NCBI RefSeq assembly: GCF_000166135.1
Contig: NC_014666.1
Span: 7,130,001-7,194,000 of the forward strand
Source of the DNA: Pseudofrankia inefficax
GTDB lineage: Bacteria > Actinomycetota > Actinomycetes > Frankiales > Frankiaceae
Direction: 5' to 3'
Length of the DNA stretch: 64,000 nucleotides
Shown: positions 1 through 64,000 of the stretch, one piece after another
How positions within the stretch are numbered: the stretch's first letter is position 1
Layout of the letters: each line of letters starts with the position of its first letter
Program-made: the position numbers and the translations under genes
The notes under the pieces: model-generated
What the model saw: only the letters and a program-made list of their open reading frames with translations
What the model was told of the DNA's origin: nothing
Database searches by the model: none

Positions 1-360
1 GATCTCGCCGATGAGGCGGCGGGCTCCCGCGGAGCGCTCGCCGCTGTCCGGCTGGTAGGGCGGCAGCTCCAGCTCGGCGAGGCTCAGGATGACCGTCTCG
101 GCACCGGCCTGCGCCACCATCTTGATCGCCGCGCCCAGCGCCCGCATCGTCGGCGCGTCGGCCCGCGGCGAGCCGCCAAGGCCGACGATCAGTGGCCGAC
201 GCCGCCCGGACTGGCCCGGCCCGACGCCCGGATTGCGGCGCTCCAGCCCCGGCCCCATCCCGCGGTCACCGCCAAGCTCGCTCGGTGCGCCCGTGGGGCG
301 TCGGACCGCCAACGGAGAGCCGTCGCGTACCGAGGCCGGAATGGTCCCGAAGCCGTCCAC
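1..360 (-). CDS. NADPH-dependent FMN reductase family protein (partial, 3' end off window)
   Basis: The minus strand is open from a GTG at 360 to the window edge (120 codons, no stop). After a 50–60-residue N-terminal extension rich in Gly, Pro and Arg comes a flavodoxin-like beta strand and phosphate loop, LIVGLGGSPRADAPT. It is followed by a helix and a GAE..ILSL..LELPPY segment. This order is typical of NAD(P)H-dependent FMN reductases, which pass hydride from NAD(P)H to flavin. A GGGAG-like ribosome site lies just upstream of the GTG. The N-terminal extension is longer than usual, so a later start is possible. The C-terminal half is missing, so substrate class cannot be judged. Confidence 0.7.
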   Translation of the reverse strand, partial: MDGFGTIPASVRDGSPLAVRRPTGAPSELGGDRGMGPGLERRNPGVGPGQSGRRRPLIVGLGGSPRADAPTMRALGAAIKMVAQAGAETVILSLAELELPPYQPDSGERSAGARRLIGEI

Positions 361-743
361 CCGCACGCTCCCTCACGACCGGCTGTTGGCAGATATTGAC
401 AGATTGAGCGTATGGCGGCGCTGAGCACGGAGAATGCGCGGGTCATGGGCATGTCTGTCCGATGGTGTTCCGGTGGCCGTCGCATGCCCCGTTCTCGCTC
501 GGTTCGCGCTTGGTGTTGGTCCGGCGACCCTGCGCTCCACAAAGGACCGCCCGTGGACACAGGTTCGGCACCCCGGTCGGACGCAGACGGACAACGTGTT
601 CTAAGTCGCAACGCGGCCGGGCGCGCAACCTCTTTCGGTCGCCGCCCGTTCTCGGTCGCAATCGGTTCTAGCCGGCAATGAGCGTAACGAACGGCCAACC
701 GGTCGTCTTGTGGCCGTAACAGGGCGGTCTTACGTTGCTCGGC
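361..743. other. Divergent intergenic region, flavin reductase / adenine deaminase
   Basis: The 383 bp separate two divergent genes. No convincing ORF or RNA gene was seen. The right end holds the probable adenine deaminase promoter (listed separately). I looked for purine-riboswitch-like architecture upstream of the deaminase and saw none. Confidence 0.5.
708..736 (+). promoter_or_regulatory. Probable leaderless promoter of adenine deaminase
   Basis: A TTGTGG (-35-like, 708–713) and TACGTT (-10-like, 731–736) are separated by 17 bp. The ATG at 744 lies 8 nt after the -10, where transcription would start. No Shine-Dalgarno sequence precedes the ATG. This predicts a leaderless mRNA, a common arrangement in actinobacteria. 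Confidence 0.5.
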
Positions 744-2525
744 ATGAACGATCCTGTCGACCCGGCCATCCGCCAGCGCGCCGTCGACGCCGCTCGGGGC
801 GCCGGCCCGTTCGACCTGCTGATCACCGGGGGCAGCGTCGTGGACGTCGGCACCTGCGAGGTGCGCCCCGCCGACGTCGGGCTGGTCGGGCCGCTGATCG
901 CGTCGGTGCACCCCACCGGCAGCCGGACGGACGCCCTGGACGTGTTCGACGCGACCGGCCGGTTCGTCGCCCCCGGCCTGGTCGACATGCACGTCCACTT
1001 CGAGAGCTCGATGCTGACGCCCGGCGCCTACGCCAGCGCCGTCTGCCCGCGCGGCACAACGACGATCTTCGGCGACCCGCACGAGCTGGCGAACGTCGCC
1101 GGCCTCGCCGGGGTGCGCTACGCCGTCGAGGCGAGCCGCGGCCTGCCGGTCCGGTTCATCGTGCAGGCGCCGTCGTGCGTGCCGCCGATGCCGGGTCTCG
1201 AGCTGTCCGGCGCGGACCTGCACGGCCCGGACGTCGCCGAGATGCTCGCCTGGCCCGAGGTCGGCGGCCTCGCCGAGGTGATGGACCTGCTCGGCGTGCT
1301 GACCAGCGACGGCCGGATGGTCGACGTCGTCGCCGCCGGGCTGGCCAGCGGAAAGATCGTCAGTGGCCACGCCGCCGGCCTGAGCGGCCCCGAGCTGCAG
1401 GCGTACCTGTCCGCCGGGATCACCTCGGACCACGAGATCGTCGCCGAGCCGGACGCGATGGAGAAGCTGCGCAGCGGGATGACCGTCGAGCTGCGCGGCG
1501 CGTTCGAGCACCTGCTGCCCGGCCTGGTCGCCGAGCTGAACGCGCTGCCGGAGCTGCCGACCCACCTGTGCGCGGCGACCGACGACCTGTTCGCGCTCAC
1601 TCTGCTCACCGACGGCGGCGTCGACCATTTGTTGCGCCGCCTGGTCGGCTTCGGCCTCGACCCGGTGCGGGCGCTGCGGATCGCGACCTACCACGCGGCC
1701 TACCGCCTGCAGCGCACCGACCTCGGCCTGGTCGCCGCCGGCCGGCAGGCCGACCTGATCGTGCTCTCCGACCTGGCGACGGTGACGGTCGACGACGTCT
1801 TCACCGCCGGGCGTCATGTCGCCTCCGGCGGGCTGATGCTGGTCGACGTCGTGGAGGGCCCCAGCGAGCCGCCACTGGACACCATGAAGATCGGCCCAGT
1901 GACGCCGGCCGACATGGTCCTGCGCGTCGGCGACCTGCCAGGTGGTACCGAGAACGGCACCGCCCGGCTGCGGGTGCTCGCCGGGCCGATCTTCACCCAG
2001 TGGGGCGAGGTCGAGGCCGAGGTCCGCGACGGCGTCGTCGTCCCACCGCCGGGGCACATGCTCCAGCTGACGGCCCACCGCCACGGCCGGATCTCCGCGC
2101 GGCCACAGGCCGCGCTGATCTCGGGCTGGGGCGAGTGGACCGGAGCGATCGCCACGTCGGTCTCGCACGACACCCACAACCTGGTCGTCTTCGGCCGCGA
2201 CCCGGTCGACATGGCCGCGGCGGCCAACGCGGTGATCGCGACCGGCGGCGGTGTCGCCGTCGCGTCCGGCGGCGTGGTCACCGCGTCGATCGCGCTGCCG
2301 ATCGCCGGCATCCTCTCCCCGCTGGCCGCCCCCGACGTCGCCGCCGCCCAGCGGGCACTGACCGACGCGGCCCAGGAGATCGGCCTCGACCTGCACCTGC
2401 TCACCCAGCCGCTGTTCCACGTGATGGTCGCGGCCCTGGCCTGCCTCCCCGGCCCGCACGTCACCGACCTCGGCCTCATCGACGGCACCACCGGCCAGCT
2501 CATCCCCTCCCCCATCCTCGCCTGA
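744..2525 (+). CDS. ade: Adenine deaminase
   Basis: A 593-aa amidohydrolase-superfamily protein that converts adenine to hypoxanthine plus ammonia in purine salvage. The N-terminal beta-sandwich strand (FDLLITGGSVVDV) is followed by the metal-binding PGLVDMHVHFESSM motif, then FGDPHELANV and SGHAAGL, all typical of bacterial Ade (usual length 570–600 aa). The C-terminal part contains the SHDTHNL and GGGVAV segments seen in this family. A TTG nine bases upstream would add three residues. The ATG at 744 is preferred because it sits at the predicted transcription start. It is convergent with the amidohydrolase gene at 2790, and a palindromic repeat lies between them. Confidence 0.9.
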   Translation: MNDPVDPAIRQRAVDAARGAGPFDLLITGGSVVDVGTCEVRPADVGLVGPLIASVHPTGSRTDALDVFDATGRFVAPGLVDMHVHFESSMLTPGAYASAVCPRGTTTIFGDPHELANVAGLAGVRYAVEASRGLPVRFIVQAPSCVPPMPGLELSGADLHGPDVAEMLAWPEVGGLAEVMDLLGVLTSDGRMVDVVAAGLASGKIVSGHAAGLSGPELQAYLSAGITSDHEIVAEPDAMEKLRSGMTVELRGAFEHLLPGLVAELNALPELPTHLCAATDDLFALTLLTDGGVDHLLRRLVGFGLDPVRALRIATYHAAYRLQRTDLGLVAAGRQADLIVLSDLATVTVDDVFTAGRHVASGGLMLVDVVEGPSEPPLDTMKIGPVTPADMVLRVGDLPGGTENGTARLRVLAGPIFTQWGEVEAEVRDGVVVPPPGHMLQLTAHRHGRISARPQAALISGWGEWTGAIATSVSHDTHNLVVFGRDPVDMAAAANAVIATGGGVAVASGGVVTASIALPIAGILSPLAAPDVAAAQRALTDAAQEIGLDLHLLTQPLFHVMVAALACLPGPHVTDLGLIDGTTGQLIPSPILA

Positions 2526-2570
2526 CCACCAACCCCGCCTCCCGCCCGGCGCCCGGCGCCCGGACGGCCT

Positions 2571-2645
2571 TGATCGTGGTTTGCGCCCTCCCGTGGTTGC
2601 CGGGCGGCCTCGATTGCGACCATGGGAGGGCGCAAACCGCGATCA
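2571..2645. repeat. Dispersed palindromic repeat, copy 1 (likely bidirectional terminator)
   Basis: An imperfect inverted repeat of about 27 bp per arm. The outer arms are TGATCGTGGTTTGCGCCCTC and its near-complement ending GCGATCA. They flank a central GTGGTTGC..GGCC.CGATT..CGACCA segment. It sits in the 264-bp gap between the convergent adenine deaminase and amidohydrolase genes, so it could end transcription on both strands. A second copy at 62123–62196 matches in arms, loop and length, which makes it a repeat family and not a one-off hairpin. Confidence 0.75.
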
Positions 2646-2789
2646 CCCGGAGGGGCGGCCGATCGGGGAGGGCGGCGCGGGCTGCGAGCACACTCCGGCT
2701 CGATGAAGTCCGCCCCGCTGCCGGCCGAACCGCCGACGCACCGGATCGGCCCGCGACCGCAAGCGTCAGACGCCGGGATGGTCCAGGCC

Positions 2790-3908
2790 CTATCCCGTGA
2801 GTGGCTGGCCGCGCAGGACTATGAGGTCGGGGGCGGCGAGGACGGCGGGGTCGACGCGGGGGTCCTCGGGGTAGACGACGAGGTCGGCGGGGGCGCCCTC
2901 GTCCAGGCCGGGGAAGCCGAGCCAGGCTCGGGCCGACCAGGTCGCGGCCGCGAGGGCGGCGAGCGGGGGCAGACCGGCCTTGACCAGCTCGGCGACCTCG
3001 GCCCCGACCAGGCCGTGGGGCAGCGAGCCGCCCGCGTCGGTGCCGACGTAGATGGGGATGCCCGCCTCGTAGGCAGCGCCGATGGTCGCGTACCGACGGG
3101 CATGCAACGCGAGCATGTGCTTGTGGTACTGGGGGAACCGGTCCTCGGCCGGCGCGGCGATCTCGGGGAACGTGGCGATGTTGACCAGCGTCGGGACGAT
3201 CGCGATGCCGCGGGCCGCGAACACGGCGATGGTGTCGTCGGACAGGCCCGTCGCGTGCTCGACGCAGTCGATGCCCGCGGCGGCGAGCGCGGGCAGCGAG
3301 TCCTCGGCGAAGCAGTGCGCGGTCACCCGGGCGCCGGCGGCGTGCGCGGCCGCGATCGCCTCGGCGACGGCGACGGGCGGCCAGCAGGGCGCGAGGTCGC
3401 CGAGCGAGCGGTCGATCCAGTCGCCGACGAGCTTCACCCAGCCGTCGCCCCGGCCGGCCTGCCGGACCACCTCGGCGGCCAGGCCGTCCGGCTCGACCTC
3501 TTCGGCGTAGTTACGGATGTAGCGACGGCTGCGGGCGATGTGCCGGCCGGCCCGGACGAGTCGGGGCAGGTCGTCGCGGTCGTCGATCCAGCGGGTGTCG
3601 GCCGGGGAGCCGGCATCGCGCAGCAGCAGGGCGCCGACGTCCCGGTCGGCCACCGCCTGGGCCAGGGTGGTCTCGTGGTCGACCGCCCCCTGCTTGCCGA
3701 GGCCGACATGGCAGTGGGCGTCGACCAGCCCGGGCAGCACCCAGCCCCGGATGGTCCGGATGTCGGCCGGGCCGATGGGAGCGTCGAACGTGATCCGGCC
3801 GCCGACGACCCACAGCTCGTCACGGATCTCCGTCGGCCCGACCAGGACCCGGCCGACGACATGGAGGACCTCCGGCCGCCGGCCCCCTGTTTGCCATGTG
3901 TTCGCCAC
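2790..3908 (-). CDS. Amidohydrolase family protein (imidazolonepropionase/prolidase-like)
   Basis: A 372-aa metal-dependent hydrolase of the amidohydrolase superfamily. An N-terminal beta-sandwich (VVGGRITFDAP) leads into WVLPGLVDAHCHVGL, the HxH metal site. Further ligand candidates follow in order: RVTAHCFAED (His), CVEHATGL (His) and VGTDAGG (Asp). The C-terminal GAPADLVVYPEDPR strand closes the sandwich. Substrate cannot be assigned; relatives act on cyclic amides, dipeptides or N-acyl compounds. The frame opens with GTG at 3908, close to the divergent aldo/keto reductase start at 3934, so the two probably share a 25-bp promoter gap. The ribosome site is weak. Confidence 0.78.
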   Translation of the reverse strand: MANTWQTGGRRPEVLHVVGRVLVGPTEIRDELWVVGGRITFDAPIGPADIRTIRGWVLPGLVDAHCHVGLGKQGAVDHETTLAQAVADRDVGALLLRDAGSPADTRWIDDRDDLPRLVRAGRHIARSRRYIRNYAEEVEPDGLAAEVVRQAGRGDGWVKLVGDWIDRSLGDLAPCWPPVAVAEAIAAAHAAGARVTAHCFAEDSLPALAAAGIDCVEHATGLSDDTIAVFAARGIAIVPTLVNIATFPEIAAPAEDRFPQYHKHMLALHARRYATIGAAYEAGIPIYVGTDAGGSLPHGLVGAEVAELVKAGLPPLAALAAATWSARAWLGFPGLDEGAPADLVVYPEDPRVDPAVLAAPDLIVLRGQPLTG

Positions 3909-3933
3909 GCGACAATGCTTAACCCACGTGACG

Positions 3934-4959
3934 ATGAACTATCGAGTACTCGGCCGCACTGGCGTGCGGGTTACACCACTGTGCCTGGGCGCGATGATGT
4001 TTGGCGCCTGGGGCAACCCCGACCACGACGAGTCGATAAAGATCATTCACCGGGCCCTGGACGCGGGGGTCAACTTCATCGACACCGCCGACGTCTACTC
4101 GGCCGGCGAGTCGGAGACGATCGTCGGCAAGGCGCTTGCCGGCCGCCGCGACGACGTCGTGCTGGCGACGAAGGCGTACATGCCGATGGGCGAGGGCCCG
4201 AACCGGGGCGGCCTGTCCCGGCGCTGGCTCATCCAGGAGTGCGAGAACAGCCTGCGCCGCCTCGGCACCGACCACATCGACCTCTACCAGGTGCACCGGC
4301 CCGACCCGACGACCGAGATCGACGAGACCCTCGGCGCGCTCACCGACCTGGTCCGGGCCGGCAAGATCCGTTACTTCGGCAGCTCGACGTTCCCGGCCCA
4401 CGAGGTGGTCGAGGCGCAGTGGGTGGCCGAGAAGCGCGGCCGGGAGCGCTTCGTCACCGAGCAGCCGCCCTACTCGATCCTGGTCCGCGGCATCGAGGCC
4501 GACCTGCTGCCGGTCACGCAGAAGTACGGCATGGGCGTGCTGCCGTGGAGCCCGCTGGCCGGTGGCTACCTTTCCGGCCGGTACACGCGCGGCGGCGGAC
4601 TGGACGTCACGAGCAGCCGGGCCGAGCGGATTCCGCAGCGGTTCGACATGTCGATCCCGACCAACCGTCGTAAGGCCGAGCTCGCCATCGAACTGGCCGA
4701 CGTGGCCGCCGAGGCCGGGATCAGCCTGATCGAGCTGGCGATCGCGTTCGTCATCCGCCACCCGGCCGTGACGTCCGCGATCATCGGCCCGCGCACGATG
4801 GAGCACCTGGAAAGCCAGCTGACCGCGGCCGACGTGACGCTCGACGACGCGACCCTCGACCGCATCGACGAGCTGGTCCCGCCGGGTACGAACGTCAACC
4901 CGGCCGACGCCGGCTGGAGCTCGCCGTCCCTGGCCAAGCCGGGGCTGCGTCGCCGGTAG
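3934..4959 (+). CDS. Aldo/keto reductase
   Basis: A 341-aa NADPH-dependent aldo/keto reductase with a (beta/alpha)8 barrel. The catalytic tetrad is visible: Asp50 and Tyr55 in DTADVYS, Lys80 in ATKAYMP and His121 in YQVHRPD. The C-terminal cofactor region (SAIIGPRTMEHLESQL) is present, and the length fits the YajO/YghZ-like branch. The start at 3934 gives MNYRVLGRTG, the usual N-terminus. It converges with a LacI-type regulator 12 bp downstream, so the regulator may or may not control it. Confidence 0.88.
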   Translation: MNYRVLGRTGVRVTPLCLGAMMFGAWGNPDHDESIKIIHRALDAGVNFIDTADVYSAGESETIVGKALAGRRDDVVLATKAYMPMGEGPNRGGLSRRWLIQECENSLRRLGTDHIDLYQVHRPDPTTEIDETLGALTDLVRAGKIRYFGSSTFPAHEVVEAQWVAEKRGRERFVTEQPPYSILVRGIEADLLPVTQKYGMGVLPWSPLAGGYLSGRYTRGGGLDVTSSRAERIPQRFDMSIPTNRRKAELAIELADVAAEAGISLIELAIAFVIRHPAVTSAIIGPRTMEHLESQLTAADVTLDDATLDRIDELVPPGTNVNPADAGWSSPSLAKPGLRRR

Positions 4960-4971
4960 GGCCCGGCGGGG

Positions 4972-6027
4972 TCACCCAGGCCGCTTCGCCGCGCCCACGG
5001 CTCGCAGGCCGATCCGCGCGGGCGGCAGCCTGCGCTGCTCGGCACCCGTGTCACCCGAGGCGATCATCCTCAGCGCCGCCGTCGCGATGGCTGGCACCGG
5101 GCTGCGTACGGCGGCGTAGGCGGTGCCGGCCGGGCGCCGGGGCGGCGGCTCGTCGTCGAACCCGACGACCGTCACGTCGTCGCCGACCCGCAGCCCGCGA
5201 CGCCGGCAGACCTCGATGACGGCGTCCGCCAGGCCGTCGCCGGCCGCGAAGATCGCCTCCGGCGGTCCGTCCAGGTCGAAGGACGTCTCCAGGGCCCGGG
5301 CCGCGTCCGGCATGCCGAGCCGCGCGCGTACGAGACGGTCAGGCTGCCCGATCGCGGCCTGGTGGGCGTGATAGGCCTCGGTCCGTTCCCGCACGCACGG
5401 GAGGTCTCCGGGGCCGACCACCAGGGTGACCCGACGGCGGCCGAGAGCGGTCAGGTGGGCGAGCGCCGCCCGGGTAGCCCGCGGATTGTCGACGTCGACG
5501 GCGGCCACCTCGGGCGCGCAGGCGCCCAGAGTCACGGTGCGCCGCGCGACCGCGGCCGGCAGCGCGCCAAGCGCGCCGCGGCCCGGGTTGATCACGATCA
5601 GACCGGCGATCTCACGATCGGCGGCGAGCGCGCGCAGCGCCCCGAAATCGCCGGGCGCCACCCGCCGCAGGAAGACGCCGAGGCCGATCTCGCCGGCCGC
5701 CTGCGCCGCCGCGGCTGTGACCGTCCCGAAGAAACGGTCCTCCTCCAGACAGCCCGGATGCGAGATCGCCACGACCGCCACCCGGTCACCCCGGCCGCCG
5801 GCCAGCGCCCTGGCCGCGGCGCTCGGTACGAAACCCAGCTCCGCCGCGGCCTCCAGGACCCGCTCTCGCGTCGCCGGTAGGACCCGGGGGCTGCCGTTGA
5901 GCACTCGGGAGACGGTCGCCCGCGACACTCCGGCCGCGGCCGCCACGTCCTCGACCGTCGGGCGGCCGCCACGGCCTGGGCCGCCGGCCGAGGACGCCGA
6001 GCCACCGCCAGCCGCCATGTGATTCAT
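4972..6027 (-). CDS. LacI family transcriptional regulator
   Basis: A 351-aa repressor. After a 20-residue Gly/Ala-rich leader the helix-turn-helix PTVEDVAAAAGVSRATVSRV and hinge (residues about 22–75) match LacI DNA-binding domains. The rest is a periplasmic-binding-protein-like effector domain ending in PPARIGLRAVGAAKRPG. An alternative start four codons later would shorten the leader. TGAGG lies 5 nt before the ATG at 6027. The effector sugar is not predictable from sequence. The nearest candidate target is the aldo/keto reductase, which is convergent. Confidence 0.88.
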   Translation of the reverse strand: MNHMAAGGGSASSAGGPGRGGRPTVEDVAAAAGVSRATVSRVLNGSPRVLPATRERVLEAAAELGFVPSAAARALAGGRGDRVAVVAISHPGCLEEDRFFGTVTAAAAQAAGEIGLGVFLRRVAPGDFGALRALAADREIAGLIVINPGRGALGALPAAVARRTVTLGACAPEVAAVDVDNPRATRAALAHLTALGRRRVTLVVGPGDLPCVRERTEAYHAHQAAIGQPDRLVRARLGMPDAARALETSFDLDGPPEAIFAAGDGLADAVIEVCRRRGLRVGDDVTVVGFDDEPPPRRPAGTAYAAVRSPVPAIATAALRMIASGDTGAEQRRLPPARIGLRAVGAAKRPG

Positions 6028-6081
6028 GACCTCAGTGTCGGCCCGCGACCGACGCCTGGTCCACGCCCGCGAACCAGCCAG

Positions 6082-6129
6082 CCCGCCCGGCTGGCTCTGG
6101 GCCAGGCGGCGCAGAGCCAGCCGGGCGGG
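6082..6129 (-). terminator. Strong hairpin downstream of the DUF839 gene
   Basis: A perfect 17-bp stem (CCCGCCCGGCTGGCTCT and its complement) with a 14-nt loop begins 18 bp past the stop of the minus-strand DUF839 gene. There is no T-tract, as is usual for GC-rich actinobacterial terminators. It also insulates the LacI gene start at 6027. Confidence 0.75.
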
Positions 6130-6147
6130 GGACCGGTCCGGCGCGGG

Positions 6148-7491
6148 CTACCGGCGGCGCCCAGGCACCCAGGGCCCCTTGATGGCAAGGGTGAGGCCGT
6201 CCTCCTGGATGTTGGCGTAGAGCCACACCCCGTCGGGGGAGAAGGTCGCTCCCGCGAACTCGGCCTGGCTGACGGAGCGAGCCAGCGGGTAGGGCTTGCC
6301 GTCGTCCCCGACGACGACGAGGTGGTTGTCGCCGTCACCGTCCTCACAGAGGATCATCTCGCCCCAGGCCGAGATGTGGATGTTGTCCGGCCCGTCGAAC
6401 TGCCCACCGGGCGCGAACCGCAGTACCAGCTCGATGGTGTTCGCCCGTGGGTCATACCGCCAGACCTGGCCCTCGTGCAGGCCAGCGGCCGGGGCCGCCT
6501 TGGCGTAGCTGGAGACGAAGTACGCCGAGCCGTCGCGGAAATAGATGCCCTCGGCCTTCGGCACCCGGGAGACGGTGCCGTCGGCGAACTGCTTGCGCAC
6601 CGAGGTCGTGGCCGCGTCGGGGTCCGGCACGTCCACCCACTTCACCGCGAGCTTCGTGCCCAGGGTGGTGACGGCGGACAGGTCGGCGAGGCCGCCGGCG
6701 AACAGCGCCTGCAGCCGGCCACCCGCGCGCAGGCTGCCCGGGCCGCCGAGTGGGCGCTTCGGCAGGAGCCGGTAGACGAGGCCGAACGGGCCGGAGGCGT
6801 CCTCGGTCAGATAGAGGATGCCGGTCCGGGGGTCGATCGCGACGGCCTCATGGGCGTAGCGGCCGAGCGCGGCCAGTGGCACCGGGGCCGCGTCGCGCAG
6901 CCGGCCGAACGGATCGACCTCGAAGACGTAGCCGTGCCGCTTGGTCAGCTTGGCGTCGTCGGTCGGGGTGAGCTCGGTCTCCTCGCAGGTCAGCCAGGTG
7001 CCCCAGGGCGTCGGGCCGCCGGCGCAGTTGCGGACCGTGCCGGCCAGCCCGACCTTCTCCGAGAGCAGCCGGCCGCCGTCGACCACGAGGACCGTGTTCC
7101 CACCGTCGGCGCCCTCGTCGTAGACGAGGCCCGCGACGTGCGGGACGGGGTAGGTCGCCTCGTGGGTGAGCTCGTGGTTGCGCACGATCGCGGTGTGCCG
7201 GCCGGCCGCGAACGTGTGCATGCCGTCCTGGAACGTCGGGCTGAGCCCGCCGCCGGCGAGCGGGGTTCCCTGGACGGAGACCTTCGTGTAGCTGAATCCC
7301 GCCGGCAGGTCACAGACGCCGTTCGGGTCGGCGACCAGGTCGCCGTATCCCTTGAAGGCCGGGCCTTTGCCGGTGCCCTGTGGGCCGCCCGCCTGGGCGG
7401 GAGCGCCGAAGACCGAGCCCGCGGCACCGGACAGGACGATGCCCAGGCCGGCGGCGCCGGTACCGAGAAGCTGACGACGATTTACAGACAT
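6148..7491 (-). CDS. PhoX/DUF839 family protein with Tat signal
   Basis: A 447-aa exported protein of the PhoX-like DUF839 family, beta-propeller proteins that include Ca/Fe-dependent alkaline phosphatases. The start at 7491 is fixed by GGAGG 7 nt upstream. The N-terminus MSVNRRQLLGTGAAGLG has the twin-arginine motif, a hydrophobic stretch and an Ala-rich cleavage site near residue 35. Family hallmarks include RNHELTHE, TCEET, a DPFGRL segment, TEDASGPFG and DGPDNIHIS. It may release phosphate from organic esters, but some DUF839 members have no shown activity. A hairpin terminator follows the stop. Confidence 0.82.
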   Translation of the reverse strand: MSVNRRQLLGTGAAGLGIVLSGAAGSVFGAPAQAGGPQGTGKGPAFKGYGDLVADPNGVCDLPAGFSYTKVSVQGTPLAGGGLSPTFQDGMHTFAAGRHTAIVRNHELTHEATYPVPHVAGLVYDEGADGGNTVLVVDGGRLLSEKVGLAGTVRNCAGGPTPWGTWLTCEETELTPTDDAKLTKRHGYVFEVDPFGRLRDAAPVPLAALGRYAHEAVAIDPRTGILYLTEDASGPFGLVYRLLPKRPLGGPGSLRAGGRLQALFAGGLADLSAVTTLGTKLAVKWVDVPDPDAATTSVRKQFADGTVSRVPKAEGIYFRDGSAYFVSSYAKAAPAAGLHEGQVWRYDPRANTIELVLRFAPGGQFDGPDNIHISAWGEMILCEDGDGDNHLVVVGDDGKPYPLARSVSQAEFAGATFSPDGVWLYANIQEDGLTLAIKGPWVPGRRR

Positions 7492-8021
7492 GTAGAGCCT
7501 CCTTCGCCGGCCGTCAGGTTTCCAGCCCAACGTGGCCGCGAGGCGACACCAACGCGAACGGCTACAGACGAGTAGAACTCTTCGGGCTGGCGCACCGGCG
7601 TCTCGGCGAGCCGATCCGCTCGGGGGCAGGGCCTCCACCGCGGTGCCGCGCAGGTGACAGGTGGTCCCCCGCGCCGCCAGCCGGACAGGCGTACGGCCGA
7701 CGAGCGAGAAACGAGAACACGTTCCGCGCAGACTCTGGTCATCCGATCGGAGTTCGGCCAGACTGCGCCGTGGGCCGTGATGTGCAGCACACGGACCCTC
7801 TGCGCCTAAGCAGTCAGGTATAGGCGTGCCCCGCTTTCCGGGGCCGGAGGGTCCGCGCAGCCGCGCGTCGCGGGCCGCGCGCGGCCGCCTCCGGGTGCGC
7901 CCGCGCGGCATCCGCGTTTCCCGCAGGGCTCCCGAGCGGCTCCGCGCCAGCGGGCCGGGAAGCCCATCGCGACACCAGGCCGCCGTTGGCCCTGGATGGC
8001 ACAGCCGAGGAGACAACAAAC
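7492..8021. other. Divergent intergenic region, DUF839 / sdhC
   Basis: The 530 bp hold the promoters of two divergent genes. No ORF has family resemblance. A GCCCC..GGGGC hairpin (about 7828–7844) and a weak TATAGG box at 7819 lie in the sdhC leader. GAGGAG at 8007–8012 is the sdhC ribosome site. No riboswitch was recognised. Confidence 0.45.
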
Positions 8022-8921
8022 ATGCCCGTTCGGACCAGACCCGCGCCGGTCGCGGACCCGGCCCCGTCCACCGCACCGCCGACCAGCGCGGCCTCGCCCA
8101 ACGGGGCGGCGGCACCCAGCGGCGCGGCCACGCCCGCGCGCCCCAGACCGGTACCCAGGCCGCGTGCCGCCGTCGAGGCGCGGACGCTGCGCCAGGACAA
8201 CTGGTGGGTCGCCCCGGTGTTCACCGTGGCCGTGCTGACCGGGTTCACCGTGTACGGCATCTGGGCCGCGCTGCGCGACGGCAACTACTTCGCCAAGCCG
8301 TACCTGTCGCCGTTCTACTCGCCGTGCCTGTCGGCCAACTGCACCGACGACGCGTCGCCGCACATCTTCGGCAACATCGACCCGGTCTCGCCGGCGTTCC
8401 TGATCCTGCTGTTCCCGCTCGGGTTCCGGCTGACCTGCTACTACTACCGGAAGGCGTACTACCGGTCGTTCTGGTGGGCCCCGCCGGCGTGTGCCGTCCC
8501 GGACGCGCGGCGCGGCTACTCGGGTGAGACGAAGTTCCCGCTGCTGCTGCAGAACGCGCACCGCTACTTCTTCTACTTCGCGCTCATCTTCGCCGGGCTG
8601 CTCACGTATGACGCGGTGCTCGCCTTCATCTTCCCGGGCGGGAGGTTCGGCATCGGCGTCGGCACCGGGGTCCTGGTAGTGAACTCCGCGCTGATCTGGT
8701 GCTACACGCTGTCCTGCCATTCCTGCCGGCACCTGTGCGGCGGCGGGCTGAAGCTGCTGTCCAAGGCGCCGCTGCGCCGGCGGATCTGGGCCCGGCTGTC
8801 GGTGCTCAACCGCAATCACATGTGGTTCGCCTGGGCGAGCCTGCTCTGGATCATGGTGGCCGACTTCTACGTCTGGCTGGTCGCCTCCGGGACCATCACC
8901 GACCCGCACTGGATCTCCTGA
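8022..8921 (+). CDS. sdhC: Succinate dehydrogenase membrane anchor subunit
   Basis: A 299-aa integral membrane protein, the quinone-reducing haem/anchor subunit. An Ala/Pro-rich cytoplasmic N-terminus (about 55 residues) is followed by about five hydrophobic helices (for example VAPVFTVAVLTGFTVYG and YFFYFALIFAGLLTYDAVLA). A His/Cys cluster (LSCHSCRHLC) and HMWFAWASLLWIM follow and could supply quinone- or haem-site residues. Gene order C-A-B and the single anchor gene match the mycobacterial Sdh1 type (Rv0249c–Rv0247c). ATG 8022 is chosen for GAGGAG 9 nt upstream; an upstream in-frame start would add a poor leader. Confidence 0.85.
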   Translation: MPVRTRPAPVADPAPSTAPPTSAASPNGAAAPSGAATPARPRPVPRPRAAVEARTLRQDNWWVAPVFTVAVLTGFTVYGIWAALRDGNYFAKPYLSPFYSPCLSANCTDDASPHIFGNIDPVSPAFLILLFPLGFRLTCYYYRKAYYRSFWWAPPACAVPDARRGYSGETKFPLLLQNAHRYFFYFALIFAGLLTYDAVLAFIFPGGRFGIGVGTGVLVVNSALIWCYTLSCHSCRHLCGGGLKLLSKAPLRRRIWARLSVLNRNHMWFAWASLLWIMVADFYVWLVASGTITDPHWIS

Positions 8922-9024
8922 GGCGACCGGCACCGCGCGGGAGGTCGCCCTTTCGCGTGGCCATGGCCAGGTCCCCTGAGCGGTCCTTCGCTCACACGGT
9001 CGGAAAGGAAAGAAGGAAACTGCT

Positions 9025-10950
9025 GTGACAGCCGAGACACACACCTACGACGTCGTGGTGGTCGGCGCCGGCGGAGCCGGGCTGCGGGCCGCGATCGAGG
9101 CGCACGAGCAGGGCGCCCGCGTCGCGATCGTCTGTAAGAGCCTGCTGGGCAAGGCGCACACCGTGATGGCCGAGGGCGGCATGGCCGCCGCGATGGCCAA
9201 CGTGTGGCCCGAGGACAACTGGCGGGTGCACTTCCGCGACACCATGCGCGGCGGCAAGATGCTCAACCAGTGGCGCATGGCGCAGATCCACGCGCAGGAG
9301 GCCCCGGACCGGGTCTGGGAGCTGGAGGAATGGGGCGCCGTCTTCGACCGCACCCCGGACGGCAAGATTCTTCAGCGTGACTTCGGCGGACACCGGTACG
9401 CGCGCCTCGCGCATGTCGGCGACCGCACCGGTCTGGAGCTGATCCGCACGCTGCAGAACCGCGTGGTCGCGAAGAAGCTCGACGTCTTCATGGAATGCAC
9501 CGTGCAGCGGCTGCTGACCGCGCCGGACCCGGCGAGCGGCGGCGAGCGGATCGCCGGCGTGTTCGCCTACTGGCGCGAGACCGGCACGTTCGTCCGGTTC
9601 GACGCGCCGTCGGTCGTGCTCGCCACCGGCGGCATCGGGAAATCCTGGCAGGTGACCTCGAACTCCTGGGAGTACACCGGCGACGGCCAGTCGCTCGCGC
9701 TGCGGGCCGGGGCCGCGCTGATGGACATGGAGTTCGTGCAGTTCCACCCGACCGGCATGGTCTGGCCGCCGTCGGTGAAGGGCATCCTCGTCACCGAGGG
9801 CGTGCGCGGCGACGGTGGAGTGCTGCGTAACACCGAGGGCCGGCGCTTCATGTTCGACTACATCCCCGAGGTGTTCGCCGCGGACACGGCCGACACCGAG
9901 GAGGAGGCCGACCGCTGGTACACGGACAAGAAGACGGCCCGCCGGCCTCCGGAGCTGCTCCCCCGTGACGAGGTCGCCCGAGCGATCAACTCCGAGGTGA
10001 AGGCCGGGCGCGGGACCCCGCACGGCGGCGTCTTCCTCGACATCGCGTCGCGCCGCGACCCGGAGACGATCCGCCGGCGGCTTCCGTCGATGTACCACCA
10101 GTTCAAGGAGTTGGCGGACGTCGACATCACGAAGGAGGCGATGGAGGTCGGCCCGACCTGCCACTACGTGATGGGCGGGATCAAGGTCGACCCGGAAAGC
10201 CAGGCGACGACGCTGCCCGGCCTGTTCGCCGCCGGCGAGTGCGCCGCGGGGCTGCACGGCTCGAACCGCCTCGGCGGCAACTCGCTGTCGGACCTGGTGG
10301 TGTTCGGCCGGCGCGCCGGCGCCGCCGCGGCCGGCTACGCGGCGGCGCTCGCGCCGGACGCGCGCCCGGCCGCCGACGAGGCGCAGCTCGCCGAGACCTC
10401 GGCCGCGGCACTCGCGCCGTTCGAGCGGCTCGGCACCGACGGCGCCGAGAACCCGTACACCCTGCAGTCCGACCTGCAGGCGGTGATGCAGTCGCTGGTC
10501 GGGATCATCCGGACCGAGCACGAGCTCACCGAGGCGCTCAAGAAGATCGGCGAGCTGCGCCAGCGGGCCGAGAAGGTCGCCGTCGAGGGCCACCGGCAGT
10601 ACAACCCGGGCTGGCACCTGGCCCTGGACCTGAACTCGATGCTGCTGGTCGCCGAGTGCGTCGCGACCGCGGCCCTGGCCCGCAAGGAGAGCCGGGGCGG
10701 GCACACCCGCGACGACTACCCCGGCACCGACCCGGAGTTCGCGAAGGTCAACCACGTGCTGCGACTGCGGGCGGGCCAGCTGGAGCTCACCGCCCAGCCG
10801 CTGCCGCAGATGCCGGCCGACCTCGCGGAGCTGTTCGACACGTCGGCGGCCCCCGCGGCTCCCGCCGCCGTTCCGGCACCGGCCGCGGCCGGCACCACCC
10901 CACCCGAGACGCCGACGGCTGCCGGGGCGAGCAACGAAGGGAACGGCTGA
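9025..10950 (+). CDS. sdhA: Succinate dehydrogenase flavoprotein subunit
   Basis: A 641-aa FAD subunit that oxidises succinate to fumarate and passes electrons to SdhB. The N-terminal dinucleotide fold VVVVGAGGAGLRAA is followed by KAHTVMAEGG, whose His is the expected covalent FAD site. Then come the HPTG..WPP substrate segment, the GGIKVD capping motif, GLFAAGECA and GSNRLGGNSL. The C-terminus carries a species-specific Ala/Pro tail of about 40 residues. It starts with GTG at 9025 behind an AAGGAAA-type site, 103 bp after sdhC. It ends one base before the sdhB ATG, so the two are translationally coupled. Confidence 0.93.
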   Translation: MTAETHTYDVVVVGAGGAGLRAAIEAHEQGARVAIVCKSLLGKAHTVMAEGGMAAAMANVWPEDNWRVHFRDTMRGGKMLNQWRMAQIHAQEAPDRVWELEEWGAVFDRTPDGKILQRDFGGHRYARLAHVGDRTGLELIRTLQNRVVAKKLDVFMECTVQRLLTAPDPASGGERIAGVFAYWRETGTFVRFDAPSVVLATGGIGKSWQVTSNSWEYTGDGQSLALRAGAALMDMEFVQFHPTGMVWPPSVKGILVTEGVRGDGGVLRNTEGRRFMFDYIPEVFAADTADTEEEADRWYTDKKTARRPPELLPRDEVARAINSEVKAGRGTPHGGVFLDIASRRDPETIRRRLPSMYHQFKELADVDITKEAMEVGPTCHYVMGGIKVDPESQATTLPGLFAAGECAAGLHGSNRLGGNSLSDLVVFGRRAGAAAAGYAAALAPDARPAADEAQLAETSAAALAPFERLGTDGAENPYTLQSDLQAVMQSLVGIIRTEHELTEALKKIGELRQRAEKVAVEGHRQYNPGWHLALDLNSMLLVAECVATAALARKESRGGHTRDDYPGTDPEFAKVNHVLRLRAGQLELTAQPLPQMPADLAELFDTSAAPAAPAAVPAPAAAGTTPPETPTAAGASNEGNG

Positions 10951-10951
10951 G

Positions 10952-11716
10952 ATGGGCTACGAGCTCGCGATGCGGGTGTGGCGCGGTGACGCCGACGGCG
11001 GTGGGCTGCAGGACTTCACCGTCGACGTCGAGGAGGGCATGGTCGTCCTCGACGCGGTGCATCGGCTGCAGGCGTCCCAGGCGAACGACCTGGCCGTCCG
11101 GTGGAACTGCAAGGCCGGCAAGTGCGGGTCCTGCTCGGCGGAGGTGAACGGGAAGCCTCGGCTGATGTGCATGACCCGGCTGAACACCTTCGAGCCGGGC
11201 GAAACGGTGACGATCACCCCGCTGCGCACCTTCCCGGTGGTGCGCGACCTGGTCACCGACGTGACGTTCAACTACGAGAAGGCCGAGGAGGTGCCCACCT
11301 TCGCGCCTGGCAAGCCGACCGGGGACGACGGGCACCACCGGATGGCGCAGACGGACGTGGATCGCGTCCAGGAGTTCCGCAAGTGCATCGAGTGCTTCAT
11401 GTGCCAGAACGTCTGCCACGTCATCCGCGACCACGAGGACAAGAAGCAGGTCTTCGCCGGCCCGCGGCTGATGATCCGGTACGCCGAGCTGGAGATGCAC
11501 CCGCTGGACACCAACGACCGCCGCGACCTGCTGCGAGCCGAGGCCGGCATCGGCTACTGCAACATCACCAAGTGCTGCACCGAGGTCTGCCCGGAACACA
11601 TCAAGATCACCGACAACGGCATCATCCCGCTCAAGGAGCGGGTCGTGGACGCGACCTACGACCCGATCGCCGCGATCGGCCGCCGGCTGCGCCGCGGCTC
11701 CGGCGACGGCGCCTGA
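10952..11716 (+). CDS. sdhB: Succinate dehydrogenase iron-sulfur subunit
   Basis: A 254-aa electron-transfer subunit. The N-terminal ferredoxin fold has NCKAGKCGSCSAEVNG with a later Cys in LMCMTR for the [2Fe-2S] cluster. The C-terminal domain has CIECFMCQNVC and CNITKCCTEVCP for the [4Fe-4S] and [3Fe-4S] clusters. It starts one base after the sdhA stop. A double hairpin terminator follows, closing the sdhCAB operon. Confidence 0.93.
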   Translation: MGYELAMRVWRGDADGGGLQDFTVDVEEGMVVLDAVHRLQASQANDLAVRWNCKAGKCGSCSAEVNGKPRLMCMTRLNTFEPGETVTITPLRTFPVVRDLVTDVTFNYEKAEEVPTFAPGKPTGDDGHHRMAQTDVDRVQEFRKCIECFMCQNVCHVIRDHEDKKQVFAGPRLMIRYAELEMHPLDTNDRRDLLRAEAGIGYCNITKCCTEVCPEHIKITDNGIIPLKERVVDATYDPIAAIGRRLRRGSGDGA

Positions 11717-11744
11717 CCGAAGGAGCCTGACCGAAGGAAACGGC

Positions 11745-11823
11745 GGAAGCCGAGCCCGTGGACTCGGCTTCCGACCGCGGACGAGGAACGGGCCGCCCCC
11801 GCATAGCGGGAGCGGCCCTTCCT
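11745..11823 (+). terminator. Double hairpin terminator after sdhB
   Basis: Two stems follow the sdhB stop. GGAAGCCGAG pairs with CTCGGCTTCC (11745–11772). GGGCCGC…GCGGCCC (11790–11818) has an inner CCCGC/GCGGG stem and is followed by TTCCTT. Just beyond, 16 bp (GTTCTACGAGGTGCGA) are tandemly duplicated at 11825–11856. Confidence 0.8.
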
Positions 11824-11863
11824 TGTTCTACGAGGTGCGATGTTCTACGAGGTGCGAGTTGCG

Positions 11864-12970
11864 TCAGCCCTCGGTGTGCGCGCCGAGGGTGTTCCGCCGC
11901 CGCCGAGCCGCGACCCGCAGCAGCAGACCGCCGCCGAGCAGCGCGAACGCGATGGAGGCCATGGCACCGGTCTCCACACCGGTGAAGGGCAGCGCCCCAC
12001 CAGCCGGGGTGGCACCGGCACCGCCGACGCCACCGGCGCCGACACCCACACCGACGACACCGACGCCGACGGCACCGACGCAGTTCAGGCCGTTCCTGCC
12101 GTCCTTGCCGAGGTTGTTCTTGTCGTCGACGGCCGACAGCGTGTTCACGCCGTCCTTACCGTCCTTGTTGCCGTCGATGCAGTTGTTCTTGTCGTCGTTC
12201 CCGCCGATGAAGATCGGGATGGGGATCGGGATCGGGATGAAGGTCCCGTTGATGTCCTTGCCGTTGGGGTCGAGGACGTCAATCTTGGCCGAGACGATGC
12301 GGGTGATCGACTGGGTCCCCATGCCCATGTCCATCGGGGCGGCGAGGCCGACGTTGATGCCGGGGCCGTTGTCGATGTCGCCGAGGATGCCGATCTTCTG
12401 GCTGCCCTCACCGGTGGCCGTCAAGGTGGCCTTGCCGACCTCCGTGAACACGGCCTGGCCGACGATGTCGCCGTTGCTGTCCGCGGTGACGGTCCCGGTG
12501 GTGGTGCCGTTGACCGCGATGGTGACGATCGCGCCCGGGATGAAGCCACACGCGGAGAACACGACCGACCCGCCGACGACGACCACGGACCTGTCCACCG
12601 AGAGGTTTCCGGTGAGGCCGCCGCACTTCTTGGAGGGCGGGTACGGGCCGGGAACAGGGTGCTTCTTGTCGTCGAGGATGGACGAGTTCGGGTCGTCAGG
12701 CGCCGGCGGCGGGTTGATCCCGGGGTCGTCCGGACCGGTCACGGCCGCCGGGTCCGCGCCGGTCACCGGGTCCGGACCGGTCACCGCCGCGGGATCGATG
12801 CCGGTCGCGGGGTCGTCCGGACCAGTCACCGGCGGCGGACTGAAATCCGAGGTGACCGGGCTGGTCACGGAGGTTGGGTCGTCGACCGCGGCGGCCACGG
12901 ACGCCGGCAGTACGGCGAGCGCGAGCCCGCAGCTGGCGAGCAGCGCGACTCCTAGCGCGCGGAGTTTCAT
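11864..12970 (-). CDS. LPXTG-anchored secreted protein of unknown function
   Basis: A 368-aa cell-wall protein. ATG 12970 follows GGGGAG and opens a signal peptide (MKLRALGVALLASCGLALA..). A low-complexity linker with repeated VTGPD/PAAVTG units covers residues about 30–105. A two-Cys beta-rich region (KKCGG … FSACGF) resembles Ig-like adhesin modules. An IPIPIPIPIF run and Asp/Lys/Asn repeats (KDGKDG, DDKNN) follow. The C-terminus has LPFTG, a hydrophobic helix and an RRRR tail, the complete sortase sorting signal. No sortase gene is in the window. It is likely a surface structural or adhesive protein. Confidence 0.8.
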   Translation of the reverse strand: MKLRALGVALLASCGLALAVLPASVAAAVDDPTSVTSPVTSDFSPPPVTGPDDPATGIDPAAVTGPDPVTGADPAAVTGPDDPGINPPPAPDDPNSSILDDKKHPVPGPYPPSKKCGGLTGNLSVDRSVVVVGGSVVFSACGFIPGAIVTIAVNGTTTGTVTADSNGDIVGQAVFTEVGKATLTATGEGSQKIGILGDIDNGPGINVGLAAPMDMGMGTQSITRIVSAKIDVLDPNGKDINGTFIPIPIPIPIFIGGNDDKNNCIDGNKDGKDGVNTLSAVDDKNNLGKDGRNGLNCVGAVGVGVVGVGVGAGGVGGAGATPAGGALPFTGVETGAMASIAFALLGGGLLLRVAARRRRNTLGAHTEG

Positions 12971-13035
12971 TGAGGCACTCCCCATGGGGTGATCAGTACA
13001 AGCAGTCGGAGGATTGACTACGCGGAGGTTACGCA

Positions 13036-13056
13036 GCGTGACGCCGAGTGTCACGC
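13036..13056 (-). terminator. Inverted repeat after the DUF4012 gene
   Basis: A perfect 7-bp inverted repeat (GCGTGAC…GTCACGC, 7-nt spacer) lies just past the stop at 13068. It also lies upstream of the sorted wall-protein gene, so it could be a terminator or an operator. The stem is short, so confidence is low. Confidence 0.4.
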
Positions 13057-13067
13057 ACCTGGCGAGG

Positions 13068-15281
13068 TCAGTTGCTTGCAGTGAGTGACCATGGGCGACG
13101 AACGGCCAGCCCCTCGACGGTGAACTGCTCGGGCTTCACCAAAGGCTGTTGACGCACAGTGAGCACGGGCCCGCCCGCGGGCTCCCAGACCTGCAGCACG
13201 AGCGTCCGAGGCTTTCCTCGGTCCAGCGACAGGAACGTCGAGGCGATGGGGTGGCCGTCCTCGGTGTCGCGGTCCAGGGTCGTCGGCCGGCCGTCGAGGC
13301 TGGCGGCCAGCAGCTGGCTGCCCACACCGGTGTAGACGGACAGCCAGACTTTGTTCTGCCCGTCCGGGTTTCCACCCGGCCCGCCGAGGTCCAGCCGGTA
13401 GCGCACGTAGTCGGGCAGGCCGTCCGGAGCGGCGTTGAGCACCTGCACGGTAATGGTCGCGATGCCGCTGCCGTCCGGGCGCGGCTGCCACCGGTAGTCG
13501 ACCGTCCGACGGGTCCAGTAGTCGAGCTTGCTGGCCGCGGAGTTCTGGGTCAGCACGGCCAGGAAAGGCCCGGGACCGGTGGGCAGCGCGCCCCCCAGCG
13601 AGGTCGTGGCCAGCACTTTTTCCTCGTCGGCGTGGTTGCTTGACACCAACAGCCGACCCTCGCTCACCGAGCGCCCGAGTGCCTCAAGCAGGCCGGCCGT
13701 GTTCCCACCGCCAGCCGTCACCGCGTGGTAGACCGCTTTACCGACGTCGGCGAAGAACTGGTCGCGGGGGCCTTCACCATTGATCAACGAGTAGGCGTCC
13801 GACTCGACCAGCTTGACGAGATTCCCCGCGGTGATCACTCTGCCGTCCGGCATGACAGCCGGTTTCGTGGCGCCCAGCAGATAGGAAAGCGCGGTCGGGT
13901 CGATGCTGATGGTGCCGTCCACGCTGACGCCGGTGCCGGCCTGGTACTGGCCGGAGTAGAACCGGCCCGCCGTCGGGTAGTCGGGCGTCAGGTTGGCGTT
14001 GGCCCAGGTTCGGGTCGGTTCATACGGGCCGTAGCGCGCGGTCAGGTCCGCCTGCAGCATCGGGTCGGTGCGCAGCGGCGAGTTGGCCATCAGCTGTGGC
14101 AGCGCCCCGTTGCCGGCGATGTTGTCGAGGCTCAGCTTTCCGTTCTGGGCCGTGAGCAGCCCGAACCCGCCGATGATGCCGCCGTTGGCCCTGGACTCGG
14201 CCGGGTTCTGCACGATCAACAGGTAGCGGCGTACCTCGCCCTGACCGCCGAGCATCGGTGGTGCGAGCTGGATCGCGAGCTTCAGGCCGGCAAAGGCTCC
14301 GGTGAGCCTGCGCGCCTGGGCCACGGCCGTGTCGCGGGCCGGTGTGAGGCCCAGCGTGCGGCCGGTCCAGCCGCAGCCTGGGACGTCGCCGAGTGCCGCG
14401 CGAAACTGCTGGGCCGCCGCGGCGGACCGGTCGACGGGCACCTTGCTCCGGGCGAGCGCGGGCAGGTCGATCGACATTCCCGACCGCAGCGACGCCGGGT
14501 TCAGCGCGTCGGCCGCCTGGACCATCGGCGGCAGCCCGGCCGCGGCCATCCCGTCGACGGCGACGACGAGGGCATGCGCCGCTCGCATCGGGCAGCCGAC
14601 GACGGGCAGGTGCCCGGCCGCGGACCACACCGGGTCGCCGGTGAGGCCCCGGGCCGCGTGGGTGCGGCTGTCGATCCGGCTCACCTCTGCGGCGAGCTCG
14701 GCGGGCGGCGGGATGTCGCCGTCGAGCAGCCGCTGCTCGAGCCGGCTCAGGTCCGAACGGGTGGCGGACAGCTCGCGGTAGGCAAGCAGCCCGCGCACTC
14801 CCACCCAGCCGATGACGGCCAGCACCGGGACGGCGACACATGCGGCCACCAGCAGCGCCCGCCCGCGCCGCCGCGGCCAGAGGACCGCGCGGCCGGGCCA
14901 CGCCCCCGCCCGCGCCCCGGCCGCCAACGCCCGCCGCCAGGGTCCGCCCGGTGGTCTCCCCTCCGGCGCGGAGCCGGCCGCCTGAGGTTCGGCCACCAGC
15001 GGTTCGGCCTCCCGCGGTTCGGCTGGCGCCACACCGGCCGATGGGCCCTCGCCTGGCACGGCCGACATCACCGTCTCTGCTTCCGCCACGTCTACCGGCG
15101 TGGCGGCGTCGCCGACGGGCGGGCGCGGGGCCTTCCCTGGCGAGCGCTGCGCGGGCACCTGGGCACGGCCAGTCTCGCCGCCCACCTCCGGTGGGTCGTC
15201 CGCGCCGAGGCTGGGCGGCCCGTCCGGGTCGGCCTGCGCGCTGGTGACGCCGGCTCGGTCGCCGGCTCGGTCCGTCGTCAT
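13068..15281 (-). CDS. DUF4012 family membrane protein
   Basis: A 737-aa protein. A charged, Pro/Ala-rich cytoplasmic region (residues 1–140) precedes one transmembrane helix (ALLVAACVAVPVLAVIGWVG). The large extracytoplasmic part has the DUF4012 hallmarks RYLLIVQNPAESRANGGIIG and a FADVGKAVYHAVTAG region. The family occurs beside exopolysaccharide genes; its molecular role is unknown. Its ATG overlaps the stop of the upstream Wzz/kinase-like gene by 4 bp (ATGA), so the two form an operon and may act in the same glycan assembly system. Confidence 0.82.
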   Translation of the reverse strand: MTTDRAGDRAGVTSAQADPDGPPSLGADDPPEVGGETGRAQVPAQRSPGKAPRPPVGDAATPVDVAEAETVMSAVPGEGPSAGVAPAEPREAEPLVAEPQAAGSAPEGRPPGGPWRRALAAGARAGAWPGRAVLWPRRRGRALLVAACVAVPVLAVIGWVGVRGLLAYRELSATRSDLSRLEQRLLDGDIPPPAELAAEVSRIDSRTHAARGLTGDPVWSAAGHLPVVGCPMRAAHALVVAVDGMAAAGLPPMVQAADALNPASLRSGMSIDLPALARSKVPVDRSAAAAQQFRAALGDVPGCGWTGRTLGLTPARDTAVAQARRLTGAFAGLKLAIQLAPPMLGGQGEVRRYLLIVQNPAESRANGGIIGGFGLLTAQNGKLSLDNIAGNGALPQLMANSPLRTDPMLQADLTARYGPYEPTRTWANANLTPDYPTAGRFYSGQYQAGTGVSVDGTISIDPTALSYLLGATKPAVMPDGRVITAGNLVKLVESDAYSLINGEGPRDQFFADVGKAVYHAVTAGGGNTAGLLEALGRSVSEGRLLVSSNHADEEKVLATTSLGGALPTGPGPFLAVLTQNSAASKLDYWTRRTVDYRWQPRPDGSGIATITVQVLNAAPDGLPDYVRYRLDLGGPGGNPDGQNKVWLSVYTGVGSQLLAASLDGRPTTLDRDTEDGHPIASTFLSLDRGKPRTLVLQVWEPAGGPVLTVRQQPLVKPEQFTVEGLAVRRPWSLTASN

Positions 15282-16915
15282 CGTGTGGTCGCCCCTGTCA
15301 TCAGGCTTTCCCCGTCCGAGCGCTGGTCGGGCAGGAAGGCGAGGCTGACCGGCTCGGCCTGCCGGTCAGCCTCGGCGGTCCCCGCCACGACGGACCGCCC
15401 GGCGACGGGCAGCTCGACCCTGGCGAGGCGGCCGAGCGGCGGGAATGCGTCGAACAGGCCCCGGCTCCCGTCCGTCAGACCCCGCGACGGGACCATGTTC
15501 AGCACCGTGCCGAGCACCCGGGCATCGGCCGACCGCAGGGCCGCCGTCGCACGGCGTAGCTGCGCCCGCCGGGTCCGGCCGATCCGGACGACGAGCAGGG
15601 TGCCGCCGGCCCGGCCGGCCAGCACCGCCGCGTCGGGGGTGGCGAGCAGCGGCGGCGCGTCGACGAGCACCAGGTCGTACCGCTGCGAGAGCTGGTCCAG
15701 GAGCTCGGCCATCCCGCGCGAGCCCAGCAACGCGCTCGGGTCCGGCGGGATCGGGCCGCTCGGCAGCACATCGACGCAGCCGTCGCCGAGCCACCCCCGC
15801 CCACCGGCGGCGAACGCCTGGCCTGAACTCCCGACGGCCAGGGACGGGCCTGAGCTCCCGGCGGCCAGGGACGGGCCTGCGTTCCCGGCGGCCAGGTACG
15901 GGCCGGTACGCCAGGGCTGGAGCACGTCGTCGAGGTTGGCGGCGCCGATCAGCACCGAGGTGAGCCCCGCGGCGGCGTCGACACCCAGGTACCCGGCGAA
16001 GGACGGCCGGCGCAGGTCGCCCTCCAGCAGGCAGACCCGGGCGCCGGTCTGGGCCAGGGTGATCGCCAGGTTGCAGCACGTCGTGGACCTGCCCTCGTCG
16101 GGCCCGGAACTGGTGATGACGATCGAGTGCGGCCCGCCGTCGACGGCCGCGAACCGCAGATTGGCGCGCAGCTGACGGAAGCCCTCGGCCCGCGGCGAGT
16201 GCGGGCTCGCGTGCACGATCAACGGGCGCCGGCCGGCCTCCGGCTCGAAGACGATCGACCCGAGGGCCGGCCGGTCGGTGATCGCCGCGGCCTCGGCCGG
16301 GTCGCAGCGGGTGTTGAAGAGCCGGTACCGCACGAACATCGCGCCGAGGCCGGCGACCATCCCGCAGAGCAGACCGAGCGCCAGGTTGCGCGCCGGCCGA
16401 GGCGTCACCGGGCCGGCGGGCGGTCGCGCCGCCTCCCAGACCGTGACCCGCGCGGCCGGCCGCTGGCCTGGGCCCGGCGCCTCGACCTGGGCGACCGCGG
16501 CGGAGAACGCGGTGCCGACGGCATCCGCGAGACGCTCGGCCCGCGGGGCGCTCGAGTCGCGGACGCTGACCCGCAGCAGTAGCGTGTCGGGCACCGCCTG
16601 GGTGACGATCCGACTACGCAGCAGGTCGGGGCTCTCGGTCAGGTGCAGCCGGCCGATCACCGCGGCGGCGACCCGGTCGCTGGCGACCAGCTTCGCGTAG
16701 GACCTGACCCGCTGCGCGGAGAGCTGCCCGCCTTCGTCGGCCGACAGGTCGGTCGAGCCGCCGCCGGCGGTGGAGACCACCATGGTCACGGTCGCCGCGT
16801 ACATCCTGGTCGCCTGCCAGGTCACCACCGCCGCGAGCAGCCCGCCGGCCGCCGTGAGGGTCAGTACGAGGAGCCAGCCACGGCGCAGCACGCGCGCGTA
16901 CACCCGTAGTTCCAC
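15278..16915 (-). CDS. Wzz-domain / bacterial tyrosine-kinase-like polysaccharide co-polymerase
   Basis: A 545-aa protein. Residues 1–210 form a Wzz chain-length domain with two membrane helices. Residues about 225–500 form a BY-kinase-type P-loop domain. Family members control polysaccharide chain length by autophosphorylation. The Walker A segment reads SSGPDEGRSTTCCN, so Arg276 replaces the expected Lys. The Walker A' segment reads LLEGDLRRP, with Glu for the first Asp. Walker B (LVLVDAPP) is normal. A 27-bp tandem repeat inserts three 9-residue GPSLAAGSS-like units before the kinase C-terminal half. No Tyr cluster is seen at the C-terminus. It starts with GTG at 16915. Confidence 0.8.
   Translation of the reverse strand: MELRVYARVLRRGWLLVLTLTAAGGLLAAVVTWQATRMYAATVTMVVSTAGGGSTDLSADEGGQLSAQRVRSYAKLVASDRVAAAVIGRLHLTESPDLLRSRIVTQAVPDTLLLRVSVRDSSAPRAERLADAVGTAFSAAVAQVEAPGPGQRPAARVTVWEAARPPAGPVTPRPARNLALGLLCGMVAGLGAMFVRYRLFNTRCDPAEAAAITDRPALGSIVFEPEAGRRPLIVHASPHSPRAEGFRQLRANLRFAAVDGGPHSIVITSSGPDEGRSTTCCNLAITLAQTGARVCLLEGDLRRPSFAGYLGVDAAAGLTSVLIGAANLDDVLQPWRTGPYLAAGNAGPSLAAGSSGPSLAVGSSGQAFAAGGRGWLGDGCVDVLPSGPIPPDPSALLGSRGMAELLDQLSQRYDLVLVDAPPLLATPDAAVLAGRAGGTLLVVRIGRTRRAQLRRATAALRSADARVLGTVLNMVPSRGLTDGSRGLFDAFPPLGRLARVELPVAGRSVVAGTAEADRQAEPVSLAFLPDQRSDGESLMTGATTR
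15821..15901. repeat. 27-bp tandem repeat, 3 copies, inside the kinase-like gene
   Basis: Three head-to-tail 27-bp units start at 15821, 15848 and 15875 (core CGGCCAGGGACGGGCCTG) and differ at only a few bases. They keep frame and encode a 9-residue Gly/Ser/Ala repeat. This is a candidate slippage site for length variation. Confidence 0.8.
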
Positions 16916-17115
16916 CCGTCGCCCGCCCTTTTCGTCTAGTCGTGTGCCGTCGGGTCGTGTTCGCCGGTCGGCCCGGGCCGCCCGTCTGGCGGGTTGCGCC
17001 GGGTGTCCGAGGGTCTGCGCCGCCTGTCCCGGACACGCGGTTCTGCCGCGGCGAGCCCCGCCACGCCCGTCAAGTGGGGCCCTTTGGTAGCGACGGATCC
17101 GCCATCGATTGCGCT

Positions 17116-17129
17116 TACTCTATGGCGTC
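17116..17129 (+). promoter_or_regulatory. -10 box of a probable leaderless promoter
   Basis: TACTCT (17116–17121) lies 8 nt before the ATG at 17130. No ribosome site precedes the ATG. No clear -35 is seen at 17 bp. Confidence 0.4.
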
Positions 17130-19085
17130 ATGTGGAGACGTAGAGTAGACGGCACGCGTGAACCGCAGTGGACGGCGGCAGCCGCGCGGCGCGTCTCGCG
17201 TCTCGTATCGCGCCTCGAGCTCCGCCAGCGGGTCGGTCTCCAGATCACCCTGGACAGCCTGGCGCTGGTGACGGGCCTGGCCGCCGCCCAGACCGGGCGT
17301 TTCAACTTCGACGCGTCGAACCTGCGCGACCCCGGGTTCTGGGTGATCGTGCTGCTGGCCGTCTGCCTGCTGCACTTCGTCGGCACCGCGCTGCACCTCT
17401 ACCTCGGCCGCTACCGGTTCGGCGGGTTCGAGGAGGTGCTCAGCATCCTGACCTCGGTCACGCTGACCGTGATCGGCCTGGAGATCGCCGTCTTCGCGTT
17501 CGGCCAGCCGCGGCCGATCCCCCTGTCGGTGCCGCCGCTCGGGGGCACGGTCACCCTCTCGATCATGTTCGGGGTGCGTTACCTCTACCGCCTCACCGAG
17601 GAACGGCTGCGCCGCCCCGTGCCCGAGGGCACCGAGCCGCTGATCGTGTTCGGGGCGGGCGAGGGCGCCGAGCAGGTGCTCGCCGCGATGCTGCGCACTC
17701 CCGACAGCCCCTACTACCCGGTCGCGCTGCTCGACGACGACCCGCGCTGCTGGAACCTGCAGCTGCACGGCGTCCGGGTCCGGGGCGGTCGGGACGCGAT
17801 CGCGCCGATCGCCAGGGCCACCGGCGCCGCGACCATGCTGGTCGCGATCCCGAGCGCGGACGCGGCCCTGCTGCGCGAGGTCACCGAGCTGGCCGAGGCG
17901 GCGGGGCTCGCGGTCAAGGTGCTCCCCCGGGTCGCTGACCTGATCGGCGGCAACGTCGACGTCACCGACATCCGGGAGATCGACATCAACGACCTGCTGG
18001 GCCGCCGGCAGATCCGCACCGACGTCGCCACCACGGCCGGGTACCTGGCCGGCCGCCGGGTGCTCGTGACCGGGGCAGGCGGGTCAATCGGCTCCGAGCT
18101 GTGCCGCCAGGTCCACCGCTACGGCCCGGCCGAGCTGGTCATGCTCGACCGGGACGAGTCGGCGCTGCGCGCGGTCCAGCTCTCGCTCTACGGCCACACC
18201 GGGCTCGACGACGACTCGGTCGTGCTCGGCGACATCCGCGACGTCGACATGATCTCCGCGCTGTTCACCGAGCGGCGGCCCGAGGTCGTGTTCCACGCCG
18301 CGGCGCTCAAGCACCTGCCGCTGCTGGAGCGGTTCCCCGGCGAGTCGGTGAAGACCAACGTGTGGGGGACGCTGTCCGTGCTGGAGGCGGCCGCGGCCTG
18401 CGGGGTCGAGCGGCTGGTCAACATCTCCACCGACAAGGCGGCCGACCCGTCGTCCGTGCTGGGCTACTCGAAGCGGATCACCGAACGCCTCACCGCGCAC
18501 GTGGCCGCCGAGCACCGGCTGCCGTACGTCAGCGTGCGGTTCGGCAACGTGCTGGGCAGCAACGGCTCGGTGCTGACGATCTTCGCCAGCCAACTCGCCG
18601 CCGGCGGTCCGCTGACGGTCACCGACGCGGAGGTCACCCGGTACTTCATGACCGTCCAGGAGGCGGTCGAGCTGGTGCTGCAGGCGGGGGCGATCGGCTC
18701 CGGCGGCGACGTGCTGGTGCTCGACATGGGTGAACCGGTCCGGATCGTCGACGTCGCCGAGCGGCTGGCCACCCGCGCGGCGGCCAAGACCGGCGGTCAG
18801 AAGGCCGAGATCGTCTACACCGGCCTCGGCGTCGGCGAGAAGCTGCACGAGGCGCTGTTCGGCATGGGCGAGACCGACGACCGGCCGCACCACCCGCTGA
18901 TCTCCGAGGTTCCGGTGCCCGCGCTCGACCCGAGCATCGTCGTCGAGCTGGACCCGTGGGCGGACGAGGAGAAGGTGCGCGCCGCGCTGCTGGAGCTGGG
19001 CCGCGACGCCGACCTCGCCGCCGTCACCGCCAGCCTGACCCGCATCCCCCACCAGCCGACCAGCACCCTGAACCGCGGCCGCTGA
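17130..19085 (+). CDS. FlaA1/CapD-type nucleoside-diphosphate sugar dehydratase
   Basis: A 651-aa polysaccharide biosynthesis protein of the WbpM/CapD class. Four N-terminal membrane helices (residues about 35–145) precede a CoA-binding-like Rossmann segment (LIVFGAGEGAEQ) and a second NAD-binding fold, VLVTGAGGSIGSELC. The active-site region has HAAALKHLPLLE and STDKAADPSSVLGYSKR, so YxxK is present where many long-chain members have Met. It probably performs 4,6-dehydration (or 5-epimerisation) of a UDP-N-acetylhexosamine at the membrane for glycan assembly. It is divergent from the Wzz-like gene and convergent with the epimerase (7 bp apart). Confidence 0.85.
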   Translation: MWRRRVDGTREPQWTAAAARRVSRLVSRLELRQRVGLQITLDSLALVTGLAAAQTGRFNFDASNLRDPGFWVIVLLAVCLLHFVGTALHLYLGRYRFGGFEEVLSILTSVTLTVIGLEIAVFAFGQPRPIPLSVPPLGGTVTLSIMFGVRYLYRLTEERLRRPVPEGTEPLIVFGAGEGAEQVLAAMLRTPDSPYYPVALLDDDPRCWNLQLHGVRVRGGRDAIAPIARATGAATMLVAIPSADAALLREVTELAEAAGLAVKVLPRVADLIGGNVDVTDIREIDINDLLGRRQIRTDVATTAGYLAGRRVLVTGAGGSIGSELCRQVHRYGPAELVMLDRDESALRAVQLSLYGHTGLDDDSVVLGDIRDVDMISALFTERRPEVVFHAAALKHLPLLERFPGESVKTNVWGTLSVLEAAAACGVERLVNISTDKAADPSSVLGYSKRITERLTAHVAAEHRLPYVSVRFGNVLGSNGSVLTIFASQLAAGGPLTVTDAEVTRYFMTVQEAVELVLQAGAIGSGGDVLVLDMGEPVRIVDVAERLATRAAAKTGGQKAEIVYTGLGVGEKLHEALFGMGETDDRPHHPLISEVPVPALDPSIVVELDPWADEEKVRAALLELGRDADLAAVTASLTRIPHQPTSTLNRGR

Positions 19086-19092
19086 GCAGTGG

Positions 19093-20064
19093 TTACGAGG
19101 GCAGCTGGGCGGCTGGTGGGCGGGGGGCGGCCAGCGGGTAGCCGCCGCGGGCGGCGTACCAGGCGACCGTCGCGTCCAACGCGGTGGCCAGGTCCCCAGG
19201 GGCGGCCTGCGGGAACAGCGTCCGGGCCGTCGTCGGGTCGGCCTGCTGATCGCGCACGTCGCCGGCCCGGCCCGGCCCGAACGCGACCGGCAGCTGGTAG
19301 CCGAGGATGTCCTCCAGCGCCGCCACCAGCGTGAGCAGCTCGACCCGGGCGCCGAAGGCCAGGTTGACCGGGCGCGGATGCGCGAGCCGGCGGGTGGTCG
19401 CGTCGGCGAGCATCGCCGCGATCGGCTCGACGTAGCCGACGTCCCTGGTCTGGCGGCCGTCGCCGTGGACGGTGAGCGGCCGGCCCGCGAGCGCCGCGTC
19501 GATGAAGGCCGGGATGACGGCCGTGTAGGCGTGACCGACCGACTGGAACGGGCCGAACACGGTGAACAGCCGCGCGACGAGCACCGGCAGCCCGAAGCTC
19601 GCCTGGAACCCGAGCGCGTAAGCCTCCGCGGCGAGCTTGCTGGCCGCGTACGGGCTGCGCGGGGCCACCGGGCCGTCCTCCCGGCGTGGCAGCGGACCGG
19701 CGTCGCCGTAGACCGCGGCACTCGACGTGACGATCACGTGCGCCTCGGCCCGCTGGGCGACGTCGAGCACGGTCAGCGTGCCGGTGACGTTGACGTCGTG
19801 GCTGGCCATCGGGTCGAGCAGCGATCGCTCGACGCTGGGACGGGCGGCGAGGTGGACGATGCTGTCGGCGCCGGCCGCGGCCTCCTCGAGCAGGGCACGA
19901 TTGGTCACGCTGCCCACCATCAGCTTGATCGGCAGGCCCGACAGGTTCGAGACGGCGCCGGTGCTCAGGTCGTCGACGACGACGACGTCGCAGCCGGCCA
20001 CGAGCAGTTCTCTGGTCAGATGGGAACCGAGGAAGCCGGCTCCACCGGTCACCACGACCTTCAT
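19093..20064 (-). CDS. NAD-dependent nucleotide-sugar epimerase/dehydratase (GalE-like)
   Basis: A 323-aa extended short-chain dehydrogenase. TGGAGFLGSH binds NAD, DDLSTG follows beta-2, and VHLAARPSVERS is typical of GalE/RmlB. The catalytic Ser is in TSSAAVYGD and the YxxK is in SPYAASK. LFTVFGP and DGRQTRDVGYVE complete the family pattern. It probably epimerises or dehydrates a UDP/GDP-sugar for the adjacent glycan genes. Its ATG follows GAAGGGTG. It is divergent from the NeuD-like acyltransferase gene. Confidence 0.85.
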   Translation of the reverse strand: MKVVVTGGAGFLGSHLTRELLVAGCDVVVVDDLSTGAVSNLSGLPIKLMVGSVTNRALLEEAAAGADSIVHLAARPSVERSLLDPMASHDVNVTGTLTVLDVAQRAEAHVIVTSSAAVYGDAGPLPRREDGPVAPRSPYAASKLAAEAYALGFQASFGLPVLVARLFTVFGPFQSVGHAYTAVIPAFIDAALAGRPLTVHGDGRQTRDVGYVEPIAAMLADATTRRLAHPRPVNLAFGARVELLTLVAALEDILGYQLPVAFGPGRAGDVRDQQADPTTARTLFPQAAPGDLATALDATVAWYAARGGYPLAAPRPPAAQLPS

Positions 20065-20224
20065 CGATCATCACCCTTCGAAATCAGTCAGGCGCTCAAC
20101 GTAGTATGCTTGCCGCCCCTTCCACATCTCGTCACCGTCGGCAAGCGACACGGAAGCACCGGCGCCGACACGCCCGGCACTCCCGGCCCGACCACGGCGC
20201 CTCGACATCACGGAGCCGCTGCCG

Positions 20225-20259
20225 TTGAACTCCCCGGCTCGCCGTTCTACGGTCACGGT
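20225..20259 (+). promoter_or_regulatory. Probable leaderless promoter of the NeuD-like gene
   Basis: TTGAAC (20225–20230) and TACGGT (20248–20253) are spaced exactly 17 bp. Predicted transcription start is at 20260, the G of the GTG start. No ribosome site is needed or seen. Confidence 0.55.
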
Positions 20260-21132
20260 GTGTCAACACGCCGCCACCGTCGGCAGCTAGTCATCGTGGG
20301 GACCGGCGGATACGGCCGCGAGCTGCTCGACGTCGTCGAGGCCGTCAACGCCATCGCCCCGGACGCGCCGGCCTACCGCTTCCTCGGTTTCCTCGACGAC
20401 CAGCCAGACGCCGCGCCCCGCGAGGACAACAGCGCGGACGCCGACCTGCTGGCCCGCCGGGGCGCCAGCCTGCTCGGCGGCCTCGACCTGCTGGCCACCC
20501 TCGACGCCGACTACCTGATCGGCGTCGGCTCCGCCGGGGCCCGGGCCCGCATCGACCGCTACGCCAGCGCCGCCGGCCGGCGGCCGGCGACGCTCGTTCA
20601 CCCGCGGGCCAACCTCGGCGGCGACGTCAAGCTCGGCCCCGGCACCGTGGTCTGCGCCCTGGCCAGCCTGACGACGAACATCGCCACCGGCCGGCACGTG
20701 CTCGTCGACGTCGGTTCCAGCGTCGCGCACGACTGCCGCCTGGGTGACTACGCGACCGTCGCGCCAGGAGCCCGGGTCGCCGGCGGCGCGGACATCGGCG
20801 CGCGCGCCTGGGTCGGCAGCCAGGCGACCGTCGTGCGGCAACGCCGGGTGGGCGCGGGCGCCGTGGTCGGGGCCGGCGCGGTCGTCGTCGACGACGTCGC
20901 GCCCGAGCTGGTCGTCGCCGGTGTCCCGGCGCGCCCGATCGCGGCCGGCACCCGGGGCGGGCGCACGCTCGCGCACGGCCTGGCCGAGGTGGACGCGGCC
21001 GACCTCGCCGACCTGCCACCCGATGACGTCCGCCCGCCGACCTGGCCGCCCCCGCCACGCCACGAGCAGCCACGCCACGAGCGGTCCCGGCCCGAGTCGC
21101 CCCGGCCGGTCCATCAGGCGGAAATCGCCTGA
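20260..21132 (+). CDS. NeuD-like sugar O-acyltransferase (left-handed beta-helix)
   Basis: A 290-aa NeuD/PglD-type acetyltransferase. The N-terminal PglD domain starts LVIVGTGGYGRELLDVVEA. From residue about 105 hexapeptide repeats follow (VHPRANLGGDVKLGPGTVV, VGSSVAHDCRLGDYATVAPG) and end in GNP-like AGVPARPI. His in VAHDC is the expected catalytic base. A Pro/Arg/His-rich tail of about 40 residues is unusual. It likely O- or N-acetylates a nucleotide sugar of the neighbouring glycan pathway. The GTG start coincides with the predicted transcription start. Confidence 0.82.
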   Translation: MSTRRHRRQLVIVGTGGYGRELLDVVEAVNAIAPDAPAYRFLGFLDDQPDAAPREDNSADADLLARRGASLLGGLDLLATLDADYLIGVGSAGARARIDRYASAAGRRPATLVHPRANLGGDVKLGPGTVVCALASLTTNIATGRHVLVDVGSSVAHDCRLGDYATVAPGARVAGGADIGARAWVGSQATVVRQRRVGAGAVVGAGAVVVDDVAPELVVAGVPARPIAAGTRGGRTLAHGLAEVDAADLADLPPDDVRPPTWPPPPRHEQPRHERSRPESPRPVHQAEIA

Positions 21133-21251
21133 GCCCGAGGCACTTCGCGAAATCCGGGGCGTCGCGGCGGGCCTCGGGTGGGCCAGGTGAACAGTCGCGG
21201 TCCCAGGTCACCCGAACGGCGGAATCCAGGCGCCCGACCCGGACCGCCGCT

Positions 21252-21264
21252 TAGCATCGGGCTT
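21252..21264 (+). promoter_or_regulatory. -10 box of a probable leaderless promoter
   Basis: TAGCAT (21252–21257) lies 7 nt before the GTG at 21265. No ribosome site is visible. Confidence 0.4.
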
Positions 21265-22050
21265 GTGGATCGCTGGTACGAGCTCGACGGTTGCGACAAC
21301 GTCCGCGATCTGGGTGGGCTGCCCACCGTGGATGGCGGCCAGACCCAGTACGGGGTGCTGCTGCGCAGCGACACCCTGCAGCATCTGAGCCCGGCCGACG
21401 TGCTCCGGCTCCGCGACGACTACGGCCTGCGGACGATCCTCGACCTGCGCACCCCCGAGGAGGCGACCCGGGAGGGCCGCGGCCCGCTGGGCGACGAGCC
21501 GATCGCGTACCACAACCTGTCCTTCCTGCGGACCCGCTGGCTCATGCCGGCCGAGATCGCCGCGGAGGAGGAGGCGGCGCTCGCGCTGATCCGCATCCGC
21601 ACCAGCGACGACCGGGTCGAGCACTACCTGGACTACCTGCGGCTGGCGGGCGACTCGGTCACCACGGCCATCGGCCTGATCGCGGACGAGGCCAGCGGCC
21701 CGACGCTGTTCCACTGCGCGGCGGGCAAGGACCGGACCGGCGTGCTCGCCGCGGTGGTGCTCTCCATCGTCGGCGTCGAGCGCGAGGCGATCATCGAGGA
21801 CTACCTCGCCACCAACGACCGGATCCACCTCATCGAGACCCGCCTGGCCGCGCTGCCGTCCTACGAGCGCGGGATCCGTACCCGCGCGGACGTCGACCAG
21901 CTGCGGGTCCGCCCCGAGGTGATGGCCGGGGTTCTCGAGCGGATCGATCAGACGTGGGGCGACGCCGCGGGCTGGGCCCGCCAGGCCGGACTTCCCGACG
22001 AGTCCATCACCGCGCTGCGCGGCCGTCTCGTCGCCACTGCCGCGGATTGA
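21265..22050 (+). CDS. Tyrosine-protein phosphatase (PtpB-like, Y_phosphatase3)
   Basis: A 261-aa phosphatase. An N-terminal NVRDLGGLPT motif and the P-loop FHCAAGKDRTGVLAA (HCxxGxxR with Cys nucleophile and Arg) identify the Y_phosphatase3 family, which includes M. tuberculosis PtpB. The Asp/Glu-rich helical lid (PAEIAAEEEAALALIRI) between them also fits. It dephosphorylates Tyr and possibly Ser/Thr or phosphoinositides. It lies near a BY-kinase-like gene, but the two are not in an operon. The start was chosen at the GTG following a TAGCAT box; upstream in-frame codons give a poor Arg/Pro leader. Confidence 0.85.
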   Translation: MDRWYELDGCDNVRDLGGLPTVDGGQTQYGVLLRSDTLQHLSPADVLRLRDDYGLRTILDLRTPEEATREGRGPLGDEPIAYHNLSFLRTRWLMPAEIAAEEEAALALIRIRTSDDRVEHYLDYLRLAGDSVTTAIGLIADEASGPTLFHCAAGKDRTGVLAAVVLSIVGVEREAIIEDYLATNDRIHLIETRLAALPSYERGIRTRADVDQLRVRPEVMAGVLERIDQTWGDAAGWARQAGLPDESITALRGRLVATAAD

Positions 22051-22178
22051 CCGTCCCGGCTGGCGCCCGGCTCGCGCACTTCCCTCGAATCATTCCGTAA
22101 GGGCGCGGTCCGCACGATTTCCGCGCTACCGGGAATGACTCACGCCGCGCGCCGGCCAAACACGGTTCGGCGGGAAAT

Positions 22179-22604
22179 CTACCGGCCCCGGACCTTTTCG
22201 ATCTGCGATAGCTCCTCGGGATCCGGGTCCGCTACCGCGAGAAATGCCCGCAAACAGTCGAGCGCGACCTCGGGGGCCGTTCTCTTCAGACTCATCGTGA
22301 GGACGTTCGCATCGTTCCAGAGGCGCGCGTTGGTCGCGATCCACGGCTCCCAGGCCTGAGCGGCCCGCACACCGGGGACCTTGTTCGCCGCCATCGCCGT
22401 GCCCGTCCCCGTCCAGCACATCAGCACGCCGAAACGGTACTCGCCCGCGGCGACGCCACGGGCCACCATTTCGGAAAGCTCCGGCCAGCTGGTCGGATCG
22501 ACGACCGTGGTCTCGTAGTTCGCCCGCAGATACTCCCGCACCGCGGCCACGCACTCATTGGTGTCGTCCGCACCAAAAATCACCTTGAAATTCCCGGCAG
22601 TCAC
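22179..22604 (-). CDS. RpiB/LacAB-type sugar-phosphate isomerase
   Basis: A 141-aa single-domain isomerase. The N-terminal VIFGADDTNECV and central LMCWTGTGTAMAANKVPGVRAA correspond to the RpiB substrate loop. Cys63 is at the catalytic position, but the next residue is Trp where RpiB normally has Gly. NARLWNDANVLTM corresponds to the usual ARxHNDANVLAL. These enzymes interconvert ribulose-5-P and ribose-5-P, or allose/galactose phosphates. The Trp substitution and divergence suggest a non-ribose substrate. It stands alone with a GTG start. Confidence 0.78.
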   Translation of the reverse strand: MTAGNFKVIFGADDTNECVAAVREYLRANYETTVVDPTSWPELSEMVARGVAAGEYRFGVLMCWTGTGTAMAANKVPGVRAAQAWEPWIATNARLWNDANVLTMSLKRTAPEVALDCLRAFLAVADPDPEELSQIEKVRGR

Positions 22605-22781
22605 CGGTCTCGCCGCACCTTTCCCTCACCCGTCGACCTGGTCGAGGGCAATAGGCCGCGTGGCGAAACCCCGCCAGCCCCCGCGGCACCACCCCGACCG
22701 CTGTCGCCCAATTTTAACAGTCGCCTACCATCGGAAACCGAACCGTAGGGCGCCCGTGGGCGAGAAGTCCGGCGGCGCCGG

Positions 22782-23429
22782 CTAGCGACCGGCGCCGGCG
22801 CCCAACAGCTCGGGGAGCACGGCGGCGAGGGCGCGGAAGGCCTGGCCGCGGTGGCTGATGGCGTCCTTCTCCTGGGCGGTCAACTCGGCGCTGGTCCGGG
22901 TCTCGCCATCGGGGCGGAAAAGCGGGTCGTAGCCGAAACCGCCCGCGCCGCGCGGCGCGGCCAGCAGCCGGCCGCGCAGCTCGCCGTGGACCACGTGCTC
23001 GGTGCCGCGCGGGTCGACGAACGCCGCGGCGCAGACGAAGGCCGCGCCCCGCCGCTCGACGGGAACGTCGTCGAGCTGGGCGAGCAGCAGGGCGTTGTTC
23101 GCCGCGTCCTTCTCGGCCCGGGGCCGACCGGGCGGACTGCCGGCCCAGCGGGCCGAGCGGACGCCGGGCATGCCGTTCAGCTCCTCGACGGCGAGCCCCG
23201 AGTCGTCCGCGACGGCCGGCAGACCGGTCGTCGCCGCCGCGTCCCTGGCCTTGATCAGCGCGTTCTCGGCGAAGGTACGGCCCGTCTCGGGCACCTCGGG
23301 ACCGTCCGGCAGCCCGACCAACTCGACCGCGAGACCCGCCGCCGCCAGAATCCGGCGCAGCTCGACGAGCTTGGCCTCGTTGCGGCTGGCCAGCACCAGC
23401 CGCGCCGGTGCCCCCACGGCCGCGGTCAC
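22782..23429 (-). CDS. rdgB: Non-canonical purine NTP pyrophosphatase (Ham1/RdgB)
   Basis: A 215-aa house-cleaning enzyme that hydrolyses ITP, XTP and dITP to monophosphates. Motifs in order are [54 protein letters not shown] and GGFGYDPLF, followed by [16 protein letters not shown]. Its GTG overlaps the rph stop by 4 bp. It is the last gene of the conserved murI–MBL–rph–rdgB run. Confidence 0.93.
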
Positions 23430-24178
23430 TTGCCGCCGCCACGGCTGGCCGGCTGGGGCGGGCCGGCCGGCGGCGGGCCCGCGAGCGCGTCGGCCTGCGC
23501 CTTGGCGAGCTGGGCGCAGCCGGCGACGGCCAGGTCGAGCAGCTGGTCGAGCATCGCGCGGTCGAACACCACGCCCTCCGCGGTGCCCTGGACCTCGACG
23601 AACGAGCCGGTGTCCGTGCAGACGACGTTCATGTCGGTGTCGGCCGCCGAGTCCTCGACGTACGCGAGGTCGAGCATCGGGACACCGCCGACGACGCCGA
23701 CGCTGACGGCGCTGACCCCGCCGCTGATCGCCTTGGGCCGGCCGAGCCAGCCGCAGGCGTCGGCGAGCGCCACGTAGGCGCCGGTGATCGCCGCCGTCCG
23801 GGTGCCGCCGTCGGCGAGCAGCACGTCGCAGTCGATCGCGATCGTGTTCTCGCCGAGCTGCTTGAGGTCGATGCAGGCGCGCAGGCTACGCCCGATCAGC
23901 CGGGAGATCTCATGCGTGCGCCCGCCGATCCGGCCCTTCACGGACTCGCGGTCGTTGCGGGTGTTGGTCGCGCGCGGCAGCATCGAGTACTCGGCCGTCA
24001 CCCAGCCCAGCCCGCTGCCCTTGCGCCAGCGCGGGACCCCTTCGGTCACCGAGGCCGCGCACAGCACCCTGGTCCGCCCGAAGTTGATCAGCGCGGACCC
24101 CTCCGCCTGATCCTGCCACCCCCGGACGATCGTCACGTCCCGGAGCTGGTCGGCCGCCCTGCCGTCATGTCGAGTCAC
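23426..24178 (-). CDS. rph: Ribonuclease PH
   Basis: A 250-aa phosphorolytic 3'-exoribonuclease that trims tRNA 3' ends. The N-terminus has [15 protein letters not shown]. Further hallmarks are [70 protein letters not shown] (in part) and [10 protein letters not shown]. It starts with GTG at 24178 and is 42 bp downstream of the MBL gene. Confidence 0.94.
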
Positions 24179-24220
24179 GCCAGGACTTTATCGTCGCGCC
24201 CCGACAGCCCAGGGCGCGGA

Positions 24221-24967
24221 TTACACCTCGAAGGAGGCGCCTGGGGTGGCGACGGTCAGTTTGCCGTTGTAGGCGGCGGTGGCCTCGGCCTCGCTGCGGA
24301 TGGCGTCGCCCCAGGGGACGAGGTGGGTGAGGACCAGCTGGCCGACGCCGGCGGCCTCGGCGTGCAGGCCGGCCTCTCGTCCGGTGAGGTGCAGGTCGGG
24401 CGGGTTGCTCTCGTGGTCGAGGAACGCGGCCTCGCACAGGAACAGGTCGCTGTCCTTGGCGAGGCGGACGAGCTTGTCGCACGGGCCGGTGTCGCCCGAG
24501 TAGGTGAGCACCTTGCCGTCCGCGCTGATCCGCACGCCGTAGGCCTCGACCGGGTGGGCGACCCGGGCCAGGTCGATGAGGAACGGGCCGATGTGCACCC
24601 GGCCGGGCCCGATCGTCTGGAAGTCGTAGATGTCGGCCAGCGAGTCCTCCGGCCAGCGCTCGAAGGCGCCGCAGATCCGCTCGCGGGTGTTGATCGGGCC
24701 GTAGACCGGCAGCTTCGGCGGGGTGCCCTGCGGGTGGTAGCGCCGGGCGTAGCTCTGCACGACGAGGTCGAGGCAGTGGTCGCCATGCAGGTGACTGAGC
24801 AGGACGGCATCCACGTCCCGCAGGTCGCAGTGCCGCTGCAGTTCGCCGAGCGAGCCGTTGCCCGCGTCGACGACGAGCCGGAAGTCGTCGGACTCGACCA
24901 GGTAGGACGAACATGCGGAGGTGGGCCCGGGGTAGGTACCGGAGCAGCCCAGGATCGTCAGTTTCAC
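24221..24967 (-). CDS. Metallo-beta-lactamase fold hydrolase, Rv1339-like (candidate cAMP phosphodiesterase)
   Basis: A 248-aa MBL-fold protein. [13 protein letters not shown] opens the fold, [10 protein letters not shown] is the HxHxDH zinc motif, YSGDTGPCD supplies the bridging Asp, and LTHLVPW supplies the last His. M. tuberculosis Rv1339 has the same neighbours (murI, rphA, rdgB) and is reported as an atypical class II cAMP phosphodiesterase. This orthologue assignment rests on synteny and motif pattern. Its ATG overlaps the murI stop by 4 bp. Confidence 0.85.
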
Positions 24968-25995
24968 TGGCGCACCGCCTCAGCCGTCGCCATGACCGCC
25001 GTCGTCACGTTGTCGCCGCCCCCGTCCCGTTCCCGCGTGCCCACCGCCATGCTCAGGGGCAAAGGCGCTTGCGCGCCACTGGTGCCGGCGCGATCGGCCG
25101 ACCCCGCCGCCGCGCCTCCGCCGGCGGGAAGCGTCGTGCGCACGCCCGCGGCCGTGGGACCGACAGTGGCCGGTGACCCGGTCGCCGCGCGCTCGCCGCT
25201 GGGCTGAGCCGGCAGGACGGCCGCCAGCTCGGGCCCGAGGAACCTGCGGCCGATCCTGGTGAACGAGCGCGGGTCGCCGGTGGCGAGAAACCGATGAACC
25301 GGTGGCGGGAGTTCGGGATCGCGAAACAGACCACCACGGGCCAACACCCGGTAGGTGTCCTTTGCGGTCTCCTCGGCGCTGCTCACCAGGGTGACACTTT
25401 CCCCCATCACGAGCCCAATAACCCCGGTCAGCAACGGATAATGCGTACATCCCAGGATCAGGGTGTCGACGTCCGCCTCCTGCAGCGGCGCGAGGTATGC
25501 CTCGGCCAGGCCGAGCAGCTGACGGCCGGCGGTCGTTCCCCGCTCGACGAAGTCGACGAACGCGGGACAGGAGACGCTGGTGAGCGTCACATCGGGGGCC
25601 GCGGCCACCGCGTCGTCATAGGCCCGGCTAGTGATCGTCGCGACGGTGCCGATGACCCCGACCCGGCCACTGCGGGTCGCGGCCACCGCCCGGCGGGCCG
25701 CCGGCAGCACGACCTCGACCACCGGAACGTCGTAACGCTCGCGGGCATCGCGCAGGCAGGCGGCGCTCGCCGTGTTGCAGGCGATCACCAGGAGCTTCAC
25801 GCCCTCGGCGACGAGTGTGTCCATCGCGTCGAGCGCAAGCCGGCGGACCTCGGCGATAGGGCGCGGGCCGTACGGCGCGTGCGCGGTATCGCCGAAATAC
25901 AGCAAGGGCTCGTGCGGCAACTGGTCGAGGATGGCCCTGGCCACCGTCAGACCGCCGACGCCGCTGTCGAACACCCCTATCGGCGCGTCGCTCAT
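24964..25995 (-). CDS. murI: Glutamate racemase
   Basis: A 343-aa racemase producing D-glutamate for peptidoglycan. Key residues are visible: Asp10 in GVFDSGVGG, Cys73 in IACNTASAA, Cys183 in LGCTHYPLL, and the GDTAHAPYG segment. About 70 residues beyond the usual end (residues about 270–343) are a Gly/Ala/Thr-rich tail with no obvious fold, longer than typical MurI (260–285 aa). It is first gene of the murI–MBL–rph–rdgB operon. Confidence 0.93.
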
Positions 25996-26605
25996 GAGGG
26001 CAAAGACTAAGCCGGAAACCCCATGGACACCCTGTGGGTGTCGTCACGAGCGCATTGTCGAACCGCGGGCATCCGGGCGAGACGTCCGGGAGTGCCTGGT
26101 CTTGCCACGGTATGCGCTGCTCGTGATGATGCGCACGTCGCCTGACATCTCACGCTGACGAGCCGAGAAATGCTGCTGGTTCGGCGAATCAGGTCGTGCC
26201 ATCGAGGCGGCGACATCGGGGCGCAAACCCGCTGCGGCCCAGCCTCGTGGACTCCGGGCACGACATCCAGGCAGCTCCAGGAAGGTGACTACGACACGCA
26301 GGGTCCACGGTCACCCGCGCGGGGTGACATCACCGCCGATGTTCCCTTGCGTGCCGATATGGTGACCATAACGGTGTGTCGCCCGGCAAGTTCTGACCTC
26401 GCGGTGTAGTCTGGGAACTGCCTGTAATCGATCAGTGACTAACAGCGATCGAGCAGGTAGGTTGAGGACGCGGCTGAGGTGTCCGGGCCGATCCATCCGT
26501 CCCCGGACCGTGGCACCCCAGTCGCATCCCTCATCCTGGTTCGCGCAGGCCGCCCGCCTTCGCGTCGATTCGCCGACGCGAAGGGCCCGCCCGGGTTGGA
26601 ACGGA
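25996..26605. other. Intergenic region with no recognised gene
   Basis: The 610 bp between the murI start and the next minus-strand stop contain only low-quality ORFs. A TAGTCT box lies at about 26407, and a short TCGATC…GATCGA inverted repeat lies at about 26428–26452. These could mark a small transcript on the plus strand, but no known RNA family is recognised. Confidence 0.3.
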
Positions 26606-27256
26606 TCAGACCGTCGCCGCTTCGATGTCCGCGCGGCCGCCGGAGCGCGCACCCGCCGCGAGCCAGGCGCCGTAGGCCTGCTCGGCGAGCAGCCAGGCCT
26701 GACCCGGCAGCGTCCGCCCGGTCGCCGGAGCAGCCGAGGCGATGACCTCCGGTTCGGGCCACCGCGCGACCAGACCGACACCGCCCACCGAGGCCGCGAC
26801 GAGAACGGCGGCGTCCACCCGCTGGTCCCCGCTGATGACCCAGCGAGGCGCGTACGGGGCGAACCGGTCGGCGACCCGCACATGGCGCGTCTGCGCCCGC
26901 CCGACAGCCGGCACGACAACCGCGTCCAGCACCAGCGGAGGCTCCAGCAGCAGGACCGGGCCGCGCAGGCCCGACCACTCGACCACACCGTCCGGCAGCA
27001 GGCTCGTCTCGGCCAGCAACCCCGGGTCCAGCGGGGCCATGCCGTTCGAAAGGTCGGCGAGCCGGCGCAGCAGCCGTGGGTAGCACATCGCTCCCAGCCC
27101 AACCCGGACCCGCCGGGCGTGCTCCTCGGCAGCCAGGTGGAACACAGCGTCGACGAGCCTGCCGTCCAACTCCACCCGGACCACCCGCCGGTCCGGGAAC
27201 AGGCTGGCCATCATCTCGCCGTCGAGCAGCCCCCCGGCCTCACCCGCTCGCCTCAC
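26606..27256 (-). CDS. Conserved hypothetical protein
   Basis: A 216-aa protein with strong actinobacterial codon bias and no recognised family. GTG 27256 is chosen because GGAGGGAG lies 8 nt upstream. The protein starts VRRAGEAGGLLDGEMMASLF and has beta-rich segments (RVVRVELDGRLVDAVFHLA) and aliphatic stretches (GPVLLLEPPLVLDAVVVPA). It ends in a helical QAWLLAEQAYGAWLAA region. No signal peptide or metal motif is seen. It is the last chromosomal protein gene before the tRNA used as attachment site. Confidence 0.6.
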   Translation of the reverse strand: MRRAGEAGGLLDGEMMASLFPDRRVVRVELDGRLVDAVFHLAAEEHARRVRVGLGAMCYPRLLRRLADLSNGMAPLDPGLLAETSLLPDGVVEWSGLRGPVLLLEPPLVLDAVVVPAVGRAQTRHVRVADRFAPYAPRWVISGDQRVDAAVLVAASVGGVGLVARWPEPEVIASAAPATGRTLPGQAWLLAEQAYGAWLAAGARSGGRADIEAATV

Positions 27257-27670
27257 CGGATTGCTCTCCCTCCACGGATTACCGGGCCACGAGTCGCCGC
27301 AGCCGCGAGGTGGGAAGATCATCGCGCCTCCCGGCCCGCCAGCGCGGTTCCGCCGCCTGCCGTACCGACGGCCGCCGATACAGGTTGCTGCCCCTAATTG
27401 CCGAGCCTCGCCCCGGATGGCCTGGCCCGGCGTCGCCCCCTCGGCCTTACGGTCCCTCTGACGCGCAGGCTGCCAGCCGCGTTGCTCCTGGGAGCGTGTC
27501 ACACCGACCTCGGACCACTGCGAAGCCACCAGACTTCCGCGCCACGCCGCCGCCAACCATTGAGGTGACCTAACGTCACCGTCCGGTATCACCCCGACGG
27601 CGGCCTCGACTGGGCTCCGCCTCGCCCCACCAGGCCGCACACCTCCCATCGATCGATACCCTGGTGCTAC
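27257..27670. other. Intergenic region upstream of tRNA-Leu
   Basis: The 414 bp contain no supported ORF. A GGTGAC-CTAAC-GTCACC hairpin lies at 27565–27581. A TACCCT box at about 27657 could be the tRNA -10 element. Confidence 0.4.
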
Positions 27671-27751
27671 GCGGGAGTGGCGGAATGGCAGACGCAGCAG
27701 ACTTAGGATCTGCCGCCCTAGGGCGTGGGGGTTCAAGTCCCCCCTCCCGCA
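27671..27751 (+). tRNA. tRNA-Leu (anticodon UAG)
   Basis: An 81-nt class II tRNA. The acceptor arm GCGGGAG pairs with CTCCCGC (27744–27750), with A as discriminator. The anticodon stem GCAGA/TCTGC encloses the loop CTTAGGA, giving anticodon UAG, which reads CUA and related Leu codons. A GGGGG/CCCCC T-arm encloses GTTCAAGTC. CCA is not encoded. The 3' part of the gene doubles as attL of the integrated element, which restores the tRNA sequence exactly. Confidence 0.95.
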
Positions 27752-27752
27752 C
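27702..27752 (+). repeat. attL (51-bp attachment repeat, 3' end of tRNA-Leu)
   Basis: From the C before TTAGGATC in the anticodon loop to the base after the discriminator, this segment is identical to 60395–60445. The crossover lies somewhere within it. The tRNA keeps its own 5' half here, so this is the functional gene copy. Confidence 0.93.
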
Positions 27753-27814
27753 TGTCGATCTACCAGGTGTTTTGAGCATCACGCAGGCTGTGGCGGCGCC
27801 GGCAGAAGATCCAC

Positions 27815-27833
27815 GTGGAATACGTCGTGGAAT
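27815..27833. repeat. GTGGAAT pair beside attL (candidate integrase arm site)
   Basis: Two direct GTGGAAT copies (27815–27821 and 27827–27833) are separated by ACGTC, 62 bp inside the element. The same motif pair with the same 12-nt period occurs beside attR. The second copy overlaps the -35 region of the integrase promoter. Confidence 0.55.
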
Positions 27834-27851
27834 ACAGGGCCTTGGATCAGC

Positions 27852-27863
27852 TACCGTCCGCTC
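27852..27863 (+). promoter_or_regulatory. Probable leaderless promoter -10 of the integrase gene
   Basis: TACCGT (27852–27857) is 6 nt from the ATG at 27864, and no ribosome site is present. The -35 position (TGGAAT) coincides with a GTGGAAT repeat, so integrase or Xis binding could regulate it. Confidence 0.4.
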
Positions 27864-29078
27864 ATGGTCAAGGAGCGTGCCGACGACGCTGCGTCGTCGA
27901 CCGAGGGGCACGTCGAGCGGCTGCCGAGCGGCTCGCTGCGGGTCGTCGTCTTCGCCGGCCGCGACGATGTGACCGGCAAGCCGATCTACCTCAAGGAGAC
28001 CGTCAAGCGCGCCGAGGACGTCGTCGCCGCGCGGGCCCGGCTGCTCGCCAAGGCCGGCGCCGGCCGGCGACCCGAGCGGAACGCCACCGTCGAGCGCCTG
28101 GTCGACGAATACCTCGCGACAGCCGACATCGAGCCGACGACAAGGCACATGTACGCCGGCTACGCCCGGCGCAACATCGTGCCGACGATCGGCAAGAAGA
28201 CGGTGCGCGAGATCCGGACGCGCACGCTCGAAACCCTCTACGCCCGCCTGCGGGTCTGCCGGAAGTTGTGCAACGGCAAGGGCCGGCCGGGGCACGTGTG
28301 TGAACCGTTGGCGGTCAGCACGATCCGCCAGATCCACGCCGTCGTGTCCGGCGCGTTCGCGGCCGCGGTCCGTTGGGAGTGGGTCGACGAAAGCCCGGCC
28401 GAGAACGCCAAGCTCCCCCGGGCGCACGCTGTCGAACCCGACCCGCCTTCGCCGACGGATGTCGCGGCGATCGTGACCAAGGCTTGGGAGCTGGACCCGC
28501 CGCTGGCGCTGTTCCTCTGGCTGGCGGTCACCGCCGGCGCGCGGCGCGGCGAGCTGTGCGAGCTCCGCTGGAACAACCTCGACCTCACCGCCGGAACCAT
28601 GCGGGTCGCACAGAACTACGCCGTCCGCGGCGGCAACAAGCTCCACAAGGCCACCAAGACCCATCAGAAACGAACCCTCGCGCTCGACGAGGTCACCTGC
28701 CAACTGCTCCAGGAGGAACACGACCGGATCGCGGGCGCGCTCGCCAAGGTCGACGTCACCCTGGCCGACGATGCCTTCGTCTTCTCCCATGACCCCGCCC
28801 ACAGCAAGCCCTGGAACCCGGATTCGGCCACCCACCGGGTCGCCGAGGTCGCGAAGGCTGCCGGAGTGAAGGCCACGATCAAGTCGCTGCGCCACTACAA
28901 CGCCACCCAGCTCCTGGCCGCCGGCGTCGACCTCCGCACCACCGCCGGTCGCCTCGGCCACGGCAGCGGCGGCGCCACCACCCTGCGCGTCTACGCCCAC
29001 CGCACCACCGAAGCCGACCGCCGCGCCGCTGCCATCCTGACGGCAGCCCTGCCCCCCAGGCCATCGGCTCCGGCCTGA
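27864..29078 (+). CDS. int: Tyrosine-type site-specific integrase
   Basis: A 404-aa tyrosine recombinase that integrates and excises the element at tRNA-Leu. An N-terminal arm-binding region (GSLRVVVFAGRDDVTGKPIYLKE) precedes a SAM-like core-binding domain (VERLVDEYLATADIEPTTRHMYAGY). In the catalytic domain, TAGARRGELCELRW holds the first Arg and KSLRHYNATQLL the second Arg with following His. RLGHGSGGATTLRVYAH holds the His/Tyr, with Tyr nucleophile in RVYAH. The usual His of HxxR is Lys (KSLR), a known variant. A CRKLCNGKGRPGHVC insertion resembles a zinc knuckle. It lies 112 bp from attL in the standard orientation. Confidence 0.93.
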   Translation: MVKERADDAASSTEGHVERLPSGSLRVVVFAGRDDVTGKPIYLKETVKRAEDVVAARARLLAKAGAGRRPERNATVERLVDEYLATADIEPTTRHMYAGYARRNIVPTIGKKTVREIRTRTLETLYARLRVCRKLCNGKGRPGHVCEPLAVSTIRQIHAVVSGAFAAAVRWEWVDESPAENAKLPRAHAVEPDPPSPTDVAAIVTKAWELDPPLALFLWLAVTAGARRGELCELRWNNLDLTAGTMRVAQNYAVRGGNKLHKATKTHQKRTLALDEVTCQLLQEEHDRIAGALAKVDVTLADDAFVFSHDPAHSKPWNPDSATHRVAEVAKAAGVKATIKSLRHYNATQLLAAGVDLRTTAGRLGHGSGGATTLRVYAHRTTEADRRAAAILTAALPPRPSAPA

Positions 29079-29967
29079 TCAACCCACGCGACGGGCGATC
29101 GACCAGCGGGCGCCTCCCTTGGGTAATCGCGCCAAAGGCCTGTCACAGAAAGCTACCAACGGCGCTCAGTTCGGGCGCTCAACTCAGGCGATGCGCGGCC
29201 TCGAAGCTCCGCGACTTTGCGTTTTCGTTCTCGCGTCTACCAACCACTGCCAACCATCCTCCGCAACCTCTGCAAGACGCCGAAAGTGCCTGTACGGCAA
29301 CGGTTTTCGTTGCAGAGGTTCCCAATTTGGAACCCCCGCAACGCCGAGGTTCAACCTCCGCAGCCCACCGAGGAGGCAGACGTTGCCGAGGCTGCGGCCG
29401 ACGACGCGGAGGTTCCGCAGAGGTTCCCCGGACCTATCCTCTGCAAGCATCTGCGCAGCTCAGCGCCACTATTCAGCGTCTTGCGGAGGTTGCGGAGGAT
29501 AGTTCGCGTCGCTCGACCACGGCACGGCAAGAAAGAGGAAACAAGGCCGGGCGCACAACTACCGACTGTGAGAGTCTCGGGGTCGCGGAGGATGGTTGGC
29601 CAGAGGGCCGAAGACCGGCAGCGCCGCCCGCTAGATCATCGCTGCCACTATCGGCTGCACCTTCCTTCCTAAAGGCGTCACGGAGCCTTCCGATGCGGTC
29701 AGCTGCGTGCGCACCGAAGCGTGACCGTCCGGCCCGTTCTCCCCTCCCGCCGTCGGTTCGCCGGCGAGGTCACGGATCAGGCGCCATACGACGAAGGGCG
29801 CGCAGAGCGTTGGTGCGTCGGCAAGGCCGGACAGCATCACACCGGCGTAGGCCGGCCGCCCCCCGCTGGTGGCTGTCATCGGTCGCGGTCCAACTGGTGG
29901 CAGGATTTGCGTGTGAGTACGCAGTGCGGCGGCTCGCGATGGCTACGGGGAACGGGGTGGCTGCGTC
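29079..29967. other. Repeat-rich non-coding segment after int
   Basis: The 889 bp have no convincing gene. GC is visibly lower and codon bias is absent. Between 29251 and 29599 a GCGGAGGTTGCGGAGGAT-type motif recurs. A minus-oriented copy lies at 29251–29280, a nearly identical plus copy at 29476–29504 and a partial copy at 29585–29599. Smaller GCAGAGGTTCC and GAGGTTCAACCTC units lie between (29311–29427), including the palindrome GGTTCCCAATTTGGAACC. This could be a replication or transfer origin, integrase/Xis arms or an RNA locus. No assignment is possible from sequence alone. Confidence 0.6.
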
Positions 29968-32900
29968 GTGCGCGGTCTGTCAGACGTCGAGGTCCCGGCG
30001 TTCGCCAGGGCGTACAGGGATCCGGTTTCGGCGGGACAGGTACTGGCGGACGCGGGCCTGCCCGTGCAGCTGCATCCGTCATGGGGAACGCATAGCGCGC
30101 TCGCCTTCTGGTGGGCCGTCTCAGGACTGATGGAGAACGGAGCCCTGCGCGGTGGCCGCGAAGCGTTGTGTAGGGCCGCCCTCAAGTCTTATCCAGCGAA
30201 CCCGGTGTTCATGGCCGGCGCAGAGGGCTCGGAAGCACCCACAGGCGTGGGCGTCCGGGAAGTCATCTGGCCGCAGCGGGACGGGATGCCTGAGCGACGT
30301 TCGAAGCCGTCCCATGACTGGCTGCCAGCGCTTCCCGGCCGATTCGTTCCTCGCGAGATGGATCTCGCCAACGTGCGGCACCTGGTGACGAGCCGGACCA
30401 ATGGACCGGTGGTGGGCCTGGTCGGGATGGGAGGGGCGGGAAAGTCAACGCTCGCCCGCGCGGTAGTGAGTGACGATCAGGTTCGTTCGGCGTTTCCGGA
30501 CGGGGTCGTGTGGGTGGAGGTCAACCCCGACCCGGACATCGCCAGCGTGCTGTCGACGGTGCTGTCGGCATTCGGATCGCCGACCCCGGTGGTGGAAACG
30601 GCCGAGGGATCAGCGCGGCTGCGGACGCTGCTGGCCGGGGCAGCCTGTCTGATCGTGTTGGACAATGTGTGGGGGGTCGAAGTGCTGCGTGCGCTGCCGG
30701 TTCCCGCGACAAGCCGCCTTCTGGTTACCACTCGTAGCCGCGATGCTCTGTTCACGGATAGTATGGTTTACCCGGTGGTGCGACTCGACGAGCAGACGGC
30801 CCGAGACATGCTGGCCCGCTATGCCGGATTCGAGCCGAAAGAACTACCCGCAGTCTCCGACGAAGTGATCGCTGGCTGCGGCGGCCTGGCGTTGGCGTTG
30901 GCGTTGGTCGGCGGCATGGTTGGGGAAGGCCGGCGGTGGGCGACAGTCGCCGAACGGCTGCGTCGTGCCGACCTAGACCGGTTGGCGGGCCAGTTTCCCG
31001 ACTACCCACATCTGGATTTGCTGGCAGCGCTCGACGTTTCGGTGAACACACTCGCCGAGACGGAGGCATTGCGGTTCCTCGAACTGGCAGTCTTCGAGGG
31101 GCGAGGGGCGGTGCCTATAACGGCCGCAATCGAGCTTTGGCAGGCGACGGCCCAGCTTGATCGCCTGGATGGCGACGACTTGCTGAACCTGCTCGGCCGC
31201 CGCAGCCTAGTAGAGATCGCTCGTGACGGTGAGACGTTTACGCTTCACGACCTGCTATTCCAGTATGCCCGCCGCAGTCTGGGCACCGACCGGCTTGCCC
31301 TGTTGCACGGCAAGCTCGCACACGCCTTCCTCGACCGTTGGGGGGGCCTCCCCTCCGCGCTACCAGTGTTACACGACGTGGCCGCTCTGAGCGATGCCGA
31401 CCTGTACGCGGTCGACAGCTTGATATTCCACCTGCTGGCTGCCGGTGAATCGGATACCGCCGATGCTGTTCTGACGGTGCAGTGGCCCCTCTGCGGCAAC
31501 CATGCCGGTAACGTCTGGTACACCGTCCATGAAGACCTTGACGTCACCGACAGCTATCTCGCCGATATTCGCGCCGCCTGGCGCAACGCGGGCACCGGCT
31601 CCACCACCGATCAGGGTGGCCTCCAACGCCGAATCCTCTACGCCCTGATCATCGGCTCGGTCACCAGCCTCGCTGCGAGAATCCCACCAGACCTTCTCGT
31701 TCGCTTGGTGGAGGAGCGCCTCTGGCCACCGAGACGTGCCCTCGCCTATGCTCGCGCAACTTCGAACGCACGATACAAAGCCCAGTCGTTGGCCAGGCTC
31801 GCACGCCACTTGCCAGAAAATCAGCAGGATGAGATCCTCAGCCAAGCTCTGACAACCGCGATGGCCATGGACGACCCAATCGCTCAGGCCGAGGCGTTAG
31901 TAGATCTGGCGTCGTACCTATCTGCCCACCAAATCACTGAAGCCCTAACCATTGCGGCTGCTATTCAACCGTCGCACGCTCGTGTGCAAGCGTTGGTGGC
32001 GCTAGTACAATATCTGCCCGCCGATCAGCGGGCAGATACCCTCACTCAGGCTCTCGCAGCCGCGACAACCATCAACCACCCGGAAGTTCGGGCGGACGCG
32101 TTAACCAGACTCGCACCGCACTTGCCTGCCGATCAGCTAGTTCACGCTATAACCGATGCCTGCGCTGGCATCGGTGACCCGTTCCACAGGGCGCGCGCCC
32201 TGACCGAATTTGTCCCCCACGTGCCGGCTGACCAACAGGCAGAGATCGTCGCCCAGGCCGTGGCCGCCGCGACTACCCTCGACGCAGTATTCCGGGCGGC
32301 GGCGCTGACCACACTTGTACCCCACGCGCCCGCTGACCAGCAGGCTGAAATCGTCAACCAAGCCCAGACCGCCACGGTCGCCATCGGCGACTCAGACTTC
32401 CGGGCGGCCGCTTTAGCGGATCTGGTTCCGTACCTGCCTGCAGACCAGCAGGCAGAAATCGTCACTCAGATCCTGGCCACTGCAGAATTTATCACCAGCC
32501 CTGACATTCGGGTGGCAGCGTTGGCCAGGCTGGCACCACACCTGTCTGCCGATCAGCTCATCAAAGCGCTGGCCGCAGCGGCCGCCATCGACGACCCCTA
32601 CTACCAGGCGCAGGCCTTGATGGATCTGGCACCGCGCTTGCCCGCCGACCGCCGGGCAGAGGTCCTTACTAAGGCTGTTGCCGCCGGTGCCGCGGTCAAC
32701 GAGCCGGATTTTCGGGCCGAGGTGTTGGCGGAGCTGGCGCCGTACCTCTCCACCGACCAGCTTTCCCAGGCCCTAGCCGCCGCCGCCGCGATTCAACTCC
32801 CGCACTTACGCGCGGTGGCGCTAGCGGGGCTGGCACCGCATATGTCCGCCGAGCAGATCGGCCATGCCCTGACTGCCTCCACAATCGGCGACCCGCACTT

Positions 32901-33819
32901 CCGGTCGGTGGCGTTGACCAGGCTGGTACCTCACCTGCCCGCCGAGCAGCAAACGGCGATCCTCACCCAAGCCCTCACCGCCGCGACCGCCATCGACGAC
33001 CCAGAGTCTCGGGCCGACGCGTTGACCGGGCTGGTGCCGCACCTGCCCGCCGACCAGCAAGCGGAGATCCTCACCCAAGCCCTCACCGCCGCGACCGCCA
33101 TCGACGACCCACATTCGCGGGCGGAGGCGTTGGTGGAGCTGGCGCCGCACCTGCCCACCAACCAACGCGACCAAGCACTGACAAATGCCGCTGCCATGCG
33201 GTTCCTGCATGCTCGGACTGTGGCGTTGGTAGGGCTGGCGCCGCACCTGTCTGCTCATCAGCTCGTCCAGGCGGTGGCCGCCGCAGCCGCCACCGACCAC
33301 CCGGGATGGCGGACGCGGGCGTTGACCGGGTTGGTGCCACACCTGCCCGCCGACCAGCAAACGGAGATCCTCACCCAAGCCCTCACCGCCGCAGCCGCCA
33401 TCGACGACCCAGACTTGCGGGCGGAAGCGCTGGTGGAGCTGGCACAGCACCTGCCCGCCGATCAGATCGCCCAAGCTCTGACTTCCGCGGCCGCCATCGA
33501 CCACCCAGCCGCGCGGGCTCGGGCGTTGACTGGGCTGGTGCCACACCTGCCCGCCGACCAGCAAACGGAGATCCTCACCCAAGCCCTCACCGCCGCAGCC
33601 GCCATCGACGACCCAGACTTGCGGGCTCGGGCGTTGACTAGGCTGGTGCCACACCTGCCCGCCGACCAGCAAACGGAGATCCTCACCCAAGCCCTCACCG
33701 CCGGCTCCTTGGCGAGCAGGTCGGCGGTTGTCGACGTGGTGATGGCGAGTATTGCGACCGGCGTCAATGGCGCCCGAGCCGGCGCATCGTTGATCGACTG
33801 TCTGCGCTGGTGGCCCTGA
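29968..33819 (+). CDS. STAND NTPase: EAD1-like domain, NB-ARC, alpha-solenoid repeats
   Basis: A 1,283-aa multidomain protein. Residues about 8–82 (AGQVLADAGLP…WGTHSALAFWWAV…YPANPVF) resemble effector-associated domain 1. NB-ARC follows: Walker A GMGGAGKST (Lys159), Walker B LIVLDNVW (Asp232), RLLVTTRSRD and GCGGLALALA. A winged-helix part (FTLHDLLFQYARR) lies at about 400–450. From residue about 605 to 1245 there are roughly 19 helical repeats of 31–36 aa with the signature RA.ALT.LVPHLPADQQ. The protein ends in RWWP. Such proteins are thought to sense a signal through the repeats, oligomerise by NTP binding and recruit effectors through EAD–EAD contacts. No partner EAD gene is seen nearby. 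Base composition is less GC-rich than neighbours. The GTG start has a weak ribosome site. Confidence 0.82.
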   Translation: MRGLSDVEVPAFARAYRDPVSAGQVLADAGLPVQLHPSWGTHSALAFWWAVSGLMENGALRGGREALCRAALKSYPANPVFMAGAEGSEAPTGVGVREVIWPQRDGMPERRSKPSHDWLPALPGRFVPREMDLANVRHLVTSRTNGPVVGLVGMGGAGKSTLARAVVSDDQVRSAFPDGVVWVEVNPDPDIASVLSTVLSAFGSPTPVVETAEGSARLRTLLAGAACLIVLDNVWGVEVLRALPVPATSRLLVTTRSRDALFTDSMVYPVVRLDEQTARDMLARYAGFEPKELPAVSDEVIAGCGGLALALALVGGMVGEGRRWATVAERLRRADLDRLAGQFPDYPHLDLLAALDVSVNTLAETEALRFLELAVFEGRGAVPITAAIELWQATAQLDRLDGDDLLNLLGRRSLVEIARDGETFTLHDLLFQYARRSLGTDRLALLHGKLAHAFLDRWGGLPSALPVLHDVAALSDADLYAVDSLIFHLLAAGESDTADAVLTVQWPLCGNHAGNVWYTVHEDLDVTDSYLADIRAAWRNAGTGSTTDQGGLQRRILYALIIGSVTSLAARIPPDLLVRLVEERLWPPRRALAYARATSNARYKAQSLARLARHLPENQQDEILSQALTTAMAMDDPIAQAEALVDLASYLSAHQITEALTIAAAIQPSHARVQALVALVQYLPADQRADTLTQALAAATTINHPEVRADALTRLAPHLPADQLVHAITDACAGIGDPFHRARALTEFVPHVPADQQAEIVAQAVAAATTLDAVFRAAALTTLVPHAPADQQAEIVNQAQTATVAIGDSDFRAAALADLVPYLPADQQAEIVTQILATAEFITSPDIRVAALARLAPHLSADQLIKALAAAAAIDDPYYQAQALMDLAPRLPADRRAEVLTKAVAAGAAVNEPDFRAEVLAELAPYLSTDQLSQALAAAAAIQLPHLRAVALAGLAPHMSAEQIGHALTASTIGDPHFRSVALTRLVPHLPAEQQTAILTQALTAATAIDDPESRADALTGLVPHLPADQQAEILTQALTAATAIDDPHSRAEALVELAPHLPTNQRDQALTNAAAMRFLHARTVALVGLAPHLSAHQLVQAVAAAAATDHPGWRTRALTGLVPHLPADQQTEILTQALTAAAAIDDPDLRAEALVELAQHLPADQIAQALTSAAAIDHPAARARALTGLVPHLPADQQTEILTQALTAAAAIDDPDLRARALTRLVPHLPADQQTEILTQALTAGSLASRSAVVDVVMASIATGVNGARAGASLIDCLRWWP
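31790..33712. repeat. Coding repeats of the alpha-solenoid
   Basis: About 19 units encode the solenoid. The last third is almost identical at DNA level. Stretches of about 90 bp beginning CTGGTGCCACACCTGCCCGC recur at about 33332, 33536 and 33644 with only scattered differences. This points to recent duplication or gene conversion within the gene. Confidence 0.8.
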
Positions 33820-34201
33820 CCAGCAGGCACCCGCAGCATCCTGCACCTGCTGGTAGACGCCATACTGATCGGCCGGCTCGCTGAGGCGACCGAGACCGAC
33901 CCTCCTGCGATCCTGACTCCCGCCGCAGAGACATCAGACCCAACCCTCCTGGTCCTGCAATTCGTGGAGCGGGTCAGAAGTCGCTCGGCAGAGGTTCGAC
34001 GGCGCGCAGGCAGACGGCCCCGGTCGGCTTGGGGTAGACGCTGCCGCCGGACTGCGCGACGCCGAGTCGTCGGCCGTCTACCCGGCGGTGGATGGTTGGC
34101 CTCTCGTCGTCCCAAGAAGCAAGGTCGGATTGGTCGACTCGGCAGCCACAACACTGCCGCGTGCCCAGGCCACCGGTCGGGCTGGGTGGCACGCTGGATG
34201 G
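33820..34201. other. Intergenic region between the STAND gene and the PLP enzyme
   Basis: The 382 bp stay open in the STAND frame after its TGA for about 140 codons, and the first 50 or so look coding-like (SILHLLVDAILIGRLAEA). The RWWP ending before the stop looks natural, so this is more likely a decayed neighbour. A 72-codon minus-strand ORF (33974–34192) has mildly plausible composition but no known family. Confidence 0.35.
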
Positions 34202-35122
34202 GTGGTCCGACCCTCCGGAGAGCTCAAGCTGGTGCCTCAGGTGCCTTCGCCGGTAGCTCAGCTGTTCGACGACCGAACGCCTTCGGTTCGGCTGCTACTC
34301 AAGCGCGACGATCTGATCCACCCCGACATTCCAGGCAACAAATGGCGGAAGCTGGCCGGCAACCTGACATCTGCGTCGGAGCAGGGCTCCGACACGCTGT
34401 TGACCTTTGGTGGGGCGTACTCGAACCACATCGCCGCGACCGCGGCCGCCGGCTCGCTCTTCGGCTTCCGGACGGTCGGCGTGATTCGAGGCGAGGAGCA
34501 TCTGCCGCTCAACCCGGTTCTCGCCCGCGCGACCGTCCAGCACGGGATGCGGCTGACCTACCTCGATCGGACTCGCTACCGGGCCAAGCGGGACCCCGGC
34601 CTGGTCGCCGAACTGGCGGCCGAGTTCGGTCCCTTCTACCTCCTCCCCGAGGGCGGCAGCAACGAGCTCGCCGTCCGCGGCTGCGCCGAACTCGCCGCCG
34701 AGCTCGTCGCTCAGGTTCCCGAGGTCGACGTAGTGGTGTGCCCAGTCGGGACAGGCGGCACCCTCGCAGGCCTGGCCGCCGGCCTCGATCCGGTCCGGCG
34801 GGCGATCGGGGTCTCGGTCCTCAAGGGAGGCGGCTTCCTCGCGGAGGAGGTCACGACACTCCAGCGCACCGGGTTCGGCCACGGAACCTCGAACTGGCGC
34901 GTGGTCGAGGAGTTCCACTTTGGCGGCTATGCCCGTCGCACGCCGGTGTTGGACGCCTTCATCGACGACTTCGCCGAGCGGCACGGTCTGGTCCTGGACT
35001 GGGTATATGTCGCGAAGATGATGTACGGCCTCTTCGCCATGGTTGCGGATGGGCGGATTCCCGCCGGCTCGACTGTCGTCGCAGTCATCACCGGCCGATG
35101 CGAGGACGTTGTCAAACCTTGA
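34202..35122 (+). CDS. PLP-dependent enzyme, ACC deaminase / D-cysteine desulfhydrase family
   Basis: A 306-aa fold-type II PLP enzyme. PSPVAQLF…LLLKRDDLIHPDIPGNKWRKL contains the PLP Lys in GNKWRK. LTFGGAYSNHIAATAAA is the substrate/cofactor loop and VGTGGTLAGLAAG binds the phosphate. Relatives cleave 1-aminocyclopropane-1-carboxylate to 2-oxobutyrate and ammonia, or D-cysteine to pyruvate, H2S and ammonia. True ACC deaminases need specific Tyr/Glu residues that I cannot place reliably, so the D-cysteine activity is as likely. The GTG at 34202 is the best start; a GTG ten codons later is an alternative. It is cargo, not a transfer function. Confidence 0.75.
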   Translation: MVRPSGELKLVPQVPSPVAQLFDDRTPSVRLLLKRDDLIHPDIPGNKWRKLAGNLTSASEQGSDTLLTFGGAYSNHIAATAAAGSLFGFRTVGVIRGEEHLPLNPVLARATVQHGMRLTYLDRTRYRAKRDPGLVAELAAEFGPFYLLPEGGSNELAVRGCAELAAELVAQVPEVDVVVCPVGTGGTLAGLAAGLDPVRRAIGVSVLKGGGFLAEEVTTLQRTGFGHGTSNWRVVEEFHFGGYARRTPVLDAFIDDFAERHGLVLDWVYVAKMMYGLFAMVADGRIPAGSTVVAVITGRCEDVVKP

Positions 35123-35374
35123 GGTGGTACTCACGGGCAGTCCGCGCGGACACCGATCCGTCGACCTATGTCAACTTCCAGGCGCCGCTGGTAACCTTGA
35201 AGTCCTTGCCCGTAGCGGCGTCCCACGCCTAGTCGATGGCGCGGCGCGGCCGGGCGTGTTCACGACTCGGCCTGTCGATGTCCGAGGGCGCCTGCGCGGC
35301 CAAGCTGGGCGGTGGCACTTGCGTGCAGGGAGTTCCGACGAGCGGTCTCGTTGCGACCAACACAAGGGAGCGCC

Positions 35375-35575
35375 ATGCAGGTCAAGATCCGCGCCAATGG
35401 ACGGTCGGTCTGCGGCTGGTGCGGGGACTTGATCGAAGTGGACGCCTTGATAAGCAAGGTGCCCGAAGAGTATCAGCAGGGATATCGAGACTGGGTGCAT
35501 GCCGAGACCTGCTACACGCCGTATCTAGAAATGACCTCGCCGCAACCTGGCGTGGACGAGACTCCGAAAATCTGA
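35375..35575 (+). CDS. Small CxxC zinc-ribbon-like protein
   Basis: A 66-aa protein. ATG 35375 follows AAGGGAG with a 4-nt gap. VCGWCGDLIEVDAL and WVHAETCY give a Cys-x2-Cys … His-x3-Cys pattern that could bind one zinc ion. The tail is acidic and Pro-rich. No family is recognised. It is convergent with the Nudix gene. Confidence 0.6.
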   Translation: MQVKIRANGRSVCGWCGDLIEVDALISKVPEEYQQGYRDWVHAETCYTPYLEMTSPQPGVDETPKI

Positions 35576-35618
35576 CTGCTTGGGCCGGTCGCAGCGTCGG
35601 CGGCCGATTCGCAAACTT

Positions 35619-36053
35619 TTATCCGGTGACGATGAGGACGTGACCGTCGTGGGAACGAATAGCGGGTGGTCCGTCACGAAGGGCGTCGAGGAGACGGACA
35701 GCGTATGCCTGGTCCATGTGATTCTCGACCTCGACGGGGCTCATCCACCGAACGGCAGTGGACTCATCGCTCGTACGCGCTACACCTCCGATGATGCGGC
35801 ATCGGAACACAAGCGCGACGACGCCAATCAGCATGTTCTTGTAGACGCCTGTAAGGGCCTCGGGTTGGACCTGATATCCGGTCTCTTCTTCGACTTCGCG
35901 GCGTAGGCCATGGTGGATGTCCTCGTCCAGCTCAAGGACGCCGCCAGGGAGTTCCCAGTGAGCGTTGTCACGGCGCTGAATCGTGAGGATCTGCCCGTCG
36001 GCGTTTACGACGGCGGCGCCGACACTGACGGAGTGACGCGGCGCGGGGCTCAT
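35619..36053 (-). CDS. Nudix hydrolase (Pif-like candidate)
   Basis: A 144-aa hydrolase of nucleoside diphosphates linked to X. The Nudix box is complete: GGVLELDEDIHHGLRREVEEETGY fits G-x5-E-x7-REUxEExGU. The start at 36053 has GGAGG 7 nt upstream. It is divergent from a GntR regulator, with an operator-like palindrome between them. In the Streptomyces AICE pSAM2, the transfer inhibitor Pif carries a Nudix motif and KorSA is a GntR repressor. This pair could serve the same switch, but that is inference. Confidence 0.88.
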   Translation of the reverse strand: MSPAPRHSVSVGAAVVNADGQILTIQRRDNAHWELPGGVLELDEDIHHGLRREVEEETGYQVQPEALTGVYKNMLIGVVALVFRCRIIGGVARTSDESTAVRWMSPVEVENHMDQAYAVRLLDALRDGPPAIRSHDGHVLIVTG

Positions 36054-36074
36054 AAGTGATCCTCCGATGTACAG

Positions 36075-36094
36075 TGGTCCACTGGACTGGACCA
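36075..36094. promoter_or_regulatory. Operator-like palindrome between the Nudix and GntR genes
   Basis: TGGTCCA-CTGGAC-TGGACCA is a perfect 7-bp inverted repeat with a 6-bp spacer, 15 bp before the gntR GTG. It is well placed to autoregulate gntR and repress the Nudix gene. Related TGGT/ACCA palindromes recur downstream of gntR. Confidence 0.6.
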
Positions 36095-36108
36095 GTGTAG
36101 GAGGGTCC

Positions 36109-36882
36109 GTGAGCCTGGGCATCGACCCGGCAAGCGACCGCGCCGCCTTCCGGCAGATCGCGGATCGTCTGCGTGATGAGATCGAGTCCGGAGAGCTCCC
36201 ACCGGGTGCCAAGCTCCCGAGTGAGCGCGCCCTCATGGATGCCTACGGGACGGCAAGGGGCACGATCCGGGAGGCGATCGCGCTGCTTCGCTCCGAGGGC
36301 CTCGTGACTGTCGAGCACGGCCGAGGTGCGTTCGTACGCCGTCGTCCGCCCGTCCGCCGACTGGCAAGTGATCGATTCGCGCGGCAACACCGTGACCGGG
36401 GCAAGGCCGCCTACCTCGTCGAGCTGGAGGCGGAAGGGCGTCGGCCCGACGTGCAGGTTCTGTACGTTGGCCCCGGCCCGGCGCCGGCCGACGTGGCAGC
36501 CCGACTCGGCCTGGACGAGGGCGGGACGGTGCTCATCCGTCGGCGGATGTATCTAGCGGACGGCGAGCCAATGGAGACTGCGACGTCGTACGTCCCGTGG
36601 GGGATCGCCGAAGGTACGGCGATGACCGAGGCCCAGACGGGTCCGGGTGGGATCTACGCGCGGATCGAAGAGCAAGGTCACCGCCTCGGACGGTTCTCCG
36701 AGGAAGTCACCGCGCGCATGCCGACTGACGAGGAGCGCCGCGCCCTGCGGCTAGTCCCAGGTACGCCGGTCATTGGGCTGGTCAGGACGGCATTCGCCGA
36801 GTCTGGTACGGCCGTGGAGGTTTGCGACACGGTACTAGCCGCTGATCGCTACGTGCTGTCGTACGAACTTCCCGCACGCTAG
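36109..36882 (+). CDS. GntR family regulator (HutC/UTRA type, KorSA-like)
   Basis: A 257-aa regulator. The N-terminal winged helix (FRQIADRLRDEIESGELPPG, KLPSERALMDAYGTARGTIREAI) matches GntR. The C-terminal part (LIRRRMYLADGEPMETATSYVP, with Gly/Arg/Tyr pattern) is a UTRA ligand-binding domain. GTG 36109 is chosen because AGGAGGG lies just upstream; an earlier ATG would include the operator. KorSA of pSAM2 belongs to this type and represses replication and transfer. The ligand is unknown. Candidate operators lie on both sides of the gene. Confidence 0.87.
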   Translation: MSLGIDPASDRAAFRQIADRLRDEIESGELPPGAKLPSERALMDAYGTARGTIREAIALLRSEGLVTVEHGRGAFVRRRPPVRRLASDRFARQHRDRGKAAYLVELEAEGRRPDVQVLYVGPGPAPADVAARLGLDEGGTVLIRRRMYLADGEPMETATSYVPWGIAEGTAMTEAQTGPGGIYARIEEQGHRLGRFSEEVTARMPTDEERRALRLVPGTPVIGLVRTAFAESGTAVEVCDTVLAADRYVLSYELPAR

Positions 36883-36902
36883 TCTCTGCAAGCCCGTTGC
36901 CA

Positions 36903-36952
36903 ACTGGTTCTGTACCAGTCATAGTGGTCTAGGCGAGTGGACGACTAGACCA
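36903..36952. promoter_or_regulatory. Two further operator-like palindromes before the transfer operon
   Basis: ACTGGT-TCTGT-ACCAGT (36903–36919) and TGGTCTA-N14-TAGACCA (36925–36952) share the TGGT/ACCA half-site with the gntR operator. They precede the long plus-strand operon that begins at 36995. The simplest reading is that the GntR protein also represses that operon. Confidence 0.5.
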
Positions 36953-36994
36953 ATCGCTCTCCCTCCACCAGAGCGCTCAGAGGGGCACCGTCAC

Positions 36995-37048
36995 ATGCCG
37001 ATCGTCCACATTGCCCACTACCTCGACCTGCAGGACGACGACCGGTGA
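36995..37048 (+). CDS. 17-aa leader peptide ORF
   Basis: ATG 36995 follows AGGGG at 9 nt and encodes MPIVHIAHYLDLQDDDR. Its TGA overlaps the next gene's GTG by 4 bp, the coupling pattern used throughout this operon. It may be a translational coupler or a short functional peptide. Confidence 0.45.
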   Translation: MPIVHIAHYLDLQDDDR

Positions 37049-37467
37049 GGCGCTCGCATGCGGACGACGGGCCCGAGACGATTGCCCTCGCCCGAGAGGC
37101 GGCTGAGGCGATCCGCCGGATCAACCATCTGACGATCGCGAGCGATGGGGGGTTTACCTACCCGTCGGAGTTCGAGAGCACGATCCGCCCGCTCAGCGCG
37201 GCGGCCTACGGGGTGACGCAGGCGTTGCGCCAGGTGGCGGCGATCGCGGACGAGCTGCTAGCGGAACACCCGGGTCTCTACGACGACAGGCGCCCACGCA
37301 GCCGAGGCCAGGGGCAGAACACTCTGGCGGACGCGCTGATGACGTTGGCCGAGGCGGGCCCGTTGGCCGAGACGCTCGGCCGGACGCTCGACCGCGCGGC
37401 TGGGTGCCTGTCGCACCTGGGCATCGCCGAGCCGTCGACTGCCAGCGGCCGGCGGGCTGCCCGATGA
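37045..37467 (+). CDS. Hypothetical element protein
   Basis: A 140-aa soluble, helical protein (TIALAREAAEAIRRINHL, GVTQALRQVAAIADELLAEHPGLY). No known domain is recognised. It overlaps the leader ORF upstream and the next gene downstream by 4 bp each (GTGA and ATGA). It is an early gene of the regulated operon, where AICEs often carry small proteins of unknown role. Confidence 0.65.
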   Translation: MRRSHADDGPETIALAREAAEAIRRINHLTIASDGGFTYPSEFESTIRPLSAAAYGVTQALRQVAAIADELLAEHPGLYDDRRPRSRGQGQNTLADALMTLAEAGPLAETLGRTLDRAAGCLSHLGIAEPSTASGRRAAR

Positions 37468-37766
37468 GCGTGACGACGCCATCCGAGCTGGATCAGGCCC
37501 GTCGCGAGATCGCAGCCCTCGCTCACCTGGGCATCGACCTGGCCACGAAGCGGGAGCGCGTCCTGACGCATCTCGAATGCGCCCGTCAGGTTCTCGCGGG
37601 GCCGACGGCTCCCGACGACGAGGACCGCCTCTGGTGGGCGCGGGAGCTGCCGCGCTTGGAGGCCGAGCTGGCAGCGCTGAACGAGCTACTCGATCAGCGT
37701 GCCGCAGCTGGCGTCGCCGAGGCGGAGACCAGCAATGGGGCGGTGAGCCTTTCGGCCGCTTCATAA
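37464..37766 (+). CDS. Hypothetical coiled-coil protein
   Basis: A 100-aa protein starting MSVTTPSELDQARREI. Two heptad-like helices (RREIAALAHLGIDLATKRERVL and WARELPRLEAELAALNELLDQ) suggest a helical hairpin or dimer. No family is known. The start overlaps the upstream stop (ATGA). A hairpin follows, closing this small gene pair. Confidence 0.65.
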   Translation: MSVTTPSELDQARREIAALAHLGIDLATKRERVLTHLECARQVLAGPTAPDDEDRLWWARELPRLEAELAALNELLDQRAAAGVAEAETSNGAVSLSAAS

Positions 37767-37779
37767 CTTGATCGTCGAC

Positions 37780-37825
37780 CTGGGGCGCGGCGTCCCAACC
37801 GCCAAGAAGAGTCGCCGCGCCCCAG
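37780..37825 (+). terminator. Perfect 13-bp stem hairpin
   Basis: CTGGGGCGCGGCG pairs fully with CGCCGCGCCCCAG, with a 20-nt loop. It lies between the coiled-coil gene and the next ribosome site. It may terminate or attenuate transcription between early and later genes of the operon. Confidence 0.6.
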
Positions 37826-37864
37826 CCCCTCACCACCCAGCTGGGACAGCAAGGAGCTTCCATC

Positions 37865-38038
37865 ATGGCGCACTACACCTGTGGTGACTGTGGCGCCGTC
37901 TCGGACGAGGTCAAGACCCCGGCCGAGGCCCGCCAGTTGCTAGGCACTCACCAGACCTACTTCTGCCGCCCCCTCCCCCGGACCGCCCCGACATCCACGC
38001 CGGTCGTCACACCAGCAGGTCAGGGCGGCGCCCGATGA
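37865..38038 (+). CDS. Small zinc-finger-like protein
   Basis: A 57-aa protein, ATG behind AAGGAG. YTCGDCGAVSDEV and LGTHQTYFCRP give Cys-x2-Cys … His-x5-Cys, a plausible zinc site. A Pro/Thr-rich tail follows. The stop overlaps the next start (ATGA), tying it to the excisionase-like gene. Confidence 0.6.
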   Translation: MAHYTCGDCGAVSDEVKTPAEARQLLGTHQTYFCRPLPRTAPTSTPVVTPAGQGGAR

Positions 38039-38298
38039 GCGCCGTGACGGTCGGGGTCGGCTCAGGCCGAGCCATCGCGATCACGCAAGGCGCAGACGGC
38101 CCGAGCGAGCACCCCCTGATGACCGTGCCAGAGGCGGCCAAGGCTCTGCGGGTTTCGGAAATGACGATCCGCCGCGCGATCCACAGCGGCGAGATGCCGT
38201 TCGTGAAGATCGGCCGGGCCTACCGCGTGCCGCGTTCCTTCGTCACTGGCGTCTTGGCGCAGGCCGACCAGGCCGCCTCGCAGGGTGGTGCCAGTTGA
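38035..38298 (+). CDS. xis: Excisionase-like helix-turn-helix protein
   Basis: An 87-aa protein with an HTH_17/MerR-like excisionase fold. The core reads MTVPEAAKALRVSEMTIRRAI … GEMPFVKIGRAYRVPRS. These proteins bend DNA near att sites and direct tyrosine integrases towards excision. It lies far from int, in the replication/transfer operon, as in several AICEs. The ATG overlaps the upstream stop. Confidence 0.82.
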   Translation: MSAVTVGVGSGRAIAITQGADGPSEHPLMTVPEAAKALRVSEMTIRRAIHSGEMPFVKIGRAYRVPRSFVTGVLAQADQAASQGGAS

Positions 38299-38921
38299 GC
38301 ACCGCCCTGTCCCCTCACTGGCAGCACCGTGCGGCGTGCCGTACGGCCGACCCCGACCTGTTCACCGCCGACCATCGGCACCCTGGCCGGGCCCGCACGA
38401 TCTGCGCGTCGTGCCCGGTGCGGCGTGACTGCCTCGCCGACGAGCTGTCCTCCGGACTGCACCCGGGCGGTATCCGCGCCGGTATTGGCGAAGACGACCT
38501 GGAGCTGCTCGCGCGGACCATCACCGTCTACCGGGCGATGGTCGCCGACTGGCACCTGTCTCTGACGGAGCTGGCCGGTCGTCGGGAGGCCGTCGGCAAG
38601 CTGGACGCGACCCGCGCGCTGCGGACCCTGGCGGCCGCCGTCGCCGAGAGCGCCGACACGACGGTCGCGCTCGCGCTGAGCACTGCGGCGAACGCGCCCG
38701 CTGGCGAGATGGCGGCCGCGCAGAAGGCCCACCGGACGACGCTCGGGCGCCTGGCGGCCGCGGAGCGCGCGGCCGGCGAGTCCGGGGCGTCGCCGGACAT
38801 GGCCCGCTGGCGGCTGCGACTGGAGACCCGCGCCAGCGAGGCCGCGCAGACCGCTACCCCGACCCCGAGTCCATCGCCTGCCCCCGTCCCGGCCGGCCCG
38901 TCGCTGGCGGGTGCGGCGTGA
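38295..38921 (+). CDS. WhiB-like protein with C-terminal extension
   Basis: A 208-aa protein. Residues 8–60 have the WhiB cysteine set: AACRTADPDLF, then ICASCPVRRDCL (Cys-x2-Cys-x5-Cys), expected to hold a [4Fe-4S] cluster. The turn motif usually GVWGG reads GGIRAG, so sigma-factor contact may differ. The remaining 140 residues are helical Ala-rich sequence and a Pro/Thr tail. The start is TTG overlapping the upstream TGA, which is unusual. It may regulate element genes in response to redox or nitric oxide. Confidence 0.78.
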   Translation: MSTALSPHWQHRAACRTADPDLFTADHRHPGRARTICASCPVRRDCLADELSSGLHPGGIRAGIGEDDLELLARTITVYRAMVADWHLSLTELAGRREAVGKLDATRALRTLAAAVAESADTTVALALSTAANAPAGEMAAAQKAHRTTLGRLAAAERAAGESGASPDMARWRLRLETRASEAAQTATPTPSPSPAPVPAGPSLAGAA

Positions 38922-39685
38922 CGGCCCCGGCCGCGTCGGCGCCGGTGTACGGCCCGGGGCTCGCTATGTCGGTGGAGCTGCCAGCGGCCGGCGACCCGTG
39001 GGACCTGGTGGTCGCGCTGGCGAAGGCGTGGGACCTGGACGACGCCACCATCGAGGGCGCCAGCGAGCGCGGCGCGCTGACGGTCACCTCGCCGGACCGG
39101 TCCCGGGTGCTGATCATGGCGACCAGGTCGGATGTGGTCCGGCTGCGACTGCTGGTGACCGCCCCGCAGGCCCAGGCCCGCGGGGTCCTGGCCGACGCGC
39201 TCGAGGAACTCGGAGCGTGGGCCGCCGAGGCCGGGGTGGCCGGCTGGCGGTGGAAGGCGGATGGCTGCGCGGGCTGGCACTGCGGCGGCTCGTCCTGCCT
39301 GACGGCGCCGGACGGGCCGGTCGCGGCGGCGTGGCGGGTCGCCTGGTGGCGCCGGCTGGTCGGCCGGGTGCTCGCGGAACTCGGCATGGTCAGCGCGTAC
39401 GGGGTCGCCGCCTCGGTCGCGCTCTACGTGCTGGTGCGCTGGCCGGGAGAGAAGCCCCCGGGCGCGGGCGCGTGGGTCGGGTACCGCTGGATGTACGCGG
39501 CCGGTGACCCGGCCCGCAGCGTGCCGGTCGCGTTGGCCGCGTACGCGGCCGGGCGGCTGCTGCTGGTCGCGGCCGCGCTGTTCGACCGGCCGGCGCAGGT
39601 TCGGCGCGCGGAGGTCCGCGCCGCCGTCGGTCCGGTCGTGCTGGCGGTCACCGGCGCGCTGCTCGGAGCGGGGTGGCTGCGGTGA
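38918..39685 (+). CDS. Hypothetical membrane protein upstream of the SpdB-like gene
   Basis: A 255-aa protein. The N-terminal 110 residues are soluble alpha/beta (PWDLVVALAKAW, VLADALEELGAWAAEAG). A CAGWHCGGSSC cluster follows, and then about three hydrophobic helices (VSAYGVAASVALYVLV, VALAAYAAGRLLLVAAALF, GPVVLAVTGALLGAGW). It overlaps both neighbours by 4 bp (GTGA). Its position beside the DUF2637 gene suggests a role in plasmid-spread functions. Confidence 0.65.
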   Translation: MTAPAASAPVYGPGLAMSVELPAAGDPWDLVVALAKAWDLDDATIEGASERGALTVTSPDRSRVLIMATRSDVVRLRLLVTAPQAQARGVLADALEELGAWAAEAGVAGWRWKADGCAGWHCGGSSCLTAPDGPVAAAWRVAWWRRLVGRVLAELGMVSAYGVAASVALYVLVRWPGEKPPGAGAWVGYRWMYAAGDPARSVPVALAAYAAGRLLLVAAALFDRPAQVRRAEVRAAVGPVVLAVTGALLGAGWLR

Positions 39686-40785
39686 GCCGCCAGCATGGAG
39701 GGTCCGAGGCGGACGGCGTGGCCAAGGGGCAGGTGTCGTCGTCGGCGACGATCGGCCTGGCCGTGATCGCCCTGGTCTGGATCGGCGGCGCGATCTGGTC
39801 GTTCTACGACCAGAAGCAGTTCGCCCAAGAGCTCGGCTTCATCGGCCCGGTGCTCCCGCTGGTCGTCGACGGGCTACCGATCGGTCTCGGCCTCATCGCG
39901 CTGGACGCGTCGCTGGAAGGCGAGACGGCACTCGGCGTGCGTCTTGGGATGGCGCTCGCGGTCTGCCTCTCGCTGGGGTCGAACGGGCTGTACGCCTGGT
40001 GGCACAGCCACGACGTGACGACGGTCGTCGTCGCGGTCGCGCCGGTGCTCGTCTCGGCGATCGCGTTCGAGCTGGCGCTCGGCGCGATCCGCAAGCGGAT
40101 CAAGCGGCGGCGCGGGGATCTCCCGACCCGGGCGCCGCGGGAGCGGGTCCCGGAGCTGCGCCTGATCCGGGTGCTGCTCGACCCGTTCCACGAGCTGTCC
40201 CAGTGGCGGCGCACCGTGCTGGCGGCGACGAACCCGGCCGCCGCCCCGGCGACCCGCGAGGCACTGGCCCGGCTGGTCGCCGCCGTCGATCAGCTCACCC
40301 CTGGCGAGATCGAGCCGCCGGCTCTCCAGGACCTGGCGGCGGCGCCCCGACTTCTCGCCGCCAGCGAGCGAGACGAGACGCCCGCGCTGTCGCGTCGCGC
40401 CGAGACAAAAGCTCTCCCCGCGTCTCGCCCGCAGCGAGACGTCTCGTCTCGGCCCTCGCGAGACGTCTCGTCTCGACCGAAGGCGGCACCCGCGTCTCGC
40501 GTCGCCGAGACGACCGGGGCGGGCGTGTCTCGGTCGTCCGGCGTCGAGTCACCGCGACGGGATTCGCAGCGCTCCAAGATGGCCGACTACGCGCGCAGCC
40601 AGCTCGACGCGGGCGTGGAGATCAGTGGTGCGGACCTCGACCGGATGTTCGGCACCACCAACTACGGCTCGAAGATCCTGCGCGAGCTGCGCTCCCAGCA
40701 CGACGCGGCGCAGCCCGAGGCTGCCCCCGTAGCGGTGCCGGCGCAGCTGGCGCCGGCTGGCGGCCTGGCGGTGGCCGATGCCTAG
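39682..40785 (+). CDS. DUF2637 / SpdB-like transfer protein
   Basis: A 367-aa protein. Residues about 15–130 form four membrane helices of the DUF2637 family (ATIGLAVIALVWIGGAIWSFYDQ, GPVLPLVVDGLPIGLGLIAL). DUF2637 proteins are found with spread (spd) genes of actinobacterial conjugative elements and may help mycelial dissemination. A low-complexity Ser/Arg region (DVSSRPSRDVSSRP) at 230–290 is encoded by the GTCTCG array listed separately. The C-terminal HTH-like ELDAGVEISGADLDRMFGTT-type segment may bind DNA. The GTG at 39682 overlaps the upstream stop. Confidence 0.82.
   Translation: MSRQHGGSEADGVAKGQVSSSATIGLAVIALVWIGGAIWSFYDQKQFAQELGFIGPVLPLVVDGLPIGLGLIALDASLEGETALGVRLGMALAVCLSLGSNGLYAWWHSHDVTTVVVAVAPVLVSAIAFELALGAIRKRIKRRRGDLPTRAPRERVPELRLIRVLLDPFHELSQWRRTVLAATNPAAAPATREALARLVAAVDQLTPGEIEPPALQDLAAAPRLLAASERDETPALSRRAETKALPASRPQRDVSSRPSRDVSSRPKAAPASRVAETTGAGVSRSSGVESPRRDSQRSKMADYARSQLDAGVEISGADLDRMFGTTNYGSKILRELRSQHDAAQPEAAPVAVPAQLAPAGGLAVADA
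40369..40532. repeat. GTCTCG/CGAGAC array inside the SpdB-like gene
   Basis: Thirteen copies of the hexamer, in both orientations, lie within 164 bp. They include two identical 17-mers CGAGACGTCTCGTCTCG at 40435 and 40459. Chance expectation is about 0.1 copies. TraB-type translocases bind short repeats in a clt locus, so this could be the transfer locus, although it also encodes a Ser/Arg linker. Confidence 0.7.
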
Positions 40786-41071
40786 TCCAGGGGCCAGCCG
40801 TCCACCGCGCGTCCTCAGCCGGGTCGAGTCGCGCCAGGTCCGTCGCAAGGAGCTGTTCACCCGCCGTCTCGGTACGGCCCGCCGGCCGGCGGACCGGCTG
40901 CTGATCAGCATCGACTACCTGCGCGGCGCGGCCAGCGACGCCGACCCCGCGGCCGTCGAGCACGAGGTCGACCAGCTGGTCCGCCAGGTGGTCGAGGCCG
41001 TCGGACGGCTGCACAAGGCAACCCTGCGGCCGGCCCGGCCGGCCCGGCCGGCGAGGAAGGCCAGCCGATGA
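40778..41071 (+). CDS. Hypothetical basic protein
   Basis: A 97-aa Arg-rich protein (SRVESRQVRRKELFTRRLGTARR). A central helix (AVEHEVDQLVRQVVEAVGRL) is followed by a PARPARPARKA tail. The charge suggests nucleic-acid or membrane contact. It overlaps the SpdB-like gene by 8 bp and the next gene by 4 bp. Family unknown. Confidence 0.6.
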   Translation: MPSPGASRPPRVLSRVESRQVRRKELFTRRLGTARRPADRLLISIDYLRGAASDADPAAVEHEVDQLVRQVVEAVGRLHKATLRPARPARPARKASR

Positions 41072-42528
41072 GCACCGAGGGTGACCGTCCGGTGGACCGT
41101 CCGGCGGACAGTCGAGGGCCGGCCGGCGGGCCCGCTGGAGGGGGTCACCACGCGTCCCCACGCGCACGCACGCGCATACGCGAGGCCCGGCGGACAGTCA
41201 AGCCGCCGGCCGCGTTGACGGCGCGTGAGCGGCTCGGCCGCTGGTTCACCGAGGCCTGCGCGGGCTGCGGGGTCGCCGTCGGGGGCGAGCACGAGGACCT
41301 GTGTGACTGGGCGACCTGCCTGACTACTGGCGACCAGCGATTGATGTGCGGCGACCGCTGCGGGGGTTGCGGCCAGGACGTGTGGACCGGCGCGGACCAC
41401 GGGACGGCCGAGGCCATCGAGTTCGGCTGGTACGGCCGGTTCACCGACCGCGACGCCGAGGGCCGGGAGAGCGGGTCGTGGGTGCGCTGCGGCCCGGACG
41501 ACCCGGACGCGAGCCCCGACACCGGCCGGGCGCTGCAGGAGGCCGACTGGGACCCCCAGGCCCTGCGCTGGCGGCTGATCCGGAAGAACTGCCCCCACTG
41601 CTCGGTACCGGTCGGCGCCGGCCATGACGCCCGCTGCTCGTGGGCGGTGTGCCTGGCGACGGGCGCCCGCCGCTGGCTGGCGTGCCGGGGCCGCTGCGGC
41701 ACTGGCTGCGGCCAGGACGCGTGGACCGGCGTCGACCCGACCGAGAGCGCCGCCGCCGACTTCGGCTGGTGGTGCGAGCCCGTGGACCCGTCGTCACGGG
41801 ACCACGGGCCTGCAAGCCCCCAGGGCGACGGACGGGCGGACCCGCAGGCCGAGGCCGGGCAGCCCCGCTGGGCGCCGTGCCTACCAGGCACCCCGGGTGC
41901 CCGCGCGGATGTGGCGCGGGTGGAAGCGCACGCGGTGTGGGACGCGGCGGCGCGCCGCTGGTGCCTGTCCGAGCCGCAGGACACCGCCTGGACGCCGCCC
42001 CTGCCACCCACGGCCGACCAGGAAGGAGACGACGACCAGGAAGAGGAGCCCGCGATGGACGCCGGGACAGACACCACGACCGAGACCCGGCCCCGGCCGC
42101 GCCGGCGCGGCCGCGCAACGGCCGGGGCCGGAGAGGAGATGGCGGGGCACGGCGAACTCGTCGAGGCGCCGCGGATCGCCGCCGCCGTCGACGACGACGG
42201 GGGCGAGCACGAGGTCGAGGCGGCCGGCTGGACGCACACGCTGGCCTGGCTGGCGGGGTTGGCGTTCGGGGACCTGGCGGTGCTGACGGTGCCGGCGCTG
42301 TGGAACGCGCCGCGCTCGTCGCTGGCGGATCTTCAGCGCTACGCCAAGGACGGGGACTGGTGTGAGCCGGACTCCCGCTGGCTGCGGCTGGCGGGGCTGG
42401 CCTACTTCTGGCTGTTCGCGGTCTGGGTCTGCGGCGCCCTGGACCTGGTGGACCGCCTCGTGCAGCGCCCCGGCCGCCTCGGCGTGGCCGGACTGCTCGG
42501 CCTGATCGTCTGGCTGGTGCTGCGGTGA
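41068..42528 (+). CDS. Cys-rich membrane protein with duplicated zinc-ribbon-like modules
   Basis: A 486-aa protein. Two related Cys modules lie at about 65–105 (CAGCGVAVGGEHEDLCDWATC … CGGCGQDVWTG, written in parts) and 175–220 (CPHCSVPVGAGHDARCSWAVC … CGTGCGQDAWTG). Each could bind zinc. A charged linker follows, then two hydrophobic helices near the C-terminus (FGDLAVLTVPALW and YFWLFAVWVCGALDLV). An in-frame ATG at 42055 with GAGGAG 9 nt upstream could make a shorter membrane form. Function unknown; the ATG overlaps the upstream stop. Confidence 0.65.
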   Translation: MSTEGDRPVDRPADSRGPAGGPAGGGHHASPRARTRIREARRTVKPPAALTARERLGRWFTEACAGCGVAVGGEHEDLCDWATCLTTGDQRLMCGDRCGGCGQDVWTGADHGTAEAIEFGWYGRFTDRDAEGRESGSWVRCGPDDPDASPDTGRALQEADWDPQALRWRLIRKNCPHCSVPVGAGHDARCSWAVCLATGARRWLACRGRCGTGCGQDAWTGVDPTESAAADFGWWCEPVDPSSRDHGPASPQGDGRADPQAEAGQPRWAPCLPGTPGARADVARVEAHAVWDAAARRWCLSEPQDTAWTPPLPPTADQEGDDDQEEEPAMDAGTDTTTETRPRPRRRGRATAGAGEEMAGHGELVEAPRIAAAVDDDGGEHEVEAAGWTHTLAWLAGLAFGDLAVLTVPALWNAPRSSLADLQRYAKDGDWCEPDSRWLRLAGLAYFWLFAVWVCGALDLVDRLVQRPGRLGVAGLLGLIVWLVLR

Positions 42529-43169
42529 ACGGCGTCGCCGCCGGCGGCGGCTGGACCGTGGGTCTGCTCGCCGGCGCCTACCTGGCCTGGCGGTGGCGCC
42601 ATCCGCTGGTCGCCATCGGGCTCGTCCTGGCCGCCGCCGTCTCCGGCGGGCTGATCCCCGTGCTGGCCGCCGGCGGCGGAGCCGCTGGCGGGCCGCTGGC
42701 GGCCGGGGCTCCGGTCCCGGCCGCCTACCGGCCGTGGGTCGAGCGGGCGGGCAGCTTCTGCCCGCAGATCAGCCCGGCGCTGATCGCCGCCCAGCTCTCC
42801 CAGGAGTCCGGCTTCAACCCGAACGCCCGCGGCAGCTCCGGTGAGCAGGGGATCGCCCAGTTCATGCCCCGCACCTGGCCGAGCTGGGCGACCGACGCGA
42901 ACCACAACGGCCCGCCGTCCCCGCTGGACCCGCCCGACGCCATCGAGGCCCAGGGCCACTTCATGTGCCACCTCGCCGGCGCCGCCAGCGCCGGTGTCTC
43001 CACCGGGCGGCTGCACGGCAACGTCACCGCGCTCGCGCTGGCCGGCTACAACGCCGGCTTCGGCGCGGTCCAGGCCGCCGGCGGCCTACCGGCCATCCCC
43101 TCGACCCGCGCCTACGTCACCCACATCACCAATTTGGCCGACCGCTACGCCGACCCGTCCCGCCTCTAA
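42525..43169 (+). CDS. Lytic transglycosylase of the transfer apparatus
   Basis: A 214-aa cell-wall hydrolase. One or two N-terminal hydrophobic segments anchor or export it. The SLT fold spans about 70–205. AAQLSQESGFNPNARG holds the catalytic Glu, GEQGIAQFMPRTW is the second motif, and ALAGYNAGFGAVQAAGG is the third. It likely opens peptidoglycan locally for DNA passage. The GTG overlaps the upstream stop, and TM/SLT genes follow the same order in many AICEs. Confidence 0.85.
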   Translation: MNGVAAGGGWTVGLLAGAYLAWRWRHPLVAIGLVLAAAVSGGLIPVLAAGGGAAGGPLAAGAPVPAAYRPWVERAGSFCPQISPALIAAQLSQESGFNPNARGSSGEQGIAQFMPRTWPSWATDANHNGPPSPLDPPDAIEAQGHFMCHLAGAASAGVSTGRLHGNVTALALAGYNAGFGAVQAAGGLPAIPSTRAYVTHITNLADRYADPSRL

Positions 43170-43202
43170 CGCCTCACCCCTTCCCCTGACAGGAGCCCTG
43201 AC

Positions 43203-43823
43203 ATGCACACCCTGGCGTTCGATCCGGTGACGGCCAACGCGCTTGGCCTGCCGTCCCCGGGCGCGGTCTCCGCCGCGATCCCGCTGTTCTTCATCACCGT
43301 CCTGGCCGCCCTGAAGGTCCTGCCCCGGGTCGCCGGGGTCCTGGCGGTCGTCGCCGGCGCGGCCCTCAACCACGGCTGGCTCTACCAGTCGATCAACGCC
43401 GTGACCGGCTGGCTCACCGACCTGCTCAACCTCGTGACCGGGCACCTCGCCGGCGGGGCGGTGCCCTACGCGCTCCCGGTCCTGCTGGCGATCTACTACT
43501 TCTGGCACATCCGGCTGGACTCCGAGACGACCAGCAAGCTGCTCGGCGTCCGCGAGCGGATGCTCGCCGGCGTGCGCTCCGGCCCGGCCGGCTACGCCCG
43601 CGGCGCCGGGGGCTACCTGCGCGGCGGCAGCGGCCTGGACCTGCTGGGCCGGGGCCGCAGCCGCTACCCGGCCCGGATGGTCGGCGTGATCGCCGTCGGG
43701 CTGATGCTGCCGTCGCAGGTCCACGCCATCCCCGGGGTCGCCGGCGCCAGCCTGACCACGGTCCTGAACGTCCTCGGCGGGGTCATGGCCTGGACGCTGC
43801 AGACCCTGTTCTCGGTCCGGTGA
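43203..43823 (+). CDS. Hypothetical multi-pass membrane protein
   Basis: A 206-aa protein with about five hydrophobic helices (AAIPLFFITVLAALKVLP, VAGVLAVVAGAAL, VPYALPVLLAIYYFW, MVGVIAVGLMLPSQV). A Gly/Arg-rich loop (SGPAGYARGAGGYLRGG) lies between. CAGGAGCC lies upstream of the ATG. It may form part of the transfer pore. No family is recognised. Confidence 0.65.
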   Translation: MHTLAFDPVTANALGLPSPGAVSAAIPLFFITVLAALKVLPRVAGVLAVVAGAALNHGWLYQSINAVTGWLTDLLNLVTGHLAGGAVPYALPVLLAIYYFWHIRLDSETTSKLLGVRERMLAGVRSGPAGYARGAGGYLRGGSGLDLLGRGRSRYPARMVGVIAVGLMLPSQVHAIPGVAGASLTTVLNVLGGVMAWTLQTLFSVR

Positions 43824-43827
43824 CCCG

Positions 43828-45657
43828 ATGGAAGCCTTGATCCTTCTGTGGGTTATCGGATACACGCTGTGGCGGACCAGCTCCGACACCGCGCGTAACA
43901 GCTGGTCGCTGCTACGCGGCCGCGAACCGCAGCCCCGCCAGCGCGGCGCGGCGCTGCCCGCGTCCCCGACCGCCCGCACCCTCGGTGCCCTGTTCGGCTG
44001 GTGGTGGGCGGCGTTCCTCGCGACCTGGCGGGGCAGCTGGCGCGACGGCCGGGCCCGCCGCGAGGCCGGCGGCCCCTGGCAGCCCTGGGCGCCGTTCGAC
44101 CGGCCCGGTGACCCGGCCGCCGGACCAGCGCCGACCGCGCCCCCCGGCCCGCGGCCAGCGGCGCCGACCGGCGGCGGCGAGGGACAGCCGGCCGCCGGCG
44201 AGCCCGGGCCCCGGTCCACGGGCCGACCCCACGTCGTGCCCCCACGCACCCCGCCAGCGGAACCGGCCGGCGCCGCGCCCGGACCGGCCCAACCCGGGCA
44301 GCCGCAGACCGAGGCGGCGCCGGTCATGGAGCCGGCCGGCGCCGGCGACGACGAGGTGATCGACGGCTGGCCGACGTGCTGGTCAGACCTGAGCCCCGGC
44401 GAGCAGGCCACGGTCCGGACCTACGACGTCGACGAGCACGCCGAGGCGTGGGAGGAGCTGACCGACGCCCAGCGGGCGGGCACCGTCGCCCGCTGGATCC
44501 GCGACCGCTTCGGCGTCGAGATCACCGACGTCGACGTGCTCGCCGCGCAGGCGGTCCGCCAGGACCCGACCTGGCGGACCGGGGTGCCCTGCGCGGAATG
44601 CGCCCTCTACGGTGGCCGGCCGATCAGCGCCAACCCCGCCGACCACGCGCCCGGCTGCCCGGTCGGGGAGTTCTTCCGCGCCGAGGGCGCCAGCGGGCAG
44701 GCCCCGCCGCCCGGGGCGCCGGTGGGCTGGGCGGACCTCGCCCCGGACGCGCAGCGCGCCATCGTCGCGGCGGCCGAGGCGACCTGGGCCAAGCCGTGGC
44801 GGCACCTGGCCGGCTACGCGCGCGCGAAGGCCGTCGCCCAGTGGCTCAACACGACCTACGGCGGCGCGGTGTCGGCCTACGACGTGCTCGACGCGGAGGT
44901 CAAGGGCGACTCGACCTGGCAAACCGGGGTGCCCTGCGCCGAGTGCGCCGCCGCCGGCCGCGAACGCCGTCTGACCAGCTCGACGTCGGGCGACCACGAC
45001 CCGGACTGCCCCTCGCGCCGCTTCCTCGCCAACCGGGAGGCCGGCTACACCGGCTGGCTCGACCAGGACGGCTACCGGACCGACGAGACCGGCACCCGGC
45101 TCGCCGACCAGGGCGACCTCGACACCGCCCCCCCGAACCCCGGTCCCGCGTCCGCGGGCCCGGTGCACGACCCGGCCGCGATCGCGGCCGGCCCCTCATC
45201 CCTTGGAGGAGCACCTGCCATGACCACCCTCAGTGGCGAGACGACCAGCCTCAGCAAGGCCCGGGCCTACTACGCCGATCTGGAGAGCCACGCCAGCGGC
45301 CACATCGCGGCGACCCACCTTGAGCCGGCCCAGGCCCGTTTCCGTGAGCTCCAGGCCCAGGCCGTCAGCGGGATCGCGGCCCAGATCGAGGTGTCGGAGA
45401 ACTACTTCCGAAACGCCGAACTGCCCGACGCGGCGGTCCTGGCCGGCGTCGCCGCGGCCAGGGAGACCGCGCTGCAGCTGGGCGCCGACCTCGACCGGAT
45501 CGGGACGGAACTGGCCGCCGCGTTCGAGACCGCGATGCGGCTCTCGACGGACGCGCGGGCCGTGCTGACCGCGCTCGACCAACACCGGCTCATGGAGGAC
45601 GCGGTCACCTCCACGTCGGGCGTCGCCGGGCGGACGGACTTCTACAAGCAGGACTGA
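43828..45657 (+). CDS. Large mobile-element protein with duplicated CxxC modules; possible two-gene fusion
   Basis: A 609-aa protein. A membrane-associated N-terminus (LILLWVIGYTLW, GALFGWWWAAFLATW) precedes a long Pro/Ala linker (80–175). Two repeats of about 100 aa follow, each a helical half plus TGVPCAEC…DH.P.CP (around 250 and 365), probably zinc-binding. The last 145 residues form a coiled-coil protein beginning MTTLSGETTSLSKARAYYAD. A strong ribosome site precedes that internal ATG at 45220, so this domain may also be made alone. No known family. Confidence 0.62.
   Translation: MEALILLWVIGYTLWRTSSDTARNSWSLLRGREPQPRQRGAALPASPTARTLGALFGWWWAAFLATWRGSWRDGRARREAGGPWQPWAPFDRPGDPAAGPAPTAPPGPRPAAPTGGGEGQPAAGEPGPRSTGRPHVVPPRTPPAEPAGAAPGPAQPGQPQTEAAPVMEPAGAGDDEVIDGWPTCWSDLSPGEQATVRTYDVDEHAEAWEELTDAQRAGTVARWIRDRFGVEITDVDVLAAQAVRQDPTWRTGVPCAECALYGGRPISANPADHAPGCPVGEFFRAEGASGQAPPPGAPVGWADLAPDAQRAIVAAAEATWAKPWRHLAGYARAKAVAQWLNTTYGGAVSAYDVLDAEVKGDSTWQTGVPCAECAAAGRERRLTSSTSGDHDPDCPSRRFLANREAGYTGWLDQDGYRTDETGTRLADQGDLDTAPPNPGPASAGPVHDPAAIAAGPSSLGGAPAMTTLSGETTSLSKARAYYADLESHASGHIAATHLEPAQARFRELQAQAVSGIAAQIEVSENYFRNAELPDAAVLAGVAAARETALQLGADLDRIGTELAAAFETAMRLSTDARAVLTALDQHRLMEDAVTSTSGVAGRTDFYKQD
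45205..45222 (+). promoter_or_regulatory. Internal ribosome site and start codon within the 43828–45657 gene
   Basis: GGAGGA (45205–45210) lies 9 nt before an in-frame ATG at 45220. It is stronger than most true sites in this operon. It would yield a separate 145-aa coiled-coil protein. Confidence 0.5.
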
Positions 45658-45669
45658 CCGGGTTCCCGT

Positions 45670-45695
45670 CGGGCCCGGCCTCGCGGCCGGGCCCG
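45670..45695 (+). terminator. Hairpin between the transfer-accessory and traB genes
   Basis: CGGGCCCGGCC and its exact complement form an 11-bp stem with a TCGC loop, 12 bp past the stop. The next gene has its own strong AGGAAGGAGG site. Confidence 0.65.
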
Positions 45696-45754
45696 CGCGG
45701 AAACCCCGCCAGCCCCCCATATCCGCACCGCGCAGGAAGGAGGCCCGATCCCCG

Positions 45755-47914
45755 ATGCCGGCGACCAGAGACCAGTACCAGCAGATGCGCGCCGCGGCCG
45801 AGCAGGCCATCGGCCGCCGCTACGTCGCCCCCGACGCCCGGCTACGCCTGGTACGGATCGTCGTCGCGCGCCTCGGTGTGTGGCGGCTGCGCGCCCACGT
45901 CGCCCCGTTCGTGCTGATCGGCGGCCTGTGGGGCGTCGGGGCCGTCGTCGCGGCCGTCCCGCAGATCGCCGCGGTGGTCGTCCTCGGCTGGGCGCTGGCC
46001 GTGGGGATCACCTGGGGGGTGCGTCGCGGCCACTACGACGACGACACCACCGCCCGGCGCGCCGCGGCCCGCCGCGTCGGACGCACGACTGTCCTGGGCG
46101 CCGGCTGGCTGGGGCTGGCCGCGTGGCAGGGGGCGTGGGGCTGGCCGGCGGCGCTGCTGTGGGCCGGCGGGTACGCCTCATCCGCCGGCTGGTGGACCCG
46201 TCACCACATCCCCACCCCACCCGCCGTGGCGCCGATCGCCGAGCTGCCCGCCGCACCCGAGGTGCCCGTGCTGGAGCCGGCCGACCCCGCCCCGGTCGAG
46301 CCGGACGTCGCCACGCTGTGGGCGCAGCGCATCGGCGCGAAGGACCGCGTCCTCGCGGGCAGCATGCTCACCGGCTACCGCAAGATCGGCCCCGCTGACG
46401 CCTGGGACATCCACCTCAACCCGGGCGTGCACGCAACCGGCACCGCGATCGCCGCCGCACCGCTCATCGCGTCCGGGATCAGCCGTGGCATCGACCAGGT
46501 CACCGTCGATCGCCACCCGTCCGGCGTCGCCGACAAGGCGCTGCTGCTCGTCGTCGACCGGGCGAACAACCCGCTGCAACGCACCAACCCCCACCCCGGG
46601 CCAGAGAAGGTCTACAACGCGAAGACCGGCTACGGCGCCATCGGTATCCACCCCGACGAGGCGCACGCCGACTGGGCATTCGTCATCCCCGACTGGGGCC
46701 TGGCCGGCGGGGTCATCTTCGGCTCGACCGGCTCCGGCAAGTCCACCCTGATGACCAACCTCGCGGTCACCGCCGCCTACACCCGCTGCATCTCCGTCTG
46801 GGCCGGTGACCCCCAGGGCGGCCAGTCGATCCCCGCGATCATCCGGCGCGCGACCTGGCCCGCGACCGACAACGACGAGATCCTGCTGCAGCTACGCGCC
46901 GGCGTCGCCGCCATCAAGATCCGAGGCGTCCACAACAGCCTGCGCAACCGTGACCTGCACATCCCGACCCCCGCCGAGCCCGGCATCCTGCTGATCCTCG
47001 ACGAGATCCACAAGATCTTCATCCGGGGTTCCGAGCACGCCCACCTGGCCTCGCTGATCGCCCGCGAGGGCCGCAAGGCCGGCGTCGCGATGATCGGCGC
47101 CGACCAGTACGCCGGCCTGCCCACGTTCGGCGACGACTCGGCGCTGCGCGACAACATGATGGCCAAGAACCTCGCCGTGCTGCGCCTGACCTCGAAGTCG
47201 GCCAAGGGCATGATCCCCGGCCTGGACCTCGACCCCTCGGACCTGCCCGACGTGTTCCCCGACGGCAGCCCGACCTCCGGTCTGGGCTACCTGGTCGGCA
47301 GCCGGCGCACCGCCCCGTTCCGCGGCTGGCACACCCCGGCGGCCGACGCCTGGATGGCCGCCGCCCCCCAGGTCGAGCTGGACCGGGTCACCGCCGCGTT
47401 CATCGGCGACGACTACGTCCGCCGCGCCGAACGGGTCGCCGCGACCCGCGCCGAACAGGCCCGCATGATCGCCGACTTCGACCCCGACGCGCTCGCCGCG
47501 CTGCTCGCCGCCGACCCGACGCTGGCCACCGTCCTGCGCACCACCCCCCGCCGCCCCGCCCGGCCCACCCCCGCGGCCACGGCGGCGCCGGCGCGGACGA
47601 CCAGCGACGGGTCGCTGCTCACCCTCGCCCCCCTGGCCCCCGTCCAGGCCGCACCGACCCTCGCCCCGCTCGACGACACCCCCGCCACGCCCGCCGGCCC
47701 ACGCCCGGCGGTCCTCGACACCCCCGGCGGCGCCCGGATCTACGCGCTGCTGCAGGCCGGTGTGACCCGCGCCAAGGACCTCATCGAGCAATCCGGCGTC
47801 GGCAAGACCCGCGCCTACGAGGTCCTCACCGAACTCGTCGACGCCCACCTGGTCCTCGACGCCGGCCACGGCCAGTGGGCCCTGGCCCCCACCCCCACCC
47901 GAGCAGCCCGATAA
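45755..47914 (+). CDS. traB: FtsK/TraB-like DNA translocase
   Basis: A 719-aa conjugative DNA pump. N-terminal membrane helices (VAPFVLIGGLWGVGAVVAAV, IAAVVVLGWALAVGITWG) anchor it. The RecA-like motor has Walker A FGSTGSGKSTL (Lys329) and Walker B LLILDEIHKI (Asp416, Glu417). A C-terminal winged helix (IYALLQAGVTRAKDLIEQSGVGKTRAYEVLTEL) is where TraB/FtsK proteins read repeat sequences in the transferred DNA. AICEs need only this protein for double-stranded DNA transfer between mycelia. It is followed directly by a degenerate paralogue. Confidence 0.87.
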   Translation: MPATRDQYQQMRAAAEQAIGRRYVAPDARLRLVRIVVARLGVWRLRAHVAPFVLIGGLWGVGAVVAAVPQIAAVVVLGWALAVGITWGVRRGHYDDDTTARRAAARRVGRTTVLGAGWLGLAAWQGAWGWPAALLWAGGYASSAGWWTRHHIPTPPAVAPIAELPAAPEVPVLEPADPAPVEPDVATLWAQRIGAKDRVLAGSMLTGYRKIGPADAWDIHLNPGVHATGTAIAAAPLIASGISRGIDQVTVDRHPSGVADKALLLVVDRANNPLQRTNPHPGPEKVYNAKTGYGAIGIHPDEAHADWAFVIPDWGLAGGVIFGSTGSGKSTLMTNLAVTAAYTRCISVWAGDPQGGQSIPAIIRRATWPATDNDEILLQLRAGVAAIKIRGVHNSLRNRDLHIPTPAEPGILLILDEIHKIFIRGSEHAHLASLIAREGRKAGVAMIGADQYAGLPTFGDDSALRDNMMAKNLAVLRLTSKSAKGMIPGLDLDPSDLPDVFPDGSPTSGLGYLVGSRRTAPFRGWHTPAADAWMAAAPQVELDRVTAAFIGDDYVRRAERVAATRAEQARMIADFDPDALAALLAADPTLATVLRTTPRRPARPTPAATAAPARTTSDGSLLTLAPLAPVQAAPTLAPLDDTPATPAGPRPAVLDTPGGARIYALLQAGVTRAKDLIEQSGVGKTRAYEVLTELVDAHLVLDAGHGQWALAPTPTRAAR

Positions 47915-47945
47915 ACCGCCCAACCCGCACCCGAAAGGACATCCG

Positions 47946-49013
47946 ATGATCAACGCCAAGGCTGTGCCCCGCATGTGGGACATCGGGGTCGCCGCAGCAG
48001 CCGGCCCACTCGCCGGCAGCCGGCTCGGCCGCCCCCGCACCGTCGCCCCCGGCGCGACGACCTGGCCGCTACAGGTCCGCCGCGGCGGCGCCCTGGACCC
48101 CGCCGCCCTGGACGCCGAGCTGCCCAGGATCGCCTCCGCGCTCGACGTCGGCCTCTACGAGGTCGCCCTCAATTGCGCGCCCGGCTCACGTGCCGAGCTC
48201 CAGCTCGTCGTCAGCGGCCTGCTGAGCACGGTTCAGCCCTACCCCGGACCCGGCGTCTACGACCCGGCCGCGATCCCGGTCGGCCGCCACCTCGACGGCA
48301 CCGCCGCCCCCTGGCAGCTCTACCACCAGGCCGTCGGCCTGACCGGCGGTGTGATCATCGGCGCCACCGGCGCGGGCACCTCCACCATGCTCACCTCGAT
48401 CGCCGTCAGCGCCGCCCACACCGGCTGGCTCGCCGTCTGGGCCGGCGACCTCACCGGCGGCGGGGAGATCCCCGCCGTCAGCCGCCACGCCGCCCGGTTC
48501 GCGCACACCCTTCCGCAGATCGACGCCCTGCTGGGCGAGGCGAACAGGCGTATCGACCAGCGCCAGGCCGCCTGCGCCGCCACACGGCAGGCGATGCACC
48601 ACCCGTCGCCGGACGAGCCCGCGCTGCTCCTCGTGCTGCCCCGCATCGACCAGATCGCCAGTCGCGACCGCAGCCTGGCCCTACGGGCCGGGCGGATCGC
48701 CTACGAGGGCCGCAAGGCCGGGGTCGCCCTGCTCGCGACAGCCCCCGACAGCTCGCCGCTCAGCTTCGGCGGCGACGTCCGGCTCCGTGACGCGCTGTGC
48801 GCGGTCAACGTCGCGCTCCTGCGCACCACTTCACGCAGCGAGACCCCCGGCCTCGCGCCTGGCCTGCACCCTGAGCGGCTTCCGCAGGACCTGCCCGGCA
48901 CCGGCTACCTGCCCGGCGCGGGATCCGCGGCGCCGTTCCGCGGCTGGCACCTCACCGACCACACCGCCGACCGCCACCTCGCCGCCGCCCCCACCCTGCC
49001 CACCGCCGCCTAA
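47946..49013 (+). CDS. Degenerate FtsK/TraB paralogue (Walker motifs lost)
   Basis: A 355-aa protein aligning with the motor domain of the preceding TraB: AVWAGD, YEGRKAGVALLATA, VRLRDALCAVNVALLRTTS and PGTGYL…APFRGWH have clear counterparts. Walker A reads GATGAGTST, so Thr145 replaces the catalytic Lys. Walker B reads LLLVLPRID, with Pro232-Arg233 where TraB has Asp-Glu. The rest is well conserved and frame is intact, so this is a maintained pseudo-ATPase, not a decaying gene. It lacks the N-terminal membrane part and the winged helix. It could cap or regulate the TraB hexamer. Confidence 0.75.
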   Translation: MINAKAVPRMWDIGVAAAAGPLAGSRLGRPRTVAPGATTWPLQVRRGGALDPAALDAELPRIASALDVGLYEVALNCAPGSRAELQLVVSGLLSTVQPYPGPGVYDPAAIPVGRHLDGTAAPWQLYHQAVGLTGGVIIGATGAGTSTMLTSIAVSAAHTGWLAVWAGDLTGGGEIPAVSRHAARFAHTLPQIDALLGEANRRIDQRQAACAATRQAMHHPSPDEPALLLVLPRIDQIASRDRSLALRAGRIAYEGRKAGVALLATAPDSSPLSFGGDVRLRDALCAVNVALLRTTSRSETPGLAPGLHPERLPQDLPGTGYLPGAGSAAPFRGWHLTDHTADRHLAAAPTLPTAA

Positions 49014-49047
49014 CCCGCACCCACACACCCGCCCAGGAGCCCCGCGT

Positions 49048-49284
49048 ATGCCCGCCCACCGCCTTCACCGGGTCGCCGTCGTGCTGTTCGCCGACGTCCC
49101 CGGCGCCACCCCTGGGGACTCGGCCAACCGCTTCGCGCTCGCCCTCCAACCGATCGTCAGCGCCCCGCTGCCCGCCCAGCGCGGCATCCCCCCGATCACC
49201 GTGCTCGACCTGATCGACCTGACCAGCGCCGCCCGCAACGGCTACCTCACCGTCCAACCCGCAGCCCGCCTGCCCCACGAATAG
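49048..49284 (+). CDS. Small hypothetical protein
   Basis: A 78-aa protein; ATG follows CAGGAG at 8 nt. Beta-rich N-terminus (RLHRVAVVLFADVPGA) and a helical DLIDLTSAARNGYL. No family is recognised. Located between the pseudo-TraB gene and a hairpin. Confidence 0.6.
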   Translation: MPAHRLHRVAVVLFADVPGATPGDSANRFALALQPIVSAPLPAQRGIPPITVLDLIDLTSAARNGYLTVQPAARLPHE

Positions 49285-49298
49285 ACCCACCCCGCCCC

Positions 49299-49320
49299 CG
49301 TGACGGCTACCGCCGTCACG
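49299..49320 (+). terminator. Short hairpin between small genes
   Basis: CGTGACGG…CCGTCACG, 8-bp stem with a 6-nt loop, 14 bp after the stop at 49284. Confidence 0.5.
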
Positions 49321-49344
49321 GGACCGGAAACGGAGCCCCGTCCG

Positions 49345-49767
49345 ATGATCGCCACCACGTTCGCCGCCCTCGCGGCGAGCGCCTACGCCGCCCACCAGAT
49401 CGCCGACCACCTCGCCCAGACCGACGCGATGGCCGCCACCAAGGCCGGCCCCGGCCGGGCTAGCTGGGCCGCGCTCGCCCGCCACGTCGGCGTCTACCAC
49501 CTGATCGTCGCCGCGATGTGCGGCATCGCGATCGCCGTCCTCGGACTGTCGGTCAGCCCGGCCGGCGCCGCCGTGGGCCTGACGGTCTCGGCCGCGACCC
49601 ACGCCCTGTGGGACCGGCGGACCCCGGTCCGCTGGCTGCTGGAGCACACCGGCTCCCGGCAGTGGGCCGCCACCGCCGACCGGGGCATCCACGGCCTCTA
49701 CCTGAGTGACCAAGCCCTGCATGTCGGGTGTCTCTGGCTCGCCGTCCTACTCGCCACCGTCCTGTAA
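49345..49767 (+). CDS. Hypothetical membrane protein (DUF3307-like)
   Basis: A 140-aa protein. AAHQIADHLAQTDAMAATKAG followed by HVGVYHLIVAAMCGIAIAV resembles the His/Asp-bearing helices of DUF3307-type membrane proteins. A second hydrophobic segment ends the protein (HVGCLWLAVLLATVL). Start ATG 49345 with GGAG at 9 nt. Role unknown. Confidence 0.55.
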   Translation: MIATTFAALAASAYAAHQIADHLAQTDAMAATKAGPGRASWAALARHVGVYHLIVAAMCGIAIAVLGLSVSPAGAAVGLTVSAATHALWDRRTPVRWLLEHTGSRQWAATADRGIHGLYLSDQALHVGCLWLAVLLATVL

Positions 49768-49816
49768 CCCCGGCCCCGCCTCAGCCCCGACCGATCTGAA
49801 CGGAGATCACACACCG

Positions 49817-50326
49817 ATGCGTATGACCCTGTTGCTCGCGGTCCGCGACCTGGCACTCGCCGCCGGCGGCGCCGCGCTGGCCGCGATGACCGTCACCGAG
49901 CTCGCCGACCGGCGGACCGCCCACCCTGTTCCCACGCCCGGCCGGCCCGCCGCGCCAGCGCGGCCGGGTGTCCGCCACGGCTGGCTGTTCCTCGCCGACT
50001 ACAGCGGCGAGCCGGCCCGACTGCGGCCGGCGAGCGCGGCCGAGGCGGCCGCCTCGCGGGCCTCACGCAGCGCCGGACACGGCGGCTACATCGGCCTCAC
50101 CGCGGCTGGCGAGGTCCTGGCCCCGTCCGACCCCGCCTACGTCGCCGGCGCGGGCCGCTGGACGACGGAGCACGGCCGGATCGACACCGTCTACGTCGAC
50201 GGCGCCCCCGCCCCGGCCGGGCGGGCGAGCACAGGGGCGCTGGTCGTGCCCGACCTGCTCGCCGAGACGGACGACCTCCTCGCGACCGTCGACGCCGTCC
50301 TCGCCGCCACGGACACCGGCCGATGA
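49817..50326 (+). CDS. Hypothetical protein
   Basis: A 169-aa protein with an N-terminal hydrophobic helix (MTLLLAVRDLALAAGGAALAAM) and a soluble alpha/beta remainder (HGWLFLADYSGEPARLRPA, GYIGLTAAGEVLAP). The end is acidic. No family recognised. It overlaps the next start (ATGA). Confidence 0.58.
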   Translation: MRMTLLLAVRDLALAAGGAALAAMTVTELADRRTAHPVPTPGRPAAPARPGVRHGWLFLADYSGEPARLRPASAAEAAASRASRSAGHGGYIGLTAAGEVLAPSDPAYVAGAGRWTTEHGRIDTVYVDGAPAPAGRASTGALVVPDLLAETDDLLATVDAVLAATDTGR

Positions 50327-50643
50327 GCGCCGACGACGCCCGGGACAGCGCCGCGGTCCGTGGGCACCAGGCGAACCTCACCTACCAGCTCGCCGGCGCG
50401 ATGACCGGTGTCGAGAAGGCGGCCGGCTGCTGCGCGGAGGCGGTGTGGGCGCAGCAGCAACTCGCCGACTACGAGGCGGCCAACGACGACGTCCGGGTCC
50501 TGCTCACCGAGGCCCGCGAGCTGCTGGCCGGTCTGGGCCGGGCCGGGACGCTGCTGCGCGCCGCGGCCGCGCTGCACGCCGCCGACGTCGCGGAAACCAC
50601 CCACGCCGACCTCGCGGTCCCCGTTTCCGCCCCCGCGTCTTGA
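50323..50643 (+). CDS. Hypothetical helical protein
   Basis: A 106-aa Ala-rich helical protein (LTYQLAGAMTGVEKAAGCCAEAVWAQQQLADYE). Probably soluble. Coupled to the upstream gene by ATGA. Role unknown. Confidence 0.6.
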   Translation: MSADDARDSAAVRGHQANLTYQLAGAMTGVEKAAGCCAEAVWAQQQLADYEAANDDVRVLLTEARELLAGLGRAGTLLRAAAALHAADVAETTHADLAVPVSAPAS

Positions 50644-50732
50644 AGACGCCCCCGGCGCGGCGCACCGCCTGGCAGCTATGCCGCCGCGCCGGGGCCCAGC
50701 CCCCACACCTCGAAAGGCTCGAAGGGAGAGCC

Positions 50733-50903
50733 ATGCCCATCCTGCACGGCCACACCGTCGCCGTCAGCGCGGTCGGGGACTCGAACCCCGTCAACGCCGG
50801 CTCCTGCCCCCAGCACGGCCCCTACAGCGGATTGATCTGCACCAGCTGCATCACCACCCTGCCGACCCTGGCCGCCCCGGACGCGACGGGAGCCGCGGCA
50901 TGA
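50733..50903 (+). CDS. Small CxxC protein
   Basis: A 56-aa protein, ATG behind AAGGGAG. SCPQHGPYSGLICTSC gives Cys-x2-His … Cys-x2-Cys, a likely zinc knuckle. The stop overlaps the next start by 4 bp. Confidence 0.58.
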   Translation: MPILHGHTVAVSAVGDSNPVNAGSCPQHGPYSGLICTSCITTLPTLAAPDATGAAA

Positions 50904-51556
50904 CCACCACTCCAGCCGTCGCGCCGGTGTCGATCGAGATGGGCCAGCTAGCGGCCCTGGCCGCGCTCGCCCGCGAGGGCACCGAGGCGCTGATCGCTCA
51001 CAGCGGCGGTGAGACCGACCACCGCAGCCTGGCTGGCCGGCTCCGGACGATCCTCGCCGCCGTCGAAGTCACCGCGCGGACAGCCGGGATCGACCTGGTC
51101 GATGCCATCCCTACGCCCGTCACAACCGTTAGGAACGCGGCGGAAGTCAGCGAGGACTGGCCCGCCGTCGTCCCGTCCGAGGACCGTGCGACCCGGCAGG
51201 CGCAGATGTTGCGCGCTGGCGCCGCGCTCGTCGAGCAGATGCCGGACGCCGGGCTCATGGTCGAGGTGCGAGATAGCGCGCACCGCCTCGAGATCGTGCC
51301 CCAGACCTTCCGCCACGGCGTGGACGACGCGGCCAACGACCGCGCGAACCTGGACGTGCTCGCCGAGCTGCGCGGCAGGCTCGACGGCGAGGCCCGAACG
51401 ACCGCACACGTGTCCGCAGTGGGCGCCCTCCACATCACGGTCACCGGCGGCACCTGGCTCGGCCTTCCCGCCCGCGCCTACACGATCATTGATCCAGGGG
51501 CCGTCCAGGACGCCGCCCGCGCTTGGCTTGCGCAGATCGGGGTCGAGGTCCGATGA
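50900..51556 (+). CDS. Hypothetical protein
   Basis: A 218-aa soluble protein with a helical N-half (GQLAALAALAREGTEALIAH, LAGRLRTILAAVEV) and a beta-rich C-half (VGALHITVTGGTWLGLPARAYTII). No domain recognised. Overlaps both neighbours by ATGA, placing it in the same operon as whiB and the methyltransferase. Confidence 0.6.
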   Translation: MTTTPAVAPVSIEMGQLAALAALAREGTEALIAHSGGETDHRSLAGRLRTILAAVEVTARTAGIDLVDAIPTPVTTVRNAAEVSEDWPAVVPSEDRATRQAQMLRAGAALVEQMPDAGLMVEVRDSAHRLEIVPQTFRHGVDDAANDRANLDVLAELRGRLDGEARTTAHVSAVGALHITVTGGTWLGLPARAYTIIDPGAVQDAARAWLAQIGVEVR

Positions 51557-51978
51557 CCACGATCACCGCGGTCGTCCCATGCGAGGCCGCCAGCCGGACG
51601 CTGGGCGGAAATTCCCCGGAGGAGATGCCGGTCCCGCCGGCAATTGAGCCGAGCGTCGCCGCGCTCTTGATCCATCTCATGGCCGAGGCCGAGGACTGGC
51701 GCGAGCGGGCGGTGTGCGCGCAGACCGATCCGGAGGCCTTTTTCCCGGAGAAGGGCCAGTCGGCCCGCGAGGCCAAGCGTGTCTGTGCTGGCTGCGAGGT
51801 CCGCTCGGAATGCCTGCAGTACGCGCTCGACAACGACGAGCGGTTCGGCGTCTGGGGCGGCCTGTCTGAACGTGAACGCCGCGCACGGCGCCGGGCCCCT
51901 CGATCCGGGACTCCATCGGACGCCCACCGCTCCGTCCCGCCGGCCGCCGGCATCGACCTCGCTGGGGAGGACAAATGA
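51553..51978 (+). CDS. WhiB family transcriptional regulator
   Basis: A 141-aa canonical WhiB. AVCAQTDPEAFFPEKGQ gives the first Cys, VCAGCEVRSECLQYAL the Cys-x2-Cys-x5-Cys set, and FGVWGGLSERERRARRR the GVWGG turn and basic DNA-contact tail. It should hold a [4Fe-4S] cluster and bind the primary sigma factor. It immediately precedes the DNA methyltransferase gene with ATGA overlap. Confidence 0.88.
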   Translation: MTTITAVVPCEAASRTLGGNSPEEMPVPPAIEPSVAALLIHLMAEAEDWRERAVCAQTDPEAFFPEKGQSAREAKRVCAGCEVRSECLQYALDNDERFGVWGGLSERERRARRRAPRSGTPSDAHRSVPPAAGIDLAGEDK

Positions 51979-53612
51979 GCGGCCGCGACGTGACGGCGCT
52001 AGACCTGTTCTGCGGTGCGGGTGGGTCGTCCACCGGCCTGGTCGGCGCGGGGGTGCGGGTCACGCATGCCGCGAATCACTGGCCGCTGGCCGTCGAGGTG
52101 CACGGTCTGAACCATCCGGAGACCGAGCACGACTGCGCCGACATTTCAGGGACCGACCCGCGTCGCTACCCGTCTACGGACATTCTCTGGGCGTCGCCTG
52201 AATGCACGAACCAGTCGGTGGCGAAGGGCCGGCGGCGCCCGACGGGTCAGATCGCGCTGTTCGGGGACAAGCCGGACCCGGCGGCGGAGCGGTCGAGGGC
52301 GACGATGTGGGATGTCCCCCGGTTCGCCGAGACGGCGGTCCACCGGGGCCGTCCCTACGCGGCGATCATCACCGAGAACGTCGTCGACGTGCGGTGGTGG
52401 CTCGGCTGGAACGGCTGGATCCTCGCGATGACGGATCTCGGCTACGACCACGCGGTCGTCTATCTGAACTCGGCGTTCGCGCACGGGAAGGACTACGCCG
52501 GCGCCCCGCAGTACCGCGACCGGCTGTACATCGTGTTCTGGCGCCGCGGGCTGCCCGCCCCGGACCTCGATATCCGGCCGCCGGCCTGGTGCCCGTCCTG
52601 CGCGACCGCTGTGGACGCGGTCCAAGCATGGAAGAACCCGGCCACCAGATGGGGCCGGTGGCGGGCGCAGTATGTCTACCAGTGCCCGACCTGCCGGACG
52701 GTCGCCGAGCCGCTGGCGATCCCGGCGGCGGCGGTCATCGACTGGGCCAACCTCGGCCCGGCGATCGGCGACCGGGCCCGCCCGCTCGCCGCGGCCACGA
52801 GGGAGCGGATCCGCGCGGGGCTGGCCCGCTACGGCCGGCCGATCGGCCTGCCGACCGGCGGGAACACCTTCGAGCGCCAGCCCGGTACCCGGGTGTGGCC
52901 GCTCGACGTGCCCCGACCGGTCGTGACCGCGACCGGCGAAGCCCACGCCCTGACCGTCCCGCCGCTGCTCGTGCCCGCCGGCGGGACGTGGAACGACGAC
53001 GCGACGCCAGCGACCCTGCCGATACGGGTCCGGACCACCCGGGAGACCGAGGCGCTCGCCTCCCCGGCCGGCGCCGCGCCGTTCATCGCGACGCTGCGCC
53101 GCCACGTCCAGCCCACCGGCGTCGCAGGCCCGCTCGCGACCGTCACCGCGGCCGGCACCCACCACGGCCTCACGACCCCCGCCGGCCTGGCCGTCCCCGT
53201 CGAAGCCCGATCCGGTCTACGAGCTCGGCTGACCGGCGGGCCGCTGCGGACCCAGACGACCCGCCGCGAGACCGCGCTCGCGACACCGGCCGACGGGGCC
53301 TTGCTGCTGCCCTACTACGGCACCGGCGTCGCCCGCCCCGCCAGCTGGCCCGCCGGCACGCTCACTACCCGCGACCGCTACGCCCTGACCACCCGCACCC
53401 CCGCCGACGTCCCTGACCACGAGATCGACGGCTGCCGGTTCCGGATGCTCACCGTCGGCGAGATCGGCGCCGCGATGGCGTTCCCCACCGACTACCTGAT
53501 GGCCGGCGCGACCCGTCGCGACCAGGTCCGGATGTACGGCAACGCCGTCACCCCACCCGCCGCCCGCCTTCTCGCCGAGCGGGTCGTCGCCATCCTGGAG
53601 GTGGCGGCGTGA
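51975..53612 (+). CDS. DNA (cytosine-5) methyltransferase, orphan
   Basis: A 545-aa C5 methyltransferase. Motif I LDLFCGAGGSS binds AdoMet; motif IV reads ASPECTNQS with Cys77 as nucleophile (PEC where PPC is common). Motif VI ENV, motif VIII QYRDRLY and motif X YGNAVTPPAA are present. A four-Cys insertion (CPSC…CPTC, around 215–245) looks like a zinc ribbon. No restriction endonuclease is adjacent, so it is probably a protective or regulatory methylase of the element. Target site unknown. Confidence 0.87.
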   Translation: MSGRDVTALDLFCGAGGSSTGLVGAGVRVTHAANHWPLAVEVHGLNHPETEHDCADISGTDPRRYPSTDILWASPECTNQSVAKGRRRPTGQIALFGDKPDPAAERSRATMWDVPRFAETAVHRGRPYAAIITENVVDVRWWLGWNGWILAMTDLGYDHAVVYLNSAFAHGKDYAGAPQYRDRLYIVFWRRGLPAPDLDIRPPAWCPSCATAVDAVQAWKNPATRWGRWRAQYVYQCPTCRTVAEPLAIPAAAVIDWANLGPAIGDRARPLAAATRERIRAGLARYGRPIGLPTGGNTFERQPGTRVWPLDVPRPVVTATGEAHALTVPPLLVPAGGTWNDDATPATLPIRVRTTRETEALASPAGAAPFIATLRRHVQPTGVAGPLATVTAAGTHHGLTTPAGLAVPVEARSGLRARLTGGPLRTQTTRRETALATPADGALLLPYYGTGVARPASWPAGTLTTRDRYALTTRTPADVPDHEIDGCRFRMLTVGEIGAAMAFPTDYLMAGATRRDQVRMYGNAVTPPAARLLAERVVAILEVAA

Positions 53613-53737
53613 TCGACTCCCAGGTCGACCGAGACCTTCTCGCGGCCGAACTGGCCCGCGCCGAGGCGGCGCTGCGGGAGGAGCTCGACCGGGCGGGCGC
53701 AACAGCGTTGAGCGTTGCGGGCGTGGTGGGCCGATGA
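53609..53737 (+). CDS. 42-aa helical protein
   Basis: GTG overlaps the methyltransferase stop, and its TGA overlaps the Prim-Pol ATG. The peptide is a single amphipathic helix (DLLAAELARAEAALREELDRA). It may only couple translation. Confidence 0.5.
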   Translation: MIDSQVDRDLLAAELARAEAALREELDRAGATALSVAGVVGR

Positions 53738-54669
53738 GCAACGACCGCACCTCCCATGTGGGACCGGCGCTCGCGCTTGCGCGTCGCGGGATGCATGTCT
53801 TCCCCGTACGGCCAGGGAGCAAGGCGCCGATGGTCAAGTGGGGTACCGAGGCCACCGTCGATCCGGAGGTGATCGCCGGCTGGTGGGAACGGTGGCCGGC
53901 CGCATCCATCGCGGTGGCGTGCAAGCCCAGTGGACTGACCGTCGTCGACGTCGACGGGCCCGCCGGCCGGGCCTCCTGGCAGGCTCTGACCGCTCGACAT
54001 GGGCAGGCCCCGACGACGTCGGTGACCACCGGCCGGGACGACGGCGGAATCCACTACTGGTACCGCGCCCCGCACGTCGACCCGCCGGGCAACAGCAAAG
54101 GGCTGGTAGGCGCGGGAATCGATGTACGGGGCGCCGGCGAGGGCGCGGGCGGGATGGTGCTGGCCCCGCCGTCGCGGCACCCGTCCGGGCGCCGCTACCA
54201 GTGGTGCGACCGGCTATCGCTGGCCGAGTTGCCCGCCTGGCTCCGCAGGCTGGCCCAGCCGCAGCCAACCAGCCAGGGCGGCGAAGCCCGCGACGTCGAC
54301 CGTCGCCGCCTGCGGGTGGCGACGGACTGGACGGGGCGCGGCGAGCCAGGGGCCGTACGTCGTGCCAGGGCATGGGCCGTCGCTGCTCTCGCCGGCGAGG
54401 CAGCCGACATCGCCGGCATGGCCGCGGACTCGGGCCGCAACGACGCCCTCAACGGAGCCGCCTACAAGCTGGGCCGGCTGGTCGGCGGCGCGCTTCTCGC
54501 AGACGGCGACGTCCGCCAGGTCCTCGCCGACGCGGCGGCCGCCTGCGGGCTGCCCACGGCCGAGGCCGCCCGCACGATCGCGTCCGGGCTCGCGGCCGGC
54601 GTCGGCGACCCGCGGACCGCCGAGGACGTCTGCGTGGGCCTCCGGCGGCGCGGCATGGGCGCCGCGTGA
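53734..54669 (+). CDS. Bifunctional DNA primase/polymerase (Prim-Pol)
   Basis: A 311-aa replication initiator. The Prim-Pol domain covers about 8–190: ALALARRGMHVFPVRPGSKAP, then LTVVDVDGPAG with the metal-binding Asp pair, and GIHYWYRAP…GIDVRGAG. The C-terminal helical part may bind the helicase. Prim-Pol proteins replace RepSA in one AICE class. It is coupled by GTGA to the ATPase gene that follows. Confidence 0.87.
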   Translation: MSNDRTSHVGPALALARRGMHVFPVRPGSKAPMVKWGTEATVDPEVIAGWWERWPAASIAVACKPSGLTVVDVDGPAGRASWQALTARHGQAPTTSVTTGRDDGGIHYWYRAPHVDPPGNSKGLVGAGIDVRGAGEGAGGMVLAPPSRHPSGRRYQWCDRLSLAELPAWLRRLAQPQPTSQGGEARDVDRRRLRVATDWTGRGEPGAVRRARAWAVAALAGEAADIAGMAADSGRNDALNGAAYKLGRLVGGALLADGDVRQVLADAAAACGLPTAEAARTIASGLAAGVGDPRTAEDVCVGLRRRGMGAA

Positions 54670-56504
54670 CGGCCGAGGCTCCCGTCGACCGTCCCGCTCT
54701 GGTGTCGGTCGACGAGCTGGACGCCACGTTCGCCGACCTGGACGAGGTGTCCCGCCGACGCCGCATCCACGACCTGATCCGCGGGCTGGCGGATACCGGC
54801 GCGTCCTTGGAGGTCCGGACGGCCTACCGGGACGCCGTGGCTGCTCGCCGGTGGATGGCGAAAGGGGACTTCACCGCCGCGTACAAGGAGGCCGCGGCCG
54901 ACCGGAAGGCCAAGACCCGGGCGAACACCCCCGCCCGCGCACCACGCCCCGCCGGCGGCGGAGCCGGCAAGCCGCATATCGAGGCGGGCGGGGTTCCCGA
55001 GGCGATCCGGAACCTGACCACCGCCGTCGACGGCGGCACGTTCGCCGACCTGTACGTCACGAACGGCGAGATCGTCCACGTCGGCCCGGTGTCGGGCGAC
55101 ATCGGGACCGGCGCCGACGACCCGCTTCCGCTGGCGTCCAGCCGGCTCGAACCGAGCGGGTTCGCCTCGGTGCTCGCGCACGAGGCGTACGTGTTCCGGA
55201 CCGTCCAAGGCCCGAACGACACGATGTGGGAGGAGGAGCACGCCCCGCCGGAGCGGGTGCTGGCCGCGGTGCTGTCCCGCCGACACTGGCCTCGGGTCCG
55301 GCCGCTGCGGGGGATCGTCGGCTCGCCGGTCCTGCGGCCTGACGGGTCGCTGCTGCAGGAGCCCGGCTACGACCCGGCGACCGGCCTGTACTACGCCCCG
55401 AAGGTCGCCCTGCCAGCCGTCCCCGACCGGCCGACGCGGGACGAGGTCGTAGCCGCGAGGCAGTTCGTCGACCGGGTCATCCACGACTTCCCGTGGGTCG
55501 CGCCAGCGGACAAGGCCAACTACCTGGCCATCCTGATCACGCCGATTCTGCGGCCCTACCTGCGCACGCTCGCCCCGTTCTGGATGGCCACCGCCACCAC
55601 CGCGTCCTCGGGCAAGTCACTGTTGGTCGACATGGTTGGTTCGATCTACGGCAAGCAGCAGAACCCCTGGCCTGGCAACGACGACGAGCTGCGCAAGGCG
55701 GTTTTGGCCGCGCTCCGCCGACCGGAGCCGCTGATCGTCTGGGACAACATTGAGGAAGGCACCCAGATCAAGTCGGCCGTGCTCGCCGGGCTGATCACCG
55801 CTCCAGAATGGTCCGACCGGGTCCTGGGCTCGTCCCGGTCGGAGAAACACCTCAACGACCGGCTATGGGCCGTCACCGGCAACAACCTGCGCCTCGGCGG
55901 CGACATGGCCACCCGCGCCGTCGTCACCCGACTCGACCCGAACATGCCGAACCCTGAGGCGCGCCCAGACTCGGCGTTCCAGATCCCCAACCTGCAGGCC
56001 TGGCTCGCCGAGCCCGACAACTGCCGCGACCTTCAGTGGAACCTGCTCGTCCTGGTCGCCGACTGGGTCGCCGCCGGCACACCCCGCTGCGAAAAGCTGA
56101 TGCGGCAGTTCAGCCCCTGGGCACAAGCCGCCGGCGGGTTCGTCACTCACCACGGCCTGCCCGGCTTCCTCGACAACACCGCCGACGTCGCCGACATGGA
56201 CGACCAGGCCGCCACCTGGCAGGCCTTCCTCACCCGGTGGGAGGAGAAGTTCGGCACGCAGCAACGCACCTCGGCCGACCTGCGCGGCAGCTTCGACCGC
56301 GACCCGGACGGCGCAGATCCCTGGGACGGCGCGATCCCTGCCAGCCTCATGACCGGCCGCCACCACCCGACCGCCCAGGAGCTCGGTGCCCGCCTCCGCG
56401 GCCACGTCGGCCGCTGGTATGGCCCCTTTGTGGTACGCGCCGACACGGACCGCCACACCGGCGCCCGACTCTGGCGCGTCGAGACTCGGGAGCGCCAGCC
56501 GTGA
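54666..56504 (+). CDS. Replication-associated P-loop ATPase (helicase-like)
   Basis: A 612-aa protein. An N-terminal region (1–110) with charged helices is followed by an OB/beta-rich middle and an AAA-like motor. Walker A is TASSGKSLL (Lys317) and Walker B is PLIVWDNIEE; a VTGNN sensor lies in RLWAVTGNNLRLGG. Coupling to Prim-Pol suggests it unwinds the element for replication. GTG 54666 overlaps the primase stop; longer upstream reading frames only retranslate the primase gene in another frame. Confidence 0.8.
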   Translation: MTAEAPVDRPALVSVDELDATFADLDEVSRRRRIHDLIRGLADTGASLEVRTAYRDAVAARRWMAKGDFTAAYKEAAADRKAKTRANTPARAPRPAGGGAGKPHIEAGGVPEAIRNLTTAVDGGTFADLYVTNGEIVHVGPVSGDIGTGADDPLPLASSRLEPSGFASVLAHEAYVFRTVQGPNDTMWEEEHAPPERVLAAVLSRRHWPRVRPLRGIVGSPVLRPDGSLLQEPGYDPATGLYYAPKVALPAVPDRPTRDEVVAARQFVDRVIHDFPWVAPADKANYLAILITPILRPYLRTLAPFWMATATTASSGKSLLVDMVGSIYGKQQNPWPGNDDELRKAVLAALRRPEPLIVWDNIEEGTQIKSAVLAGLITAPEWSDRVLGSSRSEKHLNDRLWAVTGNNLRLGGDMATRAVVTRLDPNMPNPEARPDSAFQIPNLQAWLAEPDNCRDLQWNLLVLVADWVAAGTPRCEKLMRQFSPWAQAAGGFVTHHGLPGFLDNTADVADMDDQAATWQAFLTRWEEKFGTQQRTSADLRGSFDRDPDGADPWDGAIPASLMTGRHHPTAQELGARLRGHVGRWYGPFVVRADTDRHTGARLWRVETRERQP

Positions 56505-56650
56505 CACCGCGACCGTCGCCGCCCGTTCGCGCCGAGATGCCCGATGGGCAAGGGGATACCTGCTCGCTGGCCGGCGCTCACGCTTCGTCGAGCCGCCTCT
56601 CCTACCCCAATACCGGCCCAATGTGCCGTCACGGTAACTTTGTGCGTTGA
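56501..56650 (+). CDS. 49-aa ORF after the replication ATPase
   Basis: GTG overlaps the ATPase stop by 4 bp. The product (with DTCSLAGAHASSSRL and MCRHGNF) has scattered Cys/His and no clear fold. It could be a genuine small protein or a coupling remnant. Confidence 0.35.
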   Translation: MTPRPSPPVRAEMPDGQGDTCSLAGAHASSSRLSYPNTGPMCRHGNFVR

Positions 56651-56681
56651 TCAGGTCGTTCCAGGCGATGTGGGGGTTGCG

Positions 56682-57008
56682 ATGGGCGACAACGAGTGGG
56701 TTGGCGTGGCCGACGCCATCGGATCGTTGCGGCGGGAGCTGGCTGCGGCCCGGCTCGCCGCAGATGGCGAGTCGATCCGGTTCGAGCTCGGCGACGTGGA
56801 GCTGGAGTTCGGCCTGGAGCTGCGCAAGGAAGGCAAGGGCGAGCTCGGGGCGAAGTTCTGGGTCGTGTCGGTCGGAGGCGGGGGGTCCAGGGGCAGCACG
56901 GCGACACACCGGCTGAAGCTGAAGCTCAAGCCCCACGAGGTCGTGGCGGACGGCTCCGGCGGGACCGTCCGTAGGACGGTCGACATCTCCGACGAGGACG
57001 ACGACTGA
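56682..57008 (+). CDS. Trypsin-co-occurring domain (Trypco2) protein
   Basis: A 108-aa single-domain protein. Features include GVADAIGSLRRELAAARL, the beta strands IRFELGDVELEFGLEL and FWVVSVGGG, and THRLKLKLKP. This pattern fits the Trypco2 domain described in NTP-dependent conflict systems, where it sits beside trypsin-STAND genes. It ends in DISDEDDD. Start chosen at ATG with GGGGG 7 nt upstream. It lies 34 bp before the trypsin gene and is probably its regulator or target. Confidence 0.8.
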   Translation: MGDNEWVGVADAIGSLRRELAAARLAADGESIRFELGDVELEFGLELRKEGKGELGAKFWVVSVGGGGSRGSTATHRLKLKLKPHEVVADGSGGTVRRTVDISDEDDD

Positions 57009-57042
57009 TCACGCGCACCGCATTACGACGGGGGTAACGGCG

Positions 57043-60000
57043 GTGGCAGGGTTCGCTCGTGAGCGCGTCGTCGAGATCAAGGCGGGTGACGCTCCCACCA
57101 AGCGGGGGTCCGGCAATCTGGTCGGCCCCGACCTTGTGTTGACGGCCGCGCACACGGTCTTCGGTGCTGATGGCCAGCCGCGCTTACCGGTGCGGGTGCG
57201 GCGCCTTGACGACGTCGCCGAAGGGGACGACATGGAGGCCGACGGCTGGTCCCCGCCAGGGACGGTCGCCTGGCCCGCATCGTGGTCCTCCGACAGTGCG
57301 GAGCCGGATATCGCACTCGTTCGCCTCGCCGCTCCACTGTCCTCGGGCTCGCTTCCAGATGTCCGGTGGGGGCGTTTCACCGGGTCGGCTGGTCGCCAGC
57401 CATGCGAGCTCGTCGGCTTTCCACGAGTGCTCCGTGACGACCAGAAGGTGCGTCTGCCCGACCATCTGACCGGCCACATCAACCCGATGGCCAGCGGCCG
57501 GACCGGCGACCGCCTGTACCTGCACGTCGACGACGCTAGGCCGGACGGATGGGAGAGATACGCACCATCCGACGGGCATCCCAGCGCGGATAGGAAGGAG
57601 ACCCGCTCCTCGGCCTGGGCGGGTTTGTCGGGAGCTGCCGTCTTCTCCAATGATCTTCTGATCGGGGTGGTGAAGGACGACGATCTTGCCTTCACGGGCG
57701 GTCGTCTGACCGTGACGCCGATCAGGACTGTCGCCGCCGACCCGGACTTCGCGCGGCTGGTTGGCGTCGAACGGATCGACCCGGAGTCGGTCGAACTGTG
57801 GCGCCTTTTCGAGCCCACCAGGAGCGTCCGCGGCCGGCAGTCACCAGCGTCATTGCTGCGTCCCGAACGGGAGGTCGTCAGCTTCTACGGGCGGCAGACA
57901 GAACGCGCGTCCTTGAACGCCTGGTGTGAGGATGACGACGCCGACCCGGTGCGGTTGCTCGTCGGCCCGGGAGGACAAGGCAAGACCCGCCTCGCCATGC
58001 AGGTCTGCTCCGATCGGCGGGCCGCCGGCTGGGTCGCCGGCCCGCTCGCGGGCCATGCCCCATCCGCAGTCCTGAACCGACTCGGTGGCACACAGGCGCC
58101 GGTGCTGCTGGTCGTCGACTACGCCGAGACCCGGCAAGGCCAACTCACGCTGCTACTCGACACGCTGCGCCGGACCGGCACGAGCTGGGTCCGGCTGCTA
58201 CTGCTGGCCCGCTCGGCGTCCGAGGACGCCACCTGGTGGGCCAACCTTCGTGGCAGCTACCCAGACCTTTGCGGCACCGTCATCCCCGAGCCCCTCGCCC
58301 CGCTGGAACCCGACCCGCTCGGCCGCGCGGGCCAGTATGTCCAGGCACTCGCGGATCTGGCCAAAGCCTGGTCGAGCTACAGCCCCAGCACCGACTGGGC
58401 CGGCCTGGCCGCACGGATGCACGCACCCGGCGATCTAACCGACGACAGGTACGGCCTTGCCCTGACCCTCCACACCCAGGCGCTCACGCAGCTCCTGCAG
58501 GCCGGCCCCAGCCCTGTCGCCGACATCGATGCCAGGACCGGCCGCACCATGTACGACGTGCTGCTCGACCACGAACAGCACTACTGGACTGACACGGCCA
58601 GCTCTCGACAGCTGCATCCGCGATACGTCGGCTCGTTGCTCCGTCAGGCGGTCGCCGCAGCCGCGCTGTGCGGAGCCGCTGACAGGCGACAGGCAATGGC
58701 CACCGTCGGCCGAATCCCCGAATTCGCTGCCGAATCCGGGCCGGACCGGCGCGCGCTCGCCGAATGGCTCAGGGACCTCTACCCGTCGTCAATCGGCTAC
58801 TGGGGATCGCTCGCCCCCGACCGCATCGCCGAACATCTCATCGGCCAGACGCTGCGCCCCAGCCCAGACGGCGATCCTGACCTCGCCGCCGCCCTCCTCA
58901 CGGACGGCAAGTCTGCCCAGCTTTGTCAGGGACTGATCGTCCTCGCCCGCGCTGCCTACCACCAGCAGCACATCCCGGCAGCCTTGGGCAAGCTCCTCGC
59001 CAAGCAGCCAAAGATTGTGTCCGCCGTCCACAATCTCACCGTCGCTGAAGTCACCGCCATCGTCGATACCTTCCCCAATACGTCCGTCGATCTCGCTGTC
59101 GCCGCCGCGAGCCTCACCGAACAGGCGGTGATGCGCCTTCGGCCGGACCCAGACATCGACACCGGTCTCTCCTCCGAGTACCTCCGATTGTTGAACAACC
59201 TGTCGGTCCGGCTGGCGGCGCTCGGCCGCCGCGAGGACGCCCTCAGCGCCATCAACGAAGCCGTCGACCTCTACCGAGACCTGGCCGCAGCCCGACCCGA
59301 CGCCTTCGGCCCCGACCTCGCGATGTCGCTGAACAACCAGTCGGTCCGGCTGGCGGCGCTCGGCCGCCGCGAGGACGCCCTCAGCGCCATCAACGAAGCC
59401 GTCGACCTCTACCGAGACCTGGCCGCAGCCCGACCCGACGCCTTCCGCCCCGACCTCGCGATGTCGCTGAACAACCAGTCGGTCCGGCTGGCGGCGCTCG
59501 GCCGCCACGAGGACGCCCTCAGCGCCATCAACGAAGCCGTCGACCTCTACCGAGACCTGGCCGCAGCCCGACCCGACGCCTTCGGCCCCGACCTCGCGTC
59601 ATCGCTGAACAACCAGTCGAACCGGCTGGCGGCGCTCGGCCGCCGCGAGGACGCCCTCAGCGCCATCAACGAAGCCGTCGACCTCGGCCGAGACCTGGCC
59701 GCAGCCCGACCCGACGCCTTCCGCCCCGACCTCGCGTCATCGCTGAACAACCAGTCGAACCGGCTGGCGGCGCTCGGCCGCCGCGAGGACGCCCTCAGCG
59801 CCATCAACGAAGCCGTCCAGATCCGCCGGGACCTGGCCGCAGCCCGACCCGACGCCTTCCGCCCCGACCTCGCGTCATCGCTGAACAACCAGTCGGTCCA
59901 GCTGGCGGCGCTCGGCCGCCACGAGGACGCCCTCACCGCCATCAACGAAGCCGTCCAGATCCGCCGGGAACTGCAGCAGCGGTACCCGGCGGTCTATGCG

Positions 60001-60252
60001 CAGCCGCTGGCACAGTCGCTGACGCTGACCGGCCTTGTGCTCTGCGGCTCTCGGACGACGCGGCCGATGGCACGTGCTCTGCTCGAAGCCCTGACGCTGG
60101 CGATCGAGCACCAGCTGAACGATCTGCTGCGCCTCGCCGTGTCGCTGCTGCGGGACGAACGTCAAGGCGATCAGCCGGCGTTCGACGCGGTGTGGCGGGA
60201 ACTCACAGGAGCAGAACTGCCCGACTGGCTCGGCCCGGATGATGCCTCCTGA
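57043..60252 (+). CDS. Trypsin-like protease / STAND NTPase / TPR fusion
   Basis: A 1,069-aa protein. Residues 1–225 are an S1-type protease with the triad His37 (TAAHTVF), Asp89 (EPDIALVRL) and Ser196 (AGLSGAAVF). Next is a P-loop NTPase: Walker A GPGGQGKT (Lys314) and Walker B LLVVDYAE (Asp359). A long helical region follows. Six 46-residue TPR-like repeats (RLAALGRREDALSAINEAVDLYRDLAAARPDAF type, in parts) span about 721–995. Such fusions are predicted immune or cell-death effectors that cleave a target when the repeats sense infection. GTG start with GGGGG upstream. Last gene before attR. Confidence 0.87.
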   Translation: MAGFARERVVEIKAGDAPTKRGSGNLVGPDLVLTAAHTVFGADGQPRLPVRVRRLDDVAEGDDMEADGWSPPGTVAWPASWSSDSAEPDIALVRLAAPLSSGSLPDVRWGRFTGSAGRQPCELVGFPRVLRDDQKVRLPDHLTGHINPMASGRTGDRLYLHVDDARPDGWERYAPSDGHPSADRKETRSSAWAGLSGAAVFSNDLLIGVVKDDDLAFTGGRLTVTPIRTVAADPDFARLVGVERIDPESVELWRLFEPTRSVRGRQSPASLLRPEREVVSFYGRQTERASLNAWCEDDDADPVRLLVGPGGQGKTRLAMQVCSDRRAAGWVAGPLAGHAPSAVLNRLGGTQAPVLLVVDYAETRQGQLTLLLDTLRRTGTSWVRLLLLARSASEDATWWANLRGSYPDLCGTVIPEPLAPLEPDPLGRAGQYVQALADLAKAWSSYSPSTDWAGLAARMHAPGDLTDDRYGLALTLHTQALTQLLQAGPSPVADIDARTGRTMYDVLLDHEQHYWTDTASSRQLHPRYVGSLLRQAVAAAALCGAADRRQAMATVGRIPEFAAESGPDRRALAEWLRDLYPSSIGYWGSLAPDRIAEHLIGQTLRPSPDGDPDLAAALLTDGKSAQLCQGLIVLARAAYHQQHIPAALGKLLAKQPKIVSAVHNLTVAEVTAIVDTFPNTSVDLAVAAASLTEQAVMRLRPDPDIDTGLSSEYLRLLNNLSVRLAALGRREDALSAINEAVDLYRDLAAARPDAFGPDLAMSLNNQSVRLAALGRREDALSAINEAVDLYRDLAAARPDAFRPDLAMSLNNQSVRLAALGRHEDALSAINEAVDLYRDLAAARPDAFGPDLASSLNNQSNRLAALGRREDALSAINEAVDLGRDLAAARPDAFRPDLASSLNNQSNRLAALGRREDALSAINEAVQIRRDLAAARPDAFRPDLASSLNNQSVQLAALGRHEDALTAINEAVQIRRELQQRYPAVYAQPLAQSLTLTGLVLCGSRTTRPMARALLEALTLAIEHQLNDLLRLAVSLLRDERQGDQPAFDAVWRELTGAELPDWLGPDDAS
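59203..60030. repeat. 138-bp near-identical TPR-coding repeats
   Basis: Six in-frame units start at 59203, 59341, 59479, 59617, 59755 and 59893. The first five differ at few bases; the last is diverged. The low divergence at silent sites implies recent duplication or conversion. Confidence 0.85.
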
Positions 60253-60255
60253 CCG

Positions 60256-60282
60256 CGAATGGTGACCCAGCGTCACCATTCG
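60256..60282 (+). terminator. Perfect 11-bp hairpin after the trypsin/STAND gene
   Basis: CGAATGGTGAC pairs with GTCACCATTCG across a 5-nt loop, 3 bp past the stop. It closes the element's plus-strand genes before attR. Confidence 0.7.
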
Positions 60283-60300
60283 TGGAATGGGTCGTGGAAT
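60282..60300. repeat. GTGGAAT pair beside attR (candidate integrase arm site)
   Basis: GTGGAAT-GGGTC-GTGGAAT, with the same 12-nt period as the pair beside attL, ends 94 bp before the attR core. Confidence 0.55.
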
Positions 60301-60394
60301 GGGCGGGGAGTCGAGACCGGCGTGTCGCGGGCTTTGCGGGGCGCGGGGCGCTGCGGAGGCGCTGGTAGCGCGGCCCGATCTTGGGAGCGGCCCT

Positions 60395-60445
60395 CTTAGG
60401 ATCTGCCGCCCTAGGGCGTGGGGGTTCAAGTCCCCCCTCCCGCAC
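60395..60445 (+). repeat. attR (51-bp attachment repeat, truncated tRNA-Leu copy)
   Basis: Identical over 51 bp to 27702–27752. The sequence before CTTAGG diverges from the tRNA, so this copy lacks the 5' half and is not a functional tRNA. The core is intact despite an insertion sequence starting 3 bp after its end. Confidence 0.93.
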
Positions 60446-60447
60446 GA
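60433..60447. repeat. Left 15-bp target-site duplication of the IS
   Basis: CCCCCTCCCGCACGA here matches 61813–61827 exactly. Thirteen of its bases belong to the attR core. Confidence 0.88.
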
Positions 60448-60473
60448 TGTGATGTCTCAGGACATCGGAGACA
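60448..60473. repeat. Left terminal inverted repeat of the IS
   Basis: Begins TGTGATGTCTCAGGACAT and mismatches the right end at three positions. Confidence 0.88.
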
Positions 60474-60501
60474 GCTGAACCCTCATCTCGGGGGTTCGGC
60501 T
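60473..60501 (-). terminator. Hairpin overlapping the transposase stop
   Basis: AGCTGAACCC pairs with GGGTTCGGCT (one G-U) around a 9-nt loop, overlapping the last codons of the minus-strand transposase. It also blocks read-through from the AICE. Confidence 0.55.
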
Positions 60502-61715
60502 GTTTGGGTTTTGGGGGCGGGTCCGCGGGGTCGGCCCGTGGGCTGGTAGTCGCGGGTCGGGTCGATGGTGAGCTCGCGGATGATCTCGCCGGTGGTGGCG
60601 TGGATGATCCGGGCGTGCAGGTCGTGGACGAGCAGGAGTACGGGGGTTCGGGCGTGGGTTCGTCCGATCCCGATGTGGTGCAGCCGGCCGTTCACGCGCA
60701 GGGTGAGTTTCCCGTTGGCGTCGACGTGGTCGCGCCGGACGCGGTCATGGCTGTCGGCGCTGCGGTCGGTGTTCGGTCGGGCTTTCGGCCGGGCCTGATA
60801 GGCGACGGCAGGCGTGCAGCGGCCTGGTAGCGATCGATGCGGCCGGTGCTGGTTATAAGTCTCGACGAACTGGTCGATCAGCGTCTGCAGCGCGTAAGTG
60901 CTGGCCGGTTGAACGGGCTGCGCGGCCAGCCATTTTTTCAACGTCTGTTGGAAGCGTTCGACTTTCCCGCAGGTCGTGGGATGGTTCGGCCGGGAGTTCT
61001 TCTGCACGATCCCGAGGCGGCGTAGCTCTGCTTCGAACCCGGTCCGCCCGCCCGCGACACCGGCGCTGGCGAGCCGGACCGTGTAGACCATCCCGTTGTC
61101 CGTGAGCGTCGAGGCGGGGTAGCCGTGCAGGTCAGCGGCCTGCCGGAAGCTCGCGACCACGATCCTCCCAGTGATCTTCAGGTGAGCTGAGACTCGTAGG
61201 GCGAACCGGGAATGATCGTCCAGCCAGGTGAGAATTTCGGTGTCGATGCCGATTTTGCCGTTCGGCCGGGTCAGCCGGTAATGGGTGAAGTCTGACTGCC
61301 AGCATTCGTTCGGCTGGTCCGCCTGGAAACGGATGTAGGACGAGCGGGGCCGTTTCGCAGGCTCGGGTGTGACCGCCCCGGCACGGTTCAGAATCCGGTT
61401 GATCGTCGCCCGCGACAGCGTCGTGTCGTGGTGATGGGCGAGATGCCAGCCGATTGTGTCCGCGCCGGCGTCCAGGCCGGCTTCGGCCAACTCCTTACGT
61501 AACCGCAGCACGAGGTCAACCATCGCCACCGACGTTGCGGTCGGAGACGAGACCGGCCGTCGCGACCGCGGCTCGAACGCCACCTCCCCCTCAGCGTCGT
61601 AGCGGGCTTTCAGCTTGTAGACCCAGCCCCGGCTCACCTCGTACCGGCGGGCGACCTGCGCCGCCGTCTGCCCCTCCACGACCAGAGCCGTGATCACCAA
61701 CCGCGCCTTCGACAT
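60483..61715 (-). CDS. IS481-family transposase
   Basis: A 410-aa DDE transposase. The N-terminal HTH (TAAQVARRYEVSRGWVYKLKAR) and HTH_32-like segment precede the catalytic core: Asp142 in CWQSDFTHY, Asp206 in TLTDNGMVYT and Glu253 in GKVERFQQT. YNQHRPHRSLPGRCTPAVAY is the typical IS481/IS3 C-terminal signature. A further domain of about 90 residues (KLTLRVNGRLHHIGIGRTH…) extends the C-terminus, as in some IS481 members. The frame is intact, so the IS could be active. Confidence 0.93.
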   Translation of the reverse strand: MSKARLVITALVVEGQTAAQVARRYEVSRGWVYKLKARYDAEGEVAFEPRSRRPVSSPTATSVAMVDLVLRLRKELAEAGLDAGADTIGWHLAHHHDTTLSRATINRILNRAGAVTPEPAKRPRSSYIRFQADQPNECWQSDFTHYRLTRPNGKIGIDTEILTWLDDHSRFALRVSAHLKITGRIVVASFRQAADLHGYPASTLTDNGMVYTVRLASAGVAGGRTGFEAELRRLGIVQKNSRPNHPTTCGKVERFQQTLKKWLAAQPVQPASTYALQTLIDQFVETYNQHRPHRSLPGRCTPAVAYQARPKARPNTDRSADSHDRVRRDHVDANGKLTLRVNGRLHHIGIGRTHARTPVLLLVHDLHARIIHATTGEIIRELTIDPTRDYQPTGRPRGPAPKTQTAEPPR

Positions 61716-61745
61716 CGACCATGATCGAACTAGTCGGTCTCGTCT

Positions 61746-61804
61746 CCGATGACCCGAGACACGTGTCGCCTATGTCCTGAGACACCTGTCTCCTATGTCC
61801 TGAG
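61746..61804. repeat. Subterminal 23-bp-spaced repeats at the right IS end
   Basis: CCTATGTCCTGAG occurs at 61769–61781 and 61792–61804, with a diverged copy (CCGATGACCCGAG) at 61746–61758. The spacing is exactly 23 bp. They overlap the transposase promoter region and the terminal repeat, so they are likely transposase-binding and autoregulatory sites. Confidence 0.65.
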
Positions 61805-61812
61805 CCAGCACA
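61787..61812. repeat. Right terminal inverted repeat of the IS
   Basis: Ends …GTCCTGAGCCAGCACA, complementary to the left end at 23 of 26 positions. Confidence 0.88.
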
Positions 61813-61827
61813 CCCCCTCCCGCACGA
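61813..61827. repeat. Right 15-bp target-site duplication of the IS
   Basis: Exact copy of 60433–60447. Chromosomal sequence continues after it. Confidence 0.88.
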
Positions 61828-62220
61828 GCGGGTCGACGCTGCTCGCCGTCCTCTGGCCGGCTTCGCCGGTCGCCGCGATGTCTATCCGGGGGACGACCCC
61901 CGGACCCCCGGTGCGGGGCTCCGCCCCGCCATTCGGGTTCGAATAACCACCGTGAAGGTGCACGAGCCGGTCGACGCTGCCGAATCGCCGTGTCGCAGCA
62001 GGTCACGCCACTTTCCCCGATCATCGTCCACCGGGCTGCTGTCCGGCCGAGTCCGGGCGGTCGCGGACTATGCGCGGACGAGTGCCGCCCCCACAGGGGA
62101 TGTCCGCTCCGAGCCCCGAACATGATCGCGAGTTCGGCCCTCAAGTGGTTGCGGCGAGGCCCGATTCACGACCACCTGAGGGCGAAAACGGCGATCACTT
62201 CCTCGACGACGCCCGCGGCT
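61828..62220. other. Intergenic chromosome right of the IS
   Basis: The 393 bp contain no supported gene. A GCGGGGC-TCC-GCCCCGC palindrome lies at 61913–61929. CGAGCGGGTCGACGCTGC (61825) recurs with one change at 61959. The dispersed palindromic repeat listed next ends the region. Confidence 0.5.
62123..62196. repeat. Dispersed palindromic repeat, copy 2
   Basis: Same architecture as 2571–2645: TGATCG…GCCCTC…GTGGTTGC.GG.G.GGCC.CGATT..CGACCA..GAGGGCG..AAC.GCGATCA, 74 bp. It lies 24 bp past the stop of the minus-strand glycoside hydrolase gene, again a terminator position. Confidence 0.75.
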
Positions 62221-63480
62221 TTACCAGAGCTGGGCGTAGAGGGCCGCGCTGTTCGGGTTCTCGTCCGGGTTGACCAGCGAGGAGTGCACGTTGTCCGGCG
62301 ACGAGTCGCTGAAATAGGCCTCGTAGGCGAGGTCGTCGGAGTTCGCGCGCAGAACGTTGTACATGGCCCGGATGTAGACCGGGTTGTCGCCGCCCGCCTG
62401 GCCCGCCCGGCCCGCGCCGGTGTCCTGTGTGCCGACGAGGCCCCACTCGGGGACCGAGAACTGCTTGCCGTGCGCCCGCGCGAACGCGATCACCGAGCAC
62501 AGCCCGGTCGCCTCGTGGCACTGCTGGTCGAAGGTCGCCTGGGTGAGGCTCGGCGGCCAGTGGTCGTAGGTGTCGATGCCGACGATGTCGACATAGCCGT
62601 TGCCCGGGTAGGCGTCGAGGCCGCCGCTGTGGGAGTTCAGCGTCCAGTCGATCCGCACCTTCGGATCGGTGGCGCGGATCGCGGTGACGACCTGCTGGAA
62701 GCAGCGGATCCACGTGCTCGTGTCGGTCTTGCTGACCGACCAGGGTTCCCAGTCGCCGTTGGCCTCCCAGGCGAGCCGCACGATCGTGTCCGACCGGCCC
62801 TGGGCGGTCAGCCAACTGCCGAACTGATTCCATTTCGCGGCGTATCCGCCGTTCGCGCAGGTGCCCATGTCACCTCCGCCGTCCGGGTAGAACGACTCGG
62901 AGATCACCCAACGGCCGTTGAAGGTGGAGAACTTCTCCGGACCGGAGCCGATCCACGGGTGGACCATCGTGTCCCAGCTGCTCAGGTCGGCGAACGTCTG
63001 CACGACGTTGACCGGCGTGCCGCGGAACCGCTCCCACGCCTGCACCTGGCTCAGGCTGCCGGCGGTGATCCCCGACAGGCCGCCCGGAACGCGCCCACCG
63101 CCTGGCGCGGCGGCCAGGGCGGCGGGCGGCTTCGCCGTCGTGGCCCCCGGTGTCGGGGTCGGTGTCGTCGTCGGCGTCGCCGCGGCGGGCGAGGTCGGCG
63201 CCGCGGTGGTGGCGAGCGCCAGCGCCCGGCTGAGCCCGTTCCCGAGGCTGGGGGCCACGACGACGCTGCTCCCGCCGTGCGGGGTCAGCACGAGGAATCC
63301 AAGGGCCGCCGCTGCCACGGTCAGAGCGGTGGCGGCGGCCGTCCAGCCGAGCCTGCGCCGACCGCCGCGCCCGCCCTCGCTGCCCGGAGTCCGCCTGGCT
63401 GGGGTGCGCGCATCGGCCGGCCGTACGTCGGGCGCCTGTGAGGCCACCGTGCTCGCCGAGACGCCTGCCCGATGTCGCAC
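62221..63480 (-). CDS. Secreted GH26-like glycoside hydrolase
   Basis: A 419-aa extracellular enzyme. A short basic N-terminus and one membrane helix (TAAATALTVAAAALGFLVL) are followed by a Thr/Pro/Ala linker and a catalytic domain from about residue 135. The domain resembles GH26 beta-mannanase/endoglucanases: VRLAWEANGDWEPW holds the acid/base Glu, YVDIVGIDTYD follows, and FSVPEWGLVG holds the nucleophile Glu. Two Cys pairs (CANGG, RCFQQ; QQCHEATGLC) may form disulfides. GTG 63480 is chosen for GGAAGGGA upstream; another GTG at 63522 would add 14 residues. A palindromic repeat follows the stop. Confidence 0.8.
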   Translation of the reverse strand: MRHRAGVSASTVASQAPDVRPADARTPARRTPGSEGGRGGRRRLGWTAAATALTVAAAALGFLVLTPHGGSSVVVAPSLGNGLSRALALATTAAPTSPAAATPTTTPTPTPGATTAKPPAALAAAPGGGRVPGGLSGITAGSLSQVQAWERFRGTPVNVVQTFADLSSWDTMVHPWIGSGPEKFSTFNGRWVISESFYPDGGGDMGTCANGGYAAKWNQFGSWLTAQGRSDTIVRLAWEANGDWEPWSVSKTDTSTWIRCFQQVVTAIRATDPKVRIDWTLNSHSGGLDAYPGNGYVDIVGIDTYDHWPPSLTQATFDQQCHEATGLCSVIAFARAHGKQFSVPEWGLVGTQDTGAGRAGQAGGDNPVYIRAMYNVLRANSDDLAYEAYFSDSSPDNVHSSLVNPDENPNSAALYAQLW

Positions 63481-63873
63481 CCGAGATCCCTTCCGCCCGA
63501 CGGCCTCGCAATCGGCGACCACGCTCGAACCGGGTGCACGGGGACGGGATTGCTCGCTGTGTCGTCTCGCACGCTAACTTCCGGCGAGATGCCTTTGCGC
63601 ACCGGTGTGCGGTCCCGCCCGGGATGTCGCGGTGACGAAGGTATTTCGTTGTTTCGCCGGTGTCCTAGGGGTCGGACCGCGCCGAGCCGATGAACGAACA
63701 GGCCGGGCTCCCTGACCAGCAGCCGGGAGTCCTCCGGAACCCGCGGTGGGTGCGCTATCTCGTCGTTGTCAGGGCAGCCCCTCCGGGTCAGCACAGCGCG
63801 AAGCCCGGCCGCGTCGCGACGCGGCCGGGCTTCGGCAGTCGGTCGGGTGGACCTGGGCGGTGCGAGGCCCGCC
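63481..63873. other. Intergenic region between the hydrolase and the RCC1 gene
   Basis: The 393 bp hold the hydrolase promoter region and the terminator of the RCC1-repeat gene. I looked for cyclic-dinucleotide riboswitch features before the secreted hydrolase and saw none convincing. Confidence 0.4.
63799..63834 (-). terminator. Perfect 36-nt palindrome, terminator of the RCC1 gene
   Basis: CGAAGCCCGGCCGCGTCG and its exact complement abut with no spacer. It lies 40 bp past the stop of the minus-strand gene at the window edge. Confidence 0.8.
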
Positions 63874-64000
63874 TCAGTTCACCGCGTACCCGCTGAGGCC
63901 GCCGCCGGCGATCGTCGTGATGCCGCTCAGGCCGGTGACCTGGGCCGGGGTCGACCGGTTGGTGGTGGTGCCGTTACCGAGCGCGCCGCCGGCGCCGGAT
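63874..64000 (-). CDS. RCC1-repeat protein (partial, C-terminal end only)
   Basis: The last 42 codons of a minus-strand gene read GALGNGTTTNRSTPAQVTGL followed by SGITTIAGGGLSGYAVN and stop. This is one blade of an RCC1-type beta-propeller (GQLGnGt…P..V.GL..v..IagG). Bacterial members are mostly secreted proteins of unknown role. The 5' part lies outside the window. Confidence 0.75.
   Translation of the reverse strand, partial: SGAGGALGNGTTTNRSTPAQVTGLSGITTIAGGGLSGYAVN

Follow-up and report, generated by a model that had tools for sequence, protein, structure and literature searches.

How is a TraB-type DNA pump switched on, kept selective or blocked? The question is raised by a short gene, here P0001 (47946-49013, + strand), which stands directly behind an intact traB gene and encodes a motor domain of the same type whose ATP site seems to have been dismantled. 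The gene lies in a stretch of 64,000 nucleotides, bases 7130001-7194000 of its contig, which we call the window; the strain is one that we take to be Frankia (Pseudofrankia) inefficax EuI1c. By analogy with EccC, whose degenerate D2 and D3 domains it would resemble in trans, we suggest that P0001 may partner or regulate the TraB ring as an accessory protein that does not hydrolyse ATP; we give this reading a probability of about 0.43.

Both genes belong to a mobile element. Two identical 51-bp att repeats, one being the 3′ end of a tRNA-Leu gene which is the integration target (tRNA at 27671-27752, first att copy at 27702-27752, second att copy at 60395-60445, all + strand), delimit an element of 32.7 kb. 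Domain matches identify a tyrosine integrase beside the tRNA (27864-29078, +), a transglycosylase-domain protein (42525-43169), a DUF3307 protein (49300-49767, +), a WhiB-type regulator (51523-51978, +; the element encodes more than one WhiB regulator), a C-5 cytosine methylase (51975-53612, +) and a Prim-Pol protein (53734-54669, +), probably the replication module. A 609-aa protein is encoded ahead of traB (43828-45657, +). Beside the second att copy lies the gene of a large trypsin/STAND/TPR-type protein of 1069 aa with an ANAPC5 match (57043-60252), which looks like a protein of the conflict or defence type and whose gene contains 138-bp repeats up to 96% alike. Another repeat array within the element, at 31729-33809, consists of eleven overlapping copies of a 236-nt repeat at spacings of 96-312 bp.

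Strain EuI1c was studied by Ghinet et al. 2011 (PMC3218068), and in the accessible part of that paper an element Feul5809 is placed among remnants in which tra or rep is missing. In the figure on these remnants, a lytic transglycosylase and apc5 appear in the legend; the 57043-60252 protein has an ANAPC5 match. The 32.7-kb element may be Feul5809. What may speak against this identity is that the same part of the paper assigns a WhiB protein to FeuI6863, a different element of EuI1c, and gives Feul5809 a GntR regulator. If the two are nevertheless identical, the traB gene was overlooked in print, its product scoring 14.7 bits for Pfam FtsK_SpoIIIE against a cut-off of 24. The element at 27702-60445 has an integrase, TraB, Prim-Pol and identical att repeats, whereas the printed remnant with which it is possibly identical lacks tra or rep.

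The traB gene (45755-47914, +) encodes 719 aa and, judged by its frame and by alignment, has intact Walker A and B motifs as well as the Arg and the Gln discussed below. The protein contains a hydrophobic stretch within residues 47-90 and a TrmB-like winged-helix match at 664-700 (23.5 bits, slightly below the Pfam cut-off of 25.6). Its predicted model has a mean pLDDT of 67.4, with ten-residue means of 65-92 over residues 181-480, and the motor region of this model finds FtsK as best structural match, followed by TcpA and EccC. P0001 starts 31 bp after the traB stop codon and runs as an open frame of 355 aa from ATG to TAA; a ribosome-binding-like stretch, GAAAGGA, can be read at 47933-47939 (+), 6 bases before the ATG. 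By BLASTP, residues 7-335 of P0001 align with TraB 185-526 at 131 of 345 identical positions (38%, E 1e-48). Thus, the tandem of traB with a paralogue of its motor, which the initial annotation had proposed, is confirmed. P0001 has no hydrophobic stretch in a Kyte-Doolittle scan and no C-terminal winged helix, the local alignment ending at TraB 526, ahead of the TrmB-like part. No Pfam family scores above its cut-off, and in NCBIfam there is a weak, partial plasmid_TraB match (E 2.9e-5; 22.7 bits, cut-off 800). A predicted model of P0001, built from six sequences, reaches a mean pLDDT of 44.5, too poor for a fold search, and P0001 as a single sequence retrieved no FtsK or EccC chain from the PDB. 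The frame and the codon bias had been called intact, with good reason: GC at the three codon positions is 0.76/0.59/0.93 in P0001 and alike in TraB (0.74/0.56/0.95).

The substitutions in the ATP site can be read directly by alignment with TraB, and both replacements claimed beforehand are present, that of the Walker A Lys by Thr and that of the Walker B Asp-Glu by Pro-Arg. Walker A is GATGAGTST (48360-48386, +), with Thr145 in place of Lys, where TraB has GSTGSGKST; Walker B is LLLVLPRID (48624-48650, +), with Pro232-Arg233 in place of Asp-Glu, where TraB has LLILDEIHK. Furthermore, TAP (48738-48746, +) is found where A-x-Q is conserved, a position that is sensor-1-like in our reading. Arg256 (48711-48713, +) is retained and corresponds, in the alignment, to the Arg within KARAAGIH of E. 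coli FtsK. We presume that it is the Arg finger, i.e. the counterpart of R620 in P. aeruginosa FtsK. That R620 is the Arg finger of the latter protein is described in the available part of PMC7321959. A reading error or frame slip as the cause of the lost residues was considered and ruled out: the frame is open, the altered motifs lie within conserved motor sequence and comparable losses recur in other copies.

How selective these losses are was assessed in an alignment of 33 proteins (A5), in which positions were taken as conserved when shared by at least 80% of 25 longer TraB/FtsK-like relatives. P0001 keeps 26 of 31 such positions, one of which, Met1, is a start-codon artefact. The five that are lost comprise the Lys of Walker A (K145T), the acidic pair of Walker B (D232P and E233R) and, past the following strand, the Ala and Gln of A-x-Q (A265T and Q267P), while the P-loop glycines, Ser146, Arg256, Arg281, Arg293 and Arg332 are kept. 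Nine positions, picked after the alignment was seen, were assigned to the ATP site, and they include all five losses (hypergeometric p 7e-4). As a control, each longer relative was compared with the other 24 at a cut of 88%: 23 of the 25 keep at least 19 of 20 or 21 positions, and two keep just 16/20 and 14/21, P0001 keeping 17/22. The loss of conserved positions is therefore not rare in itself. P0001 thus has a degenerate ATP site within an otherwise conserved motor domain, and we infer that it lacks ATPase activity.

Every one of 38 longer proteins has the Walker A Lys (39 rows minus one copy described below, from bin25; rows L091 and L092 both represent one Nocardiopsis TraB). Their Walker B pair is DE in 34, EE in three and DD in one, and the Arg is found in 36. 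In an 834-aa TraB-like protein (L044 12493-14997, genome G029), DE is replaced by DD and the Arg-finger-like residue is Gly; the Lys is kept. Five FtsK-like proteins of ~540-600 aa (L010, L013, L028, L029 and L030, from the same search as G000:C1:26205-26888) show GKG against the usual GK[ST]; here the Lys is present, Gly replaces Ser/Thr, and DE is kept.

Among 35 genomes of the window's family, the window's own counted, the tandem occurs in two others, Frankia sp. AgB32 and the Frankia MAG NGEE_A_bin25, and in both a homologue of the 609-aa protein stands ahead of traB. The AgB32 copy (NZ_JALKFX010000029.1, 280 aa) has GATSSGTT for Walker A and ED for Walker B and keeps the Arg. The bin25 copy (JAMFSN010000171.1) has an intact Walker A (GYAGAGKT), again ED, and Pro for the Arg; its longest frame of 492 aa overlaps its own traB, with in-frame candidate starts shortly past the traB stop. 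With Lys and two acids present, the bin25 copy is possibly not dead and may still bind or cleave ATP. All three Frankia copies are open frames with mutual identities of 36-38% in the motor core. P0001 has no match in plasmids or phages at E 1e-5, alignments A1, A2 and A3 found no further relatives in viral contigs, and in the genome contigs P0001 found none and alignment A2 returned just the two known Frankia loci.

A second group of short copies was found by inspecting the DNA behind other TraB genes and then 341 genomes of one other family, with matches in five. It comprises at least five distinct proteins of ~220 aa encoded behind traB, in G216, G293, G492 and G468 and on a Nocardiopsis plasmid. 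The plasmid protein (WP_220566105.1, annotated as hypothetical) is encoded 160 bp behind a gene annotated as conjugative DNA transfer protein and adjoined by NUDIX and DUF3307 genes; the copies of MT53, changdeensis and G474, all Nocardiopsis, are one protein and are counted once. The DUF3307 protein of the window is likewise homologous to proteins near traB in second-group elements (G293 and G390). When used as queries, the G293 and the G492 copy each found the same two Nocardiopsis plasmids; the G293 copy had no phage match, and the G468 copy had no match in plasmids or phages. The second group is only remotely related to P0001: when a profile of two of its copies was compared with those of the Frankia copies and of TraB, the match spanned 47 columns for the former (E 1.8e-7) and 176 columns for the latter (E 4.6e-7). 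With a profile of all eight short copies, EccC comes first among solved structures and FtsK is also found. The two Frankia sister copies and the five second-group copies each lie within about 0.8 kb behind traB.

In the second group Lys is replaced by Gly in all five copies, DE is DG in four and retained in that of G468, and the Arg is lost in four. Taking both groups together, Lys is missing in seven of the eight short copies, DE is missing in seven, and none has both; for the loss of Lys in 7/8 short against 0/38 longer proteins, Fisher's test gives p 1.5e-7 (kinship ignored). A survey for the same tandem and the same lost residues had been proposed as a check. Short motor-like genes do occur behind traB elsewhere, but the residues lost vary, as the Lys of bin25 and the DE of G468 illustrate. 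Sister elements with intact Walker motifs had been named as evidence against a dead subunit, and bin25 is in part such a case, with an intact Walker A and a Walker B that is ED and still acidic. Frameshifted copies, likewise named, were not seen: all eight have open frames without internal stops and gene-like codon-position GC, although a badly decayed copy could escape the search. A 217-aa P-loop protein of G355 (L079 18163-18816, -) was rejected as a further copy; it is encoded ~7 kb upstream of traB and keeps the Lys and the acidic pair. Its kinship to the paralogues is weak and its Walker A is intact; if it were counted, Lys would be lost in 7/9 short proteins.

The short copy is not a constant companion of traB. 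It was found behind traB in eight of 27 TraB loci examined and is not detectable in the other 19. For the second family, at least 20 places with TraB (E <= 1e-40) divide into five with a short copy and 15 without a detectable one, in one of which (G481) the contig extends just 1.2 kb behind traB. Among the seven loci of the window's family whose TraB groups with that of the window in the tree, three have the copy and four have none. These prevalences are lower bounds, the large runs having scored 3 to 8 candidates per genome. TraB itself has matches in 38 plasmid records. An empty site can be recognised between two second-group elements which are 80% and 78% identical in DNA on either side of the copy: G390 has 129 bp (L082 8513-8641) and no copy at the place where G293 has 898 bp (L080 7309-8206), which take in the copy together with the variable end of the DUF3307 gene. 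Since the copy is present in 8/27 loci and one second-group site is empty, it looks like an accessory gene. The earlier proposal of a non-catalytic subunit is supported in part, the ATP site being dismantled, but with 19 of 27 loci lacking a detectable copy P0001 does not represent a general obligate subunit of TraB.

Other relatives of traB also turn up at this place. In G348 a 205-aa protein (L081 5640-6257, -) with two winged-helix stretches is encoded behind traB. The stretches are 47% and 58% identical to the C-termini of the TraB proteins of G348 and G481, the first resembling its own TraB and the second other TraBs; the TraBs of G348 and G216 are 83% identical. Different partial relatives of traB thus occur behind traB.

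Trees of the motor region were calculated with 33 rows and with 31 rows (two long rows removed, Walker columns retained), and topologies were tested on the 31-row tree alone. The copies of the window and AgB32 group together with support of 87/78 (33 rows) and 88/61 (31 rows). Support is high (99/97 and 99/96) for a clade that unites the five second-group copies and lies next to ungrouped FtsK-like rows rather than TraB. Monophyly is not rejected for the three Frankia copies (AU p 0.515) and is weakly rejected for all eight copies (p 0.017); pairing each Frankia copy with its own TraB is not rejected (p 0.068, 0.107 and 0.113). When the ungrouped FtsK-like rows are set aside, the copies and TraB need one label change on either tree, which argues against two origins. 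In our view, two separate origins, one for the Frankia copies and one for the second group, are the better reading of these trees, though not a proven one. Motor-core identity of P0001 is 43% with its own TraB and 38% with either sister copy. Pairwise, the Frankia copies are 38, 38 and 36% identical, against 67, 45 and 41% for the corresponding TraBs, so that a faster divergence of the copies is marked in one pair only. The suggestion that P0001 looks selected has the open frame and the TraB-like codon GC in its favour; dN/dS lends it no support, because synonymous sites are saturated for the copies, as they are for the TraB pairs.

We propose the following scheme. P0001 would be a stand-alone motor domain of the TraB/FtsK type that keeps the fold but probably no longer hydrolyses ATP and perhaps does not bind it normally. 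It would be made from the same transcript as TraB and could dock onto the TraB motor domains, where it might tune the assembly, the start-up or the load of the double-stranded DNA pump, in whichever direction. Through the Arg-finger-like Arg that it retains, P0001 could still act on the site of an adjacent TraB. This partner model is supported by the position behind traB, by the confinement of the losses to the ATP site, by the recurrence of short copies behind traB and by the EccC precedent. Against it speak the differing losses among the copies (bin25 keeps Walker A and two acids and is without the Arg, which four of the five second-group copies lack as well), the remoteness of the second group and the 19 loci without a detectable copy. 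The faster divergence of the copies compared with TraB would also fit weak constraint.

That constraint might be lacking altogether: part of traB would have been duplicated in a region prone to such events, and P0001 would be what is left of it, a passive remnant that drifts and has no function. The partial traB relatives at this place, e.g. the 205-aa protein of G348, agree with this, as do the fast divergence with uninformative dN/dS and a motor core in P0001 that is as close or closer to TraB than to the sister copies. We consider a remnant doubtful all the same in the light of the eight intact frames, with the reservation made above for decayed copies, and of the gene-like codon-position GC of P0001 and its losses at the ATP site only. 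A simulation of neutral drift, run without indels, leaves a chance of 2-8% for the absence of any stop at nucleotide identities of 0.70 to 0.48; this is a modest argument. The same pattern of losses, with the other conserved residues kept, is what a dominant-negative subunit requires, and P0001 could be an exclusion or competition factor: a dead motor that co-assembles with or caps the TraB of incoming or competing elements, poisons it and so shields the resident element. The patchy distribution, the empty site in one second-group element and a divergence ahead of that of TraB (strongly so in one of three pairs) would suit this role. A gene directly behind its own traB would, however, be expected to poison that TraB as well unless it were specific, and among the open-access papers matched for TraB, entry exclusion and Streptomyces none seems on point from its title and the beginning of its abstract; exclusion is in our opinion unlikely. 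Finally, P0001 might act apart from the TraB ring as an adaptor, for instance by binding DNA or a peptide signal. It has neither a hydrophobic stretch nor a winged helix, and ATPases 2 and 3 of EccC were solved with a signal-sequence peptide according to the entry title of 4n1a; but position and ancestry both point to TraB, and an adaptor of this kind seems improbable. We keep to an accessory partner of the TraB ring as the preferred reading.

In conjugative elements of at least two actinobacterial families, duplication of an FtsK/TraB-type motor might separately have given rise to a partner gene of its own whose dead product controls the TraB ring in trans or blocks the ring of a rival. We put this forward tentatively, as a possibility rather than an expectation. 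If true, the pairing of a live with a dead ATPase that EccC has in one chain would here be split over two genes, and a control layer would be added to a pump described as needing one protein. Elements with a dead motor copy and close relatives without it offer a natural plus/minus test of regulation or exclusion.

Several known systems invite comparison. TraB of actinobacterial conjugative plasmids and AICEs is an FtsK/SpoIIIE-type double-stranded DNA pump whose motor region is homologous to P0001 (the neighbouring TraB at 38% identity); P0001 differs by the absence of the hydrophobic N-terminus, the winged helix, the Walker A Lys, the Walker B DE and the Gln of A-x-Q. Short proteins named TraB (139 aa), which occur together with an ATP/GTP-binding protein and ParM in Streptomyces according to the accessible part of PMC9513070, are likewise short, TraB-related and actinobacterial, but differ from P0001 in neighbourhood and size. 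It had been supposed that a dead partner of such a pump is not described. A dead TraB paralogue was indeed not seen among the matches of searches in the open-access PMC literature, a scope outside which most subscription papers fall; degenerate FtsK-type domains beside a live one are known in cis, in the D2, D3 and DUF domains of EccC/EssC from type VII secretion (consulted portion of PMC11154593). In EccC the first motor is active, D2, D3 and DUF are degenerate, and D2 and D3 are proposed to be regulatory, as stated in the same portion of that paper; for ATPase3 of EccC, ATP binding is reported in the available text of PMC6954902 to be essential and its activity to be little. EccC and P0001 share degenerate Walker motifs beside an active motor and probably the FtsK-type fold. 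The EccC domains, however, are fused in one chain and serve protein secretion, whereas P0001 is a separate gene in a DNA-transfer element, and as a partner of TraB it would carry over to DNA transfer the combination of live and dead FtsK-type motors known from EccC.
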